Below the pieces are notes generated by a model that was given only the letters and a program-made list of their open reading frames with translations, did not search any database and was not told where the DNA came from. Shown piece after piece: positions 1 through 64,000 of a stretch of 64,000 nucleotides of DNA (within the stretch, counting starts at the first letter, position 1; the number at the start of each line of letters is the position of its first letter). A program made the translations under genes and the position numbers. The stretch comes from Diplonema papillatum (Eukaryota > Euglenozoa > Diplonemea > Diplonemida > Diplonemidae), in the NCBI GenBank assembly GCA_030068145.1, contig JAPJBO010000547.1, positions 62,001-126,000 on the forward strand, read 5' to 3'.

Positions 1-2534
1 ACCCGCCCTTGCACTTTCATGGTGCCGAGGTCAAACCCGTCGTATTCGGCCCCGACCGGGGGGAGCCCGTCGGTGATCGCGATACCGACGGGACCCAAAC
101 CCCGTCCGAGCATCCCGCCCCGTTCGCCATACAGCCGGCAGATGCGCTTCATGCGTTCGCGCACGCCCGGCAACCGCTCGCACGAGTCCAGCAGTGAGCA
201 TAGCACCCAGTAAGGGCGCGCCAGCACGGGGTCGACCCGGTGGCCCTTCGCCAGGACGGTCAGCACCGCAGAAACGCTCCGGGAGGTGCCCCTGTTTACC
301 GGCCCAAAGACCCCTCGCGCAATCCTCGTGCGGAGACTCTTCAGGCCCGCTTTCGTGAAGGGTGTGTACTGACACCCAGACAGTGCGCTGCCCAGCGTGC
401 TGGAGCTCGCGATCTCGCACCGCTCGTCGAAGGGGAGTGGCGACAGACCTAACGCGTCCATCAGCCCACTCTGGGCCTCCAGCCGTGCGTCGTTGGTGCG
501 GTCGCACCTCTTGGTCGAGGTGTTCAACCTGCCACTCAGCACCTTCGTGGACGACACGGTGGGGAAGACCTCCTTGCCGTCGCCCTCGCCAATGTGCAGC
601 GTGGACCGGTAGGGGCGCTGCATGCGTTGCTGCGTCTTGCCTTCGAGGATCCCGAGCGCTACCGTCTTCTTCACGTTCAGGCGCATGCCCGTAACGTCGC
701 AGAACCGGCTCACAACGTCGACCGCCTTCTGCACAGCGGGCTCGTTGGACGCGTGCAGTGTGGCGTCGTCGGCGTACGACTCCGACGCCACCGGCACCGC
801 CCTCAGCATCACCGACAACAGCGCGTTGATCAGGATGACCGAGATCGGGCATCCCTGCAGGATGCCGTTGGTGACCTCAAAGTAGGCCCCAACGCCTAGC
901 GGCAGCTTGAACCGCCGCTTCAGCCCGCGGTACATCGCCTGCAACGGCTTGTGGATGCGGGCGTCCAGCCCCATCTCCTCCGCAAGTCGCAGAACAATCC
1001 CTTGCGGCACCCTGTCGAAGCACTTGGCAAAGTCCAAGGCCAGGACGACGAGCGACTTCGTCTCGTCGAGCAGCGTCTCCTCGACGAGCGTCGCCATCTC
1101 CATGAGGGCGTCGTCGCAGCGGTGTCCCGTCCGGAAGCCATGCTGGGTGGGGAGCGCCCACTCCTCCTGCCACGCCATGATGTCACGCAGCCTGCGGCAC
1201 GCCCAAAGGCGGTACACGCAGCTGGTGACCGTGATGGGCCGCATGTTGGTGGGCGATGGATCCTCGCTCTTTGGAATGAGCGACACCAACGCCGTCAGCA
1301 GCCCTTCTGGCCACCGCCCCTCCTTTTCAACCAGGTTGAAGAAGCTGGCGAAGGCGTCCATCAGTGGGACGGGCAGGGCTTTCAGCTCGTCCATGCGCCA
1401 CCCGTCCACACCGCACGCCGAGGACTTCTTCTTCCTCTCTCGAAGGATGGTTCGCAGCTCCTCACCAGTGATGTCGGTGACTTGCATCGGCCGGTGTTGG
1501 ACGTGCTCCCCAAAGGCCTTGGCGAAGTCGTCGTAGCTGGGCTCGGGGGTCTCCGGCGAGTACAGCCTCAGGATGGGGCCCCAAGCTTGCTGGAGGACAT
1601 CATCCATCTCGTCGAGGTTCGCCGTAAGGCGGCCGCCATCAGCTCTGAGAGTGTCCGCCGAGGGCTTGGTGTCACCCCTCAGCATGGAAACCAGCGATCT
1701 GCGGTCCGTGGCGTACCTCTCTCGGAGCCCCTGGCGGGCTTGCCGTTCGCGGCTCTGCCTGGCCGCCGCATTGTGCTGGGCGCTCCGGGCTCTGACTCGA
1801 TGCAGCATAGCCCGGGCGGCCTCGGCAGGCGGAGGTTCAGCCGGCGGCGGAGGTTCCCCTTCACACGTCAGCACCGGGATGCACCGCGCCCAACAAGCGC
1901 GCAGATCCTGCGGCACGACGAACGGCCCGGACACCTCCAGGCGGCTTCGTGCGTGCACGTAGTGCATCAGCCGTGTGATGGCCTTGCCGTATTTCAGCTC
2001 GGCCTCGCACGTAACGCCCTTCCCCGGGCAGCTCCGGGCAACCGCCCGGACCCGCCTCGGCTCCCTCGCGAGGCCACGGCCTACATACGGGCGTGCCTTT
2101 GCCGCCGGCACATCGCACCTGTCGAGGAGATGCTGCTCGCATGCCGCCGAAAGCTCACCCCAAGCCAGCTCTACGTCCCCGTCTGCCAGTGCCCCCTCGA
2201 ACGCCTCCAGCGAAGGCACAGGGGCGTCGGGCTTGCTCACCGGAGGGAGCGCACGTGGCACGGAGTAACGCAGCGTCATTTGGTTGAACGCCGGTAGCGA
2301 CAGCTGCACGCAGACGCAGCGGTGGCTACCGACGCTACCAACATTGAAGGTGCTGCACCCGGCAAATGCAAGGGCCGCAGACCTGTTCATCAGCGCATAG
2401 TCGATGCGCGTCTCCGCCTTCGACGTCGTATAAGTCGGAGGAGGCCGCACCGCGCCGTCGTGCCGCGCCTGCAGTTGCGCGGCATCGACCCAGCCATTGC
2501 CGAGCGCGCTCCGCAGCGCCGAAGCTCCAGGAGT
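1..2534 (-). mobile_element. Non-LTR retrotransposon (LINE), APE endonuclease C-terminus plus reverse transcriptase, partial
   Basis: On the minus strand one frame reads open from an in-frame TGA at 2535-2537 to the left edge of the window. It begins with what looks like the C-terminal part of an APE-type endonuclease: a TRIDYALMN stretch near 2410-2386 and a following GSHRCV near 2330-2313, resembling the IDY and S(D)H motifs of LINE endonucleases. A linker follows, then the reverse transcriptase: GVDGWRMDEL near 1410-1385, ITVTSCVYRLWACRRL near 1235-1190, ALDFAKCFDRVP near 1040-1008, TNGILQGCPISVILINAL near 877-825, and the YADD catalytic box at 777-766. Block by block it is homologous to the plus-strand RT at 49806-53783 but diverged. 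The endonuclease N-terminus is missing, so the copy is 5'-truncated or frameshifted near 2535. The thumb region is still in frame at position 1, so the 3' part lies outside the window. Confidence 0.9.
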
Positions 2535-2865
2535 TCATTTCACTCCATGTAGCGTACTTCCCGCGCTTCCGGTTGGGCTCATCTTTCGGTGCCTGCGCGT
2601 CTGCCATTTCCATCAGCCTTTTGAGTGACATGATTAAATTCGAGGAAGACCGGTGCATCTTGACGAAGAAACGAGTGGCAAAGGTTGCCTGGGTCAGACT
2701 TCAAAATACCACCAAAAAAAAAAGAAGCCCCCAAACTTGGTCTGAGCGGAAAAAGGTCCAAATTTTTCAGAACCTCCGAAAAGTCCAAAAGTTTTCCGGT
2801 CCAAACATTTTCCCGGTCCAAAATTTTTCCGGTCCAATATTTTTCCGATCACGGTAGTCCATGTT
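2535..2865. repeat. Lower-GC spacer with degenerate GTCCAAA / TTTTCCGG repeats
   Basis: No gene is supported here. From about 2735 to 2850 a short phrase of the type GGTCCAAA followed by TTTTTCCGGTCC is repeated four or five times with drift. It leads directly into the foldback element that follows. A minus-strand reading upstream of the LINE is open for about 40 residues near 2530-2658 but shows no recognisable domain. Confidence 0.6.
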
Positions 2866-3410
2866 CCTCAGATTTTGCCATTATAGTCCAAGCCCTTAGA
2901 CCTTTCCATTATAGTCCATGTTTCCTTAAATTTTGCCATTATAGTCCACGTTGTTAGTCCTGTCCGCTGTGACCAATATTTTAGGCAAGTTTGGGACCCA
3001 AGTTTGGGACCCAAGTTTGGGACCCAAGTTTGGGACCCAAGTTTTGGGTCCAAGTTTTGGGTTCAAGGTTTGGGTTCAAGTTTTGGGTTCAAGTTTTGGG
3101 TTCAAATTTGTGGGTCCAAGTTTGGGTCGGATTTTGGACCAACTTTGGGTCCGCACTGGCGTGAAAAGCTCATTCTTACTTTTCATGCTCGCCTTTTGGT
3201 ATTCAAGAGCAGCATTCGTCATCCACGCATTCCTTTTTTCTCTCCTGCAACTTGGGTCCCCAACTTGGGTCCCAAACTTGCCCAAAATCTTGGTAGCAGC
3301 GGACAGGACTGTAGATCTAACAACGTGGACTGTAATGGCAAAATCTAAGGAAACATGGACTATAATGGAAAGATCTAAGGGCTTGGACTATAATGGCAAA
3401 ATCTAACGAA
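2866..3410. mobile_element. Foldback-type inverted-repeat element with internally repeated arms
   Basis: The left arm (about 2866-3050) and right arm (about 3240-3410) are inverted copies of each other. Reading inwards, the left arm carries three units of the type TTTTGCCATTATAGTCCA, then a TCCTGTCCGCTG segment, then AGGCAAGTTTGGGACCCAAG repeats. The right arm has the same order on the opposite strand, with a few mismatches and small indels. The centre (about 3050-3240) consists of drifting GGGTTCAAGTTTT and GGGTCCAAG repeats plus a short unique segment. Long inverted arms built of subrepeats around a small loop are the signature of foldback elements. I see no transposase and no clear target-site duplication, so the exact ends are uncertain. 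Confidence 0.75.
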
Positions 3411-3540
3411 CACGGACTATAATGGCAAAATCTAAGCGACCTGGACTATAATGACAAAATCTAAGAAACACGGACTATAATGGCAAAATCTAAGCGACCT
3501 GGACTATAGTGGCAAAATCTTACAAAACACGGACTACCCA
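3316..3540. repeat. Tandem repeats of GGACTATAATGGCAAAATCTAA
   Basis: Eight units of about 30 bp run head to tail, each with a core like GGACTATAATGGCAAAATCT followed by a variable linker (AAGCGACCT, AGAAACAC and so on). The first units form the outer part of the right foldback arm and the array then continues beyond it towards the next gene, so the right arm has been amplified locally. Confidence 0.85.
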
Positions 3541-3806
3541 AAATTGGACTCAGGGCTCGAATGGCACTGCGGCCAGGTGTCCGCCGAACTATTTTCTTTT
3601 GTAGTTTTCTGCCCAGTTTCTTTTTTTTAGCGCGCGCGCCAGCAACACAACCTCATAGATTTACGATCTTCTCAGCACTCTTAGGACCCAACCCCTGCCA
3701 AGACCAAACCCCCCCCACCACACCCAAGGAGAGGGACCCGCACCGGGGCGAAGAAAGGGGCACAGGGGGCGGGAACCGGAAGCCGTCCGCGCGCGCGCCT
3801 GCCCAA

Positions 3807-5282
3807 ATGCAGGCTTTCCGCCGGGTGGCCCGGTTCGCGAGCACAGCGGCAGCCGCGCGGCACGCGCCCGACGGCGGCGTGCTGCTGGTGCTGAACGGGC
3901 GGGTCGCGTCGTTCGCGCGGCAGCCGAGGAGCCTGTGGGGGTACACCACCGGCGACCGCGTGCGATGCTTCGCCGGCTCCAGGATCGGCCAGGTCGGCAT
4001 CGTCGTCGGCGAGCGGAACAGCGCGCTGTGGGTCCTGTACACCGACGACACGGTACCGGAGGCGTATGCTTCACAACACATCGCGCGGATGGACTTCCGA
4101 CTGGTGGATACCGTCTCATTAAAAGGGCTCGACCCTTCCAAATACGGGGATGGCGACGCGTACGATGTGGACGGCTACGGCGCGATGCAACACGCGCGGC
4201 GCGAGTCGCAGGTTGACGTCATCCTCGACGACGCATCGACGCAGCACCTCGTCGACGAGTACTCCCCGGGCCGGCCGTGCGAGCGGTGCGAGAGGAGGTC
4301 CGACGAAGAGTACGTGCTGTCGTGCGTCGAAAACCTCGGCCAGACGCTCGGCGTCACCGAACGGCTCAACCGCCTGCTGACCCTCAGGACCGCCACGCAC
4401 CCCCCGTTGAACAGCCCGAAGGCGATCGCCGAGGCTGTGTCGGAGGCGCTGGCCCCATCCTTCGACAAGCCGCACAAGCAATGGTTCGCGACGCCGGCGG
4501 ACGCGCTGGCGGACCTGCTCGTCGAACGATCCGATGCGTTCGATACCCTGTGCGAGGTGCGGGTTGCCGCGAATTCGTACCCGTTGCCGAAGGCTATCTT
4601 ATCGACGGACGACGCTGTGGACGCTCAGCTGGCAGGGGACCAGGAATGGATCAAGGCAATGCCTTGTTTCAAAAGCCTGGCCGGTGCCGCGGGTCTGCGG
4701 AGGGTGTCGATAGAACGGGATGTGACGTTGCAGCTGGGGTGCGCGCCTAGGGACGTCGCGCAGTATCTGCGCACCGCTGTCGTGTCCGGCAATGAACCGG
4801 AGACGCCGTCTTCGTCGCTCTTGGAAGGAATGCAGGGGTTGTCTGGGGAAGGCAAACAGTGGGTCACGTCCGCACTTCTGCACGAACGAAGAGGGAAGCC
4901 AGCACTCGCCACCCGCGGGGACCTGAAGCAGATCCTGTTGAAGGCAGCTGATTCGGACAGCGACAACGTGTCTGGGGAGGAGGATGCTCTAACGGACGAG
5001 CTCTCGCTGCGCTTGGGTATCCTCTCCAAGCAAGTCGACGTCAGCATCGATGGCGGACAGATCGTCGGTGTGCCGTCGGCAGCGTTGCAGTCGAATACAG
5101 CTCGAGTGGAAGTCACGATTCTCGACGAACCGTGGTGCGCAGCAATTGTGAACACACATCACGCCCTGTCCTCCAGCAAAGGCGACGCAGCACGTGCCTA
5201 CGCCGGCAAGGTGGGCACCGTCACGAAGACCACGAAGGCGGCCCCCCTCGAGTTCGCTTCCCTTGCGAAGCAGCTGCTTCAC
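3807..5282 (+). CDS. Probable mitochondrial protein with SH3/KOW-like N-terminal segment, first exon
   Basis: I do not recognise the family. I chose the ATG at 3807 because it opens a basic, Ala/Arg-rich, Ser/Thr-containing leader (MQAFRRVARFASTAAAAR) typical of a mitochondrial presequence. The frame stays open upstream to 3561 but without a good start. Residues about 49-98 have a GDRVRCF..GQVGIVVGE..LWVLYTDDT pattern like a small SH3/KOW or Tudor-type barrel. A second, shorter AGKVGTV stretch occurs near residue 475. A CERC motif sits near residue 155. The rest is mixed alpha-helical with no motif I can name. The coding signal ends at CAC|GTATGCC, a good 5' splice site of the type used elsewhere in the window, so 492 codons are the first exon and later exons were not located. 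The strong GC-rich composition stops at that point. Confidence 0.7.
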
Positions 5283-5457
5283 GTATGCCTTTCCCCTTTT
5301 TTTAGTTCCAACAATCTTGCGGGTTGCCCTTCACTGTATCGGGCGGGCTAAAAAAGACGCAGGCAGCGTGTTTCTGTGGTTGATCAGAATTCCTTACCAC
5401 ACGGGGAAAACGATCAACCGGCACGCACAAACAAAACGAAGCGCCTGTTTTTGTTTC
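5283..5457. repeat. Presumed intron start containing a copy of a dispersed repeat
   Basis: The segment about 5305-5450 contains ACAATCTTGCGGGTTGCCCTTCA, then a GGCTAAAAAAGACG stretch, an AGCGTGTTT stretch and CGAAGCGCCTGT. The same succession of blocks recurs at about 55860-55970 with about 80-85% identity by eye, so it is a dispersed repeat. No coding function is apparent. Confidence 0.65.
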
Positions 5458-5690
5458 TTGCGTTGCGATCGCCGCTGCAGCACGCTTTTCCGGAGACGGC
5501 CTATTCTCGGGGTTCAAGGAAGACTGAGTTTCTTGCGTTGCGATCTCCGCTGCGGCACGCTTTTCCGGAGACGGCCTATTTTCAGGGTTCAATGAAGACT
5601 CAGTTTCTTGCGTTGCGATCTCTGCTGCGGCACGCTTTTCCGGAGACGGCCTATTTTCGGGGTTCAACGGAGTCCTCCTCAGACGTCACC
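5458..5690 (-). repeat. 75-bp minisatellite, three copies, encodes in-frame 25-residue repeats on minus strand
   Basis: Three head-to-tail units start at 5458, 5533 and 5608 (period exactly 75 bp) with a few substitutions. On the minus strand the units stay open and read as 25-residue repeats with the core LNPENRPSPEKRAAAEIATQ. The open frame has no ATG and is preceded by a stop, so it would need to be an internal exon. Neutral minisatellite expansion is as likely. Confidence 0.8.
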
Positions 5691-5699
5691 ACCAGCCTT

Positions 5700-6221
5700 G
5701 CATCGGCCAGGCTTTTAGCCTAGGAGACCTATTGCGGTTAACGGTACGGCCCGATGCAAGAGAATGAGATCTCCCCTGTTTTTTCCATGCACATCCACAA
5801 AACACCCTACTACACGAAGAACGTACAGTCTTCCAGGATAGTTAACCCTGTCCCCGCGTGAAGCGTTTCAAGGGCCAACCCTTCCTTCAAAAGAGACGAC
5901 TGCATCATCCGCGGCCAGTTCACCGACACACACATAAACAGCAACTTTCGGTCTACCGCGGGCGGCATCGTAAACCGCAGCTCCCAGAAGCAGGTGTGTG
6001 TTTCAACGCCCACAAAACGAAGCCGACGAAACCGTGCCAATCCAGCAACCCCTGAAGCAGGGCAAACAGACAAAGGCAGAGAGACCCATCAAGCGCTCAC
6101 TTCGACTCACCGATCGAAACGAACTGAAGAGCTGAGACTCGAACAAAGAGACCGCAAGACGGCGATGCCGATTATTGCCGCAGATTCTTTGTATTCACAT
6201 TTCTACACCCACATGGTCTTC
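5700..6221. other. Unassigned spacer; weak minus-strand open reading at 5810-6073
   Basis: No homology is recognisable. A minus-strand frame at 5810-6073 is open for 87 codons with a fairly protein-like composition and an ATG at its start, but there is no supporting domain or codon evidence. I do not call it a gene. Confidence 0.3.
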
Positions 6222-6311
6222 TTGTTGCGTTAGTGGGGAGTCATTTGCATGCGAATGAGTACCACACTATGCCAGCTTTTCGCTACGTGACTCCAGAAGG
6301 GTCACACCCGT
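6222..6311. repeat. Left arm of a distant inverted repeat pair (partner 9581-9661)
   Basis: From TTGTTGCGTTAGTGGGG through GAGTACCACACTATGCC and TTTTCGCTACGTGAC to GGGTCAC this arm is the reverse complement of 9581-9661, with a short indel and scattered mismatches. The arms are about 3.3 kb apart. The right arm belongs to a dispersed repeat family also present at 17885-18060, so the pair could be the ends of one element or two oppositely oriented copies of a repeat. Confidence 0.75.
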
Positions 6312-8150
6312 ATTGAATGTTGTCAGCTGACGAGGGTTTACGGCATCACCGTTGTCAGCCTGAGTTTGTTGAAGTTACACCATTTCCTGCTCTGACCGCC
6401 TGACGAGCATATCACAGGTCGCAGGTCCATCCAGGAGCAGGCAGACCAGCTTCACTCAACCGAACACACATCATCAGACGTTTTCTGCCCGGATGCTGCT
6501 GACTTTAAGTACCTGGATCGGGCCTGCGCTATCGAATTGTACGCAAACGCTGTGCAACGCCCGACAATGCTATACGCTGGCGGTATGCCCGCCTTCTTGC
6601 AATTTCGAGTGCCAAAATAGGAACAATGGAGCGCGAACGCCTATTAAGACGAACATCCTCTCAAACATGGAATTCGAAGCATACGTCCCTTGCGGCGGAC
6701 CGTGAATGAATTAATCAGTATCTTTCAAGTGTATTTAGAGCCACACGGTTCTAGAACTGCACAGTGGACTCCACCGTGCAGTCGATATCCACACACGACC
6801 TACTGTATGTAACACCTACCAAGAGTATCACATCGCAGTCAAATGCTAGCCTCTTCTTTTTGGCTAATGAAACACATCATATCCTGCAGGTGCCCTCATT
6901 GGCAGACGACTCCGCAGTCCTAGTTAATCCACACATAGTCGTCGTTGACACCATTTTAGTTAGTCGTTTCCCACCACTCACAGGCATGGACATATACAAG
7001 AAGAATGGCTGGCACCAACCTTTCAACATGGTCAACGATCACGGGCTCGAGAAGGTAGCGCAGCAGGTACACCCACTTCTTCCCTTCCCGTTGTGCGGCT
7101 GCTCCATCCCTCTTCGAGGGAAAGGGCGCTTATTATTTGTGTAGCAACCGCGTTTCTCGTGGATAGGAAGGCAGCGCATCGAGTGTGTATCCAGCTTCAA
7201 ACAACGGCTACACGCGTGCACAAACAAACGCTTCTGCCCCGACCGCCTTGCAGCACGGCGGTCGCTTGGAGAGGAGTTTGGGCAGCCAGCTCTCATCTTT
7301 TAAGGAAGAACCAGCCACATCTGTTGATGACCGAAAAACACAGACCACACCTACCGGTATCTTATGAATGGCTGCTGGTAAAATAATGCTAGTTGGATCC
7401 AGGGCTCAAGTTTTATTTCAAGTCACTTACACCCGACTCACTTGGGTGAGGCTCATGTAGGCAAGGATCACTTGAGTGGTACGAAGACGTGGGTAAAACT
7501 CGCGACTACCAAGTCCGAAGATGAAGTCAAGGGTTCTGAACCCCAGAAGGCACCTGTGCTGGCTCATTGGTACGAAAAAGGCACCCTGGCGACCCATGCT
7601 ACACACACCACCCACAGTACATTCCCGCGAAAGGTTACGCCAGAAAGAGCGTCTTCTACGCCAGATCGACGCCGTCACCGCTGGGATGAGCTGAGCTGCT
7701 TGTGTATTGACGGCCAGTACTACTGTTTGAGTCACTCGGCGAATGACGCTCTCCTGTACGGAAGCCCTGCAGTTGCTGGGCGCGTCAAATCCGCAGGGGA
7801 AAGGGAGACGTGTCAATCCTTGAGGACGCACAACCCGATCCTGTTGCCACAGGAAATCCTGGGGAAAACCGTTGTGGATGTTCCTTGCGTACGGACGTGC
7901 GGGTTCCCACAGTTTTCATTCTCCTGATTCGCCTCATTCGGAAGAGTGTCGTTGAAACGTGTATTCGGAATGAAAATGGCCCCCTTGCATGTTGAAAGGG
8001 GAAATGTTGCCACCCGCGCCGACAGAAGACACGCCGGTGTTTCCGTGTTCAAAATAGCCATTTCTTGCGCGGCAATATCGATCGCCCTCTTCTCGGGAAA
8101 GAGGAGTCCCCTCGTTTTGGAGAACCCATTCGTTTTCGTTTTTCTCGTTT
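6312..8150. other. Interior of the inverted-repeat interval; no supported gene
   Basis: Several plus-strand frames are open for 60-160 codons (6493-6705, 6764-7144, 7442-7927) but none has a recognisable domain and each switches composition along its length. The stretch near 6890-7060 reads the most protein-like. It may be the remains of a transposon gene; I cannot show it. Confidence 0.3.
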
Positions 8151-8836
8151 TCTAGACAGTGCGCGATCAACACAAAATGTGCGTGTTAAAGAGTGCAGAC
8201 ATGATGCCGATCACGTCGCAGTTATTGGAGCCACGCTCAGGCAACCCATGGCTTCCTCCGTACGCGAGTACGCGGATGCTTGGAAAGGTGGACGAACTGC
8301 CGGGTTGCTCACACGGCAGAGACGCACAGCCACGTCTCCTCTTAGCAGCGTTCCCCGCCGTCGCTCTTTTTGCGGAAACCTGTGTTAGGGAAAGGGAAAG
8401 TGCGAGCGTCGCCGGGCGACGACGCGCCCACCGCAACCACCCGCACCTGAGCGCCAGCTCTATTGACCCGCGTCTTCCTACGGATCTGGCTGGACGTGAT
8501 CGCTGGCTCAGCGTTCTCTTTCGAGTTTACAAGCCGTTGTTGCTGAGAAGTGCTCGGTGCACCCAAATCTTCCAAAGGGGGCCCCGGCGAACGGTACGGT
8601 ACATTCAGGTGGAAAAAGAGTTTCCGTTGGTCGCGTCAAACATATTGGCCAACATACTGGTGGCAAATTTACTACTGGTGCTGTTTGCCATCTGCGTGAC
8701 CCTCGGTGAAGGCAACAGCCTCAGATACTGCGTGCTGGTAAATCATTGGCACAGACAGATGAAAACCGGCGATCACACGGAACAAGGCACTTGTGTCTAC
8801 TCAGAAAGAATCTGTCAAGAAATCCGGGGCTGCTAA
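8151..8836 (+). CDS. Possible exon of a membrane protein, unrecognised
   Basis: After a pyrimidine-rich stretch ending in TTTTCTAG at about 8154, a plus-strand frame is open to the TAA at 8834-8836. It contains a hydrophobic segment (ALFAET region near 8355) and a stronger membrane-spanning candidate with the core ILANILVANLLLVLFAICVT at about 8638-8700. No family is recognised. There is no convincing start or end, so at best it is an internal exon or a transposon remnant. Confidence 0.25.
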
Positions 8837-8991
8837 GACTCTCTCACTCGGCTCAGCCGCCCCAAACTTCTGCCAGCCAGCCACCATGCCCAGCGATGCC
8901 CAGCGATGCCCAGCGATGCCCAGCCAGCCAGCTTCCTGGCACAGCGGCCTTACCCACGCCTCCACCGGACCCCCACGACTTTTTTCATCGA

Positions 8992-9060
8992 AGGTCGTTT
9001 TTTTGTGCAAGCACCTGCTTTGTAGGATATACTTGAGGAGACTGCCAGTTGCTCTCAAAA
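8992..9060 (+). repeat. Dispersed repeat family B, 5' part
   Basis: It contains GCACCTGCTTTGTAGGATA, then TACTTGAGG and CTGCCAGTTGC. These blocks recur in the same order at 17886-17945 and 22752-22805. In the other copies the next blocks follow immediately; here about 550 bp of GC-rich sequence intervenes before the family resumes at about 9612, so this copy is interrupted. Confidence 0.75.
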
Positions 9061-9120
9061 GAGGTACGCCGTGCGCCACCCGAGACACCGGAAGGCCACG
9101 ACCGTAAACGACGCACAGCG

Positions 9121-9603
9121 ATGGCTCCCCCGGCGCGCCGCCGTCGAAGGAAGATCCCCCTGCAATCTCACCCGCGTCCGCGCGGCGCGGGCGAGCGAAG
9201 TGACGGCGGCGGACTACCAGCATCGATGCGAGCCGGCACGACCAACCGGCTCAGACGGCCCCCCCATCAGCAGTTGATCGCGGCACCCAGCGGAAGTGCA
9301 CACACGACGCGGCATCGAGTCCTGGTACTAGTACCGGTTCTGAACGAGACGCGGCATCGAGTCCTGGTACTAGTACCGGTTCTGAACGAGACGCGGCGAC
9401 CGCTAGGGGTCGCACGACGATCGCGCACCCCTGCCGACACGGCTCGACCCTCAACGACTGCCGCTCGCCGGAAGCGAGAGAACGAGGACTCCGATTCCGG
9501 ATCTGACTACGAACTTGTCACAAGCTACCAGCAGCAGTTGCAGCCGTCGCGGGTTGCACCACGACGGGTTTGCGCCAAAAGTGACCCATCCGGTGTCACG
9601 TAG
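9121..9603 (+). CDS. Uncertain GC-rich open frame with 42-bp tandem duplication
   Basis: An ATG at 9121 opens about 160 codons of Arg/Pro/Ser-rich sequence that ends at the edge of the inverted arm at 9581-9661. A 42-bp unit containing the palindrome GGTACTAGTACC is tandemly duplicated (starting at 9307 and 9349), preserving frame. No domain is recognised. The composition is unlike the flanking spacer and it interrupts a copy of repeat family B, so it may be inserted DNA rather than a gene. Confidence 0.25.
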   Translation: MAPPARRRRRKIPLQSHPRPRGAGERSDGGGLPASMRAGTTNRLRRPPHQQLIAAPSGSAHTTRHRVLVLVPVLNETRHRVLVLVPVLNETRRPLGVARRSRTPADTARPSTTAARRKRENEDSDSGSDYELVTSYQQQLQPSRVAPRRVCAKSDPSGVT

Positions 9604-9710
9604 CGAAAGGCAGGCATAGTGTGGTACTCATCGGCATGCCGATCCCCACTATCGCAACAATATTCCAATCTCAAAGGAGGTAAATGTGCTGTAGCCCACA
9701 CGACTATCGC
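9581..9710 (-). repeat. Right inverted arm, continuing as repeat family B
   Basis: Positions 9581-9661 are the reverse complement of 6222-6311. The sequence continues through CAATATTCCAATCTCAAAGG and GTGCTGTAGCCCACACGA, which match the family B copy at about 17978-18030. Confidence 0.75.
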
Positions 9711-10631
9711 CGACCCAAACCGCCAAAATTAAAAACGCCAAAATTACCGCTTATGCTGTACCTGCATCCCGTTCACTACCCGACTCCCAGCCTCAATGGT
9801 CAACCGGAGACCGTAATACACCGAACCTCTAAACCACAATAAACGCTAGAAGGGGCCGGGCGGGGGTAGGGGAACCACGCACCCACCCACACACACCCAC
9901 GCACAAAAGAAATAAACGAAGAAACCCGTGCTTACGACACGACTGCACAAGACGAGAGCGGTGCACAGTGTGTGCTGTCTGCGTTTGCGCACCTTCGCTC
10001 TCCGTGCCTCGGAGCCAGTCATCGCACGGGGATATCTTTCCGTCCGATTCAATCCTCCCTGTGGTCCGGATCTCACTGTACCGCTCTTCGTTCCTAATCC
10101 GTGCGACGTTATTTTCTTCTCCCCCGCCCCTGCTTCCCTTTTCTGGTGTTTTATTTCCCGTCTTGTCAGTCTTCCGGCACCATACAACACAACACCGGCA
10201 ACAACCACGAAAAAGGAACGAATCCCCGACCCAGCGGGCAACGAAGCGCCGCTGCTGACTGAGCCCGCCAGATCGTGCGGTTTGCCAGTCTCTGTACTTG
10301 TTTAAAAGAAAAGAAAACGTAGAAAACAAAAAGAGAAGCAATCAGCAAGAACGTCGGAAAAAAAAAAAAAAACAAAAAGCGAACTTTCACTCAAAAGAAA
10401 AAAAGCGACGGGTGGCTTCCGTTCCTCGTTCCTCCTCTCGTGCAGACACCACCACACCTCCCAGATTCCCCCAGCGCTAGTACAACGCTGGGCCTCAATC
10501 TTCCGGTGGAAGGGGGGGGAGAGGGACGTTGAAAGACCTCGCTTTCCACTGCACAACTACCACCCCCCCCGCGTCGTTTGTGTGTGTGTGCGTGACACAC
10601 ACACAGGCGCTACGTGTTCGGTAGGGGACCC
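9711..10631. other. Intergenic region upstream of the cyclase gene
   Basis: No gene is supported. The tract contains CA-rich and A-rich runs, a homopurine/homopyrimidine stretch near 10340-10400, and just before the cyclase start a GTGTGTGTGTGC..ACACACACAC inverted repeat (about 10578-10603) that could fold into a hairpin. The pyrimidine-rich sequence followed by ACACACAG at about 10604 could serve as a splice acceptor for the 5' end of the mRNA; this is inference. Confidence 0.4.
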
Positions 10632-13600
10632 ATGGCCGGCGTCGGGGATGTCCCGAGGCCGAAGGAGGGGTTCGTGGCGGGGTTGACGAGGGAGAGCAGC
10701 TCGGGGCTGACGGCGACGTCGGCGGCGACCGCGAGCGACAATGCGGACGGCCCGCCGGCGGGCGGCGGCAGCGCCGGCGGGCTGCAGCGGCAGGACTCGC
10801 GCAACACGTCGGGCGCAGAGTCGGCCCGGCTGGCCAACTGCCGAACCGGGTCGTGCGGCACGATGTTCCTCCCGCTGCGCAGCGACAGCGAGCGGGAGCT
10901 GAGCAACTGGGCGACGTCGACCGTCACCACCCGCCTCCTCTTCAACGCGAACGGCGCGCACACAAAGCCAACTCCCGGCCACAACGCCCGCCGGACGCAG
11001 ACCGTCGAAGCCCTGTCCAAAATCGACACCGCCGGGCTCTTCGCCTACGTCCCGAAGCTCCTCCTCAACATCCTCACGCAGCGGCCCAGCGCGCCTATCA
11101 CCGCCGACTCGGTGTCCCTCCGAGCGGCTACGCTGTTCATCGACGTGTGCGGGTTCACAAAAATTACCGAAGAGCTGAAAAGCTCGTCGGAGGGCATGCA
11201 CATCGCCGAGCACCTGAACAAGTTCTTCGCGCTGATGCTCGACATCGTCGAAGACTTCGACGGCGACGTGCTGCAGTTCAGCGGCGACGCCGTTCTGGCC
11301 GCGTGGTGCTGCAACTCGGAGGAGAGGATGGCGGGCGCCGCGATGCAAGCCGTCGCGTGCGCGAGCCGGCTGCTGGAGGTGACAGAGGTGCAGGTCATCC
11401 AGTTTTCGCAGCGCGAAGCGCCCGTGCGCCTGGGGGTGCACGTGGCCATGGGCGCGGGCGACATCGAGTTCCACATCGTCGGCGGCCTGCACGACAACTG
11501 GCGGCACACGACGCTCGGAAACGGCATCAAAGACTCGGTCGTTCTGTCCGACCTCGCCGACATGGACGAGCTGGTCGTGTCCTCATCAGCGAAGGCGCTT
11601 CTCGACGATTCGATCCCCCTCGCACCCATCCCCAACCACCCCGGCGCGCATAAGTACTTGCGGTATCCATTAGGCGCCTGCCAGCTCCCCGGGAGCAGCC
11701 GCTCGCCTTCGCTCGGCAGCAAGCCGGCGTCGCACCGGACGACGAGCCCCGGGGTTGACATGGGCGCCGCGTCTTCGAAGTCGCCGACGGCGTCCCACAC
11801 CAACGCCGCGAGCCACAACCAGAGCCAGGTCAGCCTGATCACGTCGCACAGCACGGTCATCTCCGCCTCTCCCGCCGCGACGAAGAAGAACACGGCGCTC
11901 GACTACATCCCGACAGACCCCGCGGTCGAAGAGGCCGTGAAGCTGAAGGTGTACTCTTTCCTCTTCGACACGATCCTGCACACGTGGGGCCGCGCGGGGG
12001 AGCTGCGCACGGTGTCGTCCATTTTCGTCCGGCTCATGAGCGACTCGGTCTCCATCAGCGGCCAGATGAAGCCCGCGCTGCAAGTCATCCAGTCGGAGCT
12101 CGCCGCCCGCGACGGGATCCTGAACAAGGTGCTCTACGACGACAAGGGCGTCACTTTTTTGATCCTCTTCGGCCTGCCTGGCCACGCCCACGAGGACGAC
12201 GCACTGCGCGCCGTCGCCTTCGCCTGGGCAGCGAGCACCAAGCTCGAGGGGGTTTGCCAGCTCGCAATGGGCATCAGCCGGTCGAAGGTGTACTGCGGGT
12301 ACTGTGGTTCGTCCGTGCGGCGGGAGTACACCGTGCTGGGGGACGGCGTCAACGTGTCGGCGCGGGTCATGCAGCACGCGGCGGGGGAGATGACGAAGCG
12401 GATGTCGCGGTGGGTGAGCAGCGAGGAGGAAGGCCGGTCCTCGTCGTCGTCCGGCGGGTCCCTCGGCCACGGGCACGGCGCGAACGCGATCTTCGCCGAC
12501 GAGGCCACGAAGGTCATCTGCGCGTCTTCCTTCCGGTTCGCCGGCGGGCACGACGTCCGCCTCAAGGGCAAGGCCATCGGAGCCCGCGTCTGGGAGGTCA
12601 CCGACGCGGGGAGCACTCACCGGCCCTTCATCAACGGGTCGCCTGGACCCCAGCCGGTGCAGATCATGGCGCGGAACAGGTCGCGGTCGACGGCGAGTCC
12701 TAGCTCGTCTGGCAGCCGCCTGCGGAAGCTGCCGAAGAATTACAGCCAGAGTCGGTCTCGGCACGAGTCGTCTGCGGACGAGCTGGCGGAGCTGGATGAG
12801 CTCGACGCGCTGTCGGGGTCGGAGGAGGACCACCAGGCGCGGAACATCCAGACGGGGCAGACCAGCATCTTCGGCCGCGACCCGCAAATCGCGGTGATCC
12901 TCGAGATCGTGACGCTGCTGCAGACGACGACGACGCAGACGACCGCCCTCAACAGCTCCGCGAACAGCGGGTCGTCGTTTACGTCGCCGAACGCCATCAC
13001 GTCAATCAACTCGGCCGAGCTGACCGGCGCGAATCCGTCCGCGCGCGTCATCTCCGTCATCGGAGACGCGGCCATGGGGAAGAGCATTCTGCTCCGCAAA
13101 GTCGCCGAGGATGCCGTCGCCCGTGGGGCCACCGTCCTCATGACGCAAGCGTCGCCGCTCGACAAGGAGTCAGGGTACTCCTGCATTGGCGCGCTGCTGT
13201 CCGGGTTCAGCCGGAAGCCGCTGGGGTGGATTTGCGCGGACATCGACGCGTCGAACCGGGACCTCCGCCCGCTGGTCAACACGTTGTTCCCCGCCCTTTC
13301 CCTGCGCGACACGGAGGTCACGCGGGGGCTGACCGACAGCGACCGCCACGCCGCTATCCAAGACATCGTCGTCGGCCTCTTCCGCCGGTCCTACGACACC
13401 AGCGCCGTCCTCCTCTGCGTCGACGACTCCCACTGGGCAGACGCCGAGTCACTCAGCATCGTGACCCACCTCCTCCGCACGCTGCCGACCGTCGGGGCTG
13501 TGGTGTCGCAGAGGGGGGAGTCCGGGAGCGTGTCGGAGTTCGTCGCGTACCGGATGCCGAAGCCCGAAAAAAAGCCGAAGGCCACGCCCACGTCGCCCAC

Positions 13601-16469
13601 CAGCGAGTCGACCGCCGCCGACGAGGACACCGACGACGAGCAGTGGGGCGGCCTCAACGCGTTCGAGAAGAACAGCGGGTACATCCCGCAGCTCGTCCTC
13701 GGGCCCCTCGACCAGTCGTCGACGGCGCAGCTCTTCAGGAAGGTGCTCGGCGGCCCGGCAGACCCGTTGGTCGTGACCACCGTGCACGCGAAAGCCGACG
13801 GAAACCCCGGATTCTCCGAGCAAATCCTCGTGTCGCTTTTGGACCGAGCCGTCAGCCCGTTGGTCGTATCGAAGGAAGACGGCATCGCGCGGTTCGCACC
13901 TGGCGTCGATGTGACGAAGCTCGACCTCCCAGACGGGATCGAGGGCATCATTACCGGCAGGGTCGACCGCCTTCCCCAGCAGTTCCAGCATTACCTGAAA
14001 GTGGCGTCCATCATCGGGCCGTCGTTCAGCTTGGACCTGCTGGCGAAGGTGTTGAAGGAGAAGGACGTGCTGCCGCTGGTCGACGCGTTCGCGCTGCTCG
14101 AAAACAACGGGTTCGTGACCCTCATCCGAAACGACTTCGAGCAGCCCCGGGGCAGGGGCCCGGCCCGCCGCAACCAAAGGGGCGGCAGGCTGTCGGTCGT
14201 CTCCGCCACCTCCCGCTCATCCAACGGCCACAGGGTGGTCGGCGCGTCGATCACTGGAAGCAGCACAGGGGTCATCGTCAACGGGTTGTGCGGGCTGTCC
14301 TACGCGTTCCGTCTGCACCTGATGTCGGAGGTCCTTTATGGCATGCTCCTTCCACAGGAGCTTAAAGACTTCCACCTCACCATCGCGACCGAGTTGGAAG
14401 CGGAGGCGAAAACCGGCGGCGCGTGCGACGTGCCGGCTTTAATCCGCCACTTCACGTGCGCGGGCTCCCACCAGCGGTCGCTGCACTACGTGGGCCGGGC
14501 GGCCGACGAGGCGGTGGTGAAGGGAAAGTCGCACGACGCGGTGCGGTTCCTCATCAAAGCGCTCGAAGTCGACGACCGCCTGATTCTCGAGAGCAATCAG
14601 GGCGTCCCGAAGGACGTCCGGAGGCACTGGCTGGCGACCCTGTGCCAGTCGCAGTATCAAGTCGGCGACATGGAGTCCGCGTACCAAAAGGGCCTGGCCG
14701 TCCTCAAAGAGTGCGGGGAGGTCGTGCCCGAGGGGTGCAGCCTGTGGTTCCAGTCGAAGAAGATGCAGCTCCGGCAGGTACTCGGCCTCAAGCCGTCGCA
14801 CCACCTCGCGAGCGACCGGACGCGGGCCCCCGCGCAGAACCCGCCGGCGGCGGACTCGAAGCAGGCGTCGGTGGCGGGCGAGTCGCTTTCGTCGCCGCAG
14901 GCGCCGACGTCCGGCGACGAAGCTGACGATGAATCGGCCGTGGGCGACGCCGACGAGAAGGCGGGTGGGCAGGCGTCGCCGAGGACGATCAGCCCGAGGG
15001 AGGAGCGGTTGATGCGGGTCCGCAGCGAAGCTGCGATCGGCGCGAATCTCGCCGCCCTCGGAAGCGCGGGCCACCCCCGCATGGCCCGCACGAACTCGTC
15101 CGGCGGGTCGGACGAGCTGCTCGTGCAGGTCTCGCACAGGCCGATTGCAGTGTCGCCTGCGAGCCGGTACCTAGCCCCCGCCGCCGAGCCGAAGAAGCGG
15201 CGATCCAGCGGCGCGAGCGGGGGCAAGAGCCAGCCGCTGAACTGCGCGGCGCACATCGCGTCCCCGGCCTGCCAGAGGGCGCGGGACCTGGTGCTCTGCT
15301 ACCACGCGCTGTGCCTCATCGCGTACCACAACCATGGCACCGACACCTTCCAGTTCTTCGCCCTGCGCGGGTACACCATCGCCGCGGCGATGGACTGCGC
15401 GTGCTTCCCGGATCTCCGGTCGAAGAAGGGGACGCTATACATGATGCACCAAATGACTTCCGTCGGCGCGTACACGTCGGTGGCGGACGTCGCCGCGATC
15501 CTCAAAACGGCGAAGCAGCGCATCCCGGACGAGAAGCCGGCCATCGCGCGGATGAGCGTGCTCATGTTCGTGAACGCCGGCCTCCTGCGCCAGGTCGACC
15601 ACCAGATGCGCAGCTTCAGGGCGTCGAAGGGCAAAGACGAGACGGACATGGCGACGCTGCAGATGCTCGTCATCCACACCGCCGCGTTCAAGGCCATGCT
15701 CGGGAATCCCGAAGATTCGTCGAGGAGGTTGATGTCGTGCGCGAAGGAAGCGCACGGGCACATGCACAGAAGGTCGGAAGCGTACGCACTGATCCTCGCC
15801 ACGTTCTGCGACCTGGTCCTCATCGGCGGCGAGCGACTGGTGGCCACGGCGCGGGAGAAGATCAAGCGCGTGCTGTCGTGCGTGTCGGACCAATCGAATC
15901 TGTTTACAGACCGCCAGCTTGCGGCACTGACGGACGCGGTGTCCGGGTGCCTGTACATGAAGGAGGCCAACGACGTGATGGCTCGGCAAAAGGCAGCCTC
16001 CGCTGCTCTGATCCTGGCCGAGCGCGAACGGCCGGGCGGAATCATCCCCGCCATCACATGCCACTGCATATTAACGGTGATCTTGAACCACCGCGCGACC
16101 CGGAACGAGGCGTTGTCATCCATCCCGTCGGTCTCAGACCGGCAGAAGACGGTCGCCGAGGTGATGACGGTGCTGGCCAAGTCCGCGCGGGCGACCACCT
16201 GCGGCCGGCCGCTGCTCCACCTCTGGCACGGCATCTCCTGCAACGAGCTCAGCCAGCACAGCGGCAAGGCGGCCGCCCTCCTCGAAAAGGCGGCCGGTGA
16301 GTCGAGCATCCTGCACATGCCCTACTTCTGCGCGAAAGCCAAACAGTACCTCTCCACTGACCTCAAACTCGCCCAGAGCATCGGCTTCGGAATCATCGCA
16401 GATCTGTACCTGCGCGCCGGCACCTCACACGCCCTGCAAAACTATCGCAAGGTACCCGAAGACCGGTGA
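10632..16469 (+). CDS. Soluble adenylyl cyclase-like protein (ADCY10 type): two class III cyclase domains, P-loop NTPase, TPR-like C-terminus
   Basis: This is a class III nucleotide cyclase, probably converting ATP to cAMP in the cytosol. The first cyclase domain begins near residue 160. Its first metal-binding Asp lies in LFIDVCGFT (D171) and its second in FSGDAVLAAW (D219). The second cyclase-like domain (about 470-640) has a GVTFLILFG start, and its VNVSARVM carries the Asn-Arg transition-state pair (N574, R578). A P-loop NTPase follows: Walker A GDAAMGKS (811-818) and Walker B LLCVDD (927-932). The long helical C-terminal region resembles the TPR-like part of mammalian soluble adenylyl cyclase. 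The domain order matches ADCY10 exactly. I chose the ATG at 10632 as the first in frame. At 1945 residues it is longer than the human protein (about 1610), owing to low-complexity Ser/Pro linkers. The coding signal may end at AAG|GTACCC (16451/16452), a possible 5' splice site five codons before the TGA, so a further exon cannot be excluded. Confidence 0.93.
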   Translation: MAGVGDVPRPKEGFVAGLTRESSSGLTATSAATASDNADGPPAGGGSAGGLQRQDSRNTSGAESARLANCRTGSCGTMFLPLRSDSERELSNWATSTVTTRLLFNANGAHTKPTPGHNARRTQTVEALSKIDTAGLFAYVPKLLLNILTQRPSAPITADSVSLRAATLFIDVCGFTKITEELKSSSEGMHIAEHLNKFFALMLDIVEDFDGDVLQFSGDAVLAAWCCNSEERMAGAAMQAVACASRLLEVTEVQVIQFSQREAPVRLGVHVAMGAGDIEFHIVGGLHDNWRHTTLGNGIKDSVVLSDLADMDELVVSSSAKALLDDSIPLAPIPNHPGAHKYLRYPLGACQLPGSSRSPSLGSKPASHRTTSPGVDMGAASSKSPTASHTNAASHNQSQVSLITSHSTVISASPAATKKNTALDYIPTDPAVEEAVKLKVYSFLFDTILHTWGRAGELRTVSSIFVRLMSDSVSISGQMKPALQVIQSELAARDGILNKVLYDDKGVTFLILFGLPGHAHEDDALRAVAFAWAASTKLEGVCQLAMGISRSKVYCGYCGSSVRREYTVLGDGVNVSARVMQHAAGEMTKRMSRWVSSEEEGRSSSSSGGSLGHGHGANAIFADEATKVICASSFRFAGGHDVRLKGKAIGARVWEVTDAGSTHRPFINGSPGPQPVQIMARNRSRSTASPSSSGSRLRKLPKNYSQSRSRHESSADELAELDELDALSGSEEDHQARNIQTGQTSIFGRDPQIAVILEIVTLLQTTTTQTTALNSSANSGSSFTSPNAITSINSAELTGANPSARVISVIGDAAMGKSILLRKVAEDAVARGATVLMTQASPLDKESGYSCIGALLSGFSRKPLGWICADIDASNRDLRPLVNTLFPALSLRDTEVTRGLTDSDRHAAIQDIVVGLFRRSYDTSAVLLCVDDSHWADAESLSIVTHLLRTLPTVGAVVSQRGESGSVSEFVAYRMPKPEKKPKATPTSPTSESTAADEDTDDEQWGGLNAFEKNSGYIPQLVLGPLDQSSTAQLFRKVLGGPADPLVVTTVHAKADGNPGFSEQILVSLLDRAVSPLVVSKEDGIARFAPGVDVTKLDLPDGIEGIITGRVDRLPQQFQHYLKVASIIGPSFSLDLLAKVLKEKDVLPLVDAFALLENNGFVTLIRNDFEQPRGRGPARRNQRGGRLSVVSATSRSSNGHRVVGASITGSSTGVIVNGLCGLSYAFRLHLMSEVLYGMLLPQELKDFHLTIATELEAEAKTGGACDVPALIRHFTCAGSHQRSLHYVGRAADEAVVKGKSHDAVRFLIKALEVDDRLILESNQGVPKDVRRHWLATLCQSQYQVGDMESAYQKGLAVLKECGEVVPEGCSLWFQSKKMQLRQVLGLKPSHHLASDRTRAPAQNPPAADSKQASVAGESLSSPQAPTSGDEADDESAVGDADEKAGGQASPRTISPREERLMRVRSEAAIGANLAALGSAGHPRMARTNSSGGSDELLVQVSHRPIAVSPASRYLAPAAEPKKRRSSGASGGKSQPLNCAAHIASPACQRARDLVLCYHALCLIAYHNHGTDTFQFFALRGYTIAAAMDCACFPDLRSKKGTLYMMHQMTSVGAYTSVADVAAILKTAKQRIPDEKPAIARMSVLMFVNAGLLRQVDHQMRSFRASKGKDETDMATLQMLVIHTAAFKAMLGNPEDSSRRLMSCAKEAHGHMHRRSEAYALILATFCDLVLIGGERLVATAREKIKRVLSCVSDQSNLFTDRQLAALTDAVSGCLYMKEANDVMARQKAASAALILAERERPGGIIPAITCHCILTVILNHRATRNEALSSIPSVSDRQKTVAEVMTVLAKSARATTCGRPLLHLWHGISCNELSQHSGKAAALLEKAAGESSILHMPYFCAKAKQYLSTDLKLAQSIGFGIIADLYLRAGTSHALQNYRKVPEDR

Positions 16470-17885
16470 ACAGCAAGAAACGTGTTTTCCGCGCGTTATT
16501 CAAAGGGTTGCGAAGGCGATTCGTCGGTCGTTTTGCGCTCCCGGCACACGAACACACGTGGCCGCGCGAAGCTGCCGCCAACGTTTTCCGTCCCCCCCCA
16601 GAAAGGTCCGTCCCACGTGTCCAGACTCTTTGGCCGTAGACACGGCGGTCTCCTTTTCGGGCGCCTGGTCTTGCGCCTCGTTGGATCCACCCGCGCCGGG
16701 TTTCGATCCTATATGGCGGACTACCAGGACAGCGGCGGTGCTACTCTATCATCTGCACGAGCTGTTGTTCCCTAGCGGGAACTCCAGCGGGCAGCAAATT
16801 ATACACGGGGTCTCGCGGATTACTTCCGAAGTCCTGCTGTAGAAAAGCGAAAAGTTCTTTACGTACACGGTTCGTCGGTCTTGTGCTCTCTGGCGACGTC
16901 AAGCGAGAAGGTAGCATGTCGTGCCAGCTGGTCGCTTTCTTCGTGGACACGTGGTCTTCTTCACGTGTGCTGATCGTCGGCTGGCTCCAGGGACTGCAGG
17001 AATACAAAGCCAATACAAAAAGAGCAAAACTGCTTTGACTGGAACAAACAAAGACAAACAAAGATCTTGCCACCGTCGCTGCCGCAACGACCGAGGCTAG
17101 AACGCTCTCCTTGCTGTTTTGCGGTGTCCGTCACGCGAAGCATGTTGCGCAGAGCCACGCGTCGTCGTGTCTGCTGCGATCTGATGGCGTTGTCGCTGTC
17201 TTGCGTTCTCTATTGCGACGACGACCAACAGGCGGGGCAGCCGAATTGTGCCCGCCGGCTGTCCTCCATTCTTCGTCGCGCCGACGGTGAGCACGTCCAA
17301 CGAATCACTCATTCGGCGCGTATGCCGTGCGCAGGTGGATCGGATCACCGGCCATTTCCTGAGGGCGAAAGTTGCAGCGAAAAAGAACCGATCCGCCCAT
17401 CGGGTGCGGGGGGGAATGCGCAAGCCGGCGCACCGTCCCTGAAAGAAAATGAAAAAAAAAAAAACCGCCCCGAAGTCCGGACACGGCAACCCCGCTTCCC
17501 CACTTACGGTAGACTCAGTCTCCCGTCGCTCTTACGTCAAAAGTCAGGTTATAGTCAAACCGGGGCGCGGAACGAACCAATTGTCGGTGGGTTCGTATTT
17601 TCACGTGTCCTTCTGTACTTGCTGCTAAAAACGCAGTATCACCGCGTGCGCTAGTTGAGTCGACAGCAATCGGTTCTCCGCGTGTCCGCAACCGTCGTTT
17701 GCCGACGTCTGCGCAAGGATGAGGCCCGTGGCCGAGCTTTTGATATCCGCGTCAATTGCAGCGACGCCAACCATCCATTTTTGTGTCAATAATGCATTGT
17801 TGGTACTAAAAATTATTAGTTGGCAGCGTACTACGTAAACTTGCCAACGCAGGTGAGTTCCGCTGGCGCACACCATCTAGTATTT
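16470..17885. other. Intergenic region downstream of the cyclase gene
   Basis: I see no supported gene. GC content falls and open frames are short. If the cyclase has a last exon it should be here: an acceptor-like ACTACCAG|GACAGC at about 16728 would add about 15 codons before a stop. That is only a possibility. Confidence 0.35.
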
Positions 17886-18170
17886 TTTGTTTACACACCT
17901 GCATTGTAGGAAATACTTGAGGGTACTGTTAGTTGCGAAATCTCAAAGGATATAGTGTGGTACTCGTCAGCATGCTATCGCAGCAATATTCCAATCACAA
18001 AGGAGGTTACTGTGCTGAAGCCCACACGAAACACAGGTAAATCTGGGTTTAGTGGCAGGCGTAAGCGTTCACCAAAAAAGACCCAAGTTGTAGTTGTATT
18101 GTTTTCTCCCCCTCTAGCCTCCGTCGAACAAGCACAAGGCAGTCCTCGAGTGTATTTTAGTCCCTTTCGG
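17886..18170 (+). repeat. Dispersed repeat family B, longest copy
   Basis: In order it carries ACACCTGCATTGTAGGAAATA, TACTTGAGGG, GTTAGTTGCGAAATCTCAAAGGA, ATAGTGTGGTACTCGTCAGC, CAATATTCCAATCACAAAGG, GTGCTGAAGCCCACACGA, CAGGTAAATCTGGGTTT and GTTGTAGTTGTATTGTTTTC. Subsets recur in order at 8992-9060 plus 9612-9710, 22752-22935 and 57990-58100, and the tail blocks also near 24605-24760. No ORF and no terminal repeat is evident. A short interspersed element is plausible. Confidence 0.75.
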
Positions 18171-18224
18171 CCCACGACGACGAGGCTGAGAAGGAAGCGA
18201 CGCGCGCAAAAGCAAGGCCATTAG

Positions 18225-18427
18225 GCTTACGTGCAACTACGACAGGGAGTTGAAGACCTCGTGAATGCAGACTCACATCGCTGTCTTATCTGCACTCCAA
18301 GCACTCTAGGTTCCAACGCAGGGCAGATAGCACATACCGAACCTAACAGTTCCCGCCCCTCAAACAGACAACCAAGCAACTTCCGCCGGTAGAGAAAACC
18401 TGCCTAAAGAAATCAACTGCCTTCGGG
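18225..18427. repeat. 203-bp near-identical direct repeat, copy 1
   Basis: The sequence from GCTTACGTGCAACTACGACA to CAACTGCCTTCGGG is repeated 354 bp downstream with apparently a single mismatch (CAAACAG versus CAAAAAG). It has no ORF. Near-identity implies a recent duplication or gene conversion. Confidence 0.9.
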
Positions 18428-18578
18428 AGTTTCTGCTCTTCGTATTGTCTGACGAGAACTGCCTAGAAGAAAGGGAGAAGTAAGAACACGTCTTTGTAAC
18501 TGATATCACTAGCGCAAGGGAATGTTGAGTGACTGCCTTAACCCGGGGAAACGAGCTTGGGCGAGGTCACCTTCTTCT

Positions 18579-18781
18579 GCTTACGTGCAACTACGACAGG
18601 GAGTTGAAGACCTCGTGAATGCAGACTCACATCGCTGTCTTATCTGCACTCCAAGCACTCTAGGTTCCAACGCAGGGCAGATAGCACATACCGAACCTAA
18701 CAGTTCCCGCCCCTCAAAAAGACAACCAAGCAACTTCCGCCGGTAGAGAAAACCTGCCTAAAGAAATCAACTGCCTTCGGG
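18579..18781. repeat. 203-bp near-identical direct repeat, copy 2
   Basis: This is the second copy of the unit at 18225-18427. Both end with GCCGGTAGAGAAAACCTGCC and an ACTGCCTTCGGG block. After this copy comes TGACACTTGCTGTCG, a phrase that recurs at about 35941 and 43571, so the duplicated unit overlaps a dispersed repeat. Confidence 0.9.
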
Positions 18782-20240
18782 TGGACTAGACTGACACTTG
18801 CTGTCGTAGGCAAAAACAAGAAAACACGAGTAACTTAATTGGTGTGGTCCATATGGCCGGTAAACCCCCGGAAAACTCTGAGGGGGGGTCCGATTTTTTA
18901 TTTGCACCCTTCGGTCACGGCAGGTGACCGCTGCATTCAAGCTAACTGACTGCACCAGGGTCCTGCCAAATCAAAATCAGCACCAATAAAAAAGTATGGC
19001 GTTGTGGGGACTGAATGTGCGGTTCCCTGCCGGAACGCTTCTTGCCACCCTGGGCATTGCGATGCTGAATGCAGACCTGCACACCCCTGGCAGAACAGGA
19101 ATCCTTTTTGGGGAAGGGAAACAACCTGATTGCACCCGTCATGCACGAAGGTCTGACTGCGAAGCCAGCGGGTGGTCGAAAGCACAATTCGTTGAGGAGG
19201 ATCTAGCTGGTGGCTTGCAGTTTGTCATGATTGACCTAAGGCAAAGCCAGTACCAGCAGTCAAAGCGGCAAATAAGACGTAGGAGAGGGTCTATCGTTTA
19301 GTGCAGGCGGGATCCCACCCGTAGCGTGCTCAAGAAACCGGCTGCACGTTGTTGCATACCAAAGCTGTAGTGAAGATGATTCAGACTCTCGATCCAATGG
19401 CACAGACGGGCGGGCTAAGCGTAGAAGGTTCTGGTCCTCTTTCTGATATGTCGCCAGTGTCGATGGAGATTATTGCTTCTCTTTCCGGTTTCCAAGCTAC
19501 GGAAAGGGGCCCCAAGCCGACAAAATGTACACGATACGGATGCCCACATGCTGTACATGACAGCAGTCCGAAAGAGCAGGACAACCCCCTACGAGAACAA
19601 GACGACCACGGGACGTGGTAGCGAAAACCATCGCGAAACCTCAAAACTTCAAGACCAAGGGTGCCAGCGGGTGCTGGGTAGACAAAAATGTAACCCCGGA
19701 CCCTCCCCCGGTACAAACCCGGCACAACCCCGGCAAACCCCCAAGGTGGACCAGACCAATTAAACCGAGACTTCCCGCATCCCCAACACCACGTCGAATA
19801 CTCGTCGTTGTTTCATCCCGTTTTCCAACTTGCTAGCGTCCCCCACTTGAGCAACCAATCTTCCTTCTGACACGCAGCTCGTGTTAAAGTATTGGAAACC
19901 TGGCTTACAAACAACCAAAGTGCCGGCCACGGCTGCAACCGGAACCACGCACAAAGAAGAAACGAAGAGTCTTCTTTGCAAAAAACGAAGAGTTCATCCT
20001 TGCACGAGGAACGAAGAGTATTCTTTGAACCGATATTCCGTCGCCAGCCCGGTCACACCCAATCGTAGAACGAACCCCACATCGCTGTCCAGCCTGCAGA
20101 CGCGCGGGTTTCACGCTTATGAAGGTCCGCCTGACGTGTCCACGGCTTAAAGGACCGTTACACGGCGCAGATAGGACAGTAGACGCATTTCATTTTGAGG
20201 CGTGCTATCCCCAGCCGTAGTAGTAGAGCAACGCCGCTTC
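18782..20240. other. Intergenic region, no supported gene
   Basis: Short open frames only. Near 20120-20180 the blocks GGTCCGCCTGACG and ACACGGCGCAGATAGGAC recur at 48545-48615, indicating another low-copy dispersed repeat. Nothing else is recognised. Confidence 0.4.
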
Positions 20241-20241
20241 C

Positions 20242-20352
20242 AGTACTGTGCACCCACAACTTTCTCACAAATGTGGCCAGAATGGCCAAGCCATTGTGGG
20301 TAAATGTTGGCTATTCTGACCACAGTGTGGGAAAGTTGCGGGTGCACAGCAC
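20242..20352. repeat. Imperfect 46-bp inverted repeat with short loop
   Basis: The left arm starting with GTACTGTGCACCCACAACTT and the right arm ending with AAGTTGCGGGTGCACAGCAC pair over about 46 bp with a handful of mismatches. The loop is about 20 bp (AGCCATTGTGGGTAAATG). It could be a small MITE or a hairpin-forming transcript. There is no coding potential. Confidence 0.8.
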
Positions 20353-22750
<2,398 letters not shown>

Positions 22751-22751
22751 T

Positions 22752-22934
22752 ATAAGCACCTGCTTTGCAGGAAGTACTTGAGGCTGTCAGTTGCGAAATC
22801 TCGAAGGAGGCAATGCTACCGCAACAAAACAAGAGAAGGAGGTACTTGTGCTGAAGCCCGCATGCAACGCAGGTAAATCTGGGTTTGGTGGCGGGTGTAT
22901 GTGTCCAACGCAAAATAGTTGTACTGTTTTTACA
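22752..22934 (+). repeat. Dispersed repeat family B copy
   Basis: It carries GCACCTGCTTTGCAGGAAG, TACTTGAGG, GTCAGTTGCGAAATCTCGAA, GTGCTGAAGCCCGCATG, CAGGTAAATCTGGGTTTGG and AGTTGTACTGTTTTT in the family order. It abuts the left arm of the inverted-repeat element that starts at about 22937. Confidence 0.75.
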
Positions 22935-22936
22935 TA

Positions 22937-24520
22937 AGGGTAGGCGGTTTTTTTTTTTTTGGCCCATGTCCGTCGGCCCACAGAAATTTACGCGCGCGCG
23001 CGCAAAAAAAAAACTTTTCAGAAAAAAAAAAACTTTTGCCACAAGACTTTCTGCTACTGGATGTCACACCGTATGTACCGGCTACACACCGCTTCATACC
23101 GTATGTACCGGCTACACACCGCTTCATACCGTATGTACCGGCTACACACCGCTTCACACCGTATGTACCGGCTACACACCGCTTCACACCGTATGCCGGC
23201 TTCACACCGTATGTACCGGCTCTACCTACCGCTTCACACCGTATGTACCGGCTCTACCTACCGCTTCACACCGTATGTACCGGCTCTACCTACCGCTTCA
23301 CACCGTATGAACCGGCTCTACCTACCGCTTCACACCGTATGAACCGGCTCTACCTACCGCTTCACACCGTATGTACCGGCTCTACCTACCGCTTCACACC
23401 GTATGTACCGGCTCTACCTACCGCTTCACACCGTATGTACCGGCTCTACCTACCGCTTCACACCGTATGTACCGGCTCTACCTACCGCTTCACACCGTAT
23501 GTACCGGCTATACTACTGGCCGGTCCGCTGTTGGCACTTTTGTGCCCGTTGTTGGTGGAATTCCTGGACGATGAGCTCAAAGATGAATGTGGTGAGCTTG
23601 ATGTGTCCGAGGGGTTGCGGTGGCAGTCTAGAGTTCAACAGTTCCATAGTCGAAGGCTGCAGAGGATAGACGATGCCACAGGAGAAAAAACACTCGGGTT
23701 TAAACTCGAGATCGCGGTTCGCCGGGTACGCCGCGAACGATAAAGCAGTGAACCAGAGGACTGTCGATTGTGCGGGTGTCCGTCAATCTTGTATCTCTCT
23801 TCTGACATGCCCCATTGCGATGTCACGGTCCGAGTGCCGTTTTCTTCGCAAATATACCTCGGCACAAGCATTGCCGCCGGTCAAGTGCAAAGCACTATGT
23901 CGCAAGCACCGCGAACGCATCGCTTGCCCTGCGTCCTTTTAATGCCTCCTCAGTCGAGTCTCAGATACGTCCCTACTAGTAGCTGCTCCAGGCGTCGGAA
24001 GGCATAGACGCGTGCACTGCCCGCGGACTGGTTCTGTGTGATAATCGCACCACAGCGGCAAAAAAACCCCCCGACATGCCTTGCCGGTAAAACCGCGCAC
24101 GGTTTCGAGGCTGAGGCTGTGCTTGTATCCCGCGTGCTTCGACTGCGTCCAGCAGGAGCTGGCTAAAGCTACGCAAATCTTGCTGTTTAGATTGGCACCA
24201 ACGTCAAAGTATCACGATATTGCTTGCCCAGCGCACCAACCCAGCACCGGGCATAGTCGGCTTCAAAGTCAATACACACTGAGGTAAACAACGTCTACGC
24301 GATTTGCATCGCCGTGAAGTATCGGTGTGAGGAACAGGTTTTCGACTTTTCCCGAGCCGGACACGCTCGTGACTACGCCTGCAGTCGCTCTCACGACCGG
24401 TTCCAATGCACAGATCCCAAAAGTTTTTTTTTTGCAAAAGTTTTTTTTTTCCGGGGGGTTCCAAAAATTTACGCGCGCGCGGACATGGGCCAAAAAAAAA
24501 AAACCGCCTACCCTAAGCGC
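22937..24520. mobile_element. Inverted-repeat element with about 100-bp T/A-rich termini and internal minisatellite
   Basis: The left end (about 22937-23042: AGGGTAGGCGG, a T run, GGCCCATGTCCG, an AATTTACGCGCGCGCG stretch, A runs and AACTTTTGC) and the right end (about 24416-24516) are inverted copies with a few indels in the homopolymers. The interior holds the 30-32-bp minisatellite at 23062-23512 and about 900 bp of unassigned sequence. There is no transposase that I recognise, so it is non-autonomous or decayed. Target-site duplications were not identified. Confidence 0.7.
23062..23512. repeat. 30-32-bp minisatellite (GTACCGGCT...CTTCACACCGTAT)
   Basis: It starts with four units of about 30 bp of the type ATGTACCGGCTACACACCGC. 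After a truncated unit near 23192 come about nine units of 32 bp of the type ATGTACCGGCTCTACCTACC followed by GCTTCACACCGT. Two adjacent units carry ATGAACC instead of ATGTACC, showing internal amplification. All three plus frames stay open across it, which is a property of the repeat rather than evidence for coding. Confidence 0.93.
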
Positions 24521-25915
24521 CAGCTTGGAAGGAAATGCTCGACAATAACTGCCAGACAAAGAACCGACGGGATCCCAAATGCGGTAACCTGGGGTCCTGG
24601 ATGGTGTAAGCGAAGAACAAAACAGATTGCGTTTGCATTGTATTTTCCCCTCTACCTCTACATTTTCCTCCCTTCCATTTGGAGTCAAAGCAGCTACATC
24701 GAGTATTTCTCCTGGCCTCCGTTGAAATAGTCACAAGGCAGCCCTTCGAGTATTTTGGAACCGGTCCGTCAAGCAAGCAACCATGGGATGCAATGACTCG
24801 TGTGCAAGACATGTGACACACAGACCGGTTGTGGTCCATGACCGCCTTGGACTCGCTCAGTTTGAGATTGATCGATCACTGCCCGCAGGTCTTGCGATCA
24901 ATTCTTAGCGGTGAAACACAGCAAATCGGCCACAAACGCTCACCGCCCCCAAGACTTGAACGAAGACACACACCTCTTCACCGCACCGGACACTTTCAAG
25001 TCCGGACTCTCAAGCGAACTTTTTATGGTAGCAACCGCGGTTGTCATTTATCAAATAGTGACGGCAGCGTACTGTAAAATTACAAAAACCTTCACTTTAA
25101 CAGGTGATGCCACACACTACGCACAAACAAAACGCACTGACCGCGCCCAGCATAGGACAGGTCCACCGTGTAAACAGTGCACTACCCCTTCCCCCGTCAC
25201 GGGAAATTACGCCACAGCCTCCATACAATATCAGCGAATAATTAGGAGCACAAACTTGAACCAGTGCACTCTGCAAAAGAGTGCGGACTTCATCGTGCGC
25301 CGAAGGAGGCAATCCGAGCAACCAATGGGCACCCTCCAAAGTACAACAGTGTGAAAAAGAAAAAGCTTTCACTCTCGAAAAAAAGGCAAACCCACCCCGT
25401 TTAGTACGCCCGGACATCAGAACCGCGAAAAAAAATATCAAGAAACCGGGGGGAAAAAATAAGAGGGGGAAAAAAAGCTTGTTGGCCCAAGAACGTTTTT
25501 GGGAGAGGCTTTGGAAAAAAAAAAGCAAAAGGGGGAAAAATACCTAGGGAAAATTTTCAAAAGAAGCTTTCGGTCATTTTCTTCACTATCAGAAAGCCAG
25601 TTGTGCCCCGAAGCAGCTTGCGCCGCATTCCAGATATCTGGTTGTCGCGGTTGTTGCTTTCTTTCTGCGCTGAGCGATGTGCTTCAGTTTAACACGTAGC
25701 TCTGCAACAGCTGAGGTGAGAGTTTCGCTTTTCGCCAAAAGCAATTCATGCTTACGAAGTAAGCTGCTCCGGGGACAGCGGGCACAGGACAGGGGGGGTC
25801 CTGCTGCGCCTTTCTTCTTCTCTTTTTTGACAAAAAAGCGGAACACAAAAAGCCAGCCCCAAACCACAAGAAGCGGAAACAGAACCACCCCCCCCCCCCG
25901 AACACAGCAATGCAC
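24521..25915. other. Intergenic region, no supported gene
   Basis: It contains a tail-like block of repeat family B near 24605-24760 and A-rich runs near 25370-25560. A poly-C run at 25886-25899 lies just outside the left end of the next element. No coding region is supported. Confidence 0.4.
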
Positions 25916-26068
25916 GGTGGACCGGTCATGGTCATGACCGCATGTTTGACCGGTCAGTTTTTGACCGGTCATCTGAGAAAGTTATGCGGTCATTGACCGC
26001 ATACCTTGCGGTCAATGACCGCACCCTTGCGGTCAATGACCGCAACATTGCGGTCATTGACCGCAGCC
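25916..26068. repeat. Left terminal palindrome array of the 25.9-28.9 kb element
   Basis: After the terminal GGTGGACCGGTCA come GGTCATGACCGC and two TTTGACCGGTCA phrases, then four full palindromic units with centres GGTCATTGACC or GGTCAATGACC. Each unit is an inverted repeat in itself and the whole array is inverted relative to 28750-28934. Confidence 0.9.
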
Positions 26069-26491
26069 TGTGGTAAGATCCACAAGTTTCCTGACTGTTT
26101 CGGGTTCGTTGTTCAACGAAATCACCCTGTCTCGGGTTCTCTCTTTTCTGGTTAATGTGCTTCTGCATTTCGGGGGTCGAATAGACTCGTTCGAGAAAAG
26201 GTATGCTGTTGAGTCTGGGGCTTTCGTATTACGGTATTATACATTATAATCGTAAACATAGCGCTCTACTGCAGTAGGTCACGATTTCGATACCGGGATT
26301 TCGTTGTTGATTCTCACATTTGGACATCATTTTGGGTTTTTGTTGCGTCATTTCTGAGCATTTGGATAGTGTTAGAAACCAAAGCGTTAGCTTCGTAGAC
26401 TTTGACAGAAGCCACAACCAGGACGTGCAAGTTTCTGCCCGGAACCATTCACAGACAGCAGGTCCTGACACAAAGAAGAAGCATAAGAAGA

Positions 26492-27541
26492 ATGCCTGCG
26501 AAAAGAAGTGCTTTAAATGCACCTTCAACACCAGTTCAAAAGAAGGCTAAAGCAGCTGACGACTCGCCGCAACAAGAGGAGTACACTGTGTTGGATCAAG
26601 CAGTTGACTTCGCGAGAGTCTTTCTCATGGAGAAGGACAACGACGAGTTGCTAAACTCGTCTCTGACGAGCTGTTTCCTGCGAGTCATCAACCGCGGAAA
26701 AGCAGCTGACTGCTCGAACGTCATGAGCAGAGCCATCGGTCTCGCTTTCTCCGGGAAGTGGGGAGGTCGTCTGACCAAAGACAAGGTCGCAGCAGCAGTA
26801 AAGGAGGGGACTTCGGTATACGCGTTGCGGGTGGCGAGCAACAGAGACACCCTCTTCTATGGGGTGTCGCTGCGGGCGAGGCTAACAACCAAGCAGAAGG
26901 AACACCCCGCCTTTCTGAGGTTATCGAAGGTGGGCGACACAGCCCTGCTTCTCTCCGACATGCGAAGAGTAGCGGAGAGTGACGCCAGCGTGACGAGACT
27001 ATCCGACCCCACCAAAGTCATGAAAATAACGTATCCCCCCATCTTACCACTTGGAATCATTCGACGGACTGGACCGCATGATGAGGAACAGATGCTATTT
27101 CGCGTTGTGTTTGACGCAGGGATTTCCGGTGTGCTCGTGGGGGAACCTGCTCTAGAGGGCCGAGTCCTGACATGCACGGTCAAGAAGGAGCCAATTGGCT
27201 GTAAATCAGCAAGGAGAGCAGCGGATATTCCGTACGATACACCTTTTACAAGGTCATATCAACTGCCGCAAGAACACAACATCGACGCCAACCTTTTGCC
27301 CGAAGTGGTCGAGGATCGAGGGGCCATAATTTGTGACATACCCCTCGTTCCCATGTGCAGGAAGGTGTCTCGTCCGAGGAAAACAGATGCGACGTGGGCG
27401 AGCTTGACGGGAGTGAACTACACCGAGTGCGCTACCGACAATGAAGCTGACTGTGTCGCTGACATCGATTTAGATGCTGAAAACTCTGATGATGACTCAG
27501 TGCAACCAATTGGTGCCGGGTTACAGTTCGCTGAAGTTTGA
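26492..27541 (+). CDS. Unrecognised 349-aa protein encoded in the palindrome-ended element
   Basis: I do not recognise the family. The ATG at 26492 opens a frame to TGA at 27539-27541. The N-terminus is basic and Ser/Pro-rich with a nuclear-localisation-like QKKAKAADD. The middle (about residues 30-290) is an ordinary globular-looking sequence with alternating hydrophobic beta-like segments (for example DTLFYGVSLRARLTTKQ, MLFRVVFDAGISGVLVG). The last 40 residues are strongly acidic with repeated Asp/Glu. There is no D-D-E/D triad spacing, zinc motif or helicase motif that I can assign. It is the largest gene between the two palindrome arrays, so it may bind the terminal repeats or act in mobilisation. 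The frame may be open upstream but lacks another ATG. Confidence 0.6.
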   Translation: MPAKRSALNAPSTPVQKKAKAADDSPQQEEYTVLDQAVDFARVFLMEKDNDELLNSSLTSCFLRVINRGKAADCSNVMSRAIGLAFSGKWGGRLTKDKVAAAVKEGTSVYALRVASNRDTLFYGVSLRARLTTKQKEHPAFLRLSKVGDTALLLSDMRRVAESDASVTRLSDPTKVMKITYPPILPLGIIRRTGPHDEEQMLFRVVFDAGISGVLVGEPALEGRVLTCTVKKEPIGCKSARRAADIPYDTPFTRSYQLPQEHNIDANLLPEVVEDRGAIICDIPLVPMCRKVSRPRKTDATWASLTGVNYTECATDNEADCVADIDLDAENSDDDSVQPIGAGLQFAEV

Positions 27542-27875
27542 TGGTCATTCGGAGACCCGGAAAGAAACACCTCACTCCCCAAAACACGGATCGAAAACCT
27601 TCTCTACCCCTCTTAAACGGTTCAGGTTTCTGGCATCACATCAGGCTCATATCATTGTTTGTTCGGCACTAGTTTTAGCAAATTCAGTAAAACTTGTTTT
27701 CTTTCTGGTCGCTCTCCTGACCCTGACATCACAACGGCTCTTTCGATTGGTTTATGCTTTTTTTTCAGACTGGTTGATATCTTTTGCGGCGAAAGCAGAG
27801 CACAGGCTGGTAGTCGAATCCTTCATTTGGGTCAACGGGTTCGGTGTTTGGTCGGCAGATACAACAGAAGAAAAC

Positions 27876-28199
27876 ATGAAGAGACGACGAACAAGCTCGG
27901 AAGATGCACAGCGGGATCGGATCATAGGCGATGGGATGCGCGAGAGTCGGTACACATCAGGGACTTCGAGCAGGGCACTAGCTAGAACACGGACCACAGC
28001 CAACGGAAACCTGAAGCGGCATGGCTTCTCGCAGGCCATATTTGGCACCTCACGCGGCACCACCGCAAAGAAAGAAAGGCCATTGAGAGAGGAAGCTGAA
28101 GAGCTGGTCTCCAACTTGCCCGCAGTAGCATTGAAAGTGCTGAGGTACCTTCCAGCAGGAATTTTTGAAGACGTGGGGCATATGAGAAGCTGTTCTTGA
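27876..28199 (+). CDS. Small basic protein in the palindrome-ended element, possible second gene or exon
   Basis: An ATG at 27876 starts 107 codons beginning MKRRRTSSEDAQRDR, rich in Arg/Ser/Thr, and ending at TGA 28197-28199. The frame is also open upstream to about 27640, through a T-rich tract ending TTTTTTTTCAG at about 27767 that looks like a splice acceptor. It could therefore be a downstream exon of the 26492 gene rather than a separate product. No domain is recognised. Confidence 0.4.
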   Translation: MKRRRTSSEDAQRDRIIGDGMRESRYTSGTSSRALARTRTTANGNLKRHGFSQAIFGTSRGTTAKKERPLREEAEELVSNLPAVALKVLRYLPAGIFEDVGHMRSCS

Positions 28200-28749
28200 T
28201 TCAAAAGTTGGGCAAAAATTTAGATGTCATGAGAATCAAACCCGGTATTTGCGATTTTCTGTCAGCGTTTCTGATCCCCGTCAAAACACTAGCACTCTTC
28301 TTTTTCTTTTTGTCGAAACGATCCTTAGATTGTTCCTTGTTCCTACGAACGAAATATCGCACCAGAATGTTGCTCCTTCACACCGAGATCATCGAACTCG
28401 TGATTCGTTCGCCTACCTTTTTGAAGCGACGTAGAGACCTGAGCAGAGCTCCGCGCATGTGAAACTTCGAGCAGTAACACCGTGGGGTTACAGAAAACAG
28501 CGACGCCGAGAACCCAAAGATGGCTATTATGAGCACGGATTTGCACGCACGTAGCAGGGGTTGCCATGTTGCCCGGATCGGTCTGGTGTCCGTACAGTTG
28601 CTTATTTTAGAGGTATCGCTCGCTTGAGAAGCCGGGATGTTAGTCAGTTACTATTCGTTTGCAACTATTCTTCCACAGTAAGTGCATACTTCGAGAAATA
28701 GGCCTTGCGCGGACGCTTTGGCTACCTATTTTACCTTGCATGTCATAGA

Positions 28750-28934
28750 TGACCGCAATGTTGCGGTCATTGACCGCAATGTTGCGGTCATTGACCGCAA
28801 CCATGCGGTCAATGACCGCATGGGTGCGGTCAATGACCAGTACCCTACCGGTCAATGACCGCAAGGTACCGGTCAACATTTTTGCGGTCTGCGTGGTGCG
28901 GTCATTGACCGCACCAGCCCTTGACCGGTCCACC
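28750..28934. repeat. Right terminal palindrome array of the 25.9-28.9 kb element
   Basis: Two identical units of the type TTGCGGTCATTGACCGCAA are followed by more diverged units (ATGCGGTCAATGACCGCAT, TACCGGTCAATGACCGCA, GTGCGGTCATTGACCGCAC). The array ends in TTGACCGGTCCACC, the complement of the left terminus. Confidence 0.9.
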
Positions 28935-31006
28935 GGGTGGTCCCCCCCCCCCCCAAACCTACGGATTTTCCTTTTACTCATGCCCCACCCCCCCGCGACC
29001 CCAATCTGACGAAAGGTTGCCATGCCCGCCGGTCACCAAATTGAAAGCAGGCAGCGGGAGTAGGAAGTTTTCTCATGCAAATACTGCAGGGAATAGTTTA
29101 CAAATCTTGAGTTTGTGCATACCACCAACGACTGTGACATGCTTTTTGCCGGACGCTCTGCATGTGTGACACAGCCAGATGAGAGGCAACGGCTCACTCA
29201 CTGTCAAAGGACAGTGCCACGAGTGCAACAACAATGCTCTGTGGTCTCGTTGTGTGAGCGTGCCCCCCGCTCCTCATTGCTCTTTGTCTTTTGCTTCTTT
29301 CACAAAAATACGTGCCTCCTCTTCTTCTCTTTTTTTTCTCTCTTTTTTTTCTTCTTCCTCTTCGTTCCTTTCAAAACAACATCATCTGATCCCGTCGTAT
29401 TGCCCCCTGTGTCTCCTCCCCCTGTCAGACTCACCCTCAGTTTATGCGTGCTTTGCGAGTTCGTCGGGTTTCCTTAAACTCGGGGGGGAAACCATCCCGC
29501 CTGTCTAAAAGTCACCTAGCGAACTCGGAAACAACCGGTTTCAATTCGAAACAGTCTGGAAACGATCCAGCACGTGCGACCTTTTCAACGGCTAATCTTC
29601 TTTTACTAGTACATTCGTACTGGAAGGGAACGTTTCCGAAACAACGGTGCACATGAAAAAATTAAACGAGGCAAACGAAAAGGGCTTATTGTTGGAAACC
29701 CAGCCAAGTCCAAGAATCATTCGCTTTCCCATTTTCATCATCGTCGGTCAGTTGATGCTGATCGTCTGTTGCTTCGTTTATCAGTGCAAGTGCGCGCCCC
29801 ATTTCGGAAATGTTCATGCAAAGGGTTCGTTGACCCTGCCCGTACATGGCGTGCATCTATGTGTTTGGCGCCTTTTAGTTTTGAATCTCCTAACAGTCCG
29901 ATGAGACTGTCACCTCACCCAGCGAGCTCTCACACACGCAACGCACAACTCACAACACGCAACGCAGCACGTACCTTGTACAATGTACCTTGTACAACGT
30001 ACCTTGTACAACGTACCCTGCCCAACGCTCAACTCAAACCATCGGCAACACCACAAAGAGACACAAGCTCTCTTTCTCCTTTCTCTTCTGACGTTTTCTA
30101 GACTGTTTCTTGTAGTAAGCGGTCGGTTTTTTGAAAGTTTTCTTTTATTTGCCTCTGCCTTTGCACCTTTTTTTTTGTTTCTTTTTTGTGGGCTCTTTTC
30201 TTCTCGCACGGGAAATCTTGATTCCGCACGCGAGCTTTTTTTCCCCCACCAAGGCTGCCTGTGGCTAAGCTTCCCTCATTCCTGTTCTTCGGTTTTCCAA
30301 CAGGAAACCGAAACAGAAAGTACTTTACATATTTCTTGTGTTGTTTCAAAGACTGCGAAAGGACGAAACCAAAAGAAAAGGAACCAGCCGTGTCCATTTA
30401 GCTCCGATTGCGCGCTTTTTTATCCCCAGGTTTGAAATAAAAATGCGAAGAAAGTCGTGCTGCTAATCTGCAAATAATCTGTGCATCGCCGGCGTCGCGG
30501 CTACCTTTTCGCATGTGATGGTCATGTTTCCGCCGCTTCAGCTCGTCTAGCTGTTGTCGACGTAGAACGCCCATGCCACATCCCTTAGGGCGCAATAAAC
30601 ACGTTCTAAACATCCGAACACCTCTTAGCACCTCACCGACTGAAGAATCTATAAACACTCAAACCACCCCCAAAAGGAAATACTCGCACCAACGAGTCGC
30701 AAGCTACACAAAAATCAGGCTTGCAAAGCCATCTTCGACCAGCTGATCCTGCTTCTCACAACGTAGTAGTCGTACCCTCTTAGCGCGTTAGGGAACATTC
30801 AATCCGCATTCAAGACGGAGGGAGCCCGTCCAACAGCTTTCATACAACACAAGAGCCGTGCCCCCTCTGCGCGCCGAAGAACACTCAATCCAGGTTGAAG
30901 ACGGGGGGGGGGGCCTCGGCCTTCACGCTCTGAATAGCTCGGCTCCTTGCGTCAAACCACTCTGAACCGCCTCTCTCTTTCTCTCTCCGTGCGAGAGAGG
31001 GCACCC
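28935..31006. other. Intergenic region upstream of the TUTase pair
   Basis: No gene is supported. It includes T-rich stretches (29280-29370), a threefold repeat of GTACCTTGTACAACGTACC type near 29974-30020, and two related phrases about 80 bp apart, AACATTCAATCCGCATTCAAGACGG at about 30794 and ACACTCAATCCAGGTTGAAGACGG at about 30882. A pyrimidine tract CTCTCTCTTTCTCTCTCC at about 30970-30988, followed by an AG 10-20 bp before the start codon, is a plausible mRNA 5'-end splice acceptor. Confidence 0.4.
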
Positions 31007-33838
31007 ATGGATGACATCGATGCCCTGTATGAGGAGGGGTTCTGTCTGCTATGCGACAAGGTGACGCCCGTGATCCTGGGGGACAGAACGCATTTCAAGT
31101 CCGCGCACATGCCCGACTTGGAGTCGATGAAGCAGTGGCACGAAGCAGGGTTCGTGAGAGGCACCGGGGCCAGTTGTAGCGACCTGGCTGCGTGGAGGAC
31201 GGTGATCGCAGCCGTGCAGGAGCAACGCATGACGGAGGAAGAGTTGACCTCCATCGGCGATCGCGTCAGTCTGCTGTCCGACTACATCGAGCAGCCGTTG
31301 ATGCTGGCGGGGCTCCCCATCCTGGGCGTGGCGTCCAAAGGCTCGTCCCTGATCGAAACCTGCATCTGCGAGGCTGCGGAGACCGCAGATAGCGCGGCGA
31401 AGAAGGGAAAGTGGAGCCGCCGAAGCCGGAAGGTCGTCGGCTACTTGTACACAGCAACCTTCCACAATTTTTCGCGCTTCGCCTGCCGGTTGCACGATGG
31501 GGTGCGTGAGCAGCTGCGCGCTGAGTATGACGTGACAGTGGCCACCGCCGTGCCGAACTTGGTGCTGTCAGGATACGACGAGAAGAAGGTGCGCCGCGCA
31601 GCGGTCGTGGTGAAGGAGTACTTCAAAGAGCAGTCTCCGCAGCAGCGGAGGAAAGTCGTGCCCCTGTTCGGGAGGCTGTTCGACAGCGAGGGCGACATCT
31701 TCGCCGCCGTCTGCGACCGAATCCGCAAGGTCAAGCCGTTGGCGGCCACCGTCAACTGGGACACACACAGCCCCGATCCATTGGTAATCGTCCGGAGGGC
31801 ACCCATCGCCGTCGATGAACAAGACCGCCCCACCGACCCCAACGCACCCCTCCCCACCCCCGTCCTCGAAGAGGACACAGACAGCCTCGATCCATTGGTA
31901 ACCGGCCGGAAAGCACCCGCCGCCAATGAACAAGACCGCCCGACCACCGTCCCCGAAGAATCCGACGATGACCTGCACAGCACCGAAGACCCCCCGCCAG
32001 CACTCAACGCTGCAACTGCGAAACCCGCCAAAACCACCAAACGCGGCAAACGCGGCAGCGACGGAAAAATCGTCAAGTTGACCTACGGACACCCGCCGAA
32101 ATCTCCGCAAACACCCCCCGCCGGCGACCCCCCCATTCAAGGTCAGTCGCCGCAAACCCCCCCCGCCGGCGACCCCTCCATTCAAGGTCAAAGCCTTGCT
32201 CGCCGGGGCCCTCGGCTCGTGCCGGAACAGCCGCACCTCGCCTTCGAATCCAGGCGGCTCCACAACGACGGCGTGACCTGGCTCAAGAAGAACAGGGCCT
32301 GCCGCGGGCTGCGGCGCGGCGGCGGCCGGCAATGTGCGGCGTTTGGCTCGTCGGCTGAGGTCGTCGGCGCCTTTTTGAGCCTGACCCGCGGGCTGCCGGC
32401 GACCCACCCCGCGCCGCACCTCAGGGAGCTGTGGGCCAACTGGAACGTCAGCGCGCGGCCGCACGTGCTCCGGCGCGCGGCGTTCGTCCAGCGCATCCTC
32501 GACTCCGCAGCCGAACGGGCCCCGGGGACGCATTGGGCGCTGTTCGCGGCGCAGGTGTGGGCCGAACGGCATGGCATCTCGGAGTTCTTGCCCCCTGCGG
32601 CCGTCGTGGTCATGTTCTGCTTCTTCCTCATCGACAAGCGACTCGCAGACCCGTTCGAGCTTTCCTCAGTCCCGGATGCTGCGGTCCCGTCCCTCCCGTA
32701 TCCTCCGGCGGGTCCCATCGACACGGAGAGTGACGCTTTCGTGCGGAGCTGCCGCGATGGGTTCGTCGGCTTCGTCGAGTTCTACTCCGACTTCGACTGG
32801 TCCGACCGGGTAGTGATGCTCACCCACCCGCCAGGGGAGAAGGAGTACTCGCTGCAGGACATTGCGCTGACGCGCGACGTCACGTTCGCGGCGCTGTATC
32901 ACCACAAACGGGGCAAGTTGCACCCGCCCGCCCACGCGCTGGCCGGCGTCCTCGACCCGTGCACGGGCCACAACCTCGCGTGCTCCGTCGCCGCACACCG
33001 ACTCGTGTACCTGAAGGCGGTCTTCGCGATGACCCGCGCCGCCCTCCAGACGAGCGGCGAAAACGTGCGCCGCCTCTTCCTCTCCGCGCCCCGCATGGCG
33101 TTTCACCAGCCGCCGCCCTACGAGTCCTTTGGGCTCACAAAGCCCGCCGCTGACGGCGACTGCGATTATGCCAAAATAGCCGTGAGCCGCTGCGCATATA
33201 TCGGCGACCAGGCAGTACCCGAGCAGTACGGGCTGGAAGCCGATCCGGAGCTCGTGCGTCTGTCTCTCGAGCAGTGCTTGCGCGAGCCAGTGGAGGGGTA
33301 CCCTCCGGGCGAATGGGGCTACGGAGGAGCGTTGCAGCAAGGACACCCGGCAGCGCCGTGGCAACAGCAGCGGCCGGCGTACAAGTCCGGCAAGGGGAGT
33401 TCGGGGCCCGCGGTTGCCGCTGCGTACGTGCGCAGCGGCCCCGAGCGAAGCCACACCGCCGGGTTCGGCGACACGGGAGGCAGACCACACGCTGAGCAGC
33501 CTTACGGGTACGGACGGCAGGTGGGGCAGCAGCCGGCTTCGTCGCTAGGCAGACAGCCTGGGCAGGGGTCGGGCGACTATGGGAGGGCCTACGGGGGGCT
33601 GCAGGCCGCCGGGCAACTTGGTGGCGGGGCCCCCGCATTAGCCCACGGCCAGCCGGGTGCGCGGCAGCGCGGCACGGCGGCGTACGCGGCCGGGCAGCCC
33701 TTCGACCGCTTCTCGTCGCCAAGCCATCCCCCCTACCAAGCGCTGCCCGTCCAACAGCACGCGGTGTACCATCAGCGGCACCACCACGAGCAGCAGCAGC
33801 AGCAGCATCTGCCGCATCTGCAACAGCACTTGCAGTAG
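31007..33838 (+). CDS. TUTase-like pseudoenzyme: C2H2 finger, catalytically dead nucleotidyltransferase fold, low-complexity tail
   Basis: This is the paralog of the intact terminal uridylyltransferase-like gene at 35967, by block similarity: an N-terminal zinc finger (C13, C16, H29, H34), a GS-type loop at 107-121, the helical palm segment WNVSARPHVLRRAAFVQRIL (479-498) against WDVSCRPEFGPRNSALLQKI in the paralog, then VVVMFCFFLID and VLDPCTGHNLA. In the active family the loop carries D-x-D and the palm a third Asp. Here these align with L-I-E (LIETCIC against DVDVSVC) and N480, so all three metal ligands are gone and it should not catalyse nucleotide addition. Low-complexity inserts with near-duplicate units (DPLV..RRAP..EQDRPT; SPQTPPAGDP) lie between residues about 250 and 400. 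The C-terminal 200 residues are Gly/Gln/His-rich. I chose the ATG at 31007, the first in frame after a pyrimidine tract. Possible roles are RNA binding or regulation of the active partner. Confidence 0.82.
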   Translation: MDDIDALYEEGFCLLCDKVTPVILGDRTHFKSAHMPDLESMKQWHEAGFVRGTGASCSDLAAWRTVIAAVQEQRMTEEELTSIGDRVSLLSDYIEQPLMLAGLPILGVASKGSSLIETCICEAAETADSAAKKGKWSRRSRKVVGYLYTATFHNFSRFACRLHDGVREQLRAEYDVTVATAVPNLVLSGYDEKKVRRAAVVVKEYFKEQSPQQRRKVVPLFGRLFDSEGDIFAAVCDRIRKVKPLAATVNWDTHSPDPLVIVRRAPIAVDEQDRPTDPNAPLPTPVLEEDTDSLDPLVTGRKAPAANEQDRPTTVPEESDDDLHSTEDPPPALNAATAKPAKTTKRGKRGSDGKIVKLTYGHPPKSPQTPPAGDPPIQGQSPQTPPAGDPSIQGQSLARRGPRLVPEQPHLAFESRRLHNDGVTWLKKNRACRGLRRGGGRQCAAFGSSAEVVGAFLSLTRGLPATHPAPHLRELWANWNVSARPHVLRRAAFVQRILDSAAERAPGTHWALFAAQVWAERHGISEFLPPAAVVVMFCFFLIDKRLADPFELSSVPDAAVPSLPYPPAGPIDTESDAFVRSCRDGFVGFVEFYSDFDWSDRVVMLTHPPGEKEYSLQDIALTRDVTFAALYHHKRGKLHPPAHALAGVLDPCTGHNLACSVAAHRLVYLKAVFAMTRAALQTSGENVRRLFLSAPRMAFHQPPPYESFGLTKPAADGDCDYAKIAVSRCAYIGDQAVPEQYGLEADPELVRLSLEQCLREPVEGYPPGEWGYGGALQQGHPAAPWQQQRPAYKSGKGSSGPAVAAAYVRSGPERSHTAGFGDTGGRPHAEQPYGYGRQVGQQPASSLGRQPGQGSGDYGRAYGGLQAAGQLGGGAPALAHGQPGARQRGTAAYAAGQPFDRFSSPSHPPYQALPVQQHAVYHQRHHHEQQQQQHLPHLQQHLQ

Positions 33839-34395
33839 CACTTGCAGATGCACGGGACCGCGCTTGAAGCCGCAGGCCGCCAGTTCTGCGGCGGCGGCCC
33901 TGCTGAGGTAGCCGCTTGACAACCACACGGGTGGCCAGAGCCTGCAGCCTTGAACTCACAGCTTTGGCCAGGCAACGTTTACCTGTTTCCTTTCTTGTTT
34001 GCGTTGGCGGTTTGTTGCTTCTCTCCGGTTCAAGGGGTTTGCGCGAACGGCATCTTTCGCCCTTTTTATTGCTGCTGGATTCAACTTCCCGGTGGCGGAG
34101 GCACCACGCGCTGGTCGTCGTTCTCAAAGCGTATCTTTGGCGACGACACGTTGCCTAGTCATGCGACGGACCAATCCCTGAACCGTCCCAAATGTCTGCC
34201 TGCACCGCTGCCAGGGTGTACAGTAAGCTGTGATACGTAAGCCTCCGCAGTCGTGAGCAACCAAAACGCGTGTGAATCCACACCGAGAAGCGGGTGTGAC
34301 ACCCGCTTTTTAAGCTCGAGCTTCAACTCCAGCTTCTGAGGCTGGACTCCGCCGTGTAGTCAACCATTCCTTGCAGTATTACCACCAAGGAAGAT
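33839..34395. other. Spacer between the TUTase paralogs, no gene seen
   Basis: No open frame is supported. A phrase GCGGGTGTGACACCCGC (about 34290-34306) forms a small perfect hairpin followed by T residues. It resembles a related phrase at about 42488 (GCAGGTGTGACACTCG), so it may belong to a dispersed repeat. Confidence 0.4.
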
Positions 34396-35880
34396 CAAAA
34401 GGCCCACCTGGTCCGGGCTCCTGGTGTTCCCCGACACTTCCCCGACACTTCCCCGAAGTTCCCCGAAGCCGAAAATTCCCCGAAACTCCCCGATACTCAG
34501 CCCGATTTTTGTGGGAAAAAGTGGGGCAGGTGTACGGGTTGGTAGTTGGGTGGCCAGGTCGGTGGATGGGTGAACAGGCGGGTAGTTGGGTACGGGTGGA
34601 TGGGCGGGCAAGTGGGTGAGCTGTGTACAGATGCGCAGGTAGGTGCTTTTGTATTTCGGACGCGGCTCTCTTGAGCCCCCGTCCGTGTTCCTCCTCTATT
34701 CCTCTTCGTTGGCCACCTCGATACACAGCTCGCAGGGCGTTTCTTATCATCGTGCGAGAGAACTCGGATGCATTTACCAACTGTATCTTGGACTCCTAGC
34801 CAGTTGTTGGGGCATTTAGCCATCATCTGGCTTCTGGTTTGCGGTCGCAAACGGTCGGTACCACGAGTTTGCCATTCTTATGTCAAACTCTTCAATTCCC
34901 TCCTGGGGTTTGGTTTGAAGATGTTTCACGGGTGTTGGCTCCAGCACCTTCGAACTCGGTCGCATTATTGATCGATTCCTGTATCCACGCCCGCCATCTC
35001 TTCCCACTTCTGACCATGCTAGCAGCCTCGTGTAAGCCGGGCAGACCCAGTTGTCTTCCGCCATCTGGCCCCAGCACCGCTCTTAAGATCAGTCGACGAC
35101 CATATGCAGGTGGGTGGGAGGCCCTGTTACTGCGAAGGCGTCGTTATCTCTCTGTCCCAGCCGCCATAGCCATCTTATCCTCGGCCAAGCATCGGCTATC
35201 GTGCCTCTCTTTTGATTATGAACCTTACTCCTCGCTCGGGTTGCCGTCTTCGACCGTAACCGCCTCTGGTGGTTTGGCTTAGAGTGCAAAGAACCTGTGG
35301 CGATACTCTGCATCTGCTCTCCTGGTGTCGTCGCCTTCTGCGGCGTTCTCGATGGCGGTGTTGGCGCCGGCATCCGCCGCTTCCCTTGTGGCGCTTTGGG
35401 TCGATGGTGGCGAGTCCTTACGCCGCCGCTTCGTTGCCAGCGGCCGTCCTAGTGTCGTCGCCTTCTGCGGCGTTCTCGATGGCGGTGCTGGCGCCGGCAT
35501 CCGCCGCTCCCTTGTGGCGCTTTGGGTCGATGGTGGCGAGTCCTTACGCCGCCGCTTCGTTGTCAGCAGCCGTCCTAGTGTCGTCGCCTTCTGCGGCGTT
35601 CTCGATGGCGGTGTTGGCGCCGGCATCCGCCGCTTCCTTTGTGGCGTCTCGGGGGTCGATGGTGGCGTCGGCTGCTTCTTCACCGGCGCTCGCAGCTTGC
35701 GTCTCTTCTGCTGTGGTCGTGCTCGGGTTGTTGCTGTGGGGCTTAGAACACAGGGCCGCTCTGGTGGGGCCCCTCCCCACCGGCTGCAGGGAAAGTGGCC
35801 GCCACAAAGGAAATTCCCCGAAATTCCCCGATACTCCCCGAAACTCCCCGATATTTTTATCTGGACCAGGTGGATAGGCG
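34396..35880. repeat. Repeat-rich unit bounded by CCACCTGGTCC / GGACCAGGTGG
   Basis: An 11-bp phrase CCACCTGGTCC near 34405 is matched by its complement GGACCAGGTGG at about 35864-35874. Just inside each end lies a run of CCCCGAAACTTC-like repeats (34432-34500 and 35810-35860) in direct orientation. The left half has drifting GGGTGGATGGGC repeats (34515-34620) and the right half the 126-bp minisatellite. A decayed mobile element is possible but the terminal match is short. Confidence 0.45.
35328..35680. repeat. 126-bp minisatellite, nearly three copies
   Basis: Units start at 35328, 35454 and 35580 with a 126-bp (42-codon) period. Each contains TCGTCGCCTTCTGCGGCGTTCTC and GGCGCCGGCATCCGCCGC. 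Both strands stay open across it in more than one frame. A minus-strand reading gives Lys/Arg/Pro-rich 42-residue repeats. I do not call it a gene. Confidence 0.9.
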
Positions 35881-35966
35881 AGTTGAAGCGACACCTACTG
35901 CAGAGGCCTGCTAAAATATTCGACCACCCCGGGTTAGGCTGACACTCGCTGTCGTTGGGAGGGGGA

Positions 35967-38900
35967 ATGCAAAAGGAAACTCTGGATTGGGCTAAGGTAC
36001 GCACTGCAAAGGAGACAATGGGGTACTGCACGATTTGCTACCCGCCTACGCAATACAAGTCGACAGAACATTTCAAGAAGCACGAAAAGCAAGCCGCGTG
36101 GTTGCGCAGTTGGGTATCTGTTCTGCAAGAGGAATGCGGCGGCCACGAAGTGGACGACAACTGCTGGCGCGACTTGCTGCACGGGGTGCACTCGTTGCGG
36201 CAAACGAAGGGCGAGCTGCAGGAGATCAAATGCGGAATGGACTGGCTGCAGTGGGTCACCGGTGAAAAGCTGATACCGTTCGGCAGCGTCATCGTCGGAA
36301 CGGCGGAGAAGCGGCAGACCGACAGAGACGGGAGCGACGTCGACGTGAGCGTGTGCGGAAGGACGTACCGGGGGGTCATTAATCCGCAGGTGCCGCTGCG
36401 ACTCCTCGAAGAAGCTGCTGACGTGAACGCATTTCAAAAAGACCAGAGCACGGTCATCGAAGCAGCCAACAAGACCGCTATCTTACATGCGTTCGAAAAG
36501 CTGAAAAAACTCGCCGATACTGACGTCGCTGATTTGACGCTCACGGTGACACCGACCGAAGCCGTCATTCTGGGCGATATGCAGAAACAAATCCTCAAGA
36601 AACTCCTGGTCAAGACCGAGCTGCTGGCCGATACAACAGTTCCGCTCTTGCGGATCATAGCCAAGACGACGTACGGCGACAAGCCGCTGCTTCTTTTCTC
36701 GTCCAACCAGCTTCGGGACTTATGTGCTAGTCACGTACCCCACCAAGCATGCCTACACCATTACGAGCGCACACTCCAGTTCGAAAACGAACTGGCCGCC
36801 GACGAAGCGTACAAGATCTGCTCTAGAATCGACAAAAAAGCGAAGCTGTATCTTCCGAGCGTGTCCAGATTGAGCTGGGACGTGTCGTGCAGGCCGGAGT
36901 TCGGCCCGAGAAACAGCGCGCTGCTGCAGAAAATCCTGGCGTCTGCGGGTCACCCGGCGATGACCGCCGCGTGCGCAATCAAGCGCTGGGGCAAGCAACA
37001 CGGCGTCGCCGACTCGAGGAAGGGCTTCCTCAGCTCATACGCGATGGTCCTCATGTTCTGCTTCTACCTGTACGACGCGGAGAACCTAGCTTTCGTCGAT
37101 CCGAGCACAGTCCCAGAGCCTTCGGAAACCAGCGTCATGGTACCGCCCCCGGAATTGACCGACGCCGAGCTGCGAACGTGCGCACGATACGTTTGCGGGT
37201 TCTTCGCTTACTATTCGAAATTCGACTGGAAAGCGAGAGCGGTCACTTTGAACCACCACCCTTCGACGGTCCTCTCGCCTCTGGACCTGGGTTTCACGCC
37301 CCAACGCACCTTCGAATCGCTGGCCGGCTCTCTGCGTGACCACGTGCACGGCCTGGTGACCATCATGGATCCATACGAAGAAGGCGTGAACGTCGCGCGC
37401 CGTATCAATTATTCAAAGCGGCTCTACATCACGGGTGTCCTGAAGTTCACGTACCTCGCCATCTGCAAGAGCGCCACCGGGCCGATGATGCAGCGGGTCT
37501 TCCCGCATCATCGGCCCGGTGGCGCTCTTGCAGATGGCGAGGTACGTGAACTTCACCTTGCATATGGGAGCCACCCCCCTTGGGGCTCGATTTCCCTTAA
37601 AGCACCAGCGCGAGCTCTTGCTATCGACTGCTCCGAAATGGCGCTATCCGCTGATGGGTACGTCGGTTGCTCTGAATGGCTCACGCTCGAGTCCGCGCCG
37701 CAACAATTCGAGAACATCCAGCACCTACTAAGTCAGCCCATGCTGCAAGTGCTCTTGCCGCAACTTCCCAAGACAACCCAGCACCACGTCAGCCATCACA
37801 ACAACCACCAACACCACCAGCACCACCAACATAACCAGCACCACCAACATAACCAACATCACCAACATCACCAGCACCACCAGCGTCACCAGCATCACCA
37901 ACATCAACAACATCAACAACAACACCAACAACACCAACAACACCAACAACACCAACAACACCAACAACACCAACAACACCAACAACACCAACAACACCAA
38001 CAACACCAACAACACCAACATAACCAACATCACCAACATCACCAGCACCACCAGCGTCACCAGCATCACCAACATCAACAACATCAACAACAACACCAAC
38101 AACACCAACAACACCAACAACACCAACAACACCAACAACACCAACAACACCAACAACACCAACAACACCAACAACACCAACAGCACCAACAACACCAACA
38201 ACACCAACAACACCAACAACACCAACAACACCAACAACACCAACAACACCAACAACACCAACAACACCAACAACACCAACAACACCAACAACACCAACAA
38301 CACCAACAACACCAACAACACCAACAACACCAACAACACCAACAACACCAACAACACCAACAACACCAACAACACCAACAACACCAACAACACCAACAAC
38401 ACCAACAACACCAACAACACCAACAACACCAACAACACCAACAACACCAACAACACCAACAACACCAACAACACCAACAACACCAACAACACCAACAACA
38501 CCAACAACACCAACATCACCAACATCACCAACATCACCAACATCACCAACATCACCAACAACACCAACAACACCAACAACACCAACAACACCAACAACAC
38601 CAACAACACCAACAACACCAACAACACCAACAACACCAACAACACCAACAACACCAACAACACCAACAACACCAACAACACCAACAACACCAACAACACC
38701 AACAACACCAACAACACCAACAACAACACCAACAACACCAACAACACCAACAACACCAACAACACCAACAACACCAACAACACCAACAACACCAACAACA
38801 CCAACAACACCAACAACACCAACAACACCAACAACACCAACATCACCAACATCACCAACATCACCAACATCACCAACATCACCAACAACACCAACAACAC

Positions 38901-39221
38901 CAACAACACCAACAACACCAACAACACCAACAACACCAACAACACCAACAACACCAACAACACCAACAGCACCAGCAACACCAGCAACACCACAATCACC
39001 ACAATCACCAGCATCACCAGCATCACCAGCACCACCAGCACCACCAACATATCCATCAGCAAAGCAGCAACCACCCGCATCAGCACTTCAACAACTACCA
39101 ACCCAACCCAATCAGCAACCCAAGCATTCTCACATACATTCACAATCCATCAAACCCAGCACCACCGTCAGCAGTACAGAACGCCAACCGTCTCACCACT
39201 CAGCACCTACGGTCCGCCTAG
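35967..39221 (+). CDS. Terminal uridylyltransferase / non-canonical poly(A) polymerase-like enzyme with giant Gln-His repeat tail
   Basis: A nucleotidyltransferase of the TUTase/TRF4 superfamily that adds nucleotides to RNA 3' ends. The N-terminus has a C2H2 finger (C21, C24, H35, H39), as in kinetoplastid RET1. The catalytic loop FGS (105-107) is followed by D124 and D126 (GSDVDVSV). A middle insertion of about 150 residues precedes the third Asp, D305, in LSWDVSC. The PAP-associated region (FGPRNSALLQ; LSSYAMVLMFCFYL; MDPYEEGVNVARRI near 467) completes the core, so the enzyme looks active. UTP versus ATP preference cannot be read with certainty. From about residue 608 to 1040 the chain is Gln/His repeats encoded by (CAACAACAC)n, then a short Ser/Pro/Thr tail. 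The ATG at 35967 is the first in frame. A perfect 51-bp inverted repeat interrupts the coding sequence at 37441-37555 without breaking the frame. The protein has 1084 residues if unspliced. Confidence 0.88.
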   Translation: MQKETLDWAKVRTAKETMGYCTICYPPTQYKSTEHFKKHEKQAAWLRSWVSVLQEECGGHEVDDNCWRDLLHGVHSLRQTKGELQEIKCGMDWLQWVTGEKLIPFGSVIVGTAEKRQTDRDGSDVDVSVCGRTYRGVINPQVPLRLLEEAADVNAFQKDQSTVIEAANKTAILHAFEKLKKLADTDVADLTLTVTPTEAVILGDMQKQILKKLLVKTELLADTTVPLLRIIAKTTYGDKPLLLFSSNQLRDLCASHVPHQACLHHYERTLQFENELAADEAYKICSRIDKKAKLYLPSVSRLSWDVSCRPEFGPRNSALLQKILASAGHPAMTAACAIKRWGKQHGVADSRKGFLSSYAMVLMFCFYLYDAENLAFVDPSTVPEPSETSVMVPPPELTDAELRTCARYVCGFFAYYSKFDWKARAVTLNHHPSTVLSPLDLGFTPQRTFESLAGSLRDHVHGLVTIMDPYEEGVNVARRINYSKRLYITGVLKFTYLAICKSATGPMMQRVFPHHRPGGALADGEVRELHLAYGSHPPWGSISLKAPARALAIDCSEMALSADGYVGCSEWLTLESAPQQFENIQHLLSQPMLQVLLPQLPKTTQHHVSHHNNHQHHQHHQHNQHHQHNQHHQHHQHHQRHQHHQHQQHQQQHQQHQQHQQHQQHQQHQQHQQHQQHQQHQQHQHNQHHQHHQHHQRHQHHQHQQHQQQHQQHQQHQQHQQHQQHQQHQQHQQHQQHQQHQQHQQHQQHQQHQQHQQHQQHQQHQQHQQHQQHQQHQQHQQHQQHQQHQQHQQHQQHQQHQQHQQHQQHQQHQQHQQHQQHQQHQQHQQHQQHQQHQQHQQHQQHQQHQHHQHHQHHQHHQHHQQHQQHQQHQQHQQHQQHQQHQQHQQHQQHQQHQQHQQHQQHQQHQQHQQHQQHQQQHQQHQQHQQHQQHQQHQQHQQHQQHQQHQQHQQHQQHQHHQHHQHHQHHQHHQQHQQHQQHQQHQQHQQHQQHQQHQQHQQHQQHQQHHNHHNHQHHQHHQHHQHHQHIHQQSSNHPHQHFNNYQPNPISNPSILTYIHNPSNPAPPSAVQNANRLTTQHLRSA
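37441..37555. repeat. Perfect 51-bp inverted repeat with 13-nt loop inside the TUTase frame
   Basis: The left arm 37441-37491 and right arm 37505-37555 appear exactly complementary, separated by AGCGGGTCTTCCC. The left arm encodes the conserved helix KFTYLAICKSATGPMM, which aligns with the paralog, so the left arm is the original and the right arm an inverted duplicate. It would form a very stable hairpin in the mRNA. Confidence 0.95.
37790..39060 (+). repeat. (CAACAACAC)n coding minisatellite with higher-order duplications
   Basis: Over 1.2 kb of nine-base units, reading Gln-Gln-His or Gln-His, all in frame. A block with CATAACCAACATCACC and CAGCGTCACC variants occurs at about 37849-37928 and again at 38019-38098 (period about 170). 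A CAACATCACC block occurs at about 38514-38560 and 38840-38887 (period about 326). Larger segments have therefore been duplicated in tandem as well as single units. Confidence 0.95.
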
Positions 39222-42102
39222 TCTGAAGCCACCAACTACCATCACCTCACCCCTGAGCACTTACGGAACGGTCATCCTGCGCCCTCAACCGCAGGACACT
39301 TTAAGAAATTGACAGGACTGCTTCTCATCGGCCATCAAGGCTGCCCTCCAATACAGAGCTAGGACACGAGCTGTTTCATTTTTGGAAGCACCGACGGACA
39401 AAGAAAGTTGCTTGTAGTCGGCGTTTCTTCCATAGCTTGCCCGTCAAGACGATGCAGCAAGCGTTTCTCACTCTGCAGTGATCGGTACTTTTCCAATGTG
39501 AGAAAGGACTCATCGTTGCAGGGAACCTTTCCCCCCTCCCCACGCTATGATCTTCGATGCGAAAGCTGCCACGATGTTCCTGTGTGCGTGTGCGCAAGTG
39601 CGGCGAAAGCCCTTGAGTGTATATGAGTGAGCGTGCGAGGGAAGCACCATCACCCCGACGGTGACATACTCTCGTACTCTGACGACCTGCTTCGAACGGA
39701 TCTTCCTCAGTGGCCGAACCATCAGAGCCATTTCTCCTTGTTGAGCTCAAAAACAGGAGTTTTTTTCTTAAAGTGAACAAGAAGACAACCCGCGCAGCCG
39801 ACTTCAACTGCGCAAGCAACGGAAAACGAAGGGCTTCGCGGAAGAGATCCACGTCTTCCCAAGTGTGATGGACGTGGCTTTGAAACGAGCCCAGCGGTCA
39901 AAAATAACAAGACCACACTCAGGGAGCACATGTGCACGGTAACTGGGTTCATTATCCTCAGAGGGAAAAGTGCAGGCCGGGCACTCCACAGAGAACGACT
40001 GGGTGTGTTATAAGTACCAGTACGTGTCTCCCCTCACCCGCTTTCATCTCTTCCCTCAGGGAAGACCACGCTGGTTAGTTCACGTCAAACTGTTATATCG
40101 TTTCCCTGGAGAAAGCATGACCACTTCCAGTCTTGAAAGTAGTGCCCCGTGGCGGTTTGTTCGCCCGCTGGCTACGCTGTTCCTTCCACCATTGAGACAG
40201 GGCCTACAAAACCAGATGATCATTTTCCCGCTCAGGGGCCGAGGAGAGCTAACCCGCACAAAATAAATCCGGAATGCCTTATTCAGGCGGAAACCGCCCA
40301 AAGGCTTTTTCTTTGGCAGATTCGGATAAAATGTGGAGAGGCAGAAAAGGCAGCGTGCCCGCTACCGAGAGGAAGCATAGACTACCTTGCTAGATAGGAA
40401 CGCGGTGGTAACCCCTTTTGCCCTGTGAAGAACTATGGAGGTCAGCTAACCGAGATGGACGCTAGGTGATAGCTGGTATGTGGGTGCGATGGTCGTACGG
40501 TACTTCGTGTGCAAGTGTTGGTGCCTCCCGACACGAAGGGGTTGGGGCGTGATAGGTAGAGATGATGGAAAGCTTCCGTCAGATCGGGTCTTGTTTGTCC
40601 GCACTCTCCGGATGTGAGGAAGCACCAGCCATGTTTCAAGATGTCCAAGATGAAAATGCCTGCCCCCGGAAAGAAGCATCATTTTATTCGTGGGCGTAAG
40701 CACCCTTGCGGGGAAGCTCTTCCGTGTATCTCCATGCGGAAGGACACTGGATTTTTCTAAAAGACCGCGGGAAGGCGGCTGAACCGAGCCTCGTTCGTTG
40801 GCCTGCGGAAAATAAAGCCTCCGGGATAAAGGACGCTTGCTAAAGGGCCCGGAGAAGGGAAGTAAAATTCCCCATCGCCCCTTCCGTGTCGTAAGACCTG
40901 GTCGCTACTATCTTGTACGCAATAGTAATACAACCAACCCTGCCACTCGTTACTTGCGCAGTGCTGCCAGAAGCGGCAGTAGGGCATCGCTGGCCCGTCT
41001 TCGAAGGGAGTTTTGCTGTTCTCTTCAAGGTATCCACCGCCACCAAGAAATACAAAAGAATCGGGGGATTGGCAATTCCAAAAGGCACATCACGAACTTT
41101 ACTTGAACGGTGCACCCCCTTCCCCTTGACCCTCTCCTCGCCTTCTCATCTGCACGCAACCCGCAACGTTCTTTGCTCGACTATCCTCTTTTTGAAAAGC
41201 GAGAAAATGTTTACCCTCCCCGCCTACCCCCTTCTTTTCTCTTTTTTTTCTCCTTCCGTCGCGACTCCAACCCGTGCCTCGTAGCACACACAGCCACCGA
41301 GCAATATGAAAACCACCCAGAAGAAATGTGAAAACGGGTTTTGCCTGGAGGCTTTTCGCGTTATGCTGCAGATGCTTTGCTATATATTGTGTCTGTGTTT
41401 TCGTTCGTCTTCTCAACCATGGTTAGGTGCGCAAATGGTGTCAGCCGAAGCTGGCGAAGCCCGCTTCTACGCGTTCTTGTTCTGCCTCCTAAGCAGCGCA
41501 GATGCGTCTCCATTTTTCGTGGATACCTCTTGCTTCGCAGAGGAGTCGGAGCTTACGCACCGTGCCTTGGACCAGTGATGAACGCGTCCACCCAACAAAT
41601 GGCGACTTTCGCGTTTGCCAACCCCGCAAGTGTTCAGAGCAGTATTGAACTCTTCGCTAGTGATCATGCGAGTTTGTGCATGAGCAGTTGACCTCCGTGT
41701 AGTTCTGCGGAGTACGCAGAACTGCACATTATTTGGAAGACGCCTGGTAGCGCCACGCTCAACTTTGCCCGGTCCATCATCACCTCCAGCTTTCGCCTGC
41801 CCCAGGAAGGACCCCGAGGAGGCAACGTCTTCCCTGCGAACCAGAGCGAGAGCCAAAAAGCAAGGGTGTCACTATCTTGAAACCACCTGCTGCAAGGTGC
41901 AGCAGCAAAGGACAGAAAGAAAAGCTGCCCTGGAGTGGCTCTAGCAGAGAGGACTTGGGTGACACCAACTAAAAGCAGCCCCTGAGCGACAGCAGTCCTG
42001 AGGCTGTTCATTCAAGAATGGGGCTAGGGACGACCCCGACTTAAAAAGTGGCCGAACTGGGGTTTTGCACTCGGACATGCACCTGTCTGACTTTCTCTCG
42101 GC
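39222..42102. other. Long intergenic region, no supported gene
   Basis: No recognisable coding sequence. Short open frames with mixed composition occur at 41306-41691 and elsewhere, without domains. No RNA gene is evident. Confidence 0.4.
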
Positions 42103-42210
42103 GGTGTCACGGGATGTTTGGCAGCCGCCAGTGCATGCTAATCCATGTGGTTCACGTACTTAAAAGAACTCAATGCTAAACAAACATATACCGTGGACGG
42201 CGCCGAAGCT
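42103..42210 (+). mobile_element. Short LINE-derived element: 5' signature joined directly to LINE 3' tail
   Basis: GGTGTCACGGGAT..GGCAGCCGCC (42103-42129) resembles the sequence just upstream of the RT ORF at 49746-49772. It is followed at once by GTGCATGCTAATCCATGTGG and ACTTAAAAGAACTCAATGCT (42131-42180), the tail that follows the LINE ORF at 53856. The coding part is absent. This resembles the short non-autonomous derivatives that accompany trypanosome ingi-type LINEs; the comparison is by layout only. Confidence 0.6.
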
Positions 42211-44060
42211 TTACCATTCGGCTGACACCATTTGCGCACTTAACCATGGTTAAGAAGACGACTGAAAGCATAGACACAAAGATAGCTCAACGCATCTGCA
42301 GAATAACACGAAAGGCCTCTACTCAAAAACCCGTTTTCACATCTCTTCTTGAAACTACGCATTTCTTTCCACACGTCGTACTCGCGACCAGAGCTCATGC
42401 GAAGATAACCATTAGCTGGCGGAGTTCAGCCTCACAACGGGTAAACGGGTTTCCGAGAGACACCTGCCGAAACGCGTGCCTGAAAAGCAGGTGTGACACT
42501 CGTTCAACTCCAAATTCTGGGTGCCGTCTCCTACGTCGTCTCCCATGATTGGGCAATGGCCACCTATGCCTTCTTAGTGCCTTTTGCATGGGTCAACAAA
42601 GCTTCCACTGGTTCAATGTAACTTACAAACGAAATTCAAGTGTTGCAACGGATTGCAAAGCCCCTCACACTGGGACGTGGACTACAAATCTGCTGTGCCC
42701 TTCCTCAATGATCGAGTTATTTCTTGGCCGCTACGTCAAGACCGCAGTGTCCATTTCTCGTCCGCTGTCTCCATTGATTTCAAACCAGCCACGAATGCAA
42801 ACCAAAATAGCAATCAGAACATGACTAGTGTCGCCAAATCCACACCGAGCCCCGCGTTACTGTGATTGTGGTCGCACGCCTACAGTGTGTCTCTTTTTGC
42901 GATAATCAGTAACTACCTCTCAGAGAGCATACTTGTTACAGCTAAAAAAGGAACGTTGACAGCAGTTTAACCTGAACGCGTACAGGTCAAATCGCACAAA
43001 CAAAAAATTGCGTCTTTTTTTCTTTGATCTTTTTGCGTCTTGTTTGGCCTCGGTCTTTTTTGAAGGGCGGGTGCCATTTAGGGGGAACCGACCTGACAGG
43101 GTTGTTTGTTAGGTATCCCTGGGACGGAATGGCACGGTGTCAAGAGCCGCTTCAGTGTCCAGAAGACGTCCTGATTGACCTCGAGAAAGAAAACGGGAAG
43201 TTCGCAGCGAGCCGCCGGGCGGTGGAAACCGCCTAATTCACCGGGGCCGTGTCAATGGATGGGTCATCCAGGGAAACAAGGCTTCAGCCCGGCGAGCCGT
43301 TTTAGGCGTTACAGTTGCTGCCACAGCAGCTAAATAATAAAATAAAAAAAAATGTACGCTGTTTGTGACCGCGGTGTGGTAGACAGTACCACACCGCAGG
43401 ATAGTGCCGTCGATCGGGGTTTGTGTGGGGTCAATCGCAGACAAACCGCATTTGGTAGAAAACTAAAAAAGAAAACCAAGGGGAGACCCCCATGTAGGAC
43501 CCCACAGGAAGGAACTTCACCAAAAAACAAGTCTCGCCGGTAGAAAAACCCTACCTTGTGGGTGGGCTGGTCTGACACTTGCTGCCGTTGGGGGGAAGGT
43601 TATAACAATACTGTCGACCGCGGAAACACAACACGGTGTCTGCAGCACTAAAGCTATCCAGAGTCAGGCAGGCGACTTTCGGGACGCAGGGGAGGAGTCG
43701 CAACGGCAGCCGTGGCACCGTGGGTTGCAACCGACTGGCAAGCACGCAAACTCTGCGGAGGCTGCATGGAACGGCGGCCCTGTTGTCCGCAGGGCGATCG
43801 TGCCCTTTAGAACAAATGAGGAATGCGCCGTCGTGGGGGATGCCCCGAACGAAAAGCGCTTGCCGCGTGCTCTCAGTCAACGCATGAGCACCACATCTAA
43901 GCTACGGACTGGAAGCCGACTCGGCGAGAGTCTACGGGGGACGCATGAGTGGTTTAGCCGCACGCAGCGCTGCAAAAAATGTATTCGCGAACGGGTCTGC
44001 CACCAAGCACCCAGCGGAAAGGGCATCCTGGCTCAAGCACGAGTTAAAATCTAGTCTGAT
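42211..44060. other. Intergenic region, no supported gene
   Basis: It includes a small perfect hairpin GCGGTGTGGTA / TACCACACCGC at 43371-43399. A copy of the phrase CGCCGGTAGAAAAACC...TGACACTTGCTGCCG lies at 43540-43590, recurring at 18745-18805 and partly at 35935-35960. No coding region is supported. Confidence 0.45.
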
Positions 44061-44099
44061 ACGTAAGACTTTCCAGTGCCGCCACTCACCGACCACCAT

Positions 44100-44183
44100 G
44101 CACAAATCTGACGTTCGCAAACAACAAAAGGTTGAAAGATACCAATCTGTGCGCCATACGGGATCGTCGGAAACACAAAAGAA
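44100..44183. repeat. Dispersed repeat block upstream of the membrane protein gene
   Basis: GTTGAAAGATACCAATCTGT, then an ACGGGATCGTCGGA stretch and AACACAAAAG, recurs at about 61396-61445 as GTCGAGAGACACCAATCTGT with the same following blocks. In both places it lies upstream of a possible coding start. Confidence 0.6.
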
Positions 44184-45292
44184 ATGTCGGTCCATCGGCG
44201 TGCCACTTGGGGCTCCGTGCTGGCCGCAGCCTCGGCCGATTCGTATTTCGGCGGAATGCAGTACTTGGTGTTGCCTTTCCTTGCCGTGTACCTGTTCGTG
44301 ATCGCCTGCTATACGTCGACGACGTTGCCGCTCGAAGCAGCGACGCGCCTGAATGCCACCGAGGGCCCCCAAACGTTGCTGCTGCTGTACGAAGCGCCCG
44401 ACGCGCTCTTCATGGTGCTGCGTGATACGTTCTCGGGAGCGTCGCTGAGTGCGCACTCGTGGGCGGGCATCGCGTTGGTCGTCACGGCGCACGCGCAGAA
44501 ACACACCATTCCTGGGATGGCTTGCGGCCGTGGGACGGCTCGTGTGCTACACAGGTATCGCATGCGCCTTTTTTTTTTGAAAATTTCGGACTGACGATCC
44601 CAGCCTGCATCTGTATTTCGTGGTAATAATGTCACGGTCTGTCGGGCTCCTGTTGCGCTGGTGGGGAGTCATTCCCGCTCATATGCGCATAACGCGAGGC
44701 CAAGAGCGGAAGGGGGCAATTTTGCCGCGCTTTCGTCGTGGTGCAACTCCGGAACCGAGAACATCGCGGAACTGAGCCCAACCGGCAAAGGACGAAGATC
44801 GCCGGAATCGGGACAACGATGCCACACACCCATGGGCTAGACTCCGCTCAGGGGTTACCCATTACTGAGAACACACACACACACCCACAGGTACGTCTTC
44901 GGGCCGATGACGCTAGTCCTCGCATCGGTCATGGCGTACTATGGGTACGATCTCCGGCGTGCATCAGACTTCCCCGCCTTTAATCAAGCGATGGTGGCAT
45001 TCGTGGCGCCGTGGATCGTACTGGTCCCGACAGTCGTCGGCTCGGCAAGAATAGGGTACAAGCGGACGCACGCCGTTCTCGGCGATTGCCTCGTCAAGGC
45101 AACCGTAGCAGTTCCTCTCGCCCGCACCCTGGGCGCTTTTCTGCAGCGCTGGCCGGCCGACGTGTTCAGCCATGCTGAAGGGTACTACCTCGGCATATTT
45201 GTCGCCGCTTTCATCGTTGCCGCTTGGACTTGTCTCGACGCGTACCTCTTCGTGAGACGAGAATCCCGATCGCGCCACCTAAAAGCGTGCTG
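44184..45292 (+). CDS. Multi-pass membrane protein, two exons, family unrecognised
   Basis: Exon 1 is 44184-44554 and exon 2 is 44891-45292. The intron is GTATCG...CACCCACAG, phase 2, and restores an Arg codon. The joined protein has about 257 residues. Membrane segments: about residues 26-43 (core YLVLPFLAVYLFVIACY), and in exon 2 a first helix from FGPMTLVLASVMAYYGY, a second from MVAFVAPWIVLVPTVVG and a last from YYLGIFVAAFIVAAWTCL, with a basic tail. An N-glycosylation sequon (N57) lies in the loop after the first helix. I do not recognise the family. Oddity: near 44506-44554 the called frame is Gly/Arg-rich while the +1 frame reads PFLGWLAAVGRLVCYTG, which would suit a membrane helix. 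Exon 1 may therefore contain a one-base indel, although the called frame is the one that splices in phase. Confidence 0.6.
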
Positions 45293-45983
45293 AGAAAGCC
45301 GATCCGACCACGGCGTACGGAGTTCGGATGTTCAGCCTGTTGTCGCCACCTTCCTTCGACAGTCGTCGCCTCGGCAGGCAAGGATTCAAGCGGGGGCACC
45401 TCACAAAGCGGGATGTCAGAGCAGATTTAGGTCCGGGCTTGAGTTGAGTAAGGTGCTGTGAGTGGCGCTCTCCGGGTTCTACCCGCCGCGGCTCCCGATT
45501 TCTTCCGGGCCTTCCTTCCAGGGCTCGGTAGCCCGGCTGATAGCCCAGCGCGAGACGAAGGTGACCACCTGGAGGTACGAGCCTCACCGAAACCTCACGG
45601 CCAGCACATCGACCTCACCGACTCGTCTTCAACCGCATCCGCAACCACAACCACGACCAATCATACCACATCCACGGCCGAACGAGGAGCTTCTTCATCT
45701 CAACCAGACCACTCGTCGACTGTCCGCGCCCCTTCAAATGACCGAGCACGATCCACAAGTCGGGAAACATATCGATGTATCCACTGCGGACAGCGGTCAC
45801 TAAAGCTGGTTCACCATTCGTGGGAGAAATAGGTCTCAGAATTTACATGAGGCAATGCTCCCAAAATCCAAACCTGAAACGGTTACATGCCCAGTTTCAC
45901 TGGAGTGCCCGTTCCCGGCGAGCTACGAGGGAACGAACCTGTAAGAGTGCCAACACTACTCTTTCTATAACGTACATATAGCA
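45293..45983. other. Spacer with a possible zinc-finger-bearing open frame (45458-45832)
   Basis: A plus-strand frame without ATG is open for about 125 codons. It is Ser/Thr/His-rich and ends in YRCIHCGQRSLKLVHHSWEK, which has a Cys2-His2-like arrangement. It lies just before LINE-derived sequence and could be a LINE ORF remnant. Evidence is weak. Confidence 0.3.
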
Positions 45984-46082
45984 GGTGTCACGGGATAAGC
46001 CGGCAGCCGCTGCTTACCGGCACAGTGCATGTTAATCCGTGTGGTTCATGTACTTAAAAGAACTCAATGCTTAACGGCTTAT
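45984..46082 (+). mobile_element. Short LINE-derived element (5' signature plus 3' tail)
   Basis: GGTGTCACGGGATAAGCCGG and CAGCCGCTGCTTACCGGC lead directly into GTGCATGTTAATCCGTGTGG (46025) and ACTTAAAAGAACTCAATGCT. It has the same organisation as 42103-42210, with an extra hairpin-forming GCTTACCGGC. The LINE fragment beginning at 46083 abuts it, so this unit formed the insertion site or the upstream half of a tandem. Confidence 0.65.
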
Positions 46083-47290
46083 CAAGCTGGCGGCACAGCA
46101 AGGGCTGGGAAGCTGCATGAGAGGAGAGAGGGTGTGCCCGACGAAGTCGCTGTCGTTCATGGGCATCACGGGGATATCGGGTATACGGCCCAGGCCACGC
46201 TTTCGCGAGGCACACACGGGGACGATACTTGAGGAACAAGTGAAACGAAGCGATGTAGGGACGCAGTGCCCGACGTACCCTGACTGGACGATCGGGAGAG
46301 CGGCGAGGTGGGCCCTGCCTGCCCCACCACAACTGCACCCAGACCCCGTGCATATGCCGGGTGTCGGTATAGAGAAGGCACTCGTCACGTGCGCGACCCA
46401 TCACAAAGGGAAGTGTGAGGCGTGCAGAGCACTCGTCCGAAGGGACGTTCCCACGGTAGAGATGTGCTGCCGGCACCATCACCACGCGAACGATGGGCAG
46501 CCGATCGCGGTGTGCACAGAGCACAGCACGACGAAGTGCGGCGAGTGCAAGACGGCGGCGGCGTGTTGCCGCAGCGGGCATCATGCCTGCCGCACGCATG
46601 GCAGAGCCACCTGCCAAGAGTGCAGAAGGCTCCCTACGCTGACGCAGAGGCGACCGGCGGCATGTTGCAGCCGCGGCCACCACCAGTCCAACAAGACGAA
46701 CGTCCAGTCAACCCCCGGACGCAGCAAGAAGAAGAGGCCCTCCTCACCCACCCAGGTGAGTGTACAGCGGGAAACGCCAGTAGGAAAGCGAGCGGCGCGA
46801 GCGCCGCTCGCGGCAACGAAAAAGGAAACAGCGTCGACCGGACGGGCAACCAAGAGGCCGCCACCAACGCCAGGAACCAGCGAACGACCAGCGCGGAAGA
46901 AGAGGGTGCTCGGCACCCCGAAGGAAGGCCCGATCGCCGGCCGCAAGCGGAAGAAGACGAAGGCGACCACACCCGACTCAGTGGTGCATCGAAGGAAGAA
47001 GAAGGTTCCGAGGGCAAGCAGCTCTCAGAAACGACCGGGGACCACGGGCACACCAATGCCCTCGAAAGTGGAAAACGGGCACTCCTGCCCGCCATCGTAC
47101 TCGCCGACTCAGTCTTTGGAATCGCAAGAAAGCCAAACCCCGCTAGCTCCACAAATGCTCGACCTTGACGACGCAATGGCAGGTGACGACGTCATCCGAT
47201 AACCTGACTTTCAAGGCAGTGCATGCTAATCCATGTGGTTCATGTACTTAAAAGAACTCAATGCTTAACGGCTTATAACGTGGGCGGCCC
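46083..47290 (+). mobile_element. 5'-truncated LINE copy: C-terminal Cys/His domain and 3' tail only
   Basis: It is about 98% identical by eye to 52712-53925. It starts abruptly inside the ORF (KLAAQQGLGS) and keeps the reading frame from there to a stop at 47200-47202. The predicted end ..MLDLDDAMAGDDVIR is the original C-terminus; the long copy at 49.8 kb has lost it by a frameshift. The conserved tail from 47219 on is followed by CAATGCTTAACGGCTTA, the same phrase that precedes the fragment at 46068-46080. The fragment is therefore flanked by direct repeats of the LINE tail. Confidence 0.9.
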
Positions 47291-47584
47291 TGAGATTACC
47301 CCCTCACCCCCACAGGGAACCCAGAAGTATTCGGAAAACCCCGAAAAGCTTGATCCAGGCTGGTGTACGTTGAAAAAACGCCCGCAGAAATTACTGACGG
47401 GGTGACCATAATTGACCCATGAAGGACCCATGAAGACCCCTCTTTTGCCGAACGAAGTTGTGGAGATGTGTCGGCTCTGCCCCAAGACGCCGTACATCGG
47501 CGAAAACGGCACTGAAACACCGCCCAAAACCACCACGTAACGGTCTAAATCTGCAAATCCCGGAAGCCTTCAAACTAATACCCT

Positions 47585-47740
47585 GATTTTTTTTTTGGCC
47601 AAAAAAAAAAAAAAAACCGAAAAAAATTTGGGCCAAAAAAAAAATCCAAAAAAAATTCCGAAAAATTTTTGGGCCAAAAAAAAAAAATCCGAAAAAATTT
47701 CCGAAAAATTTTTGGGCCAAAAAAAAAAATCCGAAACCAC
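47585..47740. repeat. Tandem repeat of GGGCCAAAAAAAAA..TCCGAAAAATTT
   Basis: Four units of about 40-48 bp, each with GGGCCA, an A run, TCCGAAAAAATTTCCG and an AATTTTT run. The GGGCCA plus A-run phrase is also found in the termini of the inverted-repeat element at 22937-24520. Confidence 0.85.
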
Positions 47741-48782
47741 CCAATCCAACTATGTGTATGTACACACACGAAACAGAGATCTTACGAATCAGCGAAAAAG
47801 CGAGCAAAAAAGAGTGTTTACAAACCCTGGAGGAAGTCTGAAAAAACCCTCAGGTGACACCACTTTATCTTTAGCCATACTTCAACCTTCTTGCATGTTG
47901 GTGCCAACCCGTGGGCGGTTCCCTTTGGTACTCCGCTGCAGTGTTGGCCTGCCAACATGCTCAGCTCATGCTGGAGGTGGAAGTACTGCGTTGCCATACT
48001 AGTTCCCCCCTAGATCAGCAGCGGATCGCCGAGCTCAACTTGGTTATGCCCATTCAAGCCCGACCTTTGGGTCCTTCTTTGAGACCCGTGGAGGTAAAAC
48101 GAGAAATCCGGTGCAACCCGACGTTTCTCACCGGGTGGTGCCCTCCCGGTGCAGCACCGTAGTCGCCGCCTCGGCGCGACTCGACGCACACTTCTTCTCG
48201 TGAGACGAAGTCCATGCTTGCTCTCGTCCGCAACATCGTGTCTTCAAGCTAGCTTCACAACCCACACTTTCTTCCGCCTTCCTCCAGCTTGCAGCTTGGA
48301 GATGGAAATGTGACGAACGAACGTTTTTATACAAGTGTGTCGCGAATGTCTGTTGCAGGGCCCAGCTCTTGTACACAGCAAACGATACGCCGGTCACACA
48401 CACACACACACTCACACGTACCCGCGCGGCGCTCTCTCTCCCTCTCTCGCTCTCGCTCTTCTTTTCCAACAGTTTGCGCCGCCAATCTTGCGGCCGTGCA
48501 TCGTTGGATTATTCTCGTCGATGAAGCGCACACCACCACCCCGAGTGTGACGAGCTACAGCCGATGACGGTCCGCCTTATGCGTCAAGGGACCGAAACAC
48601 GGCGCAGACGGGACCAGTGCGGTGTTGAGCACATACCCATTTCAAGCACGATCACCCGGGCGCTTGGAGGGAGTCCCCCGGGCGAAACCCCCAGACGGCA
48701 GCTTAGTGCCGCGAGCGCGTTTTGAATAAGTGCCTGGGGGCCGTCCTGATAAACCAGTCCCTGAAGGTCAGGCGGTCAGGCA

Positions 48783-48793
48783 CCACACACACA

Positions 48794-48846
<53 letters not shown>
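48783..48846. repeat. (AC)n microsatellite
   Basis: A run of about 32 AC dinucleotides with one CTC interruption near its start. Confidence 0.97.
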
Positions 48847-48849
<3 letters not shown>

Positions 48850-48984
48850 CACGGGCGGCAGGAGCCTCGACAGCAACCTAAAAAGGGCGGAAAACTGGGC
48901 CTACACCCCGCGCAGGGATTGCCCACAACTGAGATTTAACACGCACGCACCCACACCAAAAGGAGGAACCCGAAAGCCACAGCC

Positions 48985-49590
48985 ATGCGCGCGTCGACGA
49001 CACCTGCCGCGGCGGTGTCCCGCGGCCCCCGCAAGAAGCCGTTCGGCTACGACTTCGTCATGGGCATGTCGCCGTCGTTCGTGGTCGCGTCGCTGCTGCT
49101 GATGCTGTTCATCTTCTTCTGGCAGAACTGGGAGCTCGACCGCCTCGTCGGCGCAGAGGCGCAGCTGCGGGTCCGCCGCGTGCTGGACGGCGACCAGTTC
49201 CTCGCCAACACGGAGGACGGATACCTCGTCAAAGTGCGGCTCCGCGCCGTCGACGCCCCGGAGCTGGAGCAGCCGTTCGGCCGCGAAGCCTCGGCCGCCC
49301 TCAGCGAGAAGCTGACCGCGGCGCACACCGACGTGATCGCGTTCTTCTACGAGCGCGACCACGAGGGGCGGTACATCGCCGACATCTTCACGCAGCACGG
49401 CGTCTCGGCCGAGTTCCACTACGTCCAGGCGCACATGGTGCGCCGCGGGCTCGCGTGGCACTTCGGCGCGTTCGACCGCCGCGTCCGCCTCAAGGAAATG
49501 ATGGAAAACGCCACCGCGGCGAAGATCGGGCTGTGGAGCGACGAAGCGCCCGTGGCCCCGTGGCGGTTTCGCCGGCAGGCTGAAAAAGAA
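48985..49590 (+). CDS. Membrane-anchored staphylococcal-nuclease-fold (TNase) protein, first exon
   Basis: A calcium-dependent SNase-type nuclease, predicted to be anchored by one N-terminal membrane helix (about residues 31-46, core SFVVASLLLMLFIFFW) after a basic cytosolic stub. The domain runs from about 60 to 198: VRRVLDGDQF (63-72), VRLRAVDAPELEQPFG (84-99) with the active-site Arg (R85 or R87) and E93, then EGRYIADIF with R129, corresponding to the second catalytic Arg. The family's closing motif is present as AKIGLWSDEAPVAPWRFRR (179-197). All catalytic positions look intact, so it should be active, on RNA or DNA, on the non-cytosolic side. The ATG at 48985 is a clean start. The frame reaches GAA|GTATGCC, a 5' splice site like those of other genes here, so 202 codons form exon 1. 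The remaining exon was not found; a 4.2-kb LINE lies in the intron. Confidence 0.88.
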
Positions 49591-49745
49591 GTATGCCGCT
49601 CCCTTCCCCGCACTTTGAAAACCCCCTTTTTTAAAGAAGAACGGACGAAGGAAGGAGGAAGTGGAACCATACCGTATGGTTTCAAACCACGGAGTCCTGG
49701 ACTCCTTTCCCACACTTTTTCTGCGAAGCAGACGCACAAAGGGAC

Positions 49746-52700
49746 GGTGCCACGGCATGATTCGGCAGCCGCTGCTAAACGAAGTCACGAGTCAGTGAGC
49801 AGTACTTGCAGGATGCCTTCGGAATCCTTGCGGAAGAAAGGGGAAGAAGTACCGGCCGGGGGATAAAGACGTCACCTAAAAGAGTCTGCATCACGGCAAG
49901 CACTGCGTGCGACGGGTCGGGGGCGGCGAACAGCAGACAGCTACGGCTCCGGAAGGCCATCCACAGGATGGAACGCATCTGCAGCTACCTTGCGCAACGG
50001 CGCGGGCCGGAGGCAGTTCCGCATGAGGTATCCCGTTGCTGGCAGAACAGCAGGCGGCTGGCACAGGCGTGCATGAAAGATGGCCAAGGGACAGAAGGAT
50101 TCCCGGATCATGAGGAGGCGAAGCAGCTTCTCACGGCATTGCGGGAAGAGACGAGCAGGCTCGGAAAGGAAGGATCGGCGGCCAGGTTTACGAAATACCG
50201 AGACAAGCTGAACGAGAGGGCCGATGCGAGCAGACGATGTCTGACAACCATCTGCGCCGGACGCGCTGAGCCGTCGGGGGTGTTGCGAAAGGGGGCGGGA
50301 GTGACTGCAAATGTTGACGAGATGGACGAGGTGCTGAACACTGCGTGGGACCCTATCCTGCGTAAGTACAAGGACGGGCCAGAGCCGGAGTACGAGCCGT
50401 TTCGGGATCGGTTCCGGGATCACATCGGCCCACATATGATGGAAGCCGGAACAATCACGGGGGAGGAGCTGCGAATTCTGCTGAGGAAGAAGCCGAAGAA
50501 AAGCGCGTCAGGGGTGGATGGCTGGCGTATGGCTGAACTGCGGGAGTTGCCGCTCCCCCTGCTGAATGCACTTGCAGACGTCATGAACCTGGTCGAAGCA
50601 ACTGGAGACTGGCCGGCAAGCATGACAACTGCGCTGGTGTCGATGGTGCCGAAGGATGAGAGTCAAGACCCGCTGCACACAAGACCGATAACCGTCACAT
50701 CCGCCGTGTACCGCCTATGGGCCTGCCGCAGGCTGGCGGACATAGTACTGTGGCAAGAGGAATGGATCGAAGAAGGACAGAAAGGCTTTCGACCGGGTCA
50801 CCGGATCGAGGACGTCTTGATGGAAATTGGGCTCGAGATGGAGGACGCCTTGTTAGACGGGGAGCCGCTCTACGGTGTGGCGCTGGACTTCCGGAAATGC
50901 TTCGACATGGTCCCGCGAGAGATAGTACTGCGCTTAGCCGAGGACTTAGGATTGCACAATCGGGTTCTCAAGCCGCTGAGGGCTATCTACAGACTGCTCG
51001 CGAGACGCTTCAAGCTACCATTAGGGGTGGGCAGGGAGTTCAGTGTGACCAACGGTATCCTTCAAGGGTGCCCTGTATCCGTCATACTCATCAATGCCCT
51101 GCTGTCGGTAGTGATGAAAGCGGTCAAGAAAGAAGCGGAGGGTGTGAGTCCAAAGTCATACGCGGACGACGCCACACTGCTGTCCAGGCTGTCGGAGGCC
51201 GCCCTGCAAAAGGGAGTGGACGTAGTAGACGAGTTCTGCACACTCACCGGGATGGAGCTAAACCTCCAGAAGACGGTCGCGTTCTCGACGAGACGTAGGC
51301 ATCAGTCGACTCTCAAACTCCGCAGCGTGGATGCGCTGCTGCGGTTTAGCAAATCCGTCAAGTGCCTCGGGGTCCTAGTCTCGACGGCGAAGAATAGGAC
51401 GGAAAGGTCCGACTCGGAGAGGGTGGAGAAGGCGGCTGCCCTGGCGGAAGGCCTCCGCCATGCGCCGTTCCGGTACGAAAAGCGGGTCCGGATTGTGCAG
51501 TCGAATGTGCTACCGGCGGCGCTGTCAGGCTGCTCTTTCGCGCCGGTATCGAAGGTGGCGATGAAACGGCTGACGACGTCGGTGATGGGACTGATCTGGG
51601 GTGGATCCAACCCGAAGCGCGCGAGGGAGATGGTCCTAAACTTTCAGGAGAAGGGCCACCTGACGGATCCCGGTACATGCCTAGCATATAGGGTGACGAC
51701 AGCGTTTTACGCGGCGTGCGAGAGGTTGCCACGACTGCTGCCTCTGATGGAGAGCATCCGGGGAAGATACGCCGAGGGGGACCTACCCCTGGGGCCAGTT
51801 GGACTGGCGATGAGGAGCATGGAGGAGTGTGGACACGTATGGGGACCCGGGCCCCTGTCTCGCACGCTGAGGAATGGTGCAACATATGACCCGTTAGCCT
51901 CGGCACCTTCGAAGAGGGGACATGAAGTTAGGGCGGACTTGAGGGCGAAGACGTGGTCCCGACTGGTGGCGAGGCGGCCGGGATTTGAGGGCATACAGAG
52001 AGCCGACCTGGAGCGGACGAACACCTTCTGGAGGATGCGTGAATGTCCCGCGCACACCGCGAGGCTTATACGTGTAGCGTTGGCGGGGGGGGTGAACACG
52101 GCTGAGTACACGTCGCGGATGAGGCAGGCCGGAGCTGAGCCGCAGGCGCCCAGCTGCAAGCACTGTGGAAGCGGCGACACCGAGGACGAGAAACACGTAT
52201 TCTGGGACTGCGGAGCGTACTCGCACATACGGCGACGAGAGGCACATGCCGAGCTGATGGCAGCCAACCGGGCCGACTGGCCCAGATGCACGCTGGAACA
52301 CGGTGTGGTAGTACCCGAGAATGCCCAATTCTCGAGGCGGCTCCAGGAGATGATGGCTGAAATCCTTGCGGAACGGGCTGGGCTCGAAGCACGTGGCTGG
52401 GTGGCCAGGAACCCCACGACCCCCTGGTCGAGAGCGAATGCGATGCCTGCCGAGAAATTTGACCACCCCTTCGCGCGGATTGCCCCGGCATGGACGTGGG
52501 AGCGGAACAAGACCTGGGGACTACCGACGTTTTATGCGTTGGTAGCGTGGCTGTCGGACATGCAATGGACCGAGAACGGGCAGGCGTCAATGCTGGAGCT
52601 TGCGATCGACTTTGAACTCTTCTCGGGCCTCAGCATGCCGCTGCACGGGAATGCGCCGAAGGGGGTGAGAGAACGGGGAAACGTCCTGCGCTGCATGATG

Positions 52701-53925
52701 AGCGCGTTGGACAAGCTGGCGGCACAGCAAGGGCTGGGAAGCTGCATGAGAGGAGAGAGGGTGTGCCCGACGACGTCGCTGTCGTTCATGGGCATCACGG
52801 GGATATCGGGTATACGGCCCAGGCCACGCTTTCGCGAGGCACACACGGGGACGATACTTGAGGAACAAGTGAAAGGAAGCGATGTAGGGACGCAGTGCCC
52901 GACGTACCCTGACTGGACGATCGGGAGAGCGGCGAGGTGGGCCCTGCCTGCCCCACCACAACTGCACCCAGACCCCGTGCATATGCCGGGTGTCGGTATA
53001 GAGAAGGCACTCGTCACGTGCGCGACCCATCACAAAGGGAAGTGTGAGGCGTGCAGAGCACTCGTCCGAAGGGACGTTCCCACGGTAGAGATGTGCTGCC
53101 GGCACCATCACCACGCGAACGATGGGCAGCCGATCGCGGTGTGCACAGAGCACAGCACGACGAAGTGCGGCGAGTGCAAGACGGCGGCGGCGTGTTGCCG
53201 CAGCGGGCATCATGCCTGCCGCACGCATGGCAGAGGGACCTGCCAAGAGTGCAAAAGGCTCCCTACGCTGACGCAGAGGCGACCGGCGGCATGTTGCAGC
53301 CGCGGCCACCACCAGTCCAACAAGCCGAACGTCCAGTCAACCCCCGGACGCAACAAGAAGAAGAGGCCCTCCTCACCCACCCAGGTGGGTGTACAGCGGG
53401 AAACGCCAGTAGGAAAGCGAGCGGCGCGAGCGGCGCGAGCGCCGCTCGCGGCAACGAAAAAGGAGACGGCGACGACCGGACGGGCGACCAAGAGGCCGCC
53501 ACCAACGCCAGGAACCAGCGAACGACCAGCGCTGAAGAAGAGGGTGCTCGGCACCCCGAAGGAAGGCCTGATCGCCGGCCGCAAGCGGAAGAAGACGAAG
53601 GCGACCACACCCGACTCAGGGGTGCATCGAAGGAAGAAGAAGGTCCGAGGGCAAGCAGCTCTCAGAAACGACCGGGGACCACGGGCACACCAATGCCCTC
53701 GAAAGTGGAAAACGGGCACTCCTGCCTGCCCTCGTACTCGCCGACTCAGTCTTTGGAATCGCAAGAAAGCCAAACCCCGCTAGCTCCACAAATGCTCGAC
53801 CTTGACGACGCAATGGCAGGTGACGACGTCATCCGATAACCTGACTTTCAAGGCAGTGCATGCTAATCCATGTGGTTCATGTACTTAAAAGAACTCAATG
53901 CTAAACGAACATCGACGTGGGCGGC
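49746..53925 (+). mobile_element. LINE copy with nearly complete reverse transcriptase ORF, endonuclease missing
   Basis: The 5' part (49746-49775) carries GGTGCCACGGCATGATTCGG, similar to the start of the short elements at 42103 and 45984. The ORF joins it directly after the endonuclease region, so the endonuclease domain is deleted. The 3' end has the tail GTGCATGCTAATCCATGTGG (53856), then ACTTAAAAGAACTCAATGCT and ACGTGGGCGGC, without a poly(A). Target-site duplications are not obvious. The element lies about 155 bp past the presumed 5' splice site of the SNase gene, in the same orientation. Confidence 0.85.
49779..53783 (+). CDS. LINE reverse transcriptase with CCHC knuckle and Cys/His-rich triple-repeat C-terminus (frameshifted near its end)
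   Basis: The open frame starts after a TAA at 49776-49778 and has no credible ATG at its start, because the N-terminal endonuclease part is missing. RT blocks in order: GVDGWRMAEL near 50515, ITVTSAVYRLWACRRL near 50690, VALDFRKCFDMVP near 50880, TNGILQGCPVSVILINAL near 51050, SYADDATLL near 51156. The thumb is followed by a CCHC knuckle (CKHCGSG..HVFWDC, about 52157-52213). A long linker leads to a Cys/His-rich region (about 53010-53310) with three units of the pattern C..H...KC..C, CC..H(H). A Lys/Arg-rich tail follows. Against the copy at 46083-47290 a single T is missing (GAAGGTCCG against GAAGGTTCCG, at about 53644). This shifts the last 45 codons, so the protein ends in an unrelated stretch at 53783. 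Confidence 0.88.
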   Translation, partial: TKSRVSEQYLQDAFGILAEERGRSTGRGIKTSPKRVCITASTACDGSGAANSRQLRLRKAIHRMERICSYLAQRRGPEAVPHEVSRCWQNSRRLAQACMKDGQGTEGFPDHEEAKQLLTALREETSRLGKEGSAARFTKYRDKLNERADASRRCLTTICAGRAEPSGVLRKGAGVTANVDEMDEVLNTAWDPILRKYKDGPEPEYEPFRDRFRDHIGPHMMEAGTITGEELRILLRKKPKKSASGVDGWRMAELRELPLPLLNALADVMNLVEATGDWPASMTTALVSMVPKDESQDPLHTRPITVTSAVYRLWACRRLADIVLWQEEWIEEGQKGFRPGHRIEDVLMEIGLEMEDALLDGEPLYGVALDFRKCFDMVPREIVLRLAEDLGLHNRVLKPLRAIYRLLARRFKLPLGVGREFSVTNGILQGCPVSVILINALLSVVMKAVKKEAEGVSPKSYADDATLLSRLSEAALQKGVDVVDEFCTLTGMELNLQKTVAFSTRRRHQSTLKLRSVDALLRFSKSVKCLGVLVSTAKNRTERSDSERVEKAAALAEGLRHAPFRYEKRVRIVQSNVLPAALSGCSFAPVSKVAMKRLTTSVMGLIWGGSNPKRAREMVLNFQEKGHLTDPGTCLAYRVTTAFYAACERLPRLLPLMESIRGRYAEGDLPLGPVGLAMRSMEECGHVWGPGPLSRTLRNGATYDPLASAPSKRGHEVRADLRAKTWSRLVARRPGFEGIQRADLERTNTFWRMRECPAHTARLIRVALAGGVNTAEYTSRMRQAGAEPQAPSCKHCGSGDTEDEKHVFWDCGAYSHIRRREAHAELMAANRADWPRCTLEHGVVVPENAQFSRRLQEMMAEILAERAGLEARGWVARNPTTPWSRANAMPAEKFDHPFARIAPAWTWERNKTWGLPTFYALVAWLSDMQWTENGQASMLELAIDFELFSGLSMPLHGNAPKGVRERGNVLRCMMSALDKLAAQQGLGSCMRGERVCPTTSLSFMGITGISGIRPRPRFREAHTGTILEEQVKGSDVGTQCPTYPDWTIGRAARWALPAPPQLHPDPVHMPGVGIEKALVTCATHHKGKCEACRALVRRDVPTVEMCCRHHHHANDGQPIAVCTEHSTTKCGECKTAAACCRSGHHACRTHGRGTCQECKRLPTLTQRRPAACCSRGHHQSNKPNVQSTPGRNKKKRPSSPTQVGVQRETPVGKRAARAARAPLAATKKETATTGRATKRPPPTPGTSERPALKKRVLGTPKEGLIAGRKRKKTKATTPDSGVHRRKKKVRGQAALRNDRGPRAHQCPRKWKTGTPACPRTRRLSLWNRKKAKPR

Positions 53926-54054
53926 ATAGAGAAAGAAGAACTACTCTACGGCACCAGAAAGTCCAAAAAACCATGGTAAAGAAAGTAGAAGGAGAAAAAA
54001 GAAGTTGTCGACAACGAAAGAAAGAAAAGAACAGAAAATAAGACTCTGCATTCC
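53926..54054. other. Spacer between LINE tail and palindrome repeat family D
   Basis: A-rich sequence with AGAAAG repeats and no coding signal. Confidence 0.4.
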
Positions 54055-54131
54055 GCGAAGAAGACTTGATGCTAGCATCAAACACATGAGAGGCAAGTAG
54101 CGCCTGAACACGAAACTAAGATTTTCCCCGC
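54055..54131 (+). repeat. Repeat family D copy 1 (TTGATGCTAGCATCAA palindrome)
   Basis: It contains GAAGAAGACTTGATGCTAGCATCAA, a CATGAGAGGCAA stretch and GAAACTAAGATTTTCCCCGC. The 16-bp palindrome TTGATGCTAGCATCAA is perfect. Other copies lie at 54350-54423, 54599-54662 and 58163-58240. Confidence 0.8.
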
Positions 54132-54349
54132 GGACTGTAAATCCCCATCCAAAGGACCCACTGATGAGCTCTGACTTTGGTTTTGTCTGCGTTCAAGAGC
54201 GAAACGTGAGACGAAGAACGAGGTGCACACCACACCGCGGTGAAAAAAAAACACAGGGGGCTAGTCCCTCAAGGGTTCATACCCCACTTTGGGAGCCGTA
54301 CACTCCTTTTTACCTCTTTCTATTTTGCATCCCTTTCCTAAACAACATC

Positions 54350-54423
54350 TTCCTCGAAGAAGACTTGATGCTAGCATCAACCAGGCAGTGCTCTGCCTAA
54401 ACATTAAACTAAGATTTTCCCCG
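54350..54423 (+). repeat. Repeat family D copy 2
   Basis: Same blocks: CTTCCTCGAAGAAGACTTG, the palindrome, and TTAAACTAAGATTTTCCCCGC. Upstream similarity (CTTTCC, AAACAACATCTTCCTCGAAG) extends the match to the copy at 58163 (TTTAACACTTTCTTCGAAG), so the repeat unit is probably about 110 bp. Confidence 0.8.
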
Positions 54424-54598
54424 CCTTGTTGGCCCCGTTCTATTCGTGTTTCGGCGAGCACGCGCGTGTCCAGGGGGGCCCTGGGGGTGGGGAAGCCCCC
54501 AATTGGAGTTGAGACGGAAAAAGACGAGGAAGGACGAAAAAAGATGAGGGACATCCCTGGCGAGTACAAAATGGACGGCGGACACCGAAGCAAACAAA

Positions 54599-54662
54599 AG
54601 AAGAAGACTTGATGCTATATGCATCGAACATAATCGCATGAGAGGCAGAACTAAGATTCCTC
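54599..54662 (+). repeat. Repeat family D copy 3, shorter
   Basis: GAAGAAGACTTGATGCTATA, a modified palindrome (GATGCTATATGCATC), CGCATGAGAGGCAGAACTAAG and ATTCCTCCC. The palindrome is altered in sequence but still self-complementary, which hints that the hairpin rather than the sequence is maintained. Confidence 0.75.
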
Positions 54663-56894
54663 CCACGCACGTTTCTTGCAATTACCCACCGCCACCACCA
54701 TGCTCACCAACACACAGGCGCGCGTGCGAGCCGATTCATCTCGAAAGAAGAAGGATGCCGACCCTCGAAAGCGGGGCCATCACAACAGCAAATCACGTAG
54801 GGGCTGAATGATGCCGGGCTGCGCTGAACCGCCCGGACTGAGCTATCCGTTGTTGCTTACACGATGCATCTCGAGCCCGCGAGAACTTAGGAACAGAGTG
54901 CAAAGTCCCCATCAATCAGCATGGGCGCCCTCAGCCTTGTTTGACTCCTTGTTCCGTGTGAACGACACTGCGCGTTAGACGTCCAGCGTAAAAAGTGCGC
55001 CCCTACTTGGCGAGGTTGCTTCCTGCACGCGAGCTTGCGTGTTCCCTCCGTCGTGTACCAGTCAAGAACCTTTGGGCTGATACCACCTCGCCTGCCATCG
55101 GTGGGCGGTTGACTGAAGGCTCCGACGTGTTGACACCGGCATATCAACCCGCACGAAGACTGCCTGCCTACGCGCCGATCCTGTCGGTCCACTGAGTACC
55201 TCTGCCACTGGGGCAGGCGAAGGAACCCAGCCTTGGCGCTATCCGTACACTCCTGCTTGCCGTGTCTGTCCAAAAGCAACAAGCAGGTGCGACTGCGAAG
55301 GAAAGTCTTGCGGCGACTTTGAAGCTCCTCCAGCCGAATGCATCCAGGCACGGCCGACCACCAACCACACCCCTAGCATCCCGGGTTTGGAAACTGCCCA
55401 AACTCTGTGCACACCTGTACAGATGCATGGAGAAGTTCCCGGGCGTGCAGAACAGGAGCACGCGGGGGGGCGCCGATGGCCAGGGTTGGAACTGCCCGTG
55501 ATGCCATCGATCTTGTCGAGTATGGCGTCCATGACCGGAAGTCCCCCGGACTCCTCGTCATACCGAGCCAGTTCCATACCTATACCGATACCGAGCCAGT
55601 CCTCTCGTACCGAGAACCTTCCACAGTGACGTTACTTGCTTGATGGGTAGTCCCTGAGGATGCAGGGGCTCCTTGTCGCCGGGACTGGAGTTGCCTACTT
55701 GATGGGTAGTCTTCGAGGATGCAGCAGGAGGCTCGTTGTTGTCGAGGCTCGAGTTGCATGCCTGATGATGGGTAGTCTGTGAGGATGCAACAGCAGCAGG
55801 GTACAGCGAGGAGGGGGAAATCCGGTCAACCCGGCACGCACGAACAAGGAAGGTCTTTTTAGTACTAACAATCGTGCGGGTTGCCCTTCAATGTATTGTG
55901 CAGGCTAAAAAGACGTAGCCAGCGTGTTTTGGTACCCGGTACAAACAAACCGAAGCGCCTGTCTTTTTTTGTAGTAGAGTCGGCTAGCCCTGAGAAATGT
56001 ACACCATTTCGCTTTTACGCTGCCTTCGTCGCCACGGCGATTTGTTGTGCGCAGTGCGATGTGTTCTCCGCATTGGAAGCGATGACCTGACACAGTAACA
56101 TTCGCCGAGCAGCTCTTCCTCGTTTGTTTCTTGCAGCTTGCCCATGGAATAACATTTAGGGTTATTGTGTCTGCAGCGCACTTAGCGCACTGCGGTAGTT
56201 ACGGCTGTAGAGGAAGACTGTTGTTGTGCATGCGTGGTAGGATTCCGGAATGAAGCCTGGCTGCATTTGTGTGCACTCGCCGATGTTGAAAGTGGTGATG
56301 GAGTCGGTAGCTTCTTGGGAACCGTCAGCGTCGCCCGACGCTTTGTCGGAGCGCATCGGCGGGCCAAATGAGCACAGCGCTGCTCCGTGAAAACATTTGG
56401 TAGTTCCTTTTTGCAATTTTTTATCGCCGGTTCGTCTTCGTGAGGGCACCGGCAGCGAGTGTCCAGACTAGCTGGAAAGCAGTCAAAGTATTTCTTCTGG
56501 GAGCGAAATCACCCTCGACCCCGCAACTGCTCGCTCGACAGCAACACAGTGCAAGCTGATCCACTCACGACACAGTCTCTACACGCAACTTGTCAGAGCC
56601 TTCTGAAATGTCATCGAATCCGGACTATGCTGTCGCCTTGAAGCAACTGCCGCCTGCTTCATGCCAAACCAGTGTGGGAGAAGTTCCCGATACTCGGCCC
56701 TTGTTGCGTGCAGCCACGATCGTGTACGATCGTCAATTGGGTGACTTGAGTCCACCTGTTGTTGTTTCATCACCGGTAAACAGGCAGGGTGAACGAAGGG
56801 CTGGGAGCAGAGGCAGGGAAAAGGAGGGGCGGGGGGTATACTGCACGTCGCACACCGGGCACAAAAAAAAAAAAAAAAACCCCGAGACACGACA
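54663..56894. other. Intergenic region upstream of nicastrin
   Basis: No gene is supported. It contains a duplicated CCGATACCGAGCCAGT phrase (about 55560-55610), the minisatellite at 55636-55800 and a copy of the dispersed repeat also seen at 5305-5450 (55860-55970). Just before the nicastrin start there is an A run and CCCCGAGACACGACA. Confidence 0.45.
55636..55800. repeat. About 60-bp degenerate minisatellite, three copies
   Basis: Each unit has TTGATGGGTAGTC (or TGATGATGGGTAGTC), GAGGATGCAG and a variable GC-rich part ending in GAGTTGC. The units start at about 55638, 55695 and 55761. Confidence 0.8.
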
Positions 56895-59800
56895 ATGCAC
56901 GGGGCTCCATGGCTGGTACTGCTGCTGGCTGCGGCGGGGGCCCTCGCGATCGGGCCGCAGACGGGGTGGGAGCGGCCGGGCGCGCCGATGGATAAGCTGT
57001 ACGACAAGTTCTTCACGGAGCTGCCGAGCAGCTCGCGCTGCTGCGTCGGCACCGCGACCGAGACCGGGATGGCCCAGTGCTACGCGCTGAAGGACACCGC
57101 TCCGCTCTATCTGATAGACACTGTCGGCAGCTGGGCGGAGCTGGAGGGCACGGGCGGCGCGTGGACCGTCGTGTACGACGGCGCGCCCGATCTGCTGCTG
57201 AACTTCATCGCGCACGCCACGTCCTGGACCGCCGACACGACGGTGGCCGGCGTGCTGGTGAAACCGCTGCTGACCTCCCAGCTTGACCTCATCGTCACAT
57301 CGGGGTACTCGCCCCTCCCTCAAAACCCGAACGCATTCCTCAACCTGTACAATGGAACTGACCCTGTGTGGAATCCCGCCGGCCGCGGCCTTTGGAAGAA
57401 GGCGCTTCCGTTGATTGTCCTCCTTTCCGGCGACTCGCAGGGTTCGGACGACTACGGGAAGGCGGTGAGGGAGGCTGGGTACAACCGCGAAAAACGCCCG
57501 GGCCGGTACGAGAAGCCGATGCGCTCCGCGCAGTACAACTACGCGATGAAAGCCGAAGGCACCACCATCACCGAGTGCCTCAACTCCAGGGACTGCGACC
57601 TCATGGGCCGCAGCAGCTACTGGGCAAGCACGGCGCTGCCGGCTGCGATGGCCGCGGACCAGAGCAAGGTGGTGGCCGTGATGCTGCCCATCAGCGGAAC
57701 GTCGCTCTTCACGTCCCTGTCGGCTCCGGCGCAGGGCGCCGTCGTCGGCACCCTCGTCGCTGCGCTCGCCGTCGCAGACGCGATCGCCGCCCGCCGGGCT
57801 GACTTGACCAGCAAGCAGATCATGTTCTTCTTCTTCGACGCCGAGGACTACGGTATTCTTTTGTTGTCTGGACTGTTTCGAGTTTTCAAGGATCCGTGTT
57901 TTGTGTCTACAGTCGACAGGCAAGGCAGTGGACTGTTTCGAGTTTTCAAGGATCCGTGTTTTGTGTCTACAGTCGACAGGCAAGGCAGGTTGGGGAATGC
58001 GCTGTAGCCCGTACGAAACTCAGGTACATCTGGGTTCTTCTTTGTTGAACGTAAACGTTCAACAGAAGAAGACCATTCGTAGTTGTATTGTTCCCCCCCC
58101 CCCCCCCCCCCCCACGAGATCCGTCTTACACTGCCTTTCCCACTTTTGCAATTATTCTCTGTTTAACACTTTCTTCGAAGGAGACTTGATGCTAACAACG
58201 AACGTGCACGAGAGGCAACATTAAACTAAGACTTTCCCTCCACCTGCAGGCATGGCAGGCTCGCTGCGTATGCTGCACGATATGCAGCACTTGGACTGCT
58301 TTTGGGAACCGACAGACGAGCAGCGCGCCCGAGGGTACCTGTGCCTGAACCCTGTGACCTCAGAGACATCGGGAAATTTTACGCATATCGATCCCAGCAA
58401 CATCGAATACATCGTGTCGCTGGATCAGCTAGGCGTCGTGGAGATTGACGAGGCGTACGATCCGGCTAACCCGCCGCTGTTTGTGAAGCACGATGGGAAG
58501 CTTGCCGAGTCGGCGCCCGCGTACAACAGCTTGCTGGTCGATGCTTTCGTCAACAACGGGGCCAAGCGGTCCGACCCGTCGGTGGAGGCGTTTCTCCCGC
58601 CGTCCGGCAGTCAAAGCTTCCTCAGAATTGTCAACGATTCGCGTTCGCGGACCGACTTAGCCGCGATCACCCTCACGGGGTATGACAAGTCGTACAACAA
58701 CAAGTTCTACGGGTCCATCTACGACATTGCAAACGTGCAGACCAAGGCACGGGTCAACGCAACCCTGCTCCTGCAATCTGCCGAGACGATCACCAAGGCG
58801 CTGTGGGAAGTCGCTGGGGGGCAAGGCGCGGCGCCGGTCGTCAACGCGACGCTGTTGGACACGCTGTTTACGTGCTTGACGCGAGACATCAACTGCGCGT
58901 TGGTCCACTCCTTCTTGCCGTCGTGTCTCCAAAAGCACCAACAAGCGTTGTACCAACATACAGTGAACATGTACACGGGCATCGCCGGAACGCAGTCTCC
59001 AGTTTCCGACTTCATCTACCGATTCCTCGCGCAGCGATTCGCCGTCGAAGCCGGCTCGACGTTGGAACAGTGCGACCTTGAATCTAGCTGCAAACAGGGT
59101 GAAGTAGTTTGCCACAGCCCCCTCGAGGTATGGCGACCGTTGCCTCAGCATGATTTTCAAAGCACTCGTGGTTCTTGTCTTGCTGTCAGGAGTAGAGACT
59201 TGCATTATTGGCGCCCCCCTGTTTCCCGAGATCACGGGTACCTAGTTCGATTGGTATGAGGCATCAAGGTCCATGAATTTGTTTGCCGATTAGGTCCCAC
59301 GGGTCGAAGTGGAATTGCAGAGTAAACACTCCCCGCTTCACTGGACACTGCCTAAGGGCAGCAGCTCGCGTCTTGCGTGTTTGCTGCGTCGACGCTACGA
59401 AAGAAGAAGCGCGGGACTCCTGCTGTGCCTCGACGTGCTGAAGCGCGATCTCGGCATTCACGATTACGGAGTTTTATTAGTCGTATAAGACGGCAGGTCT
59501 TAGAAGATTGATATTACCGGCTAATGATATACTGTGCTATATCTGGGCCTCTCGCTCCCTCACACAACCGCTCACGCACTAGCAAGTGCGTCGGGGGGAC
59601 AAGGTGTGCATCTGCTGCGCGTAGCAATCCTTTCAAACATGTCACGCATACTGCGCCCTAAGAAGAGCAGTTATTGATCCCCTCTGACCACTCGACAGGA
59701 TTGCGTGCCGAACCTTGACAACACGACGAAGGGGATCTGCATGCTGTCGCCAGTGTTTCCGCACCGCGTTGTACCGTTAGGCATCCGACAGCTCAACACG

Positions 59801-60766
59801 AATGAGTGGGTGGTCGACAGCAGGTTCGCCCACTTCGAAGCGTGGGCAGAATCAAGGTGGAACTCGCAGCTTGCCATGCGGTTTTTCACAGCCGACAGTA
59901 TCGGGAACCAGGTGTGCTTCATTTTGCAGCCTAGCCATCGTCTTGTAGCCTCGTCGCAATCGTTTGCGCGTTGACCACCTGCGGACGAATTATTCAAGAA
60001 GAGTTGCGCACAAGCTTAATACTTTATGTACCGACCCCGAGAGGTAAGCTCACTATTAACCCGTTCCCGGATTGGTGAACCTGGGGTCAGATGCTCCTTT
60101 CTGTGGCTGAAGTACAGAGTTTTCGTTAGCAGAACTTTCCAGGGCGAGGCACGAGCTTGCCACCGTATCAAGGCTGACGCATTGGCCCCGTAGTTATTCT
60201 GATGCCTAGGCTTTGGCACCTCGGATCTGAGAAGATTGGGGTGTCAAACGGATGGCAGGATGTAAAAGCCGCCTTCTGTAAGAGAGACGCCGCCTGTTTA
60301 GAGGACAGCGACGAGGATGCCAGTGCGCAACCGCACGACCAGCCAGAGAGAAGAGCGAGTGTAGACCGACCGTTCACCCACAAAGGATCTACAATGAGCT
60401 AAGGACCACCTGGCCGACCCCGCCGAGTTGTTCCGCTACCGAGGGCGGGCTGTTTCGGACTAGCAGGGTTCCCCTAAATTTGGAAGAGGCATTTCTTTCT
60501 CCAACCGTTCCAATGTTTTGTCACAGACCTCCCCTCTCGTTTGAGTTGGCGAGTTGCGAAACTTCAATGTAGTCCAACCTGGTTGAGGATTAATTCGTAT
60601 GTGCTGACTGGGAAAGTGACCTGACTCACCGTAGCATGACAGCATCGCAACCCTCCCCTGACCGCAGGTCGCAATTCTTTTCGTAGGCATCCTCCTGTCG
60701 ATTGTGTCCGGCATCGCCGTTTATACCTTCCGCCGACACTTGCTGCCAAAGATGAAGAGTGAGTGA
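56895..60766 (+). CDS. NCSTN: Nicastrin, gamma-secretase ectodomain subunit, four exons
   Basis: Nicastrin is the large glycosylated ectodomain subunit of gamma-secretase and gates access of membrane-protein stubs to presenilin. Exons: 56895-57852, 58250-59127, 59699-59911 and 60668-60766. All introns are GT-AG; the first is phase 1, the others phase 0. The joined protein has 715 residues, close to the usual length of about 710. It begins with a signal peptide (MHGAPWLVLLLAAAGALA). The aminopeptidase-like core shows FFFFDAEDYGMAGSLRMLHDMQ across the first junction, matching the FDYIGSSRMVYDME region of animal nicastrin. Exon 3 has a conserved FEAWAESRWNSQLAMRFF (animal TWTESRWKDIRARIF). Exon 4 supplies the C-terminal membrane helix (core VAILFVGILLSIVSGIAVY) and a short basic tail ending KMKSE. 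Cysteine-rich segments and sequons fit the lumenal ectodomain. Exon choice rests on frame, splice signals and this order of motifs. Confidence 0.93.
57853..58249 (+). other. Nicastrin intron 1, with 60-bp tandem duplication, poly-C and repeat family D
   Basis: The intron starts GTATTC and ends CCACCTGCAG. At 57869-57988 a 60-bp unit (TGGACTGTTTCGAGTTTTCA..) is present twice, apparently identical. Next comes a tail block of repeat family B (57990-58100, TGTAGCCCGTACGAAACTCAGG and GGTACATCTGGGTT), a C run (58097-58113), and a copy of repeat family D (58163-58240) that ends about 10 bp before the splice acceptor. Confidence 0.88.
58163..58240 (+). repeat. Repeat family D copy 4, at the 3' end of nicastrin intron 1
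   Basis: TTCTTCGAAGGAGACTTGATGC, an ACGAGAGGCAACATT stretch and TTAAACTAAGACTTTCCCTCC. The pyrimidine-rich end of the repeat (ACTTTCCCTCCACCTGCAG) forms the polypyrimidine tract and acceptor of the intron. Confidence 0.8.
59128..59698 (+). other. Nicastrin intron 2
   Basis: Begins GTATGGCG and ends CACTCGACAG. GC content drops relative to the exons. The exon 2 frame remains open for 44 codons into the intron but without family similarity. No repeat was recognised in it. Confidence 0.8.
59912..60667 (+). other. Nicastrin intron 3
   Basis: Begins GTGTGCTTC and ends CTGACCGCAG. It separates the ectodomain exon from the membrane-helix exon. Nothing else is recognised in it. Confidence 0.8.
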
Positions 60767-60839
60767 AATAGAGCAGTTTCGCGTGTTGCCTCCACAAGCC
60801 AACCCGAAATAGACTAGCACGCTGCATCTATGCGGGGTA

Positions 60840-60985
60840 TGTAGACCCGGTATCGCCTTATCGGCTCCCGATTGTGTCGGGACCCCGCCGGCACATGCTG
60901 CCAGAAATGAAGAGTGAGTATCGGATGACAGTCGCGTGTCGGTCCCGAATGTCAAAACGAGATAAACAGCATCGCGACGCAGTCA
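60840..60985 (+). pseudogene. Degenerate duplicate of the nicastrin last exon and 3' flank
   Basis: CGATTGTGTC..GGC, CGCCG(A/G)CAC(T/A)TGCTGCCA and AATGAAGAGTGAGT, found in exon 4 at 60710-60766, recur in order at about 60866-60920. They are followed by similar downstream words (GTCGCGTGT, AACGAGATAAACAGCA against AACCCGAAATAGACTAGCA). The hydrophobic codons are disrupted and GAGTGA has become GAGTAT, so this is a decayed tandem copy, not an alternative exon. Confidence 0.65.
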
Positions 60986-60989
60986 CGAT

Positions 60990-61479
60990 GCTGTCCGAAT
61001 TCTGGGCGCCGGAAGAAAGATAGCCCGGCTGTGTTCCCTCGGCTCACTTGCGGTTGCTCGAGGGTGACAGCAAGTTGCTTTCACTCGGTAAGTCTTGGTT
61101 GCGAACGACGAAGACCGCCGGCAGACGAATCATTAATGAGAATTGCAGAAGCATGCGACTCATCAGGTTGTCGACTTTCTGCGGTCTTGCTCATTCCTAC
61201 CACGCTGGGAATATCTTGTATGCCCGATGAAGCATGCGGCCGTGCCGTCTGGTTGCACGTTCTTACCGCGGAAACCATGACGTGTCATCTCTGCGAAGAA
61301 GTGTTTCAAACATGCTGCCAACGCTCTTTTTCGAGTACAACCCTCTGTTACTACGAAAAAGAAGAAAGAGGAAGAAGGGAAAATAAAACACGTCGAGAGA
61401 CACCAATCTGTACGTCCCACGGGATAGTCGGACACACAAAAAGATTCAACCGGAAACACAAAAAGCTAGCCTTTGAATA
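60990..61479. other. Spacer downstream of nicastrin
   Basis: No supported gene. It contains the block GTCGAGAGACACCAATCTGT (about 61396) shared with 44130-44175. Confidence 0.4.
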
Positions 61480-61842
61480 TGTCCATGTTTCGTTCGCTCG
61501 GGCTTCGCCCTTTTCTTGCTTCTTCCACGTTTCGGTGTCTTTTCTTCTCTGGGTAAGCCGCTCGCACCTAAAGAGGAACGCCAGCGATGGAGCGGCGTCG
61601 AGGCCGATGCACAGGGCTTTGCCTGGCGCCATCTTGCAGTCGTCACGTTGGCTGCCATCTTGTGTTATGTCTTTCAGCCTTTCGTTGAAAGGTCTGTCGT
61701 TCACAAATCGCCCGATCGTTCTAGAAAGCGCGTGCCCCAGACCTTTGAGGAGGCCCCTCTAATCAAAGAAATAAACGCGTGGTGTGAAGAAATGACCCAA
61801 CCGGCGTTCATCGACAAACGCGAAGGCTGCAGCCTTCGCAGG
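61480..61842 (+). CDS. Possible small single-pass membrane protein exon, unrecognised
   Basis: A plus-strand frame through KPLAPKEERQRWSGVEADAQ has one good membrane helix (HLAVVTLAAILCYVFQPF near 61626-61680), then charged sequence and TFEEAPLIKEINAWCEEMTQ. The coding-like composition fades at CTTCGCAG|GTACTG (about 61841), a possible 5' splice site. The start is unclear: an ATG at 61486 in another frame gives a mitochondrial-type leader (MFRSLGLRPFLASSTFR) but would need a splice or a shift to join. I recognise no family. Confidence 0.35.
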
Positions 61843-62262
61843 TACTGCCTGCAGGTGGTGCCACTGCTGGGTGGGAAAATGGAGAGCGAATGGCCGCACG
61901 GCAGCTCAAATTCGAGACCCCGTCATGGAAAAGCTGCTCGCCGACGCGAGTGGCGGTTCAAAAGCAAAGTGGAAGCTTGCAAACCCTCGGTCGCCGAACG
62001 CCATGTTGAGCGGGTGGGCAGTCTTCGGAGGTCGAGGGTGGCAGTAACCGGACGGGACGAGAAGAAGCTTTCCTCCACGAACACGCGTGTGCCGCGATCG
62101 AAGTGCCAGAATTGTGACGTGCCCGTGCACATATTGTGTCAAGCGCGTTCCCGCCGCGAATACCGTAAATGGGCATGTCAGCGAAGGGTCTCATTAGCGA
62201 AGGGGCTTATTAGTGACGGACAAGATAGTGTTGTTTTCAGCTCAAGGTTAGTGAGCATTTGA
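61843..62262 (+). pseudogene. Possible remnant of a transposase C-terminus with Cys-rich motif
   Basis: The same frame continues to a TGA at 62260-62262 with ..VPRSKCQNCDVPVHILCQARSRREY. This resembles the Cys-rich C-terminal finger (RYxCxxCxVPLCxxxCF) of piggyBac-type transposases, but the expected first Cys pair is absent (SRVA instead of CxVC). The call rests only on that resemblance and on the inverted words described in the next entry. Confidence 0.25.
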
Positions 62263-62502
62263 CCGTTCACTAAATAAAACAGGCCTTCTGAGTGCACTTG
62301 GCATACTGGGGAGCAAGCCCGGGAATTCTTCACAACCACTTGGTGGTGTGTAGTAACGAAAGAAGACGACAAGAAACCGGCAATGAAGTGACTCGGAACG
62401 CCACCCCGACTAGCACGAAGGCGGTCCTCATGTGTGAACGGTCAAATCAGTAAAGTCTTTCGGCTGATTTCGGGGTTGGTGGACATTTGACCGTTCACGA
62501 AT
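62250..62502. repeat. Repeated and inverted TTTGACCGTTCAC words
   Basis: CATTTGACCGTTCAC occurs at about 62257-62272 and 62486-62500, and its complement GTGAACGGTCAAAT at about 62435-62448. The last two form a 14-bp inverted repeat with a loop of about 37 bp. They may be terminal repeats of small elements. Confidence 0.6.
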
Positions 62503-62680
62503 AAACCCATTTACGGAACACGCCCGCCATCAGAGCCCCAAAGCGCCGACGAGTCCGTCCACATTGTCGTAGGACACGACGGCAACCACTGCCGTCCCAG
62601 GTACCACCCCTGGGTGGGCAAAACGCGCACAGTTCCCGAAACCACGGGAAACACCCACCCCTCCCCCGCCCAAATAGAAG

Positions 62681-64000
62681 ATGTCCAACCTCGGCAAGCT
62701 GCTGGACGACACGAGCGAGGCCAGCGAGGCCGACACGGACGAGGAGCTGTTCACCGATTCTAAAGGAAGGGGCAAGCGCGCGAAACCGTCGCGAGGCCAC
62801 AGGAGCGAGAGCGACGATGACCTCATGAGCGCGGCCGTGTCCCCCGAGCACAAGCCGACCAAGCCGCCGCTCGGCAGCAAAAGCGACCGGTCGAAGGCCA
62901 AAGCGAAGATACGGATGCCGTCCGCGAGCGAAGACGAGACCGACGACGACCTTGCTTCCCGCGCCAGTCGGCACAACAAGGGCCAGAAGCCGCCGAGGGA
63001 TGGCCACCGGAGGCGTTCGAGCAAGAAAAAGGTGTGCTAATTGGTGGGACCAGCAGATGCAGTGTGTGAAATCGCTGATCATGATCAAGGTAGCCCTTTG
63101 AGGTGGTTGATCTCCAGAGACCAGCACAACGCCGCGTCAGGATGGGCTCAAGATTATGGCATCGGGCATCAACCCCCCGACGGCAGCAATCTGGAAGCAT
63201 CCCACAATCAGTTCACTTACTACTTTGGGGGAGGTGCTGCGTGGGTTTGGTACGTGTGTGTGTCATGCAGGATTCTATCTAGATACCGCATCCGATGAGA
63301 TCGGCATGCGTTCCTCGTAGTCATCTGGACACGGGGGTTTTGACCTTGTGTGCCATTAGTAGAAACACAAATATAGGACAAGCCGGCACCTAGCGACGAG
63401 GAAGCAGACAGCGACGAAGAGCTGTTTGGGAAAGCTAAGGCGGTCGGCAGAAGAGTTGACGACGATGAAAGTACCGACGACTTCGGAGACGACGCGTTCG
63501 CGGGGCTCGGGGTCCGCAGGGAGGAGACGGATGACGACGAGGAGGACGAGGAGCAAGAGGAAACCGACGAAGACGACTTGGAGACCCTCCCGGCCTCCGA
63601 GAAGGGCGGCGCAACCAGCTCGAGGCCCACGAAACGCCAGTCCCGGGACACAACGGCAACAACCACGGAGTACCGCTTCAAGCGCGGCAGTGACAACTCC
63701 GCCGTCAAACGACACAGCGAAGCTTCTGCGGACAACGACAACTTGGGCCCAGGCCTCGGCTTGGGCCTAGGCCTGGGCCTGGCCCCCTCCATCGTCCGGA
63801 AGCGCAACTCGTTCTCGTCGGACCTGTCGCTGGATATCGACGGGTTCCAAAAGCAAGGCCCGGAGCCCGCGCGCGGCACCGGCACGACCGCGTCGCCCAA
63901 CCACAGCGGCCACGGCTTCGACTTCACCGCCGGTTTCGCCCCGCAGCTGAAGATAGACAGCGCTTTTGAGGCCCACGGCTCGGCCTTCAGCCCACTCGGC
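62681..64000 (+). CDS. Acidic, low-complexity (disordered) protein, two exons seen, runs off right edge
   Basis: Exon 1 is 62681-63031 (117 codons). The intron is GTGTGC...AATATAG, phase 0. Exon 2 starts at 63377 (DKPAPSDEEADSDEELFG) and stays open to position 64000 (208 codons so far). The protein is dominated by Asp/Glu/Ser/Lys with two DT/SDEELF phrases, one in each exon, runs of Asp/Glu near 63530-63580, a Gly/Leu repeat (PGLGLGLGLGLA) near 63750, and Ser-rich phosphorylation-like sites. No globular domain is visible. It may be a nuclear or scaffold-type protein, but this cannot be decided. The ATG at 62681 follows CCCAAATAGAAG, the last upstream AG being a possible acceptor. Confidence 0.75.
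63032..63376 (+). other. Intron of the acidic protein gene
   Basis: Begins GTGTGCTAATTGG and ends AAACACAAATATAG. It has lower GC than both flanking exons. No repeat was recognised. Confidence 0.75.

Follow-up and report, generated by a model that had tools for sequence, protein, structure and literature searches.

The upstream member of a tandem gene pair in Diplonema papillatum, here called Up, is probably a non-catalytic paralog of the adjoining RET1-type TUTase, Act, and would have been retained most likely for a regulatory or RNA-binding role. Both genes lie on the + strand of the window, the 64,000-nucleotide stretch of contig JAPJBO010000547.1 that was analyzed, and all features below refer to this strand. 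Up (31007..33838) is a single ORF of 943 aa encoding a putative TUTase-like pseudoenzyme, and Act (35967..39221) is an ORF for a TUTase with an intact triad, with another in-frame ATG further in, at 36018. The gap between them is 2128 bp; the original prediction of same-orientation paralogs about 2.1 kb apart, each with an N-terminal C2H2 finger, was thus borne out by the ORFs and their translations. A DNA search found Up in single copy, its low-complexity end excepted, while an Rfam scan of the window gave 0 matches and the viral and prokaryotic contigs searched contained no relatives. In D. papillatum, as many as 100 genes are likely transcribed together (PMC10161547), which makes the adjacency of Up and Act weak evidence for a complex.

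We compared Act with known TUTases. Among solved structures, it matched RET1 (5hzd, 3.7e-18) ahead of RET2 (2b4v, 2.1e-15) and TUT4 (2ikf, 2.9e-14). Its PAP_assoc match (8.2e-4, 20 bits) fell just under the Pfam cut-off of 22.6, and Act does not have the strongest PAP_assoc match in the genome, another paralog, C98/L005, scoring better (2e-13 vs 8.2e-4). Alignment placed metal ligands 1 and 2 of Act at D124-V-D126 (36336..36344) and the base-stacking Tyr of TUTases in L355-S-S-Y358 (LSSY; 37029..37040), and both the PDB match and the alignments placed ligand 3 at D305 (36879..36881). The predicted retention of all three aspartates was thereby confirmed. Indeed, G106-S107, D124-V-D126 and D305 match the superfamily signature hG[G/S]-x-Dh[D/E]h with a third Asp, although the x16 spacing from G-S to DxD is longer than the quoted 9-13 (PMC5485530). 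Judged by its sequence, Act is a TUTase of the RET1 type with an intact triad and a putative specificity for UTP.

Up also found its best solved-structure match in RET1 (5hzd, E 0.0012, over residues 478-609), gave no match in Pfam, and had Act as its top match genome-wide, self aside (35%, 4.4e-21). The motifs and residue number given for it in the original prediction, LIETCIC, WNVSARP and N480, are correct in the translation, where LIETCIC lies at 115-121 and WNVSARP at 479-485. The PDB match and the alignments place N480, within W479-N480-V-S (32441..32452), at the third ligand, so that the D to N loss at this site can be regarded as secure, and an alignment of 12 C-lobes places P529-P530-A531 (32591..32599) where intact TUTases have S-S-Y. 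In this alignment, Up retains 9 of the 20 columns that are invariant in five intact paralogs; the Lys, N-S and S-S-Y positions are lost, and the C-lobe scaffold positions are kept. Alignments against Act point to L115-I116-E117 (31349..31357) as the most likely site of the lost D-x-D: D124 paired with L115, and D126 with E117, in all nine alignment parameter sets, and this register ranked 1 of 105 in all three matrices. MAFFT alignments of the two proteins were left out of the register analysis; MAFFT misplaces the N-lobe of Up against Act because of the insert in Up.

The two proteins share most of their architecture. The finger of Up consists of C13, C16, H29 and H34 (31043..31108; C-x2-C-x12-H-x4-H) and that of Act of C21, C24, H35 and H39 (36027..36083), both read from the translations. 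Finger and helix together aligned with z 7.9 against shuffles and were collinear through residue 111, the C-lobes aligned with z 35.5, and the C-terminal extensions with z 6.3, a score reached by 0 of 500 shuffles. The N-lobe alone (Up 93-230 vs Act 93-235) gave z 0.1, with 212 of 500 shuffles scoring as well, and the claim that Up keeps the surrounding helices there was not upheld; this lobe is unrecognisable by sequence, so that a retained nucleotidyltransferase fold in it is at most putative. AlphaFold2 runs from two-row alignments gave pLDDT values of 32.5 and 32.7 for the two proteins. Where RET1 and RET2 have a middle domain, Up carries a Pro-rich insert (residues 256-450; 31772..32356; 15% Pro), which from its composition is probably disordered and which contains a 45-bp repeat at 32105-32190. 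Up ends in a G/Q/A/P-rich tail (residues 766-943; 33302..33835; G 0.17, Q 0.16, A 0.13, P 0.11), and Act in a low-complexity Q/H tail (37773..39218) encoded by a 9-bp minisatellite, CAACAACAC, with about 139 copies over 37799-39049.

In a tree built from the C-lobes of 12 paralogs of this one genome, Up, Act and a third protein, L002, formed a clade (98/98.8). Act and L002 grouped together within it (91/88) with Up outside, L002 being flagged as a long branch, and AU tests gave p values of 0.175 for Up with Act, a grouping thereby not rejected, and 0.104 for Up with L002. The terminal branches measured 0.11 for Act, 1.46 for Up and 1.61 for L002. L002, encoded on another contig, likewise lacks the triad and is thus a second dead relative in the clade, so that one or two losses of catalysis would have occurred alongside Act, an enzyme that has evolved slowly.

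The active site of Up decayed while its frame stayed open, suggesting that Up is probably a helper and not an enzyme; its catalytic inactivity, its expression and a regulatory role are what we infer. Within one C2H2-TUTase clade, Act would have kept its three aspartates and changed little, and Up would have lost metal-binding and nucleotide-binding residues, acquired the long Pro-rich insert and the G/Q-rich tail, and remained an open ORF. Up might then pair with Act through its C-lobe, its finger and the shared C-terminal extension, and might steer or stabilise uridine addition at RNA 3' ends. Such direct pairing is offered as a tentative hypothesis, on the doubtful side of even. Activation of Act by Up in a hetero-complex would be a fair analogy, and RET1 is reported to oligomerize (PMC5485530). 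It is quite possible, at little short of an even chance, that Up is instead a dead TUTase reused alone and without contact with Act; a granule protein that binds RNA would be one example. Its long low-complexity tail and Pro-rich insert, its branch of 1.46 against 0.11 for Act, an N-lobe past recognition, and the triad-less proteins on other contigs (L002 and the PAP-like set described below) would all suit such reuse, whereas the finger and C-lobe of Up are kept, and the C-terminal extension that it has in common with Act is without a detectable match between Act and L002 or L005. A local alignment of Up and L002 also extends into the start of the extension region.

We also asked how the frame of Up would behave under neutrality. 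Neutral evolution of the 312-codon C-lobe was simulated in 200 runs per divergence level (0.4, 0.5, 0.6 and 0.8 substitutions per site), and at every level 0 of the 200 remained stop-free. Furthermore, the true frame had the highest codon log-odds over the entire Up gene and in all four of its pieces, and GC3 was 0.81. Neutral decay since the divergence is thus unlikely, and the open frame together with codon use suggests that Up has been retained under selection. That Up is an unexpressed copy, or a pseudogene on which selection has relaxed, a finding that by the original prediction would refute it, is improbable, although a very recent death of Up after long constraint is conceivable: the fast branch and the weak codon bias of the insert (0.000) and tail (-0.018) do lean that way, but 943 codons are open, no neutral C-lobe run stayed open at comparable identity, and the codon bias follows the true frame.

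There is likewise little chance that the gene model of the Up N-lobe is wrong, through introns or merged genes, with an intact DxD residing in another exon. About 41% of D. papillatum genes have introns (PMC10161547), and the N-lobe similarity is weak; however, residues 1-260 have the highest true-frame log-odds of all pieces (0.212), the finger and helix are collinear with Act to residue 111, and N480 stays lost regardless.

The register of the N-lobe was less uniform against other paralogs. With L002, residue 128 was best, followed by 127, in all three matrices, while 115 ranked 9, 17 and 19, and L005 and the further paralog L004 gave inconsistent answers. A G[ST]-x5-20-[DE]-x-[DE] motif was absent from the whole of Up, and every register examined breaks the triad (N480 with L115/E117, or with D127/A129 by another register). 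At least two of the three ligands are thus gone in the registers examined, and all three are likely lost. Since the N-lobe is undetectable alone and L002 favours another register, the claim that all three ligands were lost with the fold kept is only partly shown: the paralogy, the broken active site, N480 and the best register against Act stand, whereas the preference of L002 for 128/127 and the N-lobe comparison leave the rest tentative. The insert also has DxD motifs, at 290 and 320, which were rejected as a catalytic pair, as no G[ST] motif lies upstream. D175 (YDVTV) was also rejected as a kept first ligand; against Act it ranked 74, 57 and 69 of 105, and in five of nine alignments it paired with Act D189, far past the DxD. 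Against L004, residue 175 ranked 4 of 105 in two of three matrices, which speaks against this rejection. That Up is still an enzyme, using E117, or D127/D175 in another register, or other chemistry, is most improbable, for although the register is uncertain, with L002 favouring 128/127 and L004 ranking residue 175 as above, and the signature permits E at its second position (PMC5485530), each register examined misses a ligand, and the third position is N480. Up has also lost the conserved K and S-S-Y, and D175 fares poorly against Act, the nearest relative of Up.

Trypanosome RET1, a mitochondrial TUTase (PDB 5hzd, 5i49, 5ido), is the best solved match of both Act and Up, and has an N-terminal C2H2 finger, an inserted middle domain and an NTD/CTD bi-domain (PMC5485530). 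In contrast to RET1, Up is devoid of the third ligand as well as of the Lys and the SSY, and the composition of the annotated starts of Up and Act shows no mitochondrial signal, so that the suggested mitochondrial site is not supported by these N-termini: the first 30 residues contain 2 K/R and 7 D/E in Up, and 4 K/R and 3 D/E in Act. The 20 in-frame codons 5' of the Up ATG (30947-31006) contain a TTG, at 30947, and lack an ATG; this stretch would read as basic if translated, which speaks the other way. Gray et al. 2025 (PMC12699882) used Pfam profiles to choose the Diplonema proteins DIPPA_04001 and DIPPA_34584 from the mitoproteome and proposed them as candidate TUTases of U-appendage editing in mitochondria; the words "pseudoenzyme" and "inactive" do not occur in the main text of that paper. 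The enzymes of this editing are candidates and unproven, and Up and Act make a taggable, testable pair, tagging being reportedly practised in D. papillatum (PMC12699882).

Dead nucleotidyltransferase folds are known in several settings. In TUT4/TUT7, the N-terminal nucleotidyltransferase domain is inactive, without the three catalytic carboxylates, and the half of TUT4 that contains it interacts with Lin28 and pre-let-7; there a single polypeptide holds both the dead domain and the active module, whereas Up is a separate neighbouring gene (PMC6240794). The NF45-NF90 DZF heterodimer likewise consists of nucleotidyltransferase-fold pseudoenzymes, which pair with each other, but both of its partners are dead, unlike Up and Act (PMC11952958). 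The RNase III pairs and RESC pseudoenzymes of kinetoplastid editing show dead paralogs serving euglenozoan RNA processing as partners or as a scaffold, although their enzyme folds differ from those of Up and Act, and passages of that source name no TUTase pseudoenzyme (PMC12936278). Literature searches combining pseudoenzyme, terminal nucleotidyltransferase and heterodimer, or Paradiplonema and terminal uridylyltransferase, found nothing. Up would be a stand-alone dead TUTase encoded beside its live sibling.

Up is possibly one among many pseudo-transferases. We consider it an unlikely, speculative extension that RNA 3'-end tailing here draws on a large set of dead terminal nucleotidyltransferases, which would select RNAs as partners or adaptors of a small number of active enzymes; Up and Act would then form a tandem pair of the prozyme type. 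If the triad-less PAP-like paralogs are real and expressed, a family of non-catalytic factors would have arisen in the lineage from enzymes that tail RNA. Eight paralogs in the genome have a readable intact triad, up to ten further PAP-like (PAP/TRF4-like) paralogs are without one, and the C2H2-TUTase clade contains at least two members without the triad, Up and L002.

We compared the active sites of two TUTase-like genes that lie on the + strand of the window, an upstream ORF of 943 aa at 31007-33838 and a downstream ORF at 35967-39221, spaced by 2128 bp. The downstream protein retains D124, D126 and D305, the three catalytic Asp, together with LSSY, and among solved structures matched RET1 (3.7e-18), RET2 (2.1e-15) and TUT4 (2.9e-14). 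The upstream protein had no match in Pfam, and among solved structures it matched RET1 sequences only (E 0.0012); its closest match genome-wide, itself excluded, was the downstream gene (35%, 4.4e-21). Pairwise alignment of the two proteins gave z 35.5 for the C-lobe and z 7.9 for the finger plus helix. The original prediction of a tandem pair with one broken and one intact active site was essentially right.

In the C-lobe, the third ligand place of the upstream protein is N480. Over 20 columns invariant in five intact paralogs (the downstream protein, L005, L004, L028 and L038), the upstream protein retains nine, namely S, W, L, F, Y, F, W and D-P, and has lost the D, the G and N-S-L of the next helix, the K, S-S-Y, a P and the Y of DPY. 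The conserved C-lobe Lys has a role in TUTases. What the triad and the Tyr do is described in PMC5485530. For the N-lobe DxD pair, L115 and E117 faced the downstream Asp residues in 9/9 alignment settings, and this register ranked first of 105 with all three matrices. With L002, a second degenerate paralog, as the reference, residue 128 was best and 127 next (3/3 matrices) while 115 ranked 9, 17 and 19; with L005, residue 115 ranked 6, 5 and 11; and with L004 it ranked 28, 13 and 6, and residue 175 ranked 4, 4 and 40. A scan of the whole upstream protein found no G[ST]-x5-20-[DE]-x-[DE]. The upstream N-lobe by itself was no more similar to the downstream one than shuffled sequence (z 0.1, 212/500 shuffles as good), and the register therefore depends on this region being collinear with the finger plus helix. 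Of the predicted loss of all three ligands, the third is secure, whereas the first two are probable, short of proof, as the register varies with the reference. Likewise, the predicted retention of the fold is supported by sequence for the finger and C-lobe, but not for the N-lobe; in AlphaFold2 models built from two-row alignments, mean pLDDT was too low for use (32.5 upstream, 32.7 downstream).

L002 (G000, contig C127, 105362-107524) is a C2H2-TUTase carrying the finger, FGS-x9-D-I-A and W-E-I-S. It lacks an intact triad, because D-I-A and W-E-I-S stand at the ligand places; it retains 12/20 of the invariant columns, and its PAP_assoc score (21.5 bits) is slightly below the cut-off. There is no in-frame ATG ahead of its finger, and an upstream exon is therefore likely. 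A fragment at C127:113371 is 64% identical to L002 and contains two stops. In a C-lobe tree of 12 paralogs, the tandem pair and L002 formed one clade (98/98.8), with end branches of 0.11 (downstream), 1.46 (upstream) and 1.61 (L002). Within it, the downstream gene grouped with L002 (91/88) and not with its neighbour, but the AU test rejected neither the tandem genes as a pair (p 0.175) nor the upstream gene with L002 (p 0.104), so that one or two losses of catalysis are both compatible.

We then considered whether the upstream gene is alive. When substitutions were simulated neutrally on the downstream C-lobe (312 codons, 200 runs per level), no run escaped a stop at 0.4, 0.5, 0.6 or 0.8 substitutions per site (0/200 each), levels over which identity fell from 46 to 25%, and 1/200, 1/200 and 13/200 did so at 0.3, 0.2 and 0.1. 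The true frame had the highest codon log-odds of six, for the whole gene and in 4/4 pieces, with values near zero in the insert (0.000) and tail (-0.018), and GC3 was 0.81 versus 0.57 in a single intergenic control. The gene is single copy at the DNA level, its low-complexity end excepted, in the 271.4 Mb (2910 contigs) searched; the published D. papillatum genome is reported as 280.3 Mb in 6181 contigs (PMC10161547). Directly 5' of its ATG lie a pyrimidine tract and then AG, which would suit spliced-leader addition.

On these sequence comparisons, the upstream gene is best read as a retained non-catalytic TUTase paralog, which would probably be regulatory. That it pairs with the downstream enzyme is possible, if on the doubtful side. 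A C-terminal extension common to both (downstream 515-592, upstream 690-770; z 6.3, 0/500 shuffles) may be a contact region; the downstream extension was undetected in L002 (z 0.6) and L005 (z 0.5), although the local alignment of the upstream protein with L002 continues into the beginning of this region. Dead nucleotidyltransferase domains are known from TUT4/7 (PMC6240794) and NF45-NF90 (PMC11952958), and dead partners from kinetoplastid editing (PMC12936278). The titles and abstract beginnings searched, a scope excluding subscription literature and supplements, described no diplonemid TUTase pseudoenzyme. As for the suggested mitochondrial location, neither N-terminus as annotated suggests import, because the first 30 residues hold 2 K/R versus 7 D/E upstream and 4 versus 3 downstream (composition only); in frame ahead of the upstream start lies a basic stretch that contains no ATG. 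Mitochondrial TUTase candidates reported for D. papillatum are DIPPA_04001 and DIPPA_34584 (PMC12699882).

The downstream protein ends in a Q/H tail of roughly 480 residues, encoded in frame by a 9-bp minisatellite, CAACAACAC, of about 139 copies (37799-39049, 1.25 kb), and the gap between the genes holds a 126-bp tandem repeat of 2.7 copies (35320-35667). Elsewhere in the window lie a large ORF at 10614-16469 that encodes adenylate/guanylate cyclase and AAA_16 domains, a reverse-transcriptase ORF (49806-53783; RVT_1, 1e-20), and two adjoining ORFs matching the Nicastrin small and large lobes (56895-59259), probably exons of a single gene.

A PAP_assoc profile search of the genome gave 17 matches, 13 above the cut-off, led by C98/C2808 (L005), C874 and C142; the downstream gene was absent from the 17 listed. 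Intact triads were readable in the downstream gene, L005, L004, L034, L043, L028, L038 and L041, a count that, like that of the loci without a triad described below, is left incomplete by partial or unexamined matches at C495, C129, C234, C431, C569 and others. L005 is a RET1-like protein, 100% identical on C98 and C2808, and N-terminal fragments of it (82-91% identity) recur on C98, C2808 and C329.

Finally, the odd member L042 gave 15 genome matches. Nine loci from this search, L042 included, were aligned with L044 from the PAP_assoc search and with the controls L034 (also among the L042 matches) and L043, leaving out C46, C306, C529, C497 and the second C759 piece. As read, 0/10 of these PAP/TRF4-like loci retain the triad; both controls, themselves relatives of the ten, keep all three Asp. 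The third position is N in L042 (C81; Trf4, 3nyb, 3.9e-7), L037 (C157; 3nyb, 5.9e-6), L062 (C47), L040 (C759; PSP1 domain, 1.9e-17) and L068 (C1519), K in L065 (C717) and L044 (C35), R in L061 (C304) and E in L066 (C470), the last being the weakest case with a D-to-E change alone; it has no clear reading in L067 (C112), where G-T-D occupies the DxD place. The DxD part was readable in eight of the ten and intact in L068 alone. Seven carry [TS]PLS...LW-x-R after the C-lobe and two a weaker form (by eye), while the L068 frame stops ahead of that place; three have poly-Q runs. From their sequences, the ten may form a family of dead PAP-like proteins. PAM2 motifs bind PABP, and the N-terminal part of L037 has two LNPxAxxF stretches resembling them, of which one matches Pfam PAM2 weakly (0.011, short of the cut-off).
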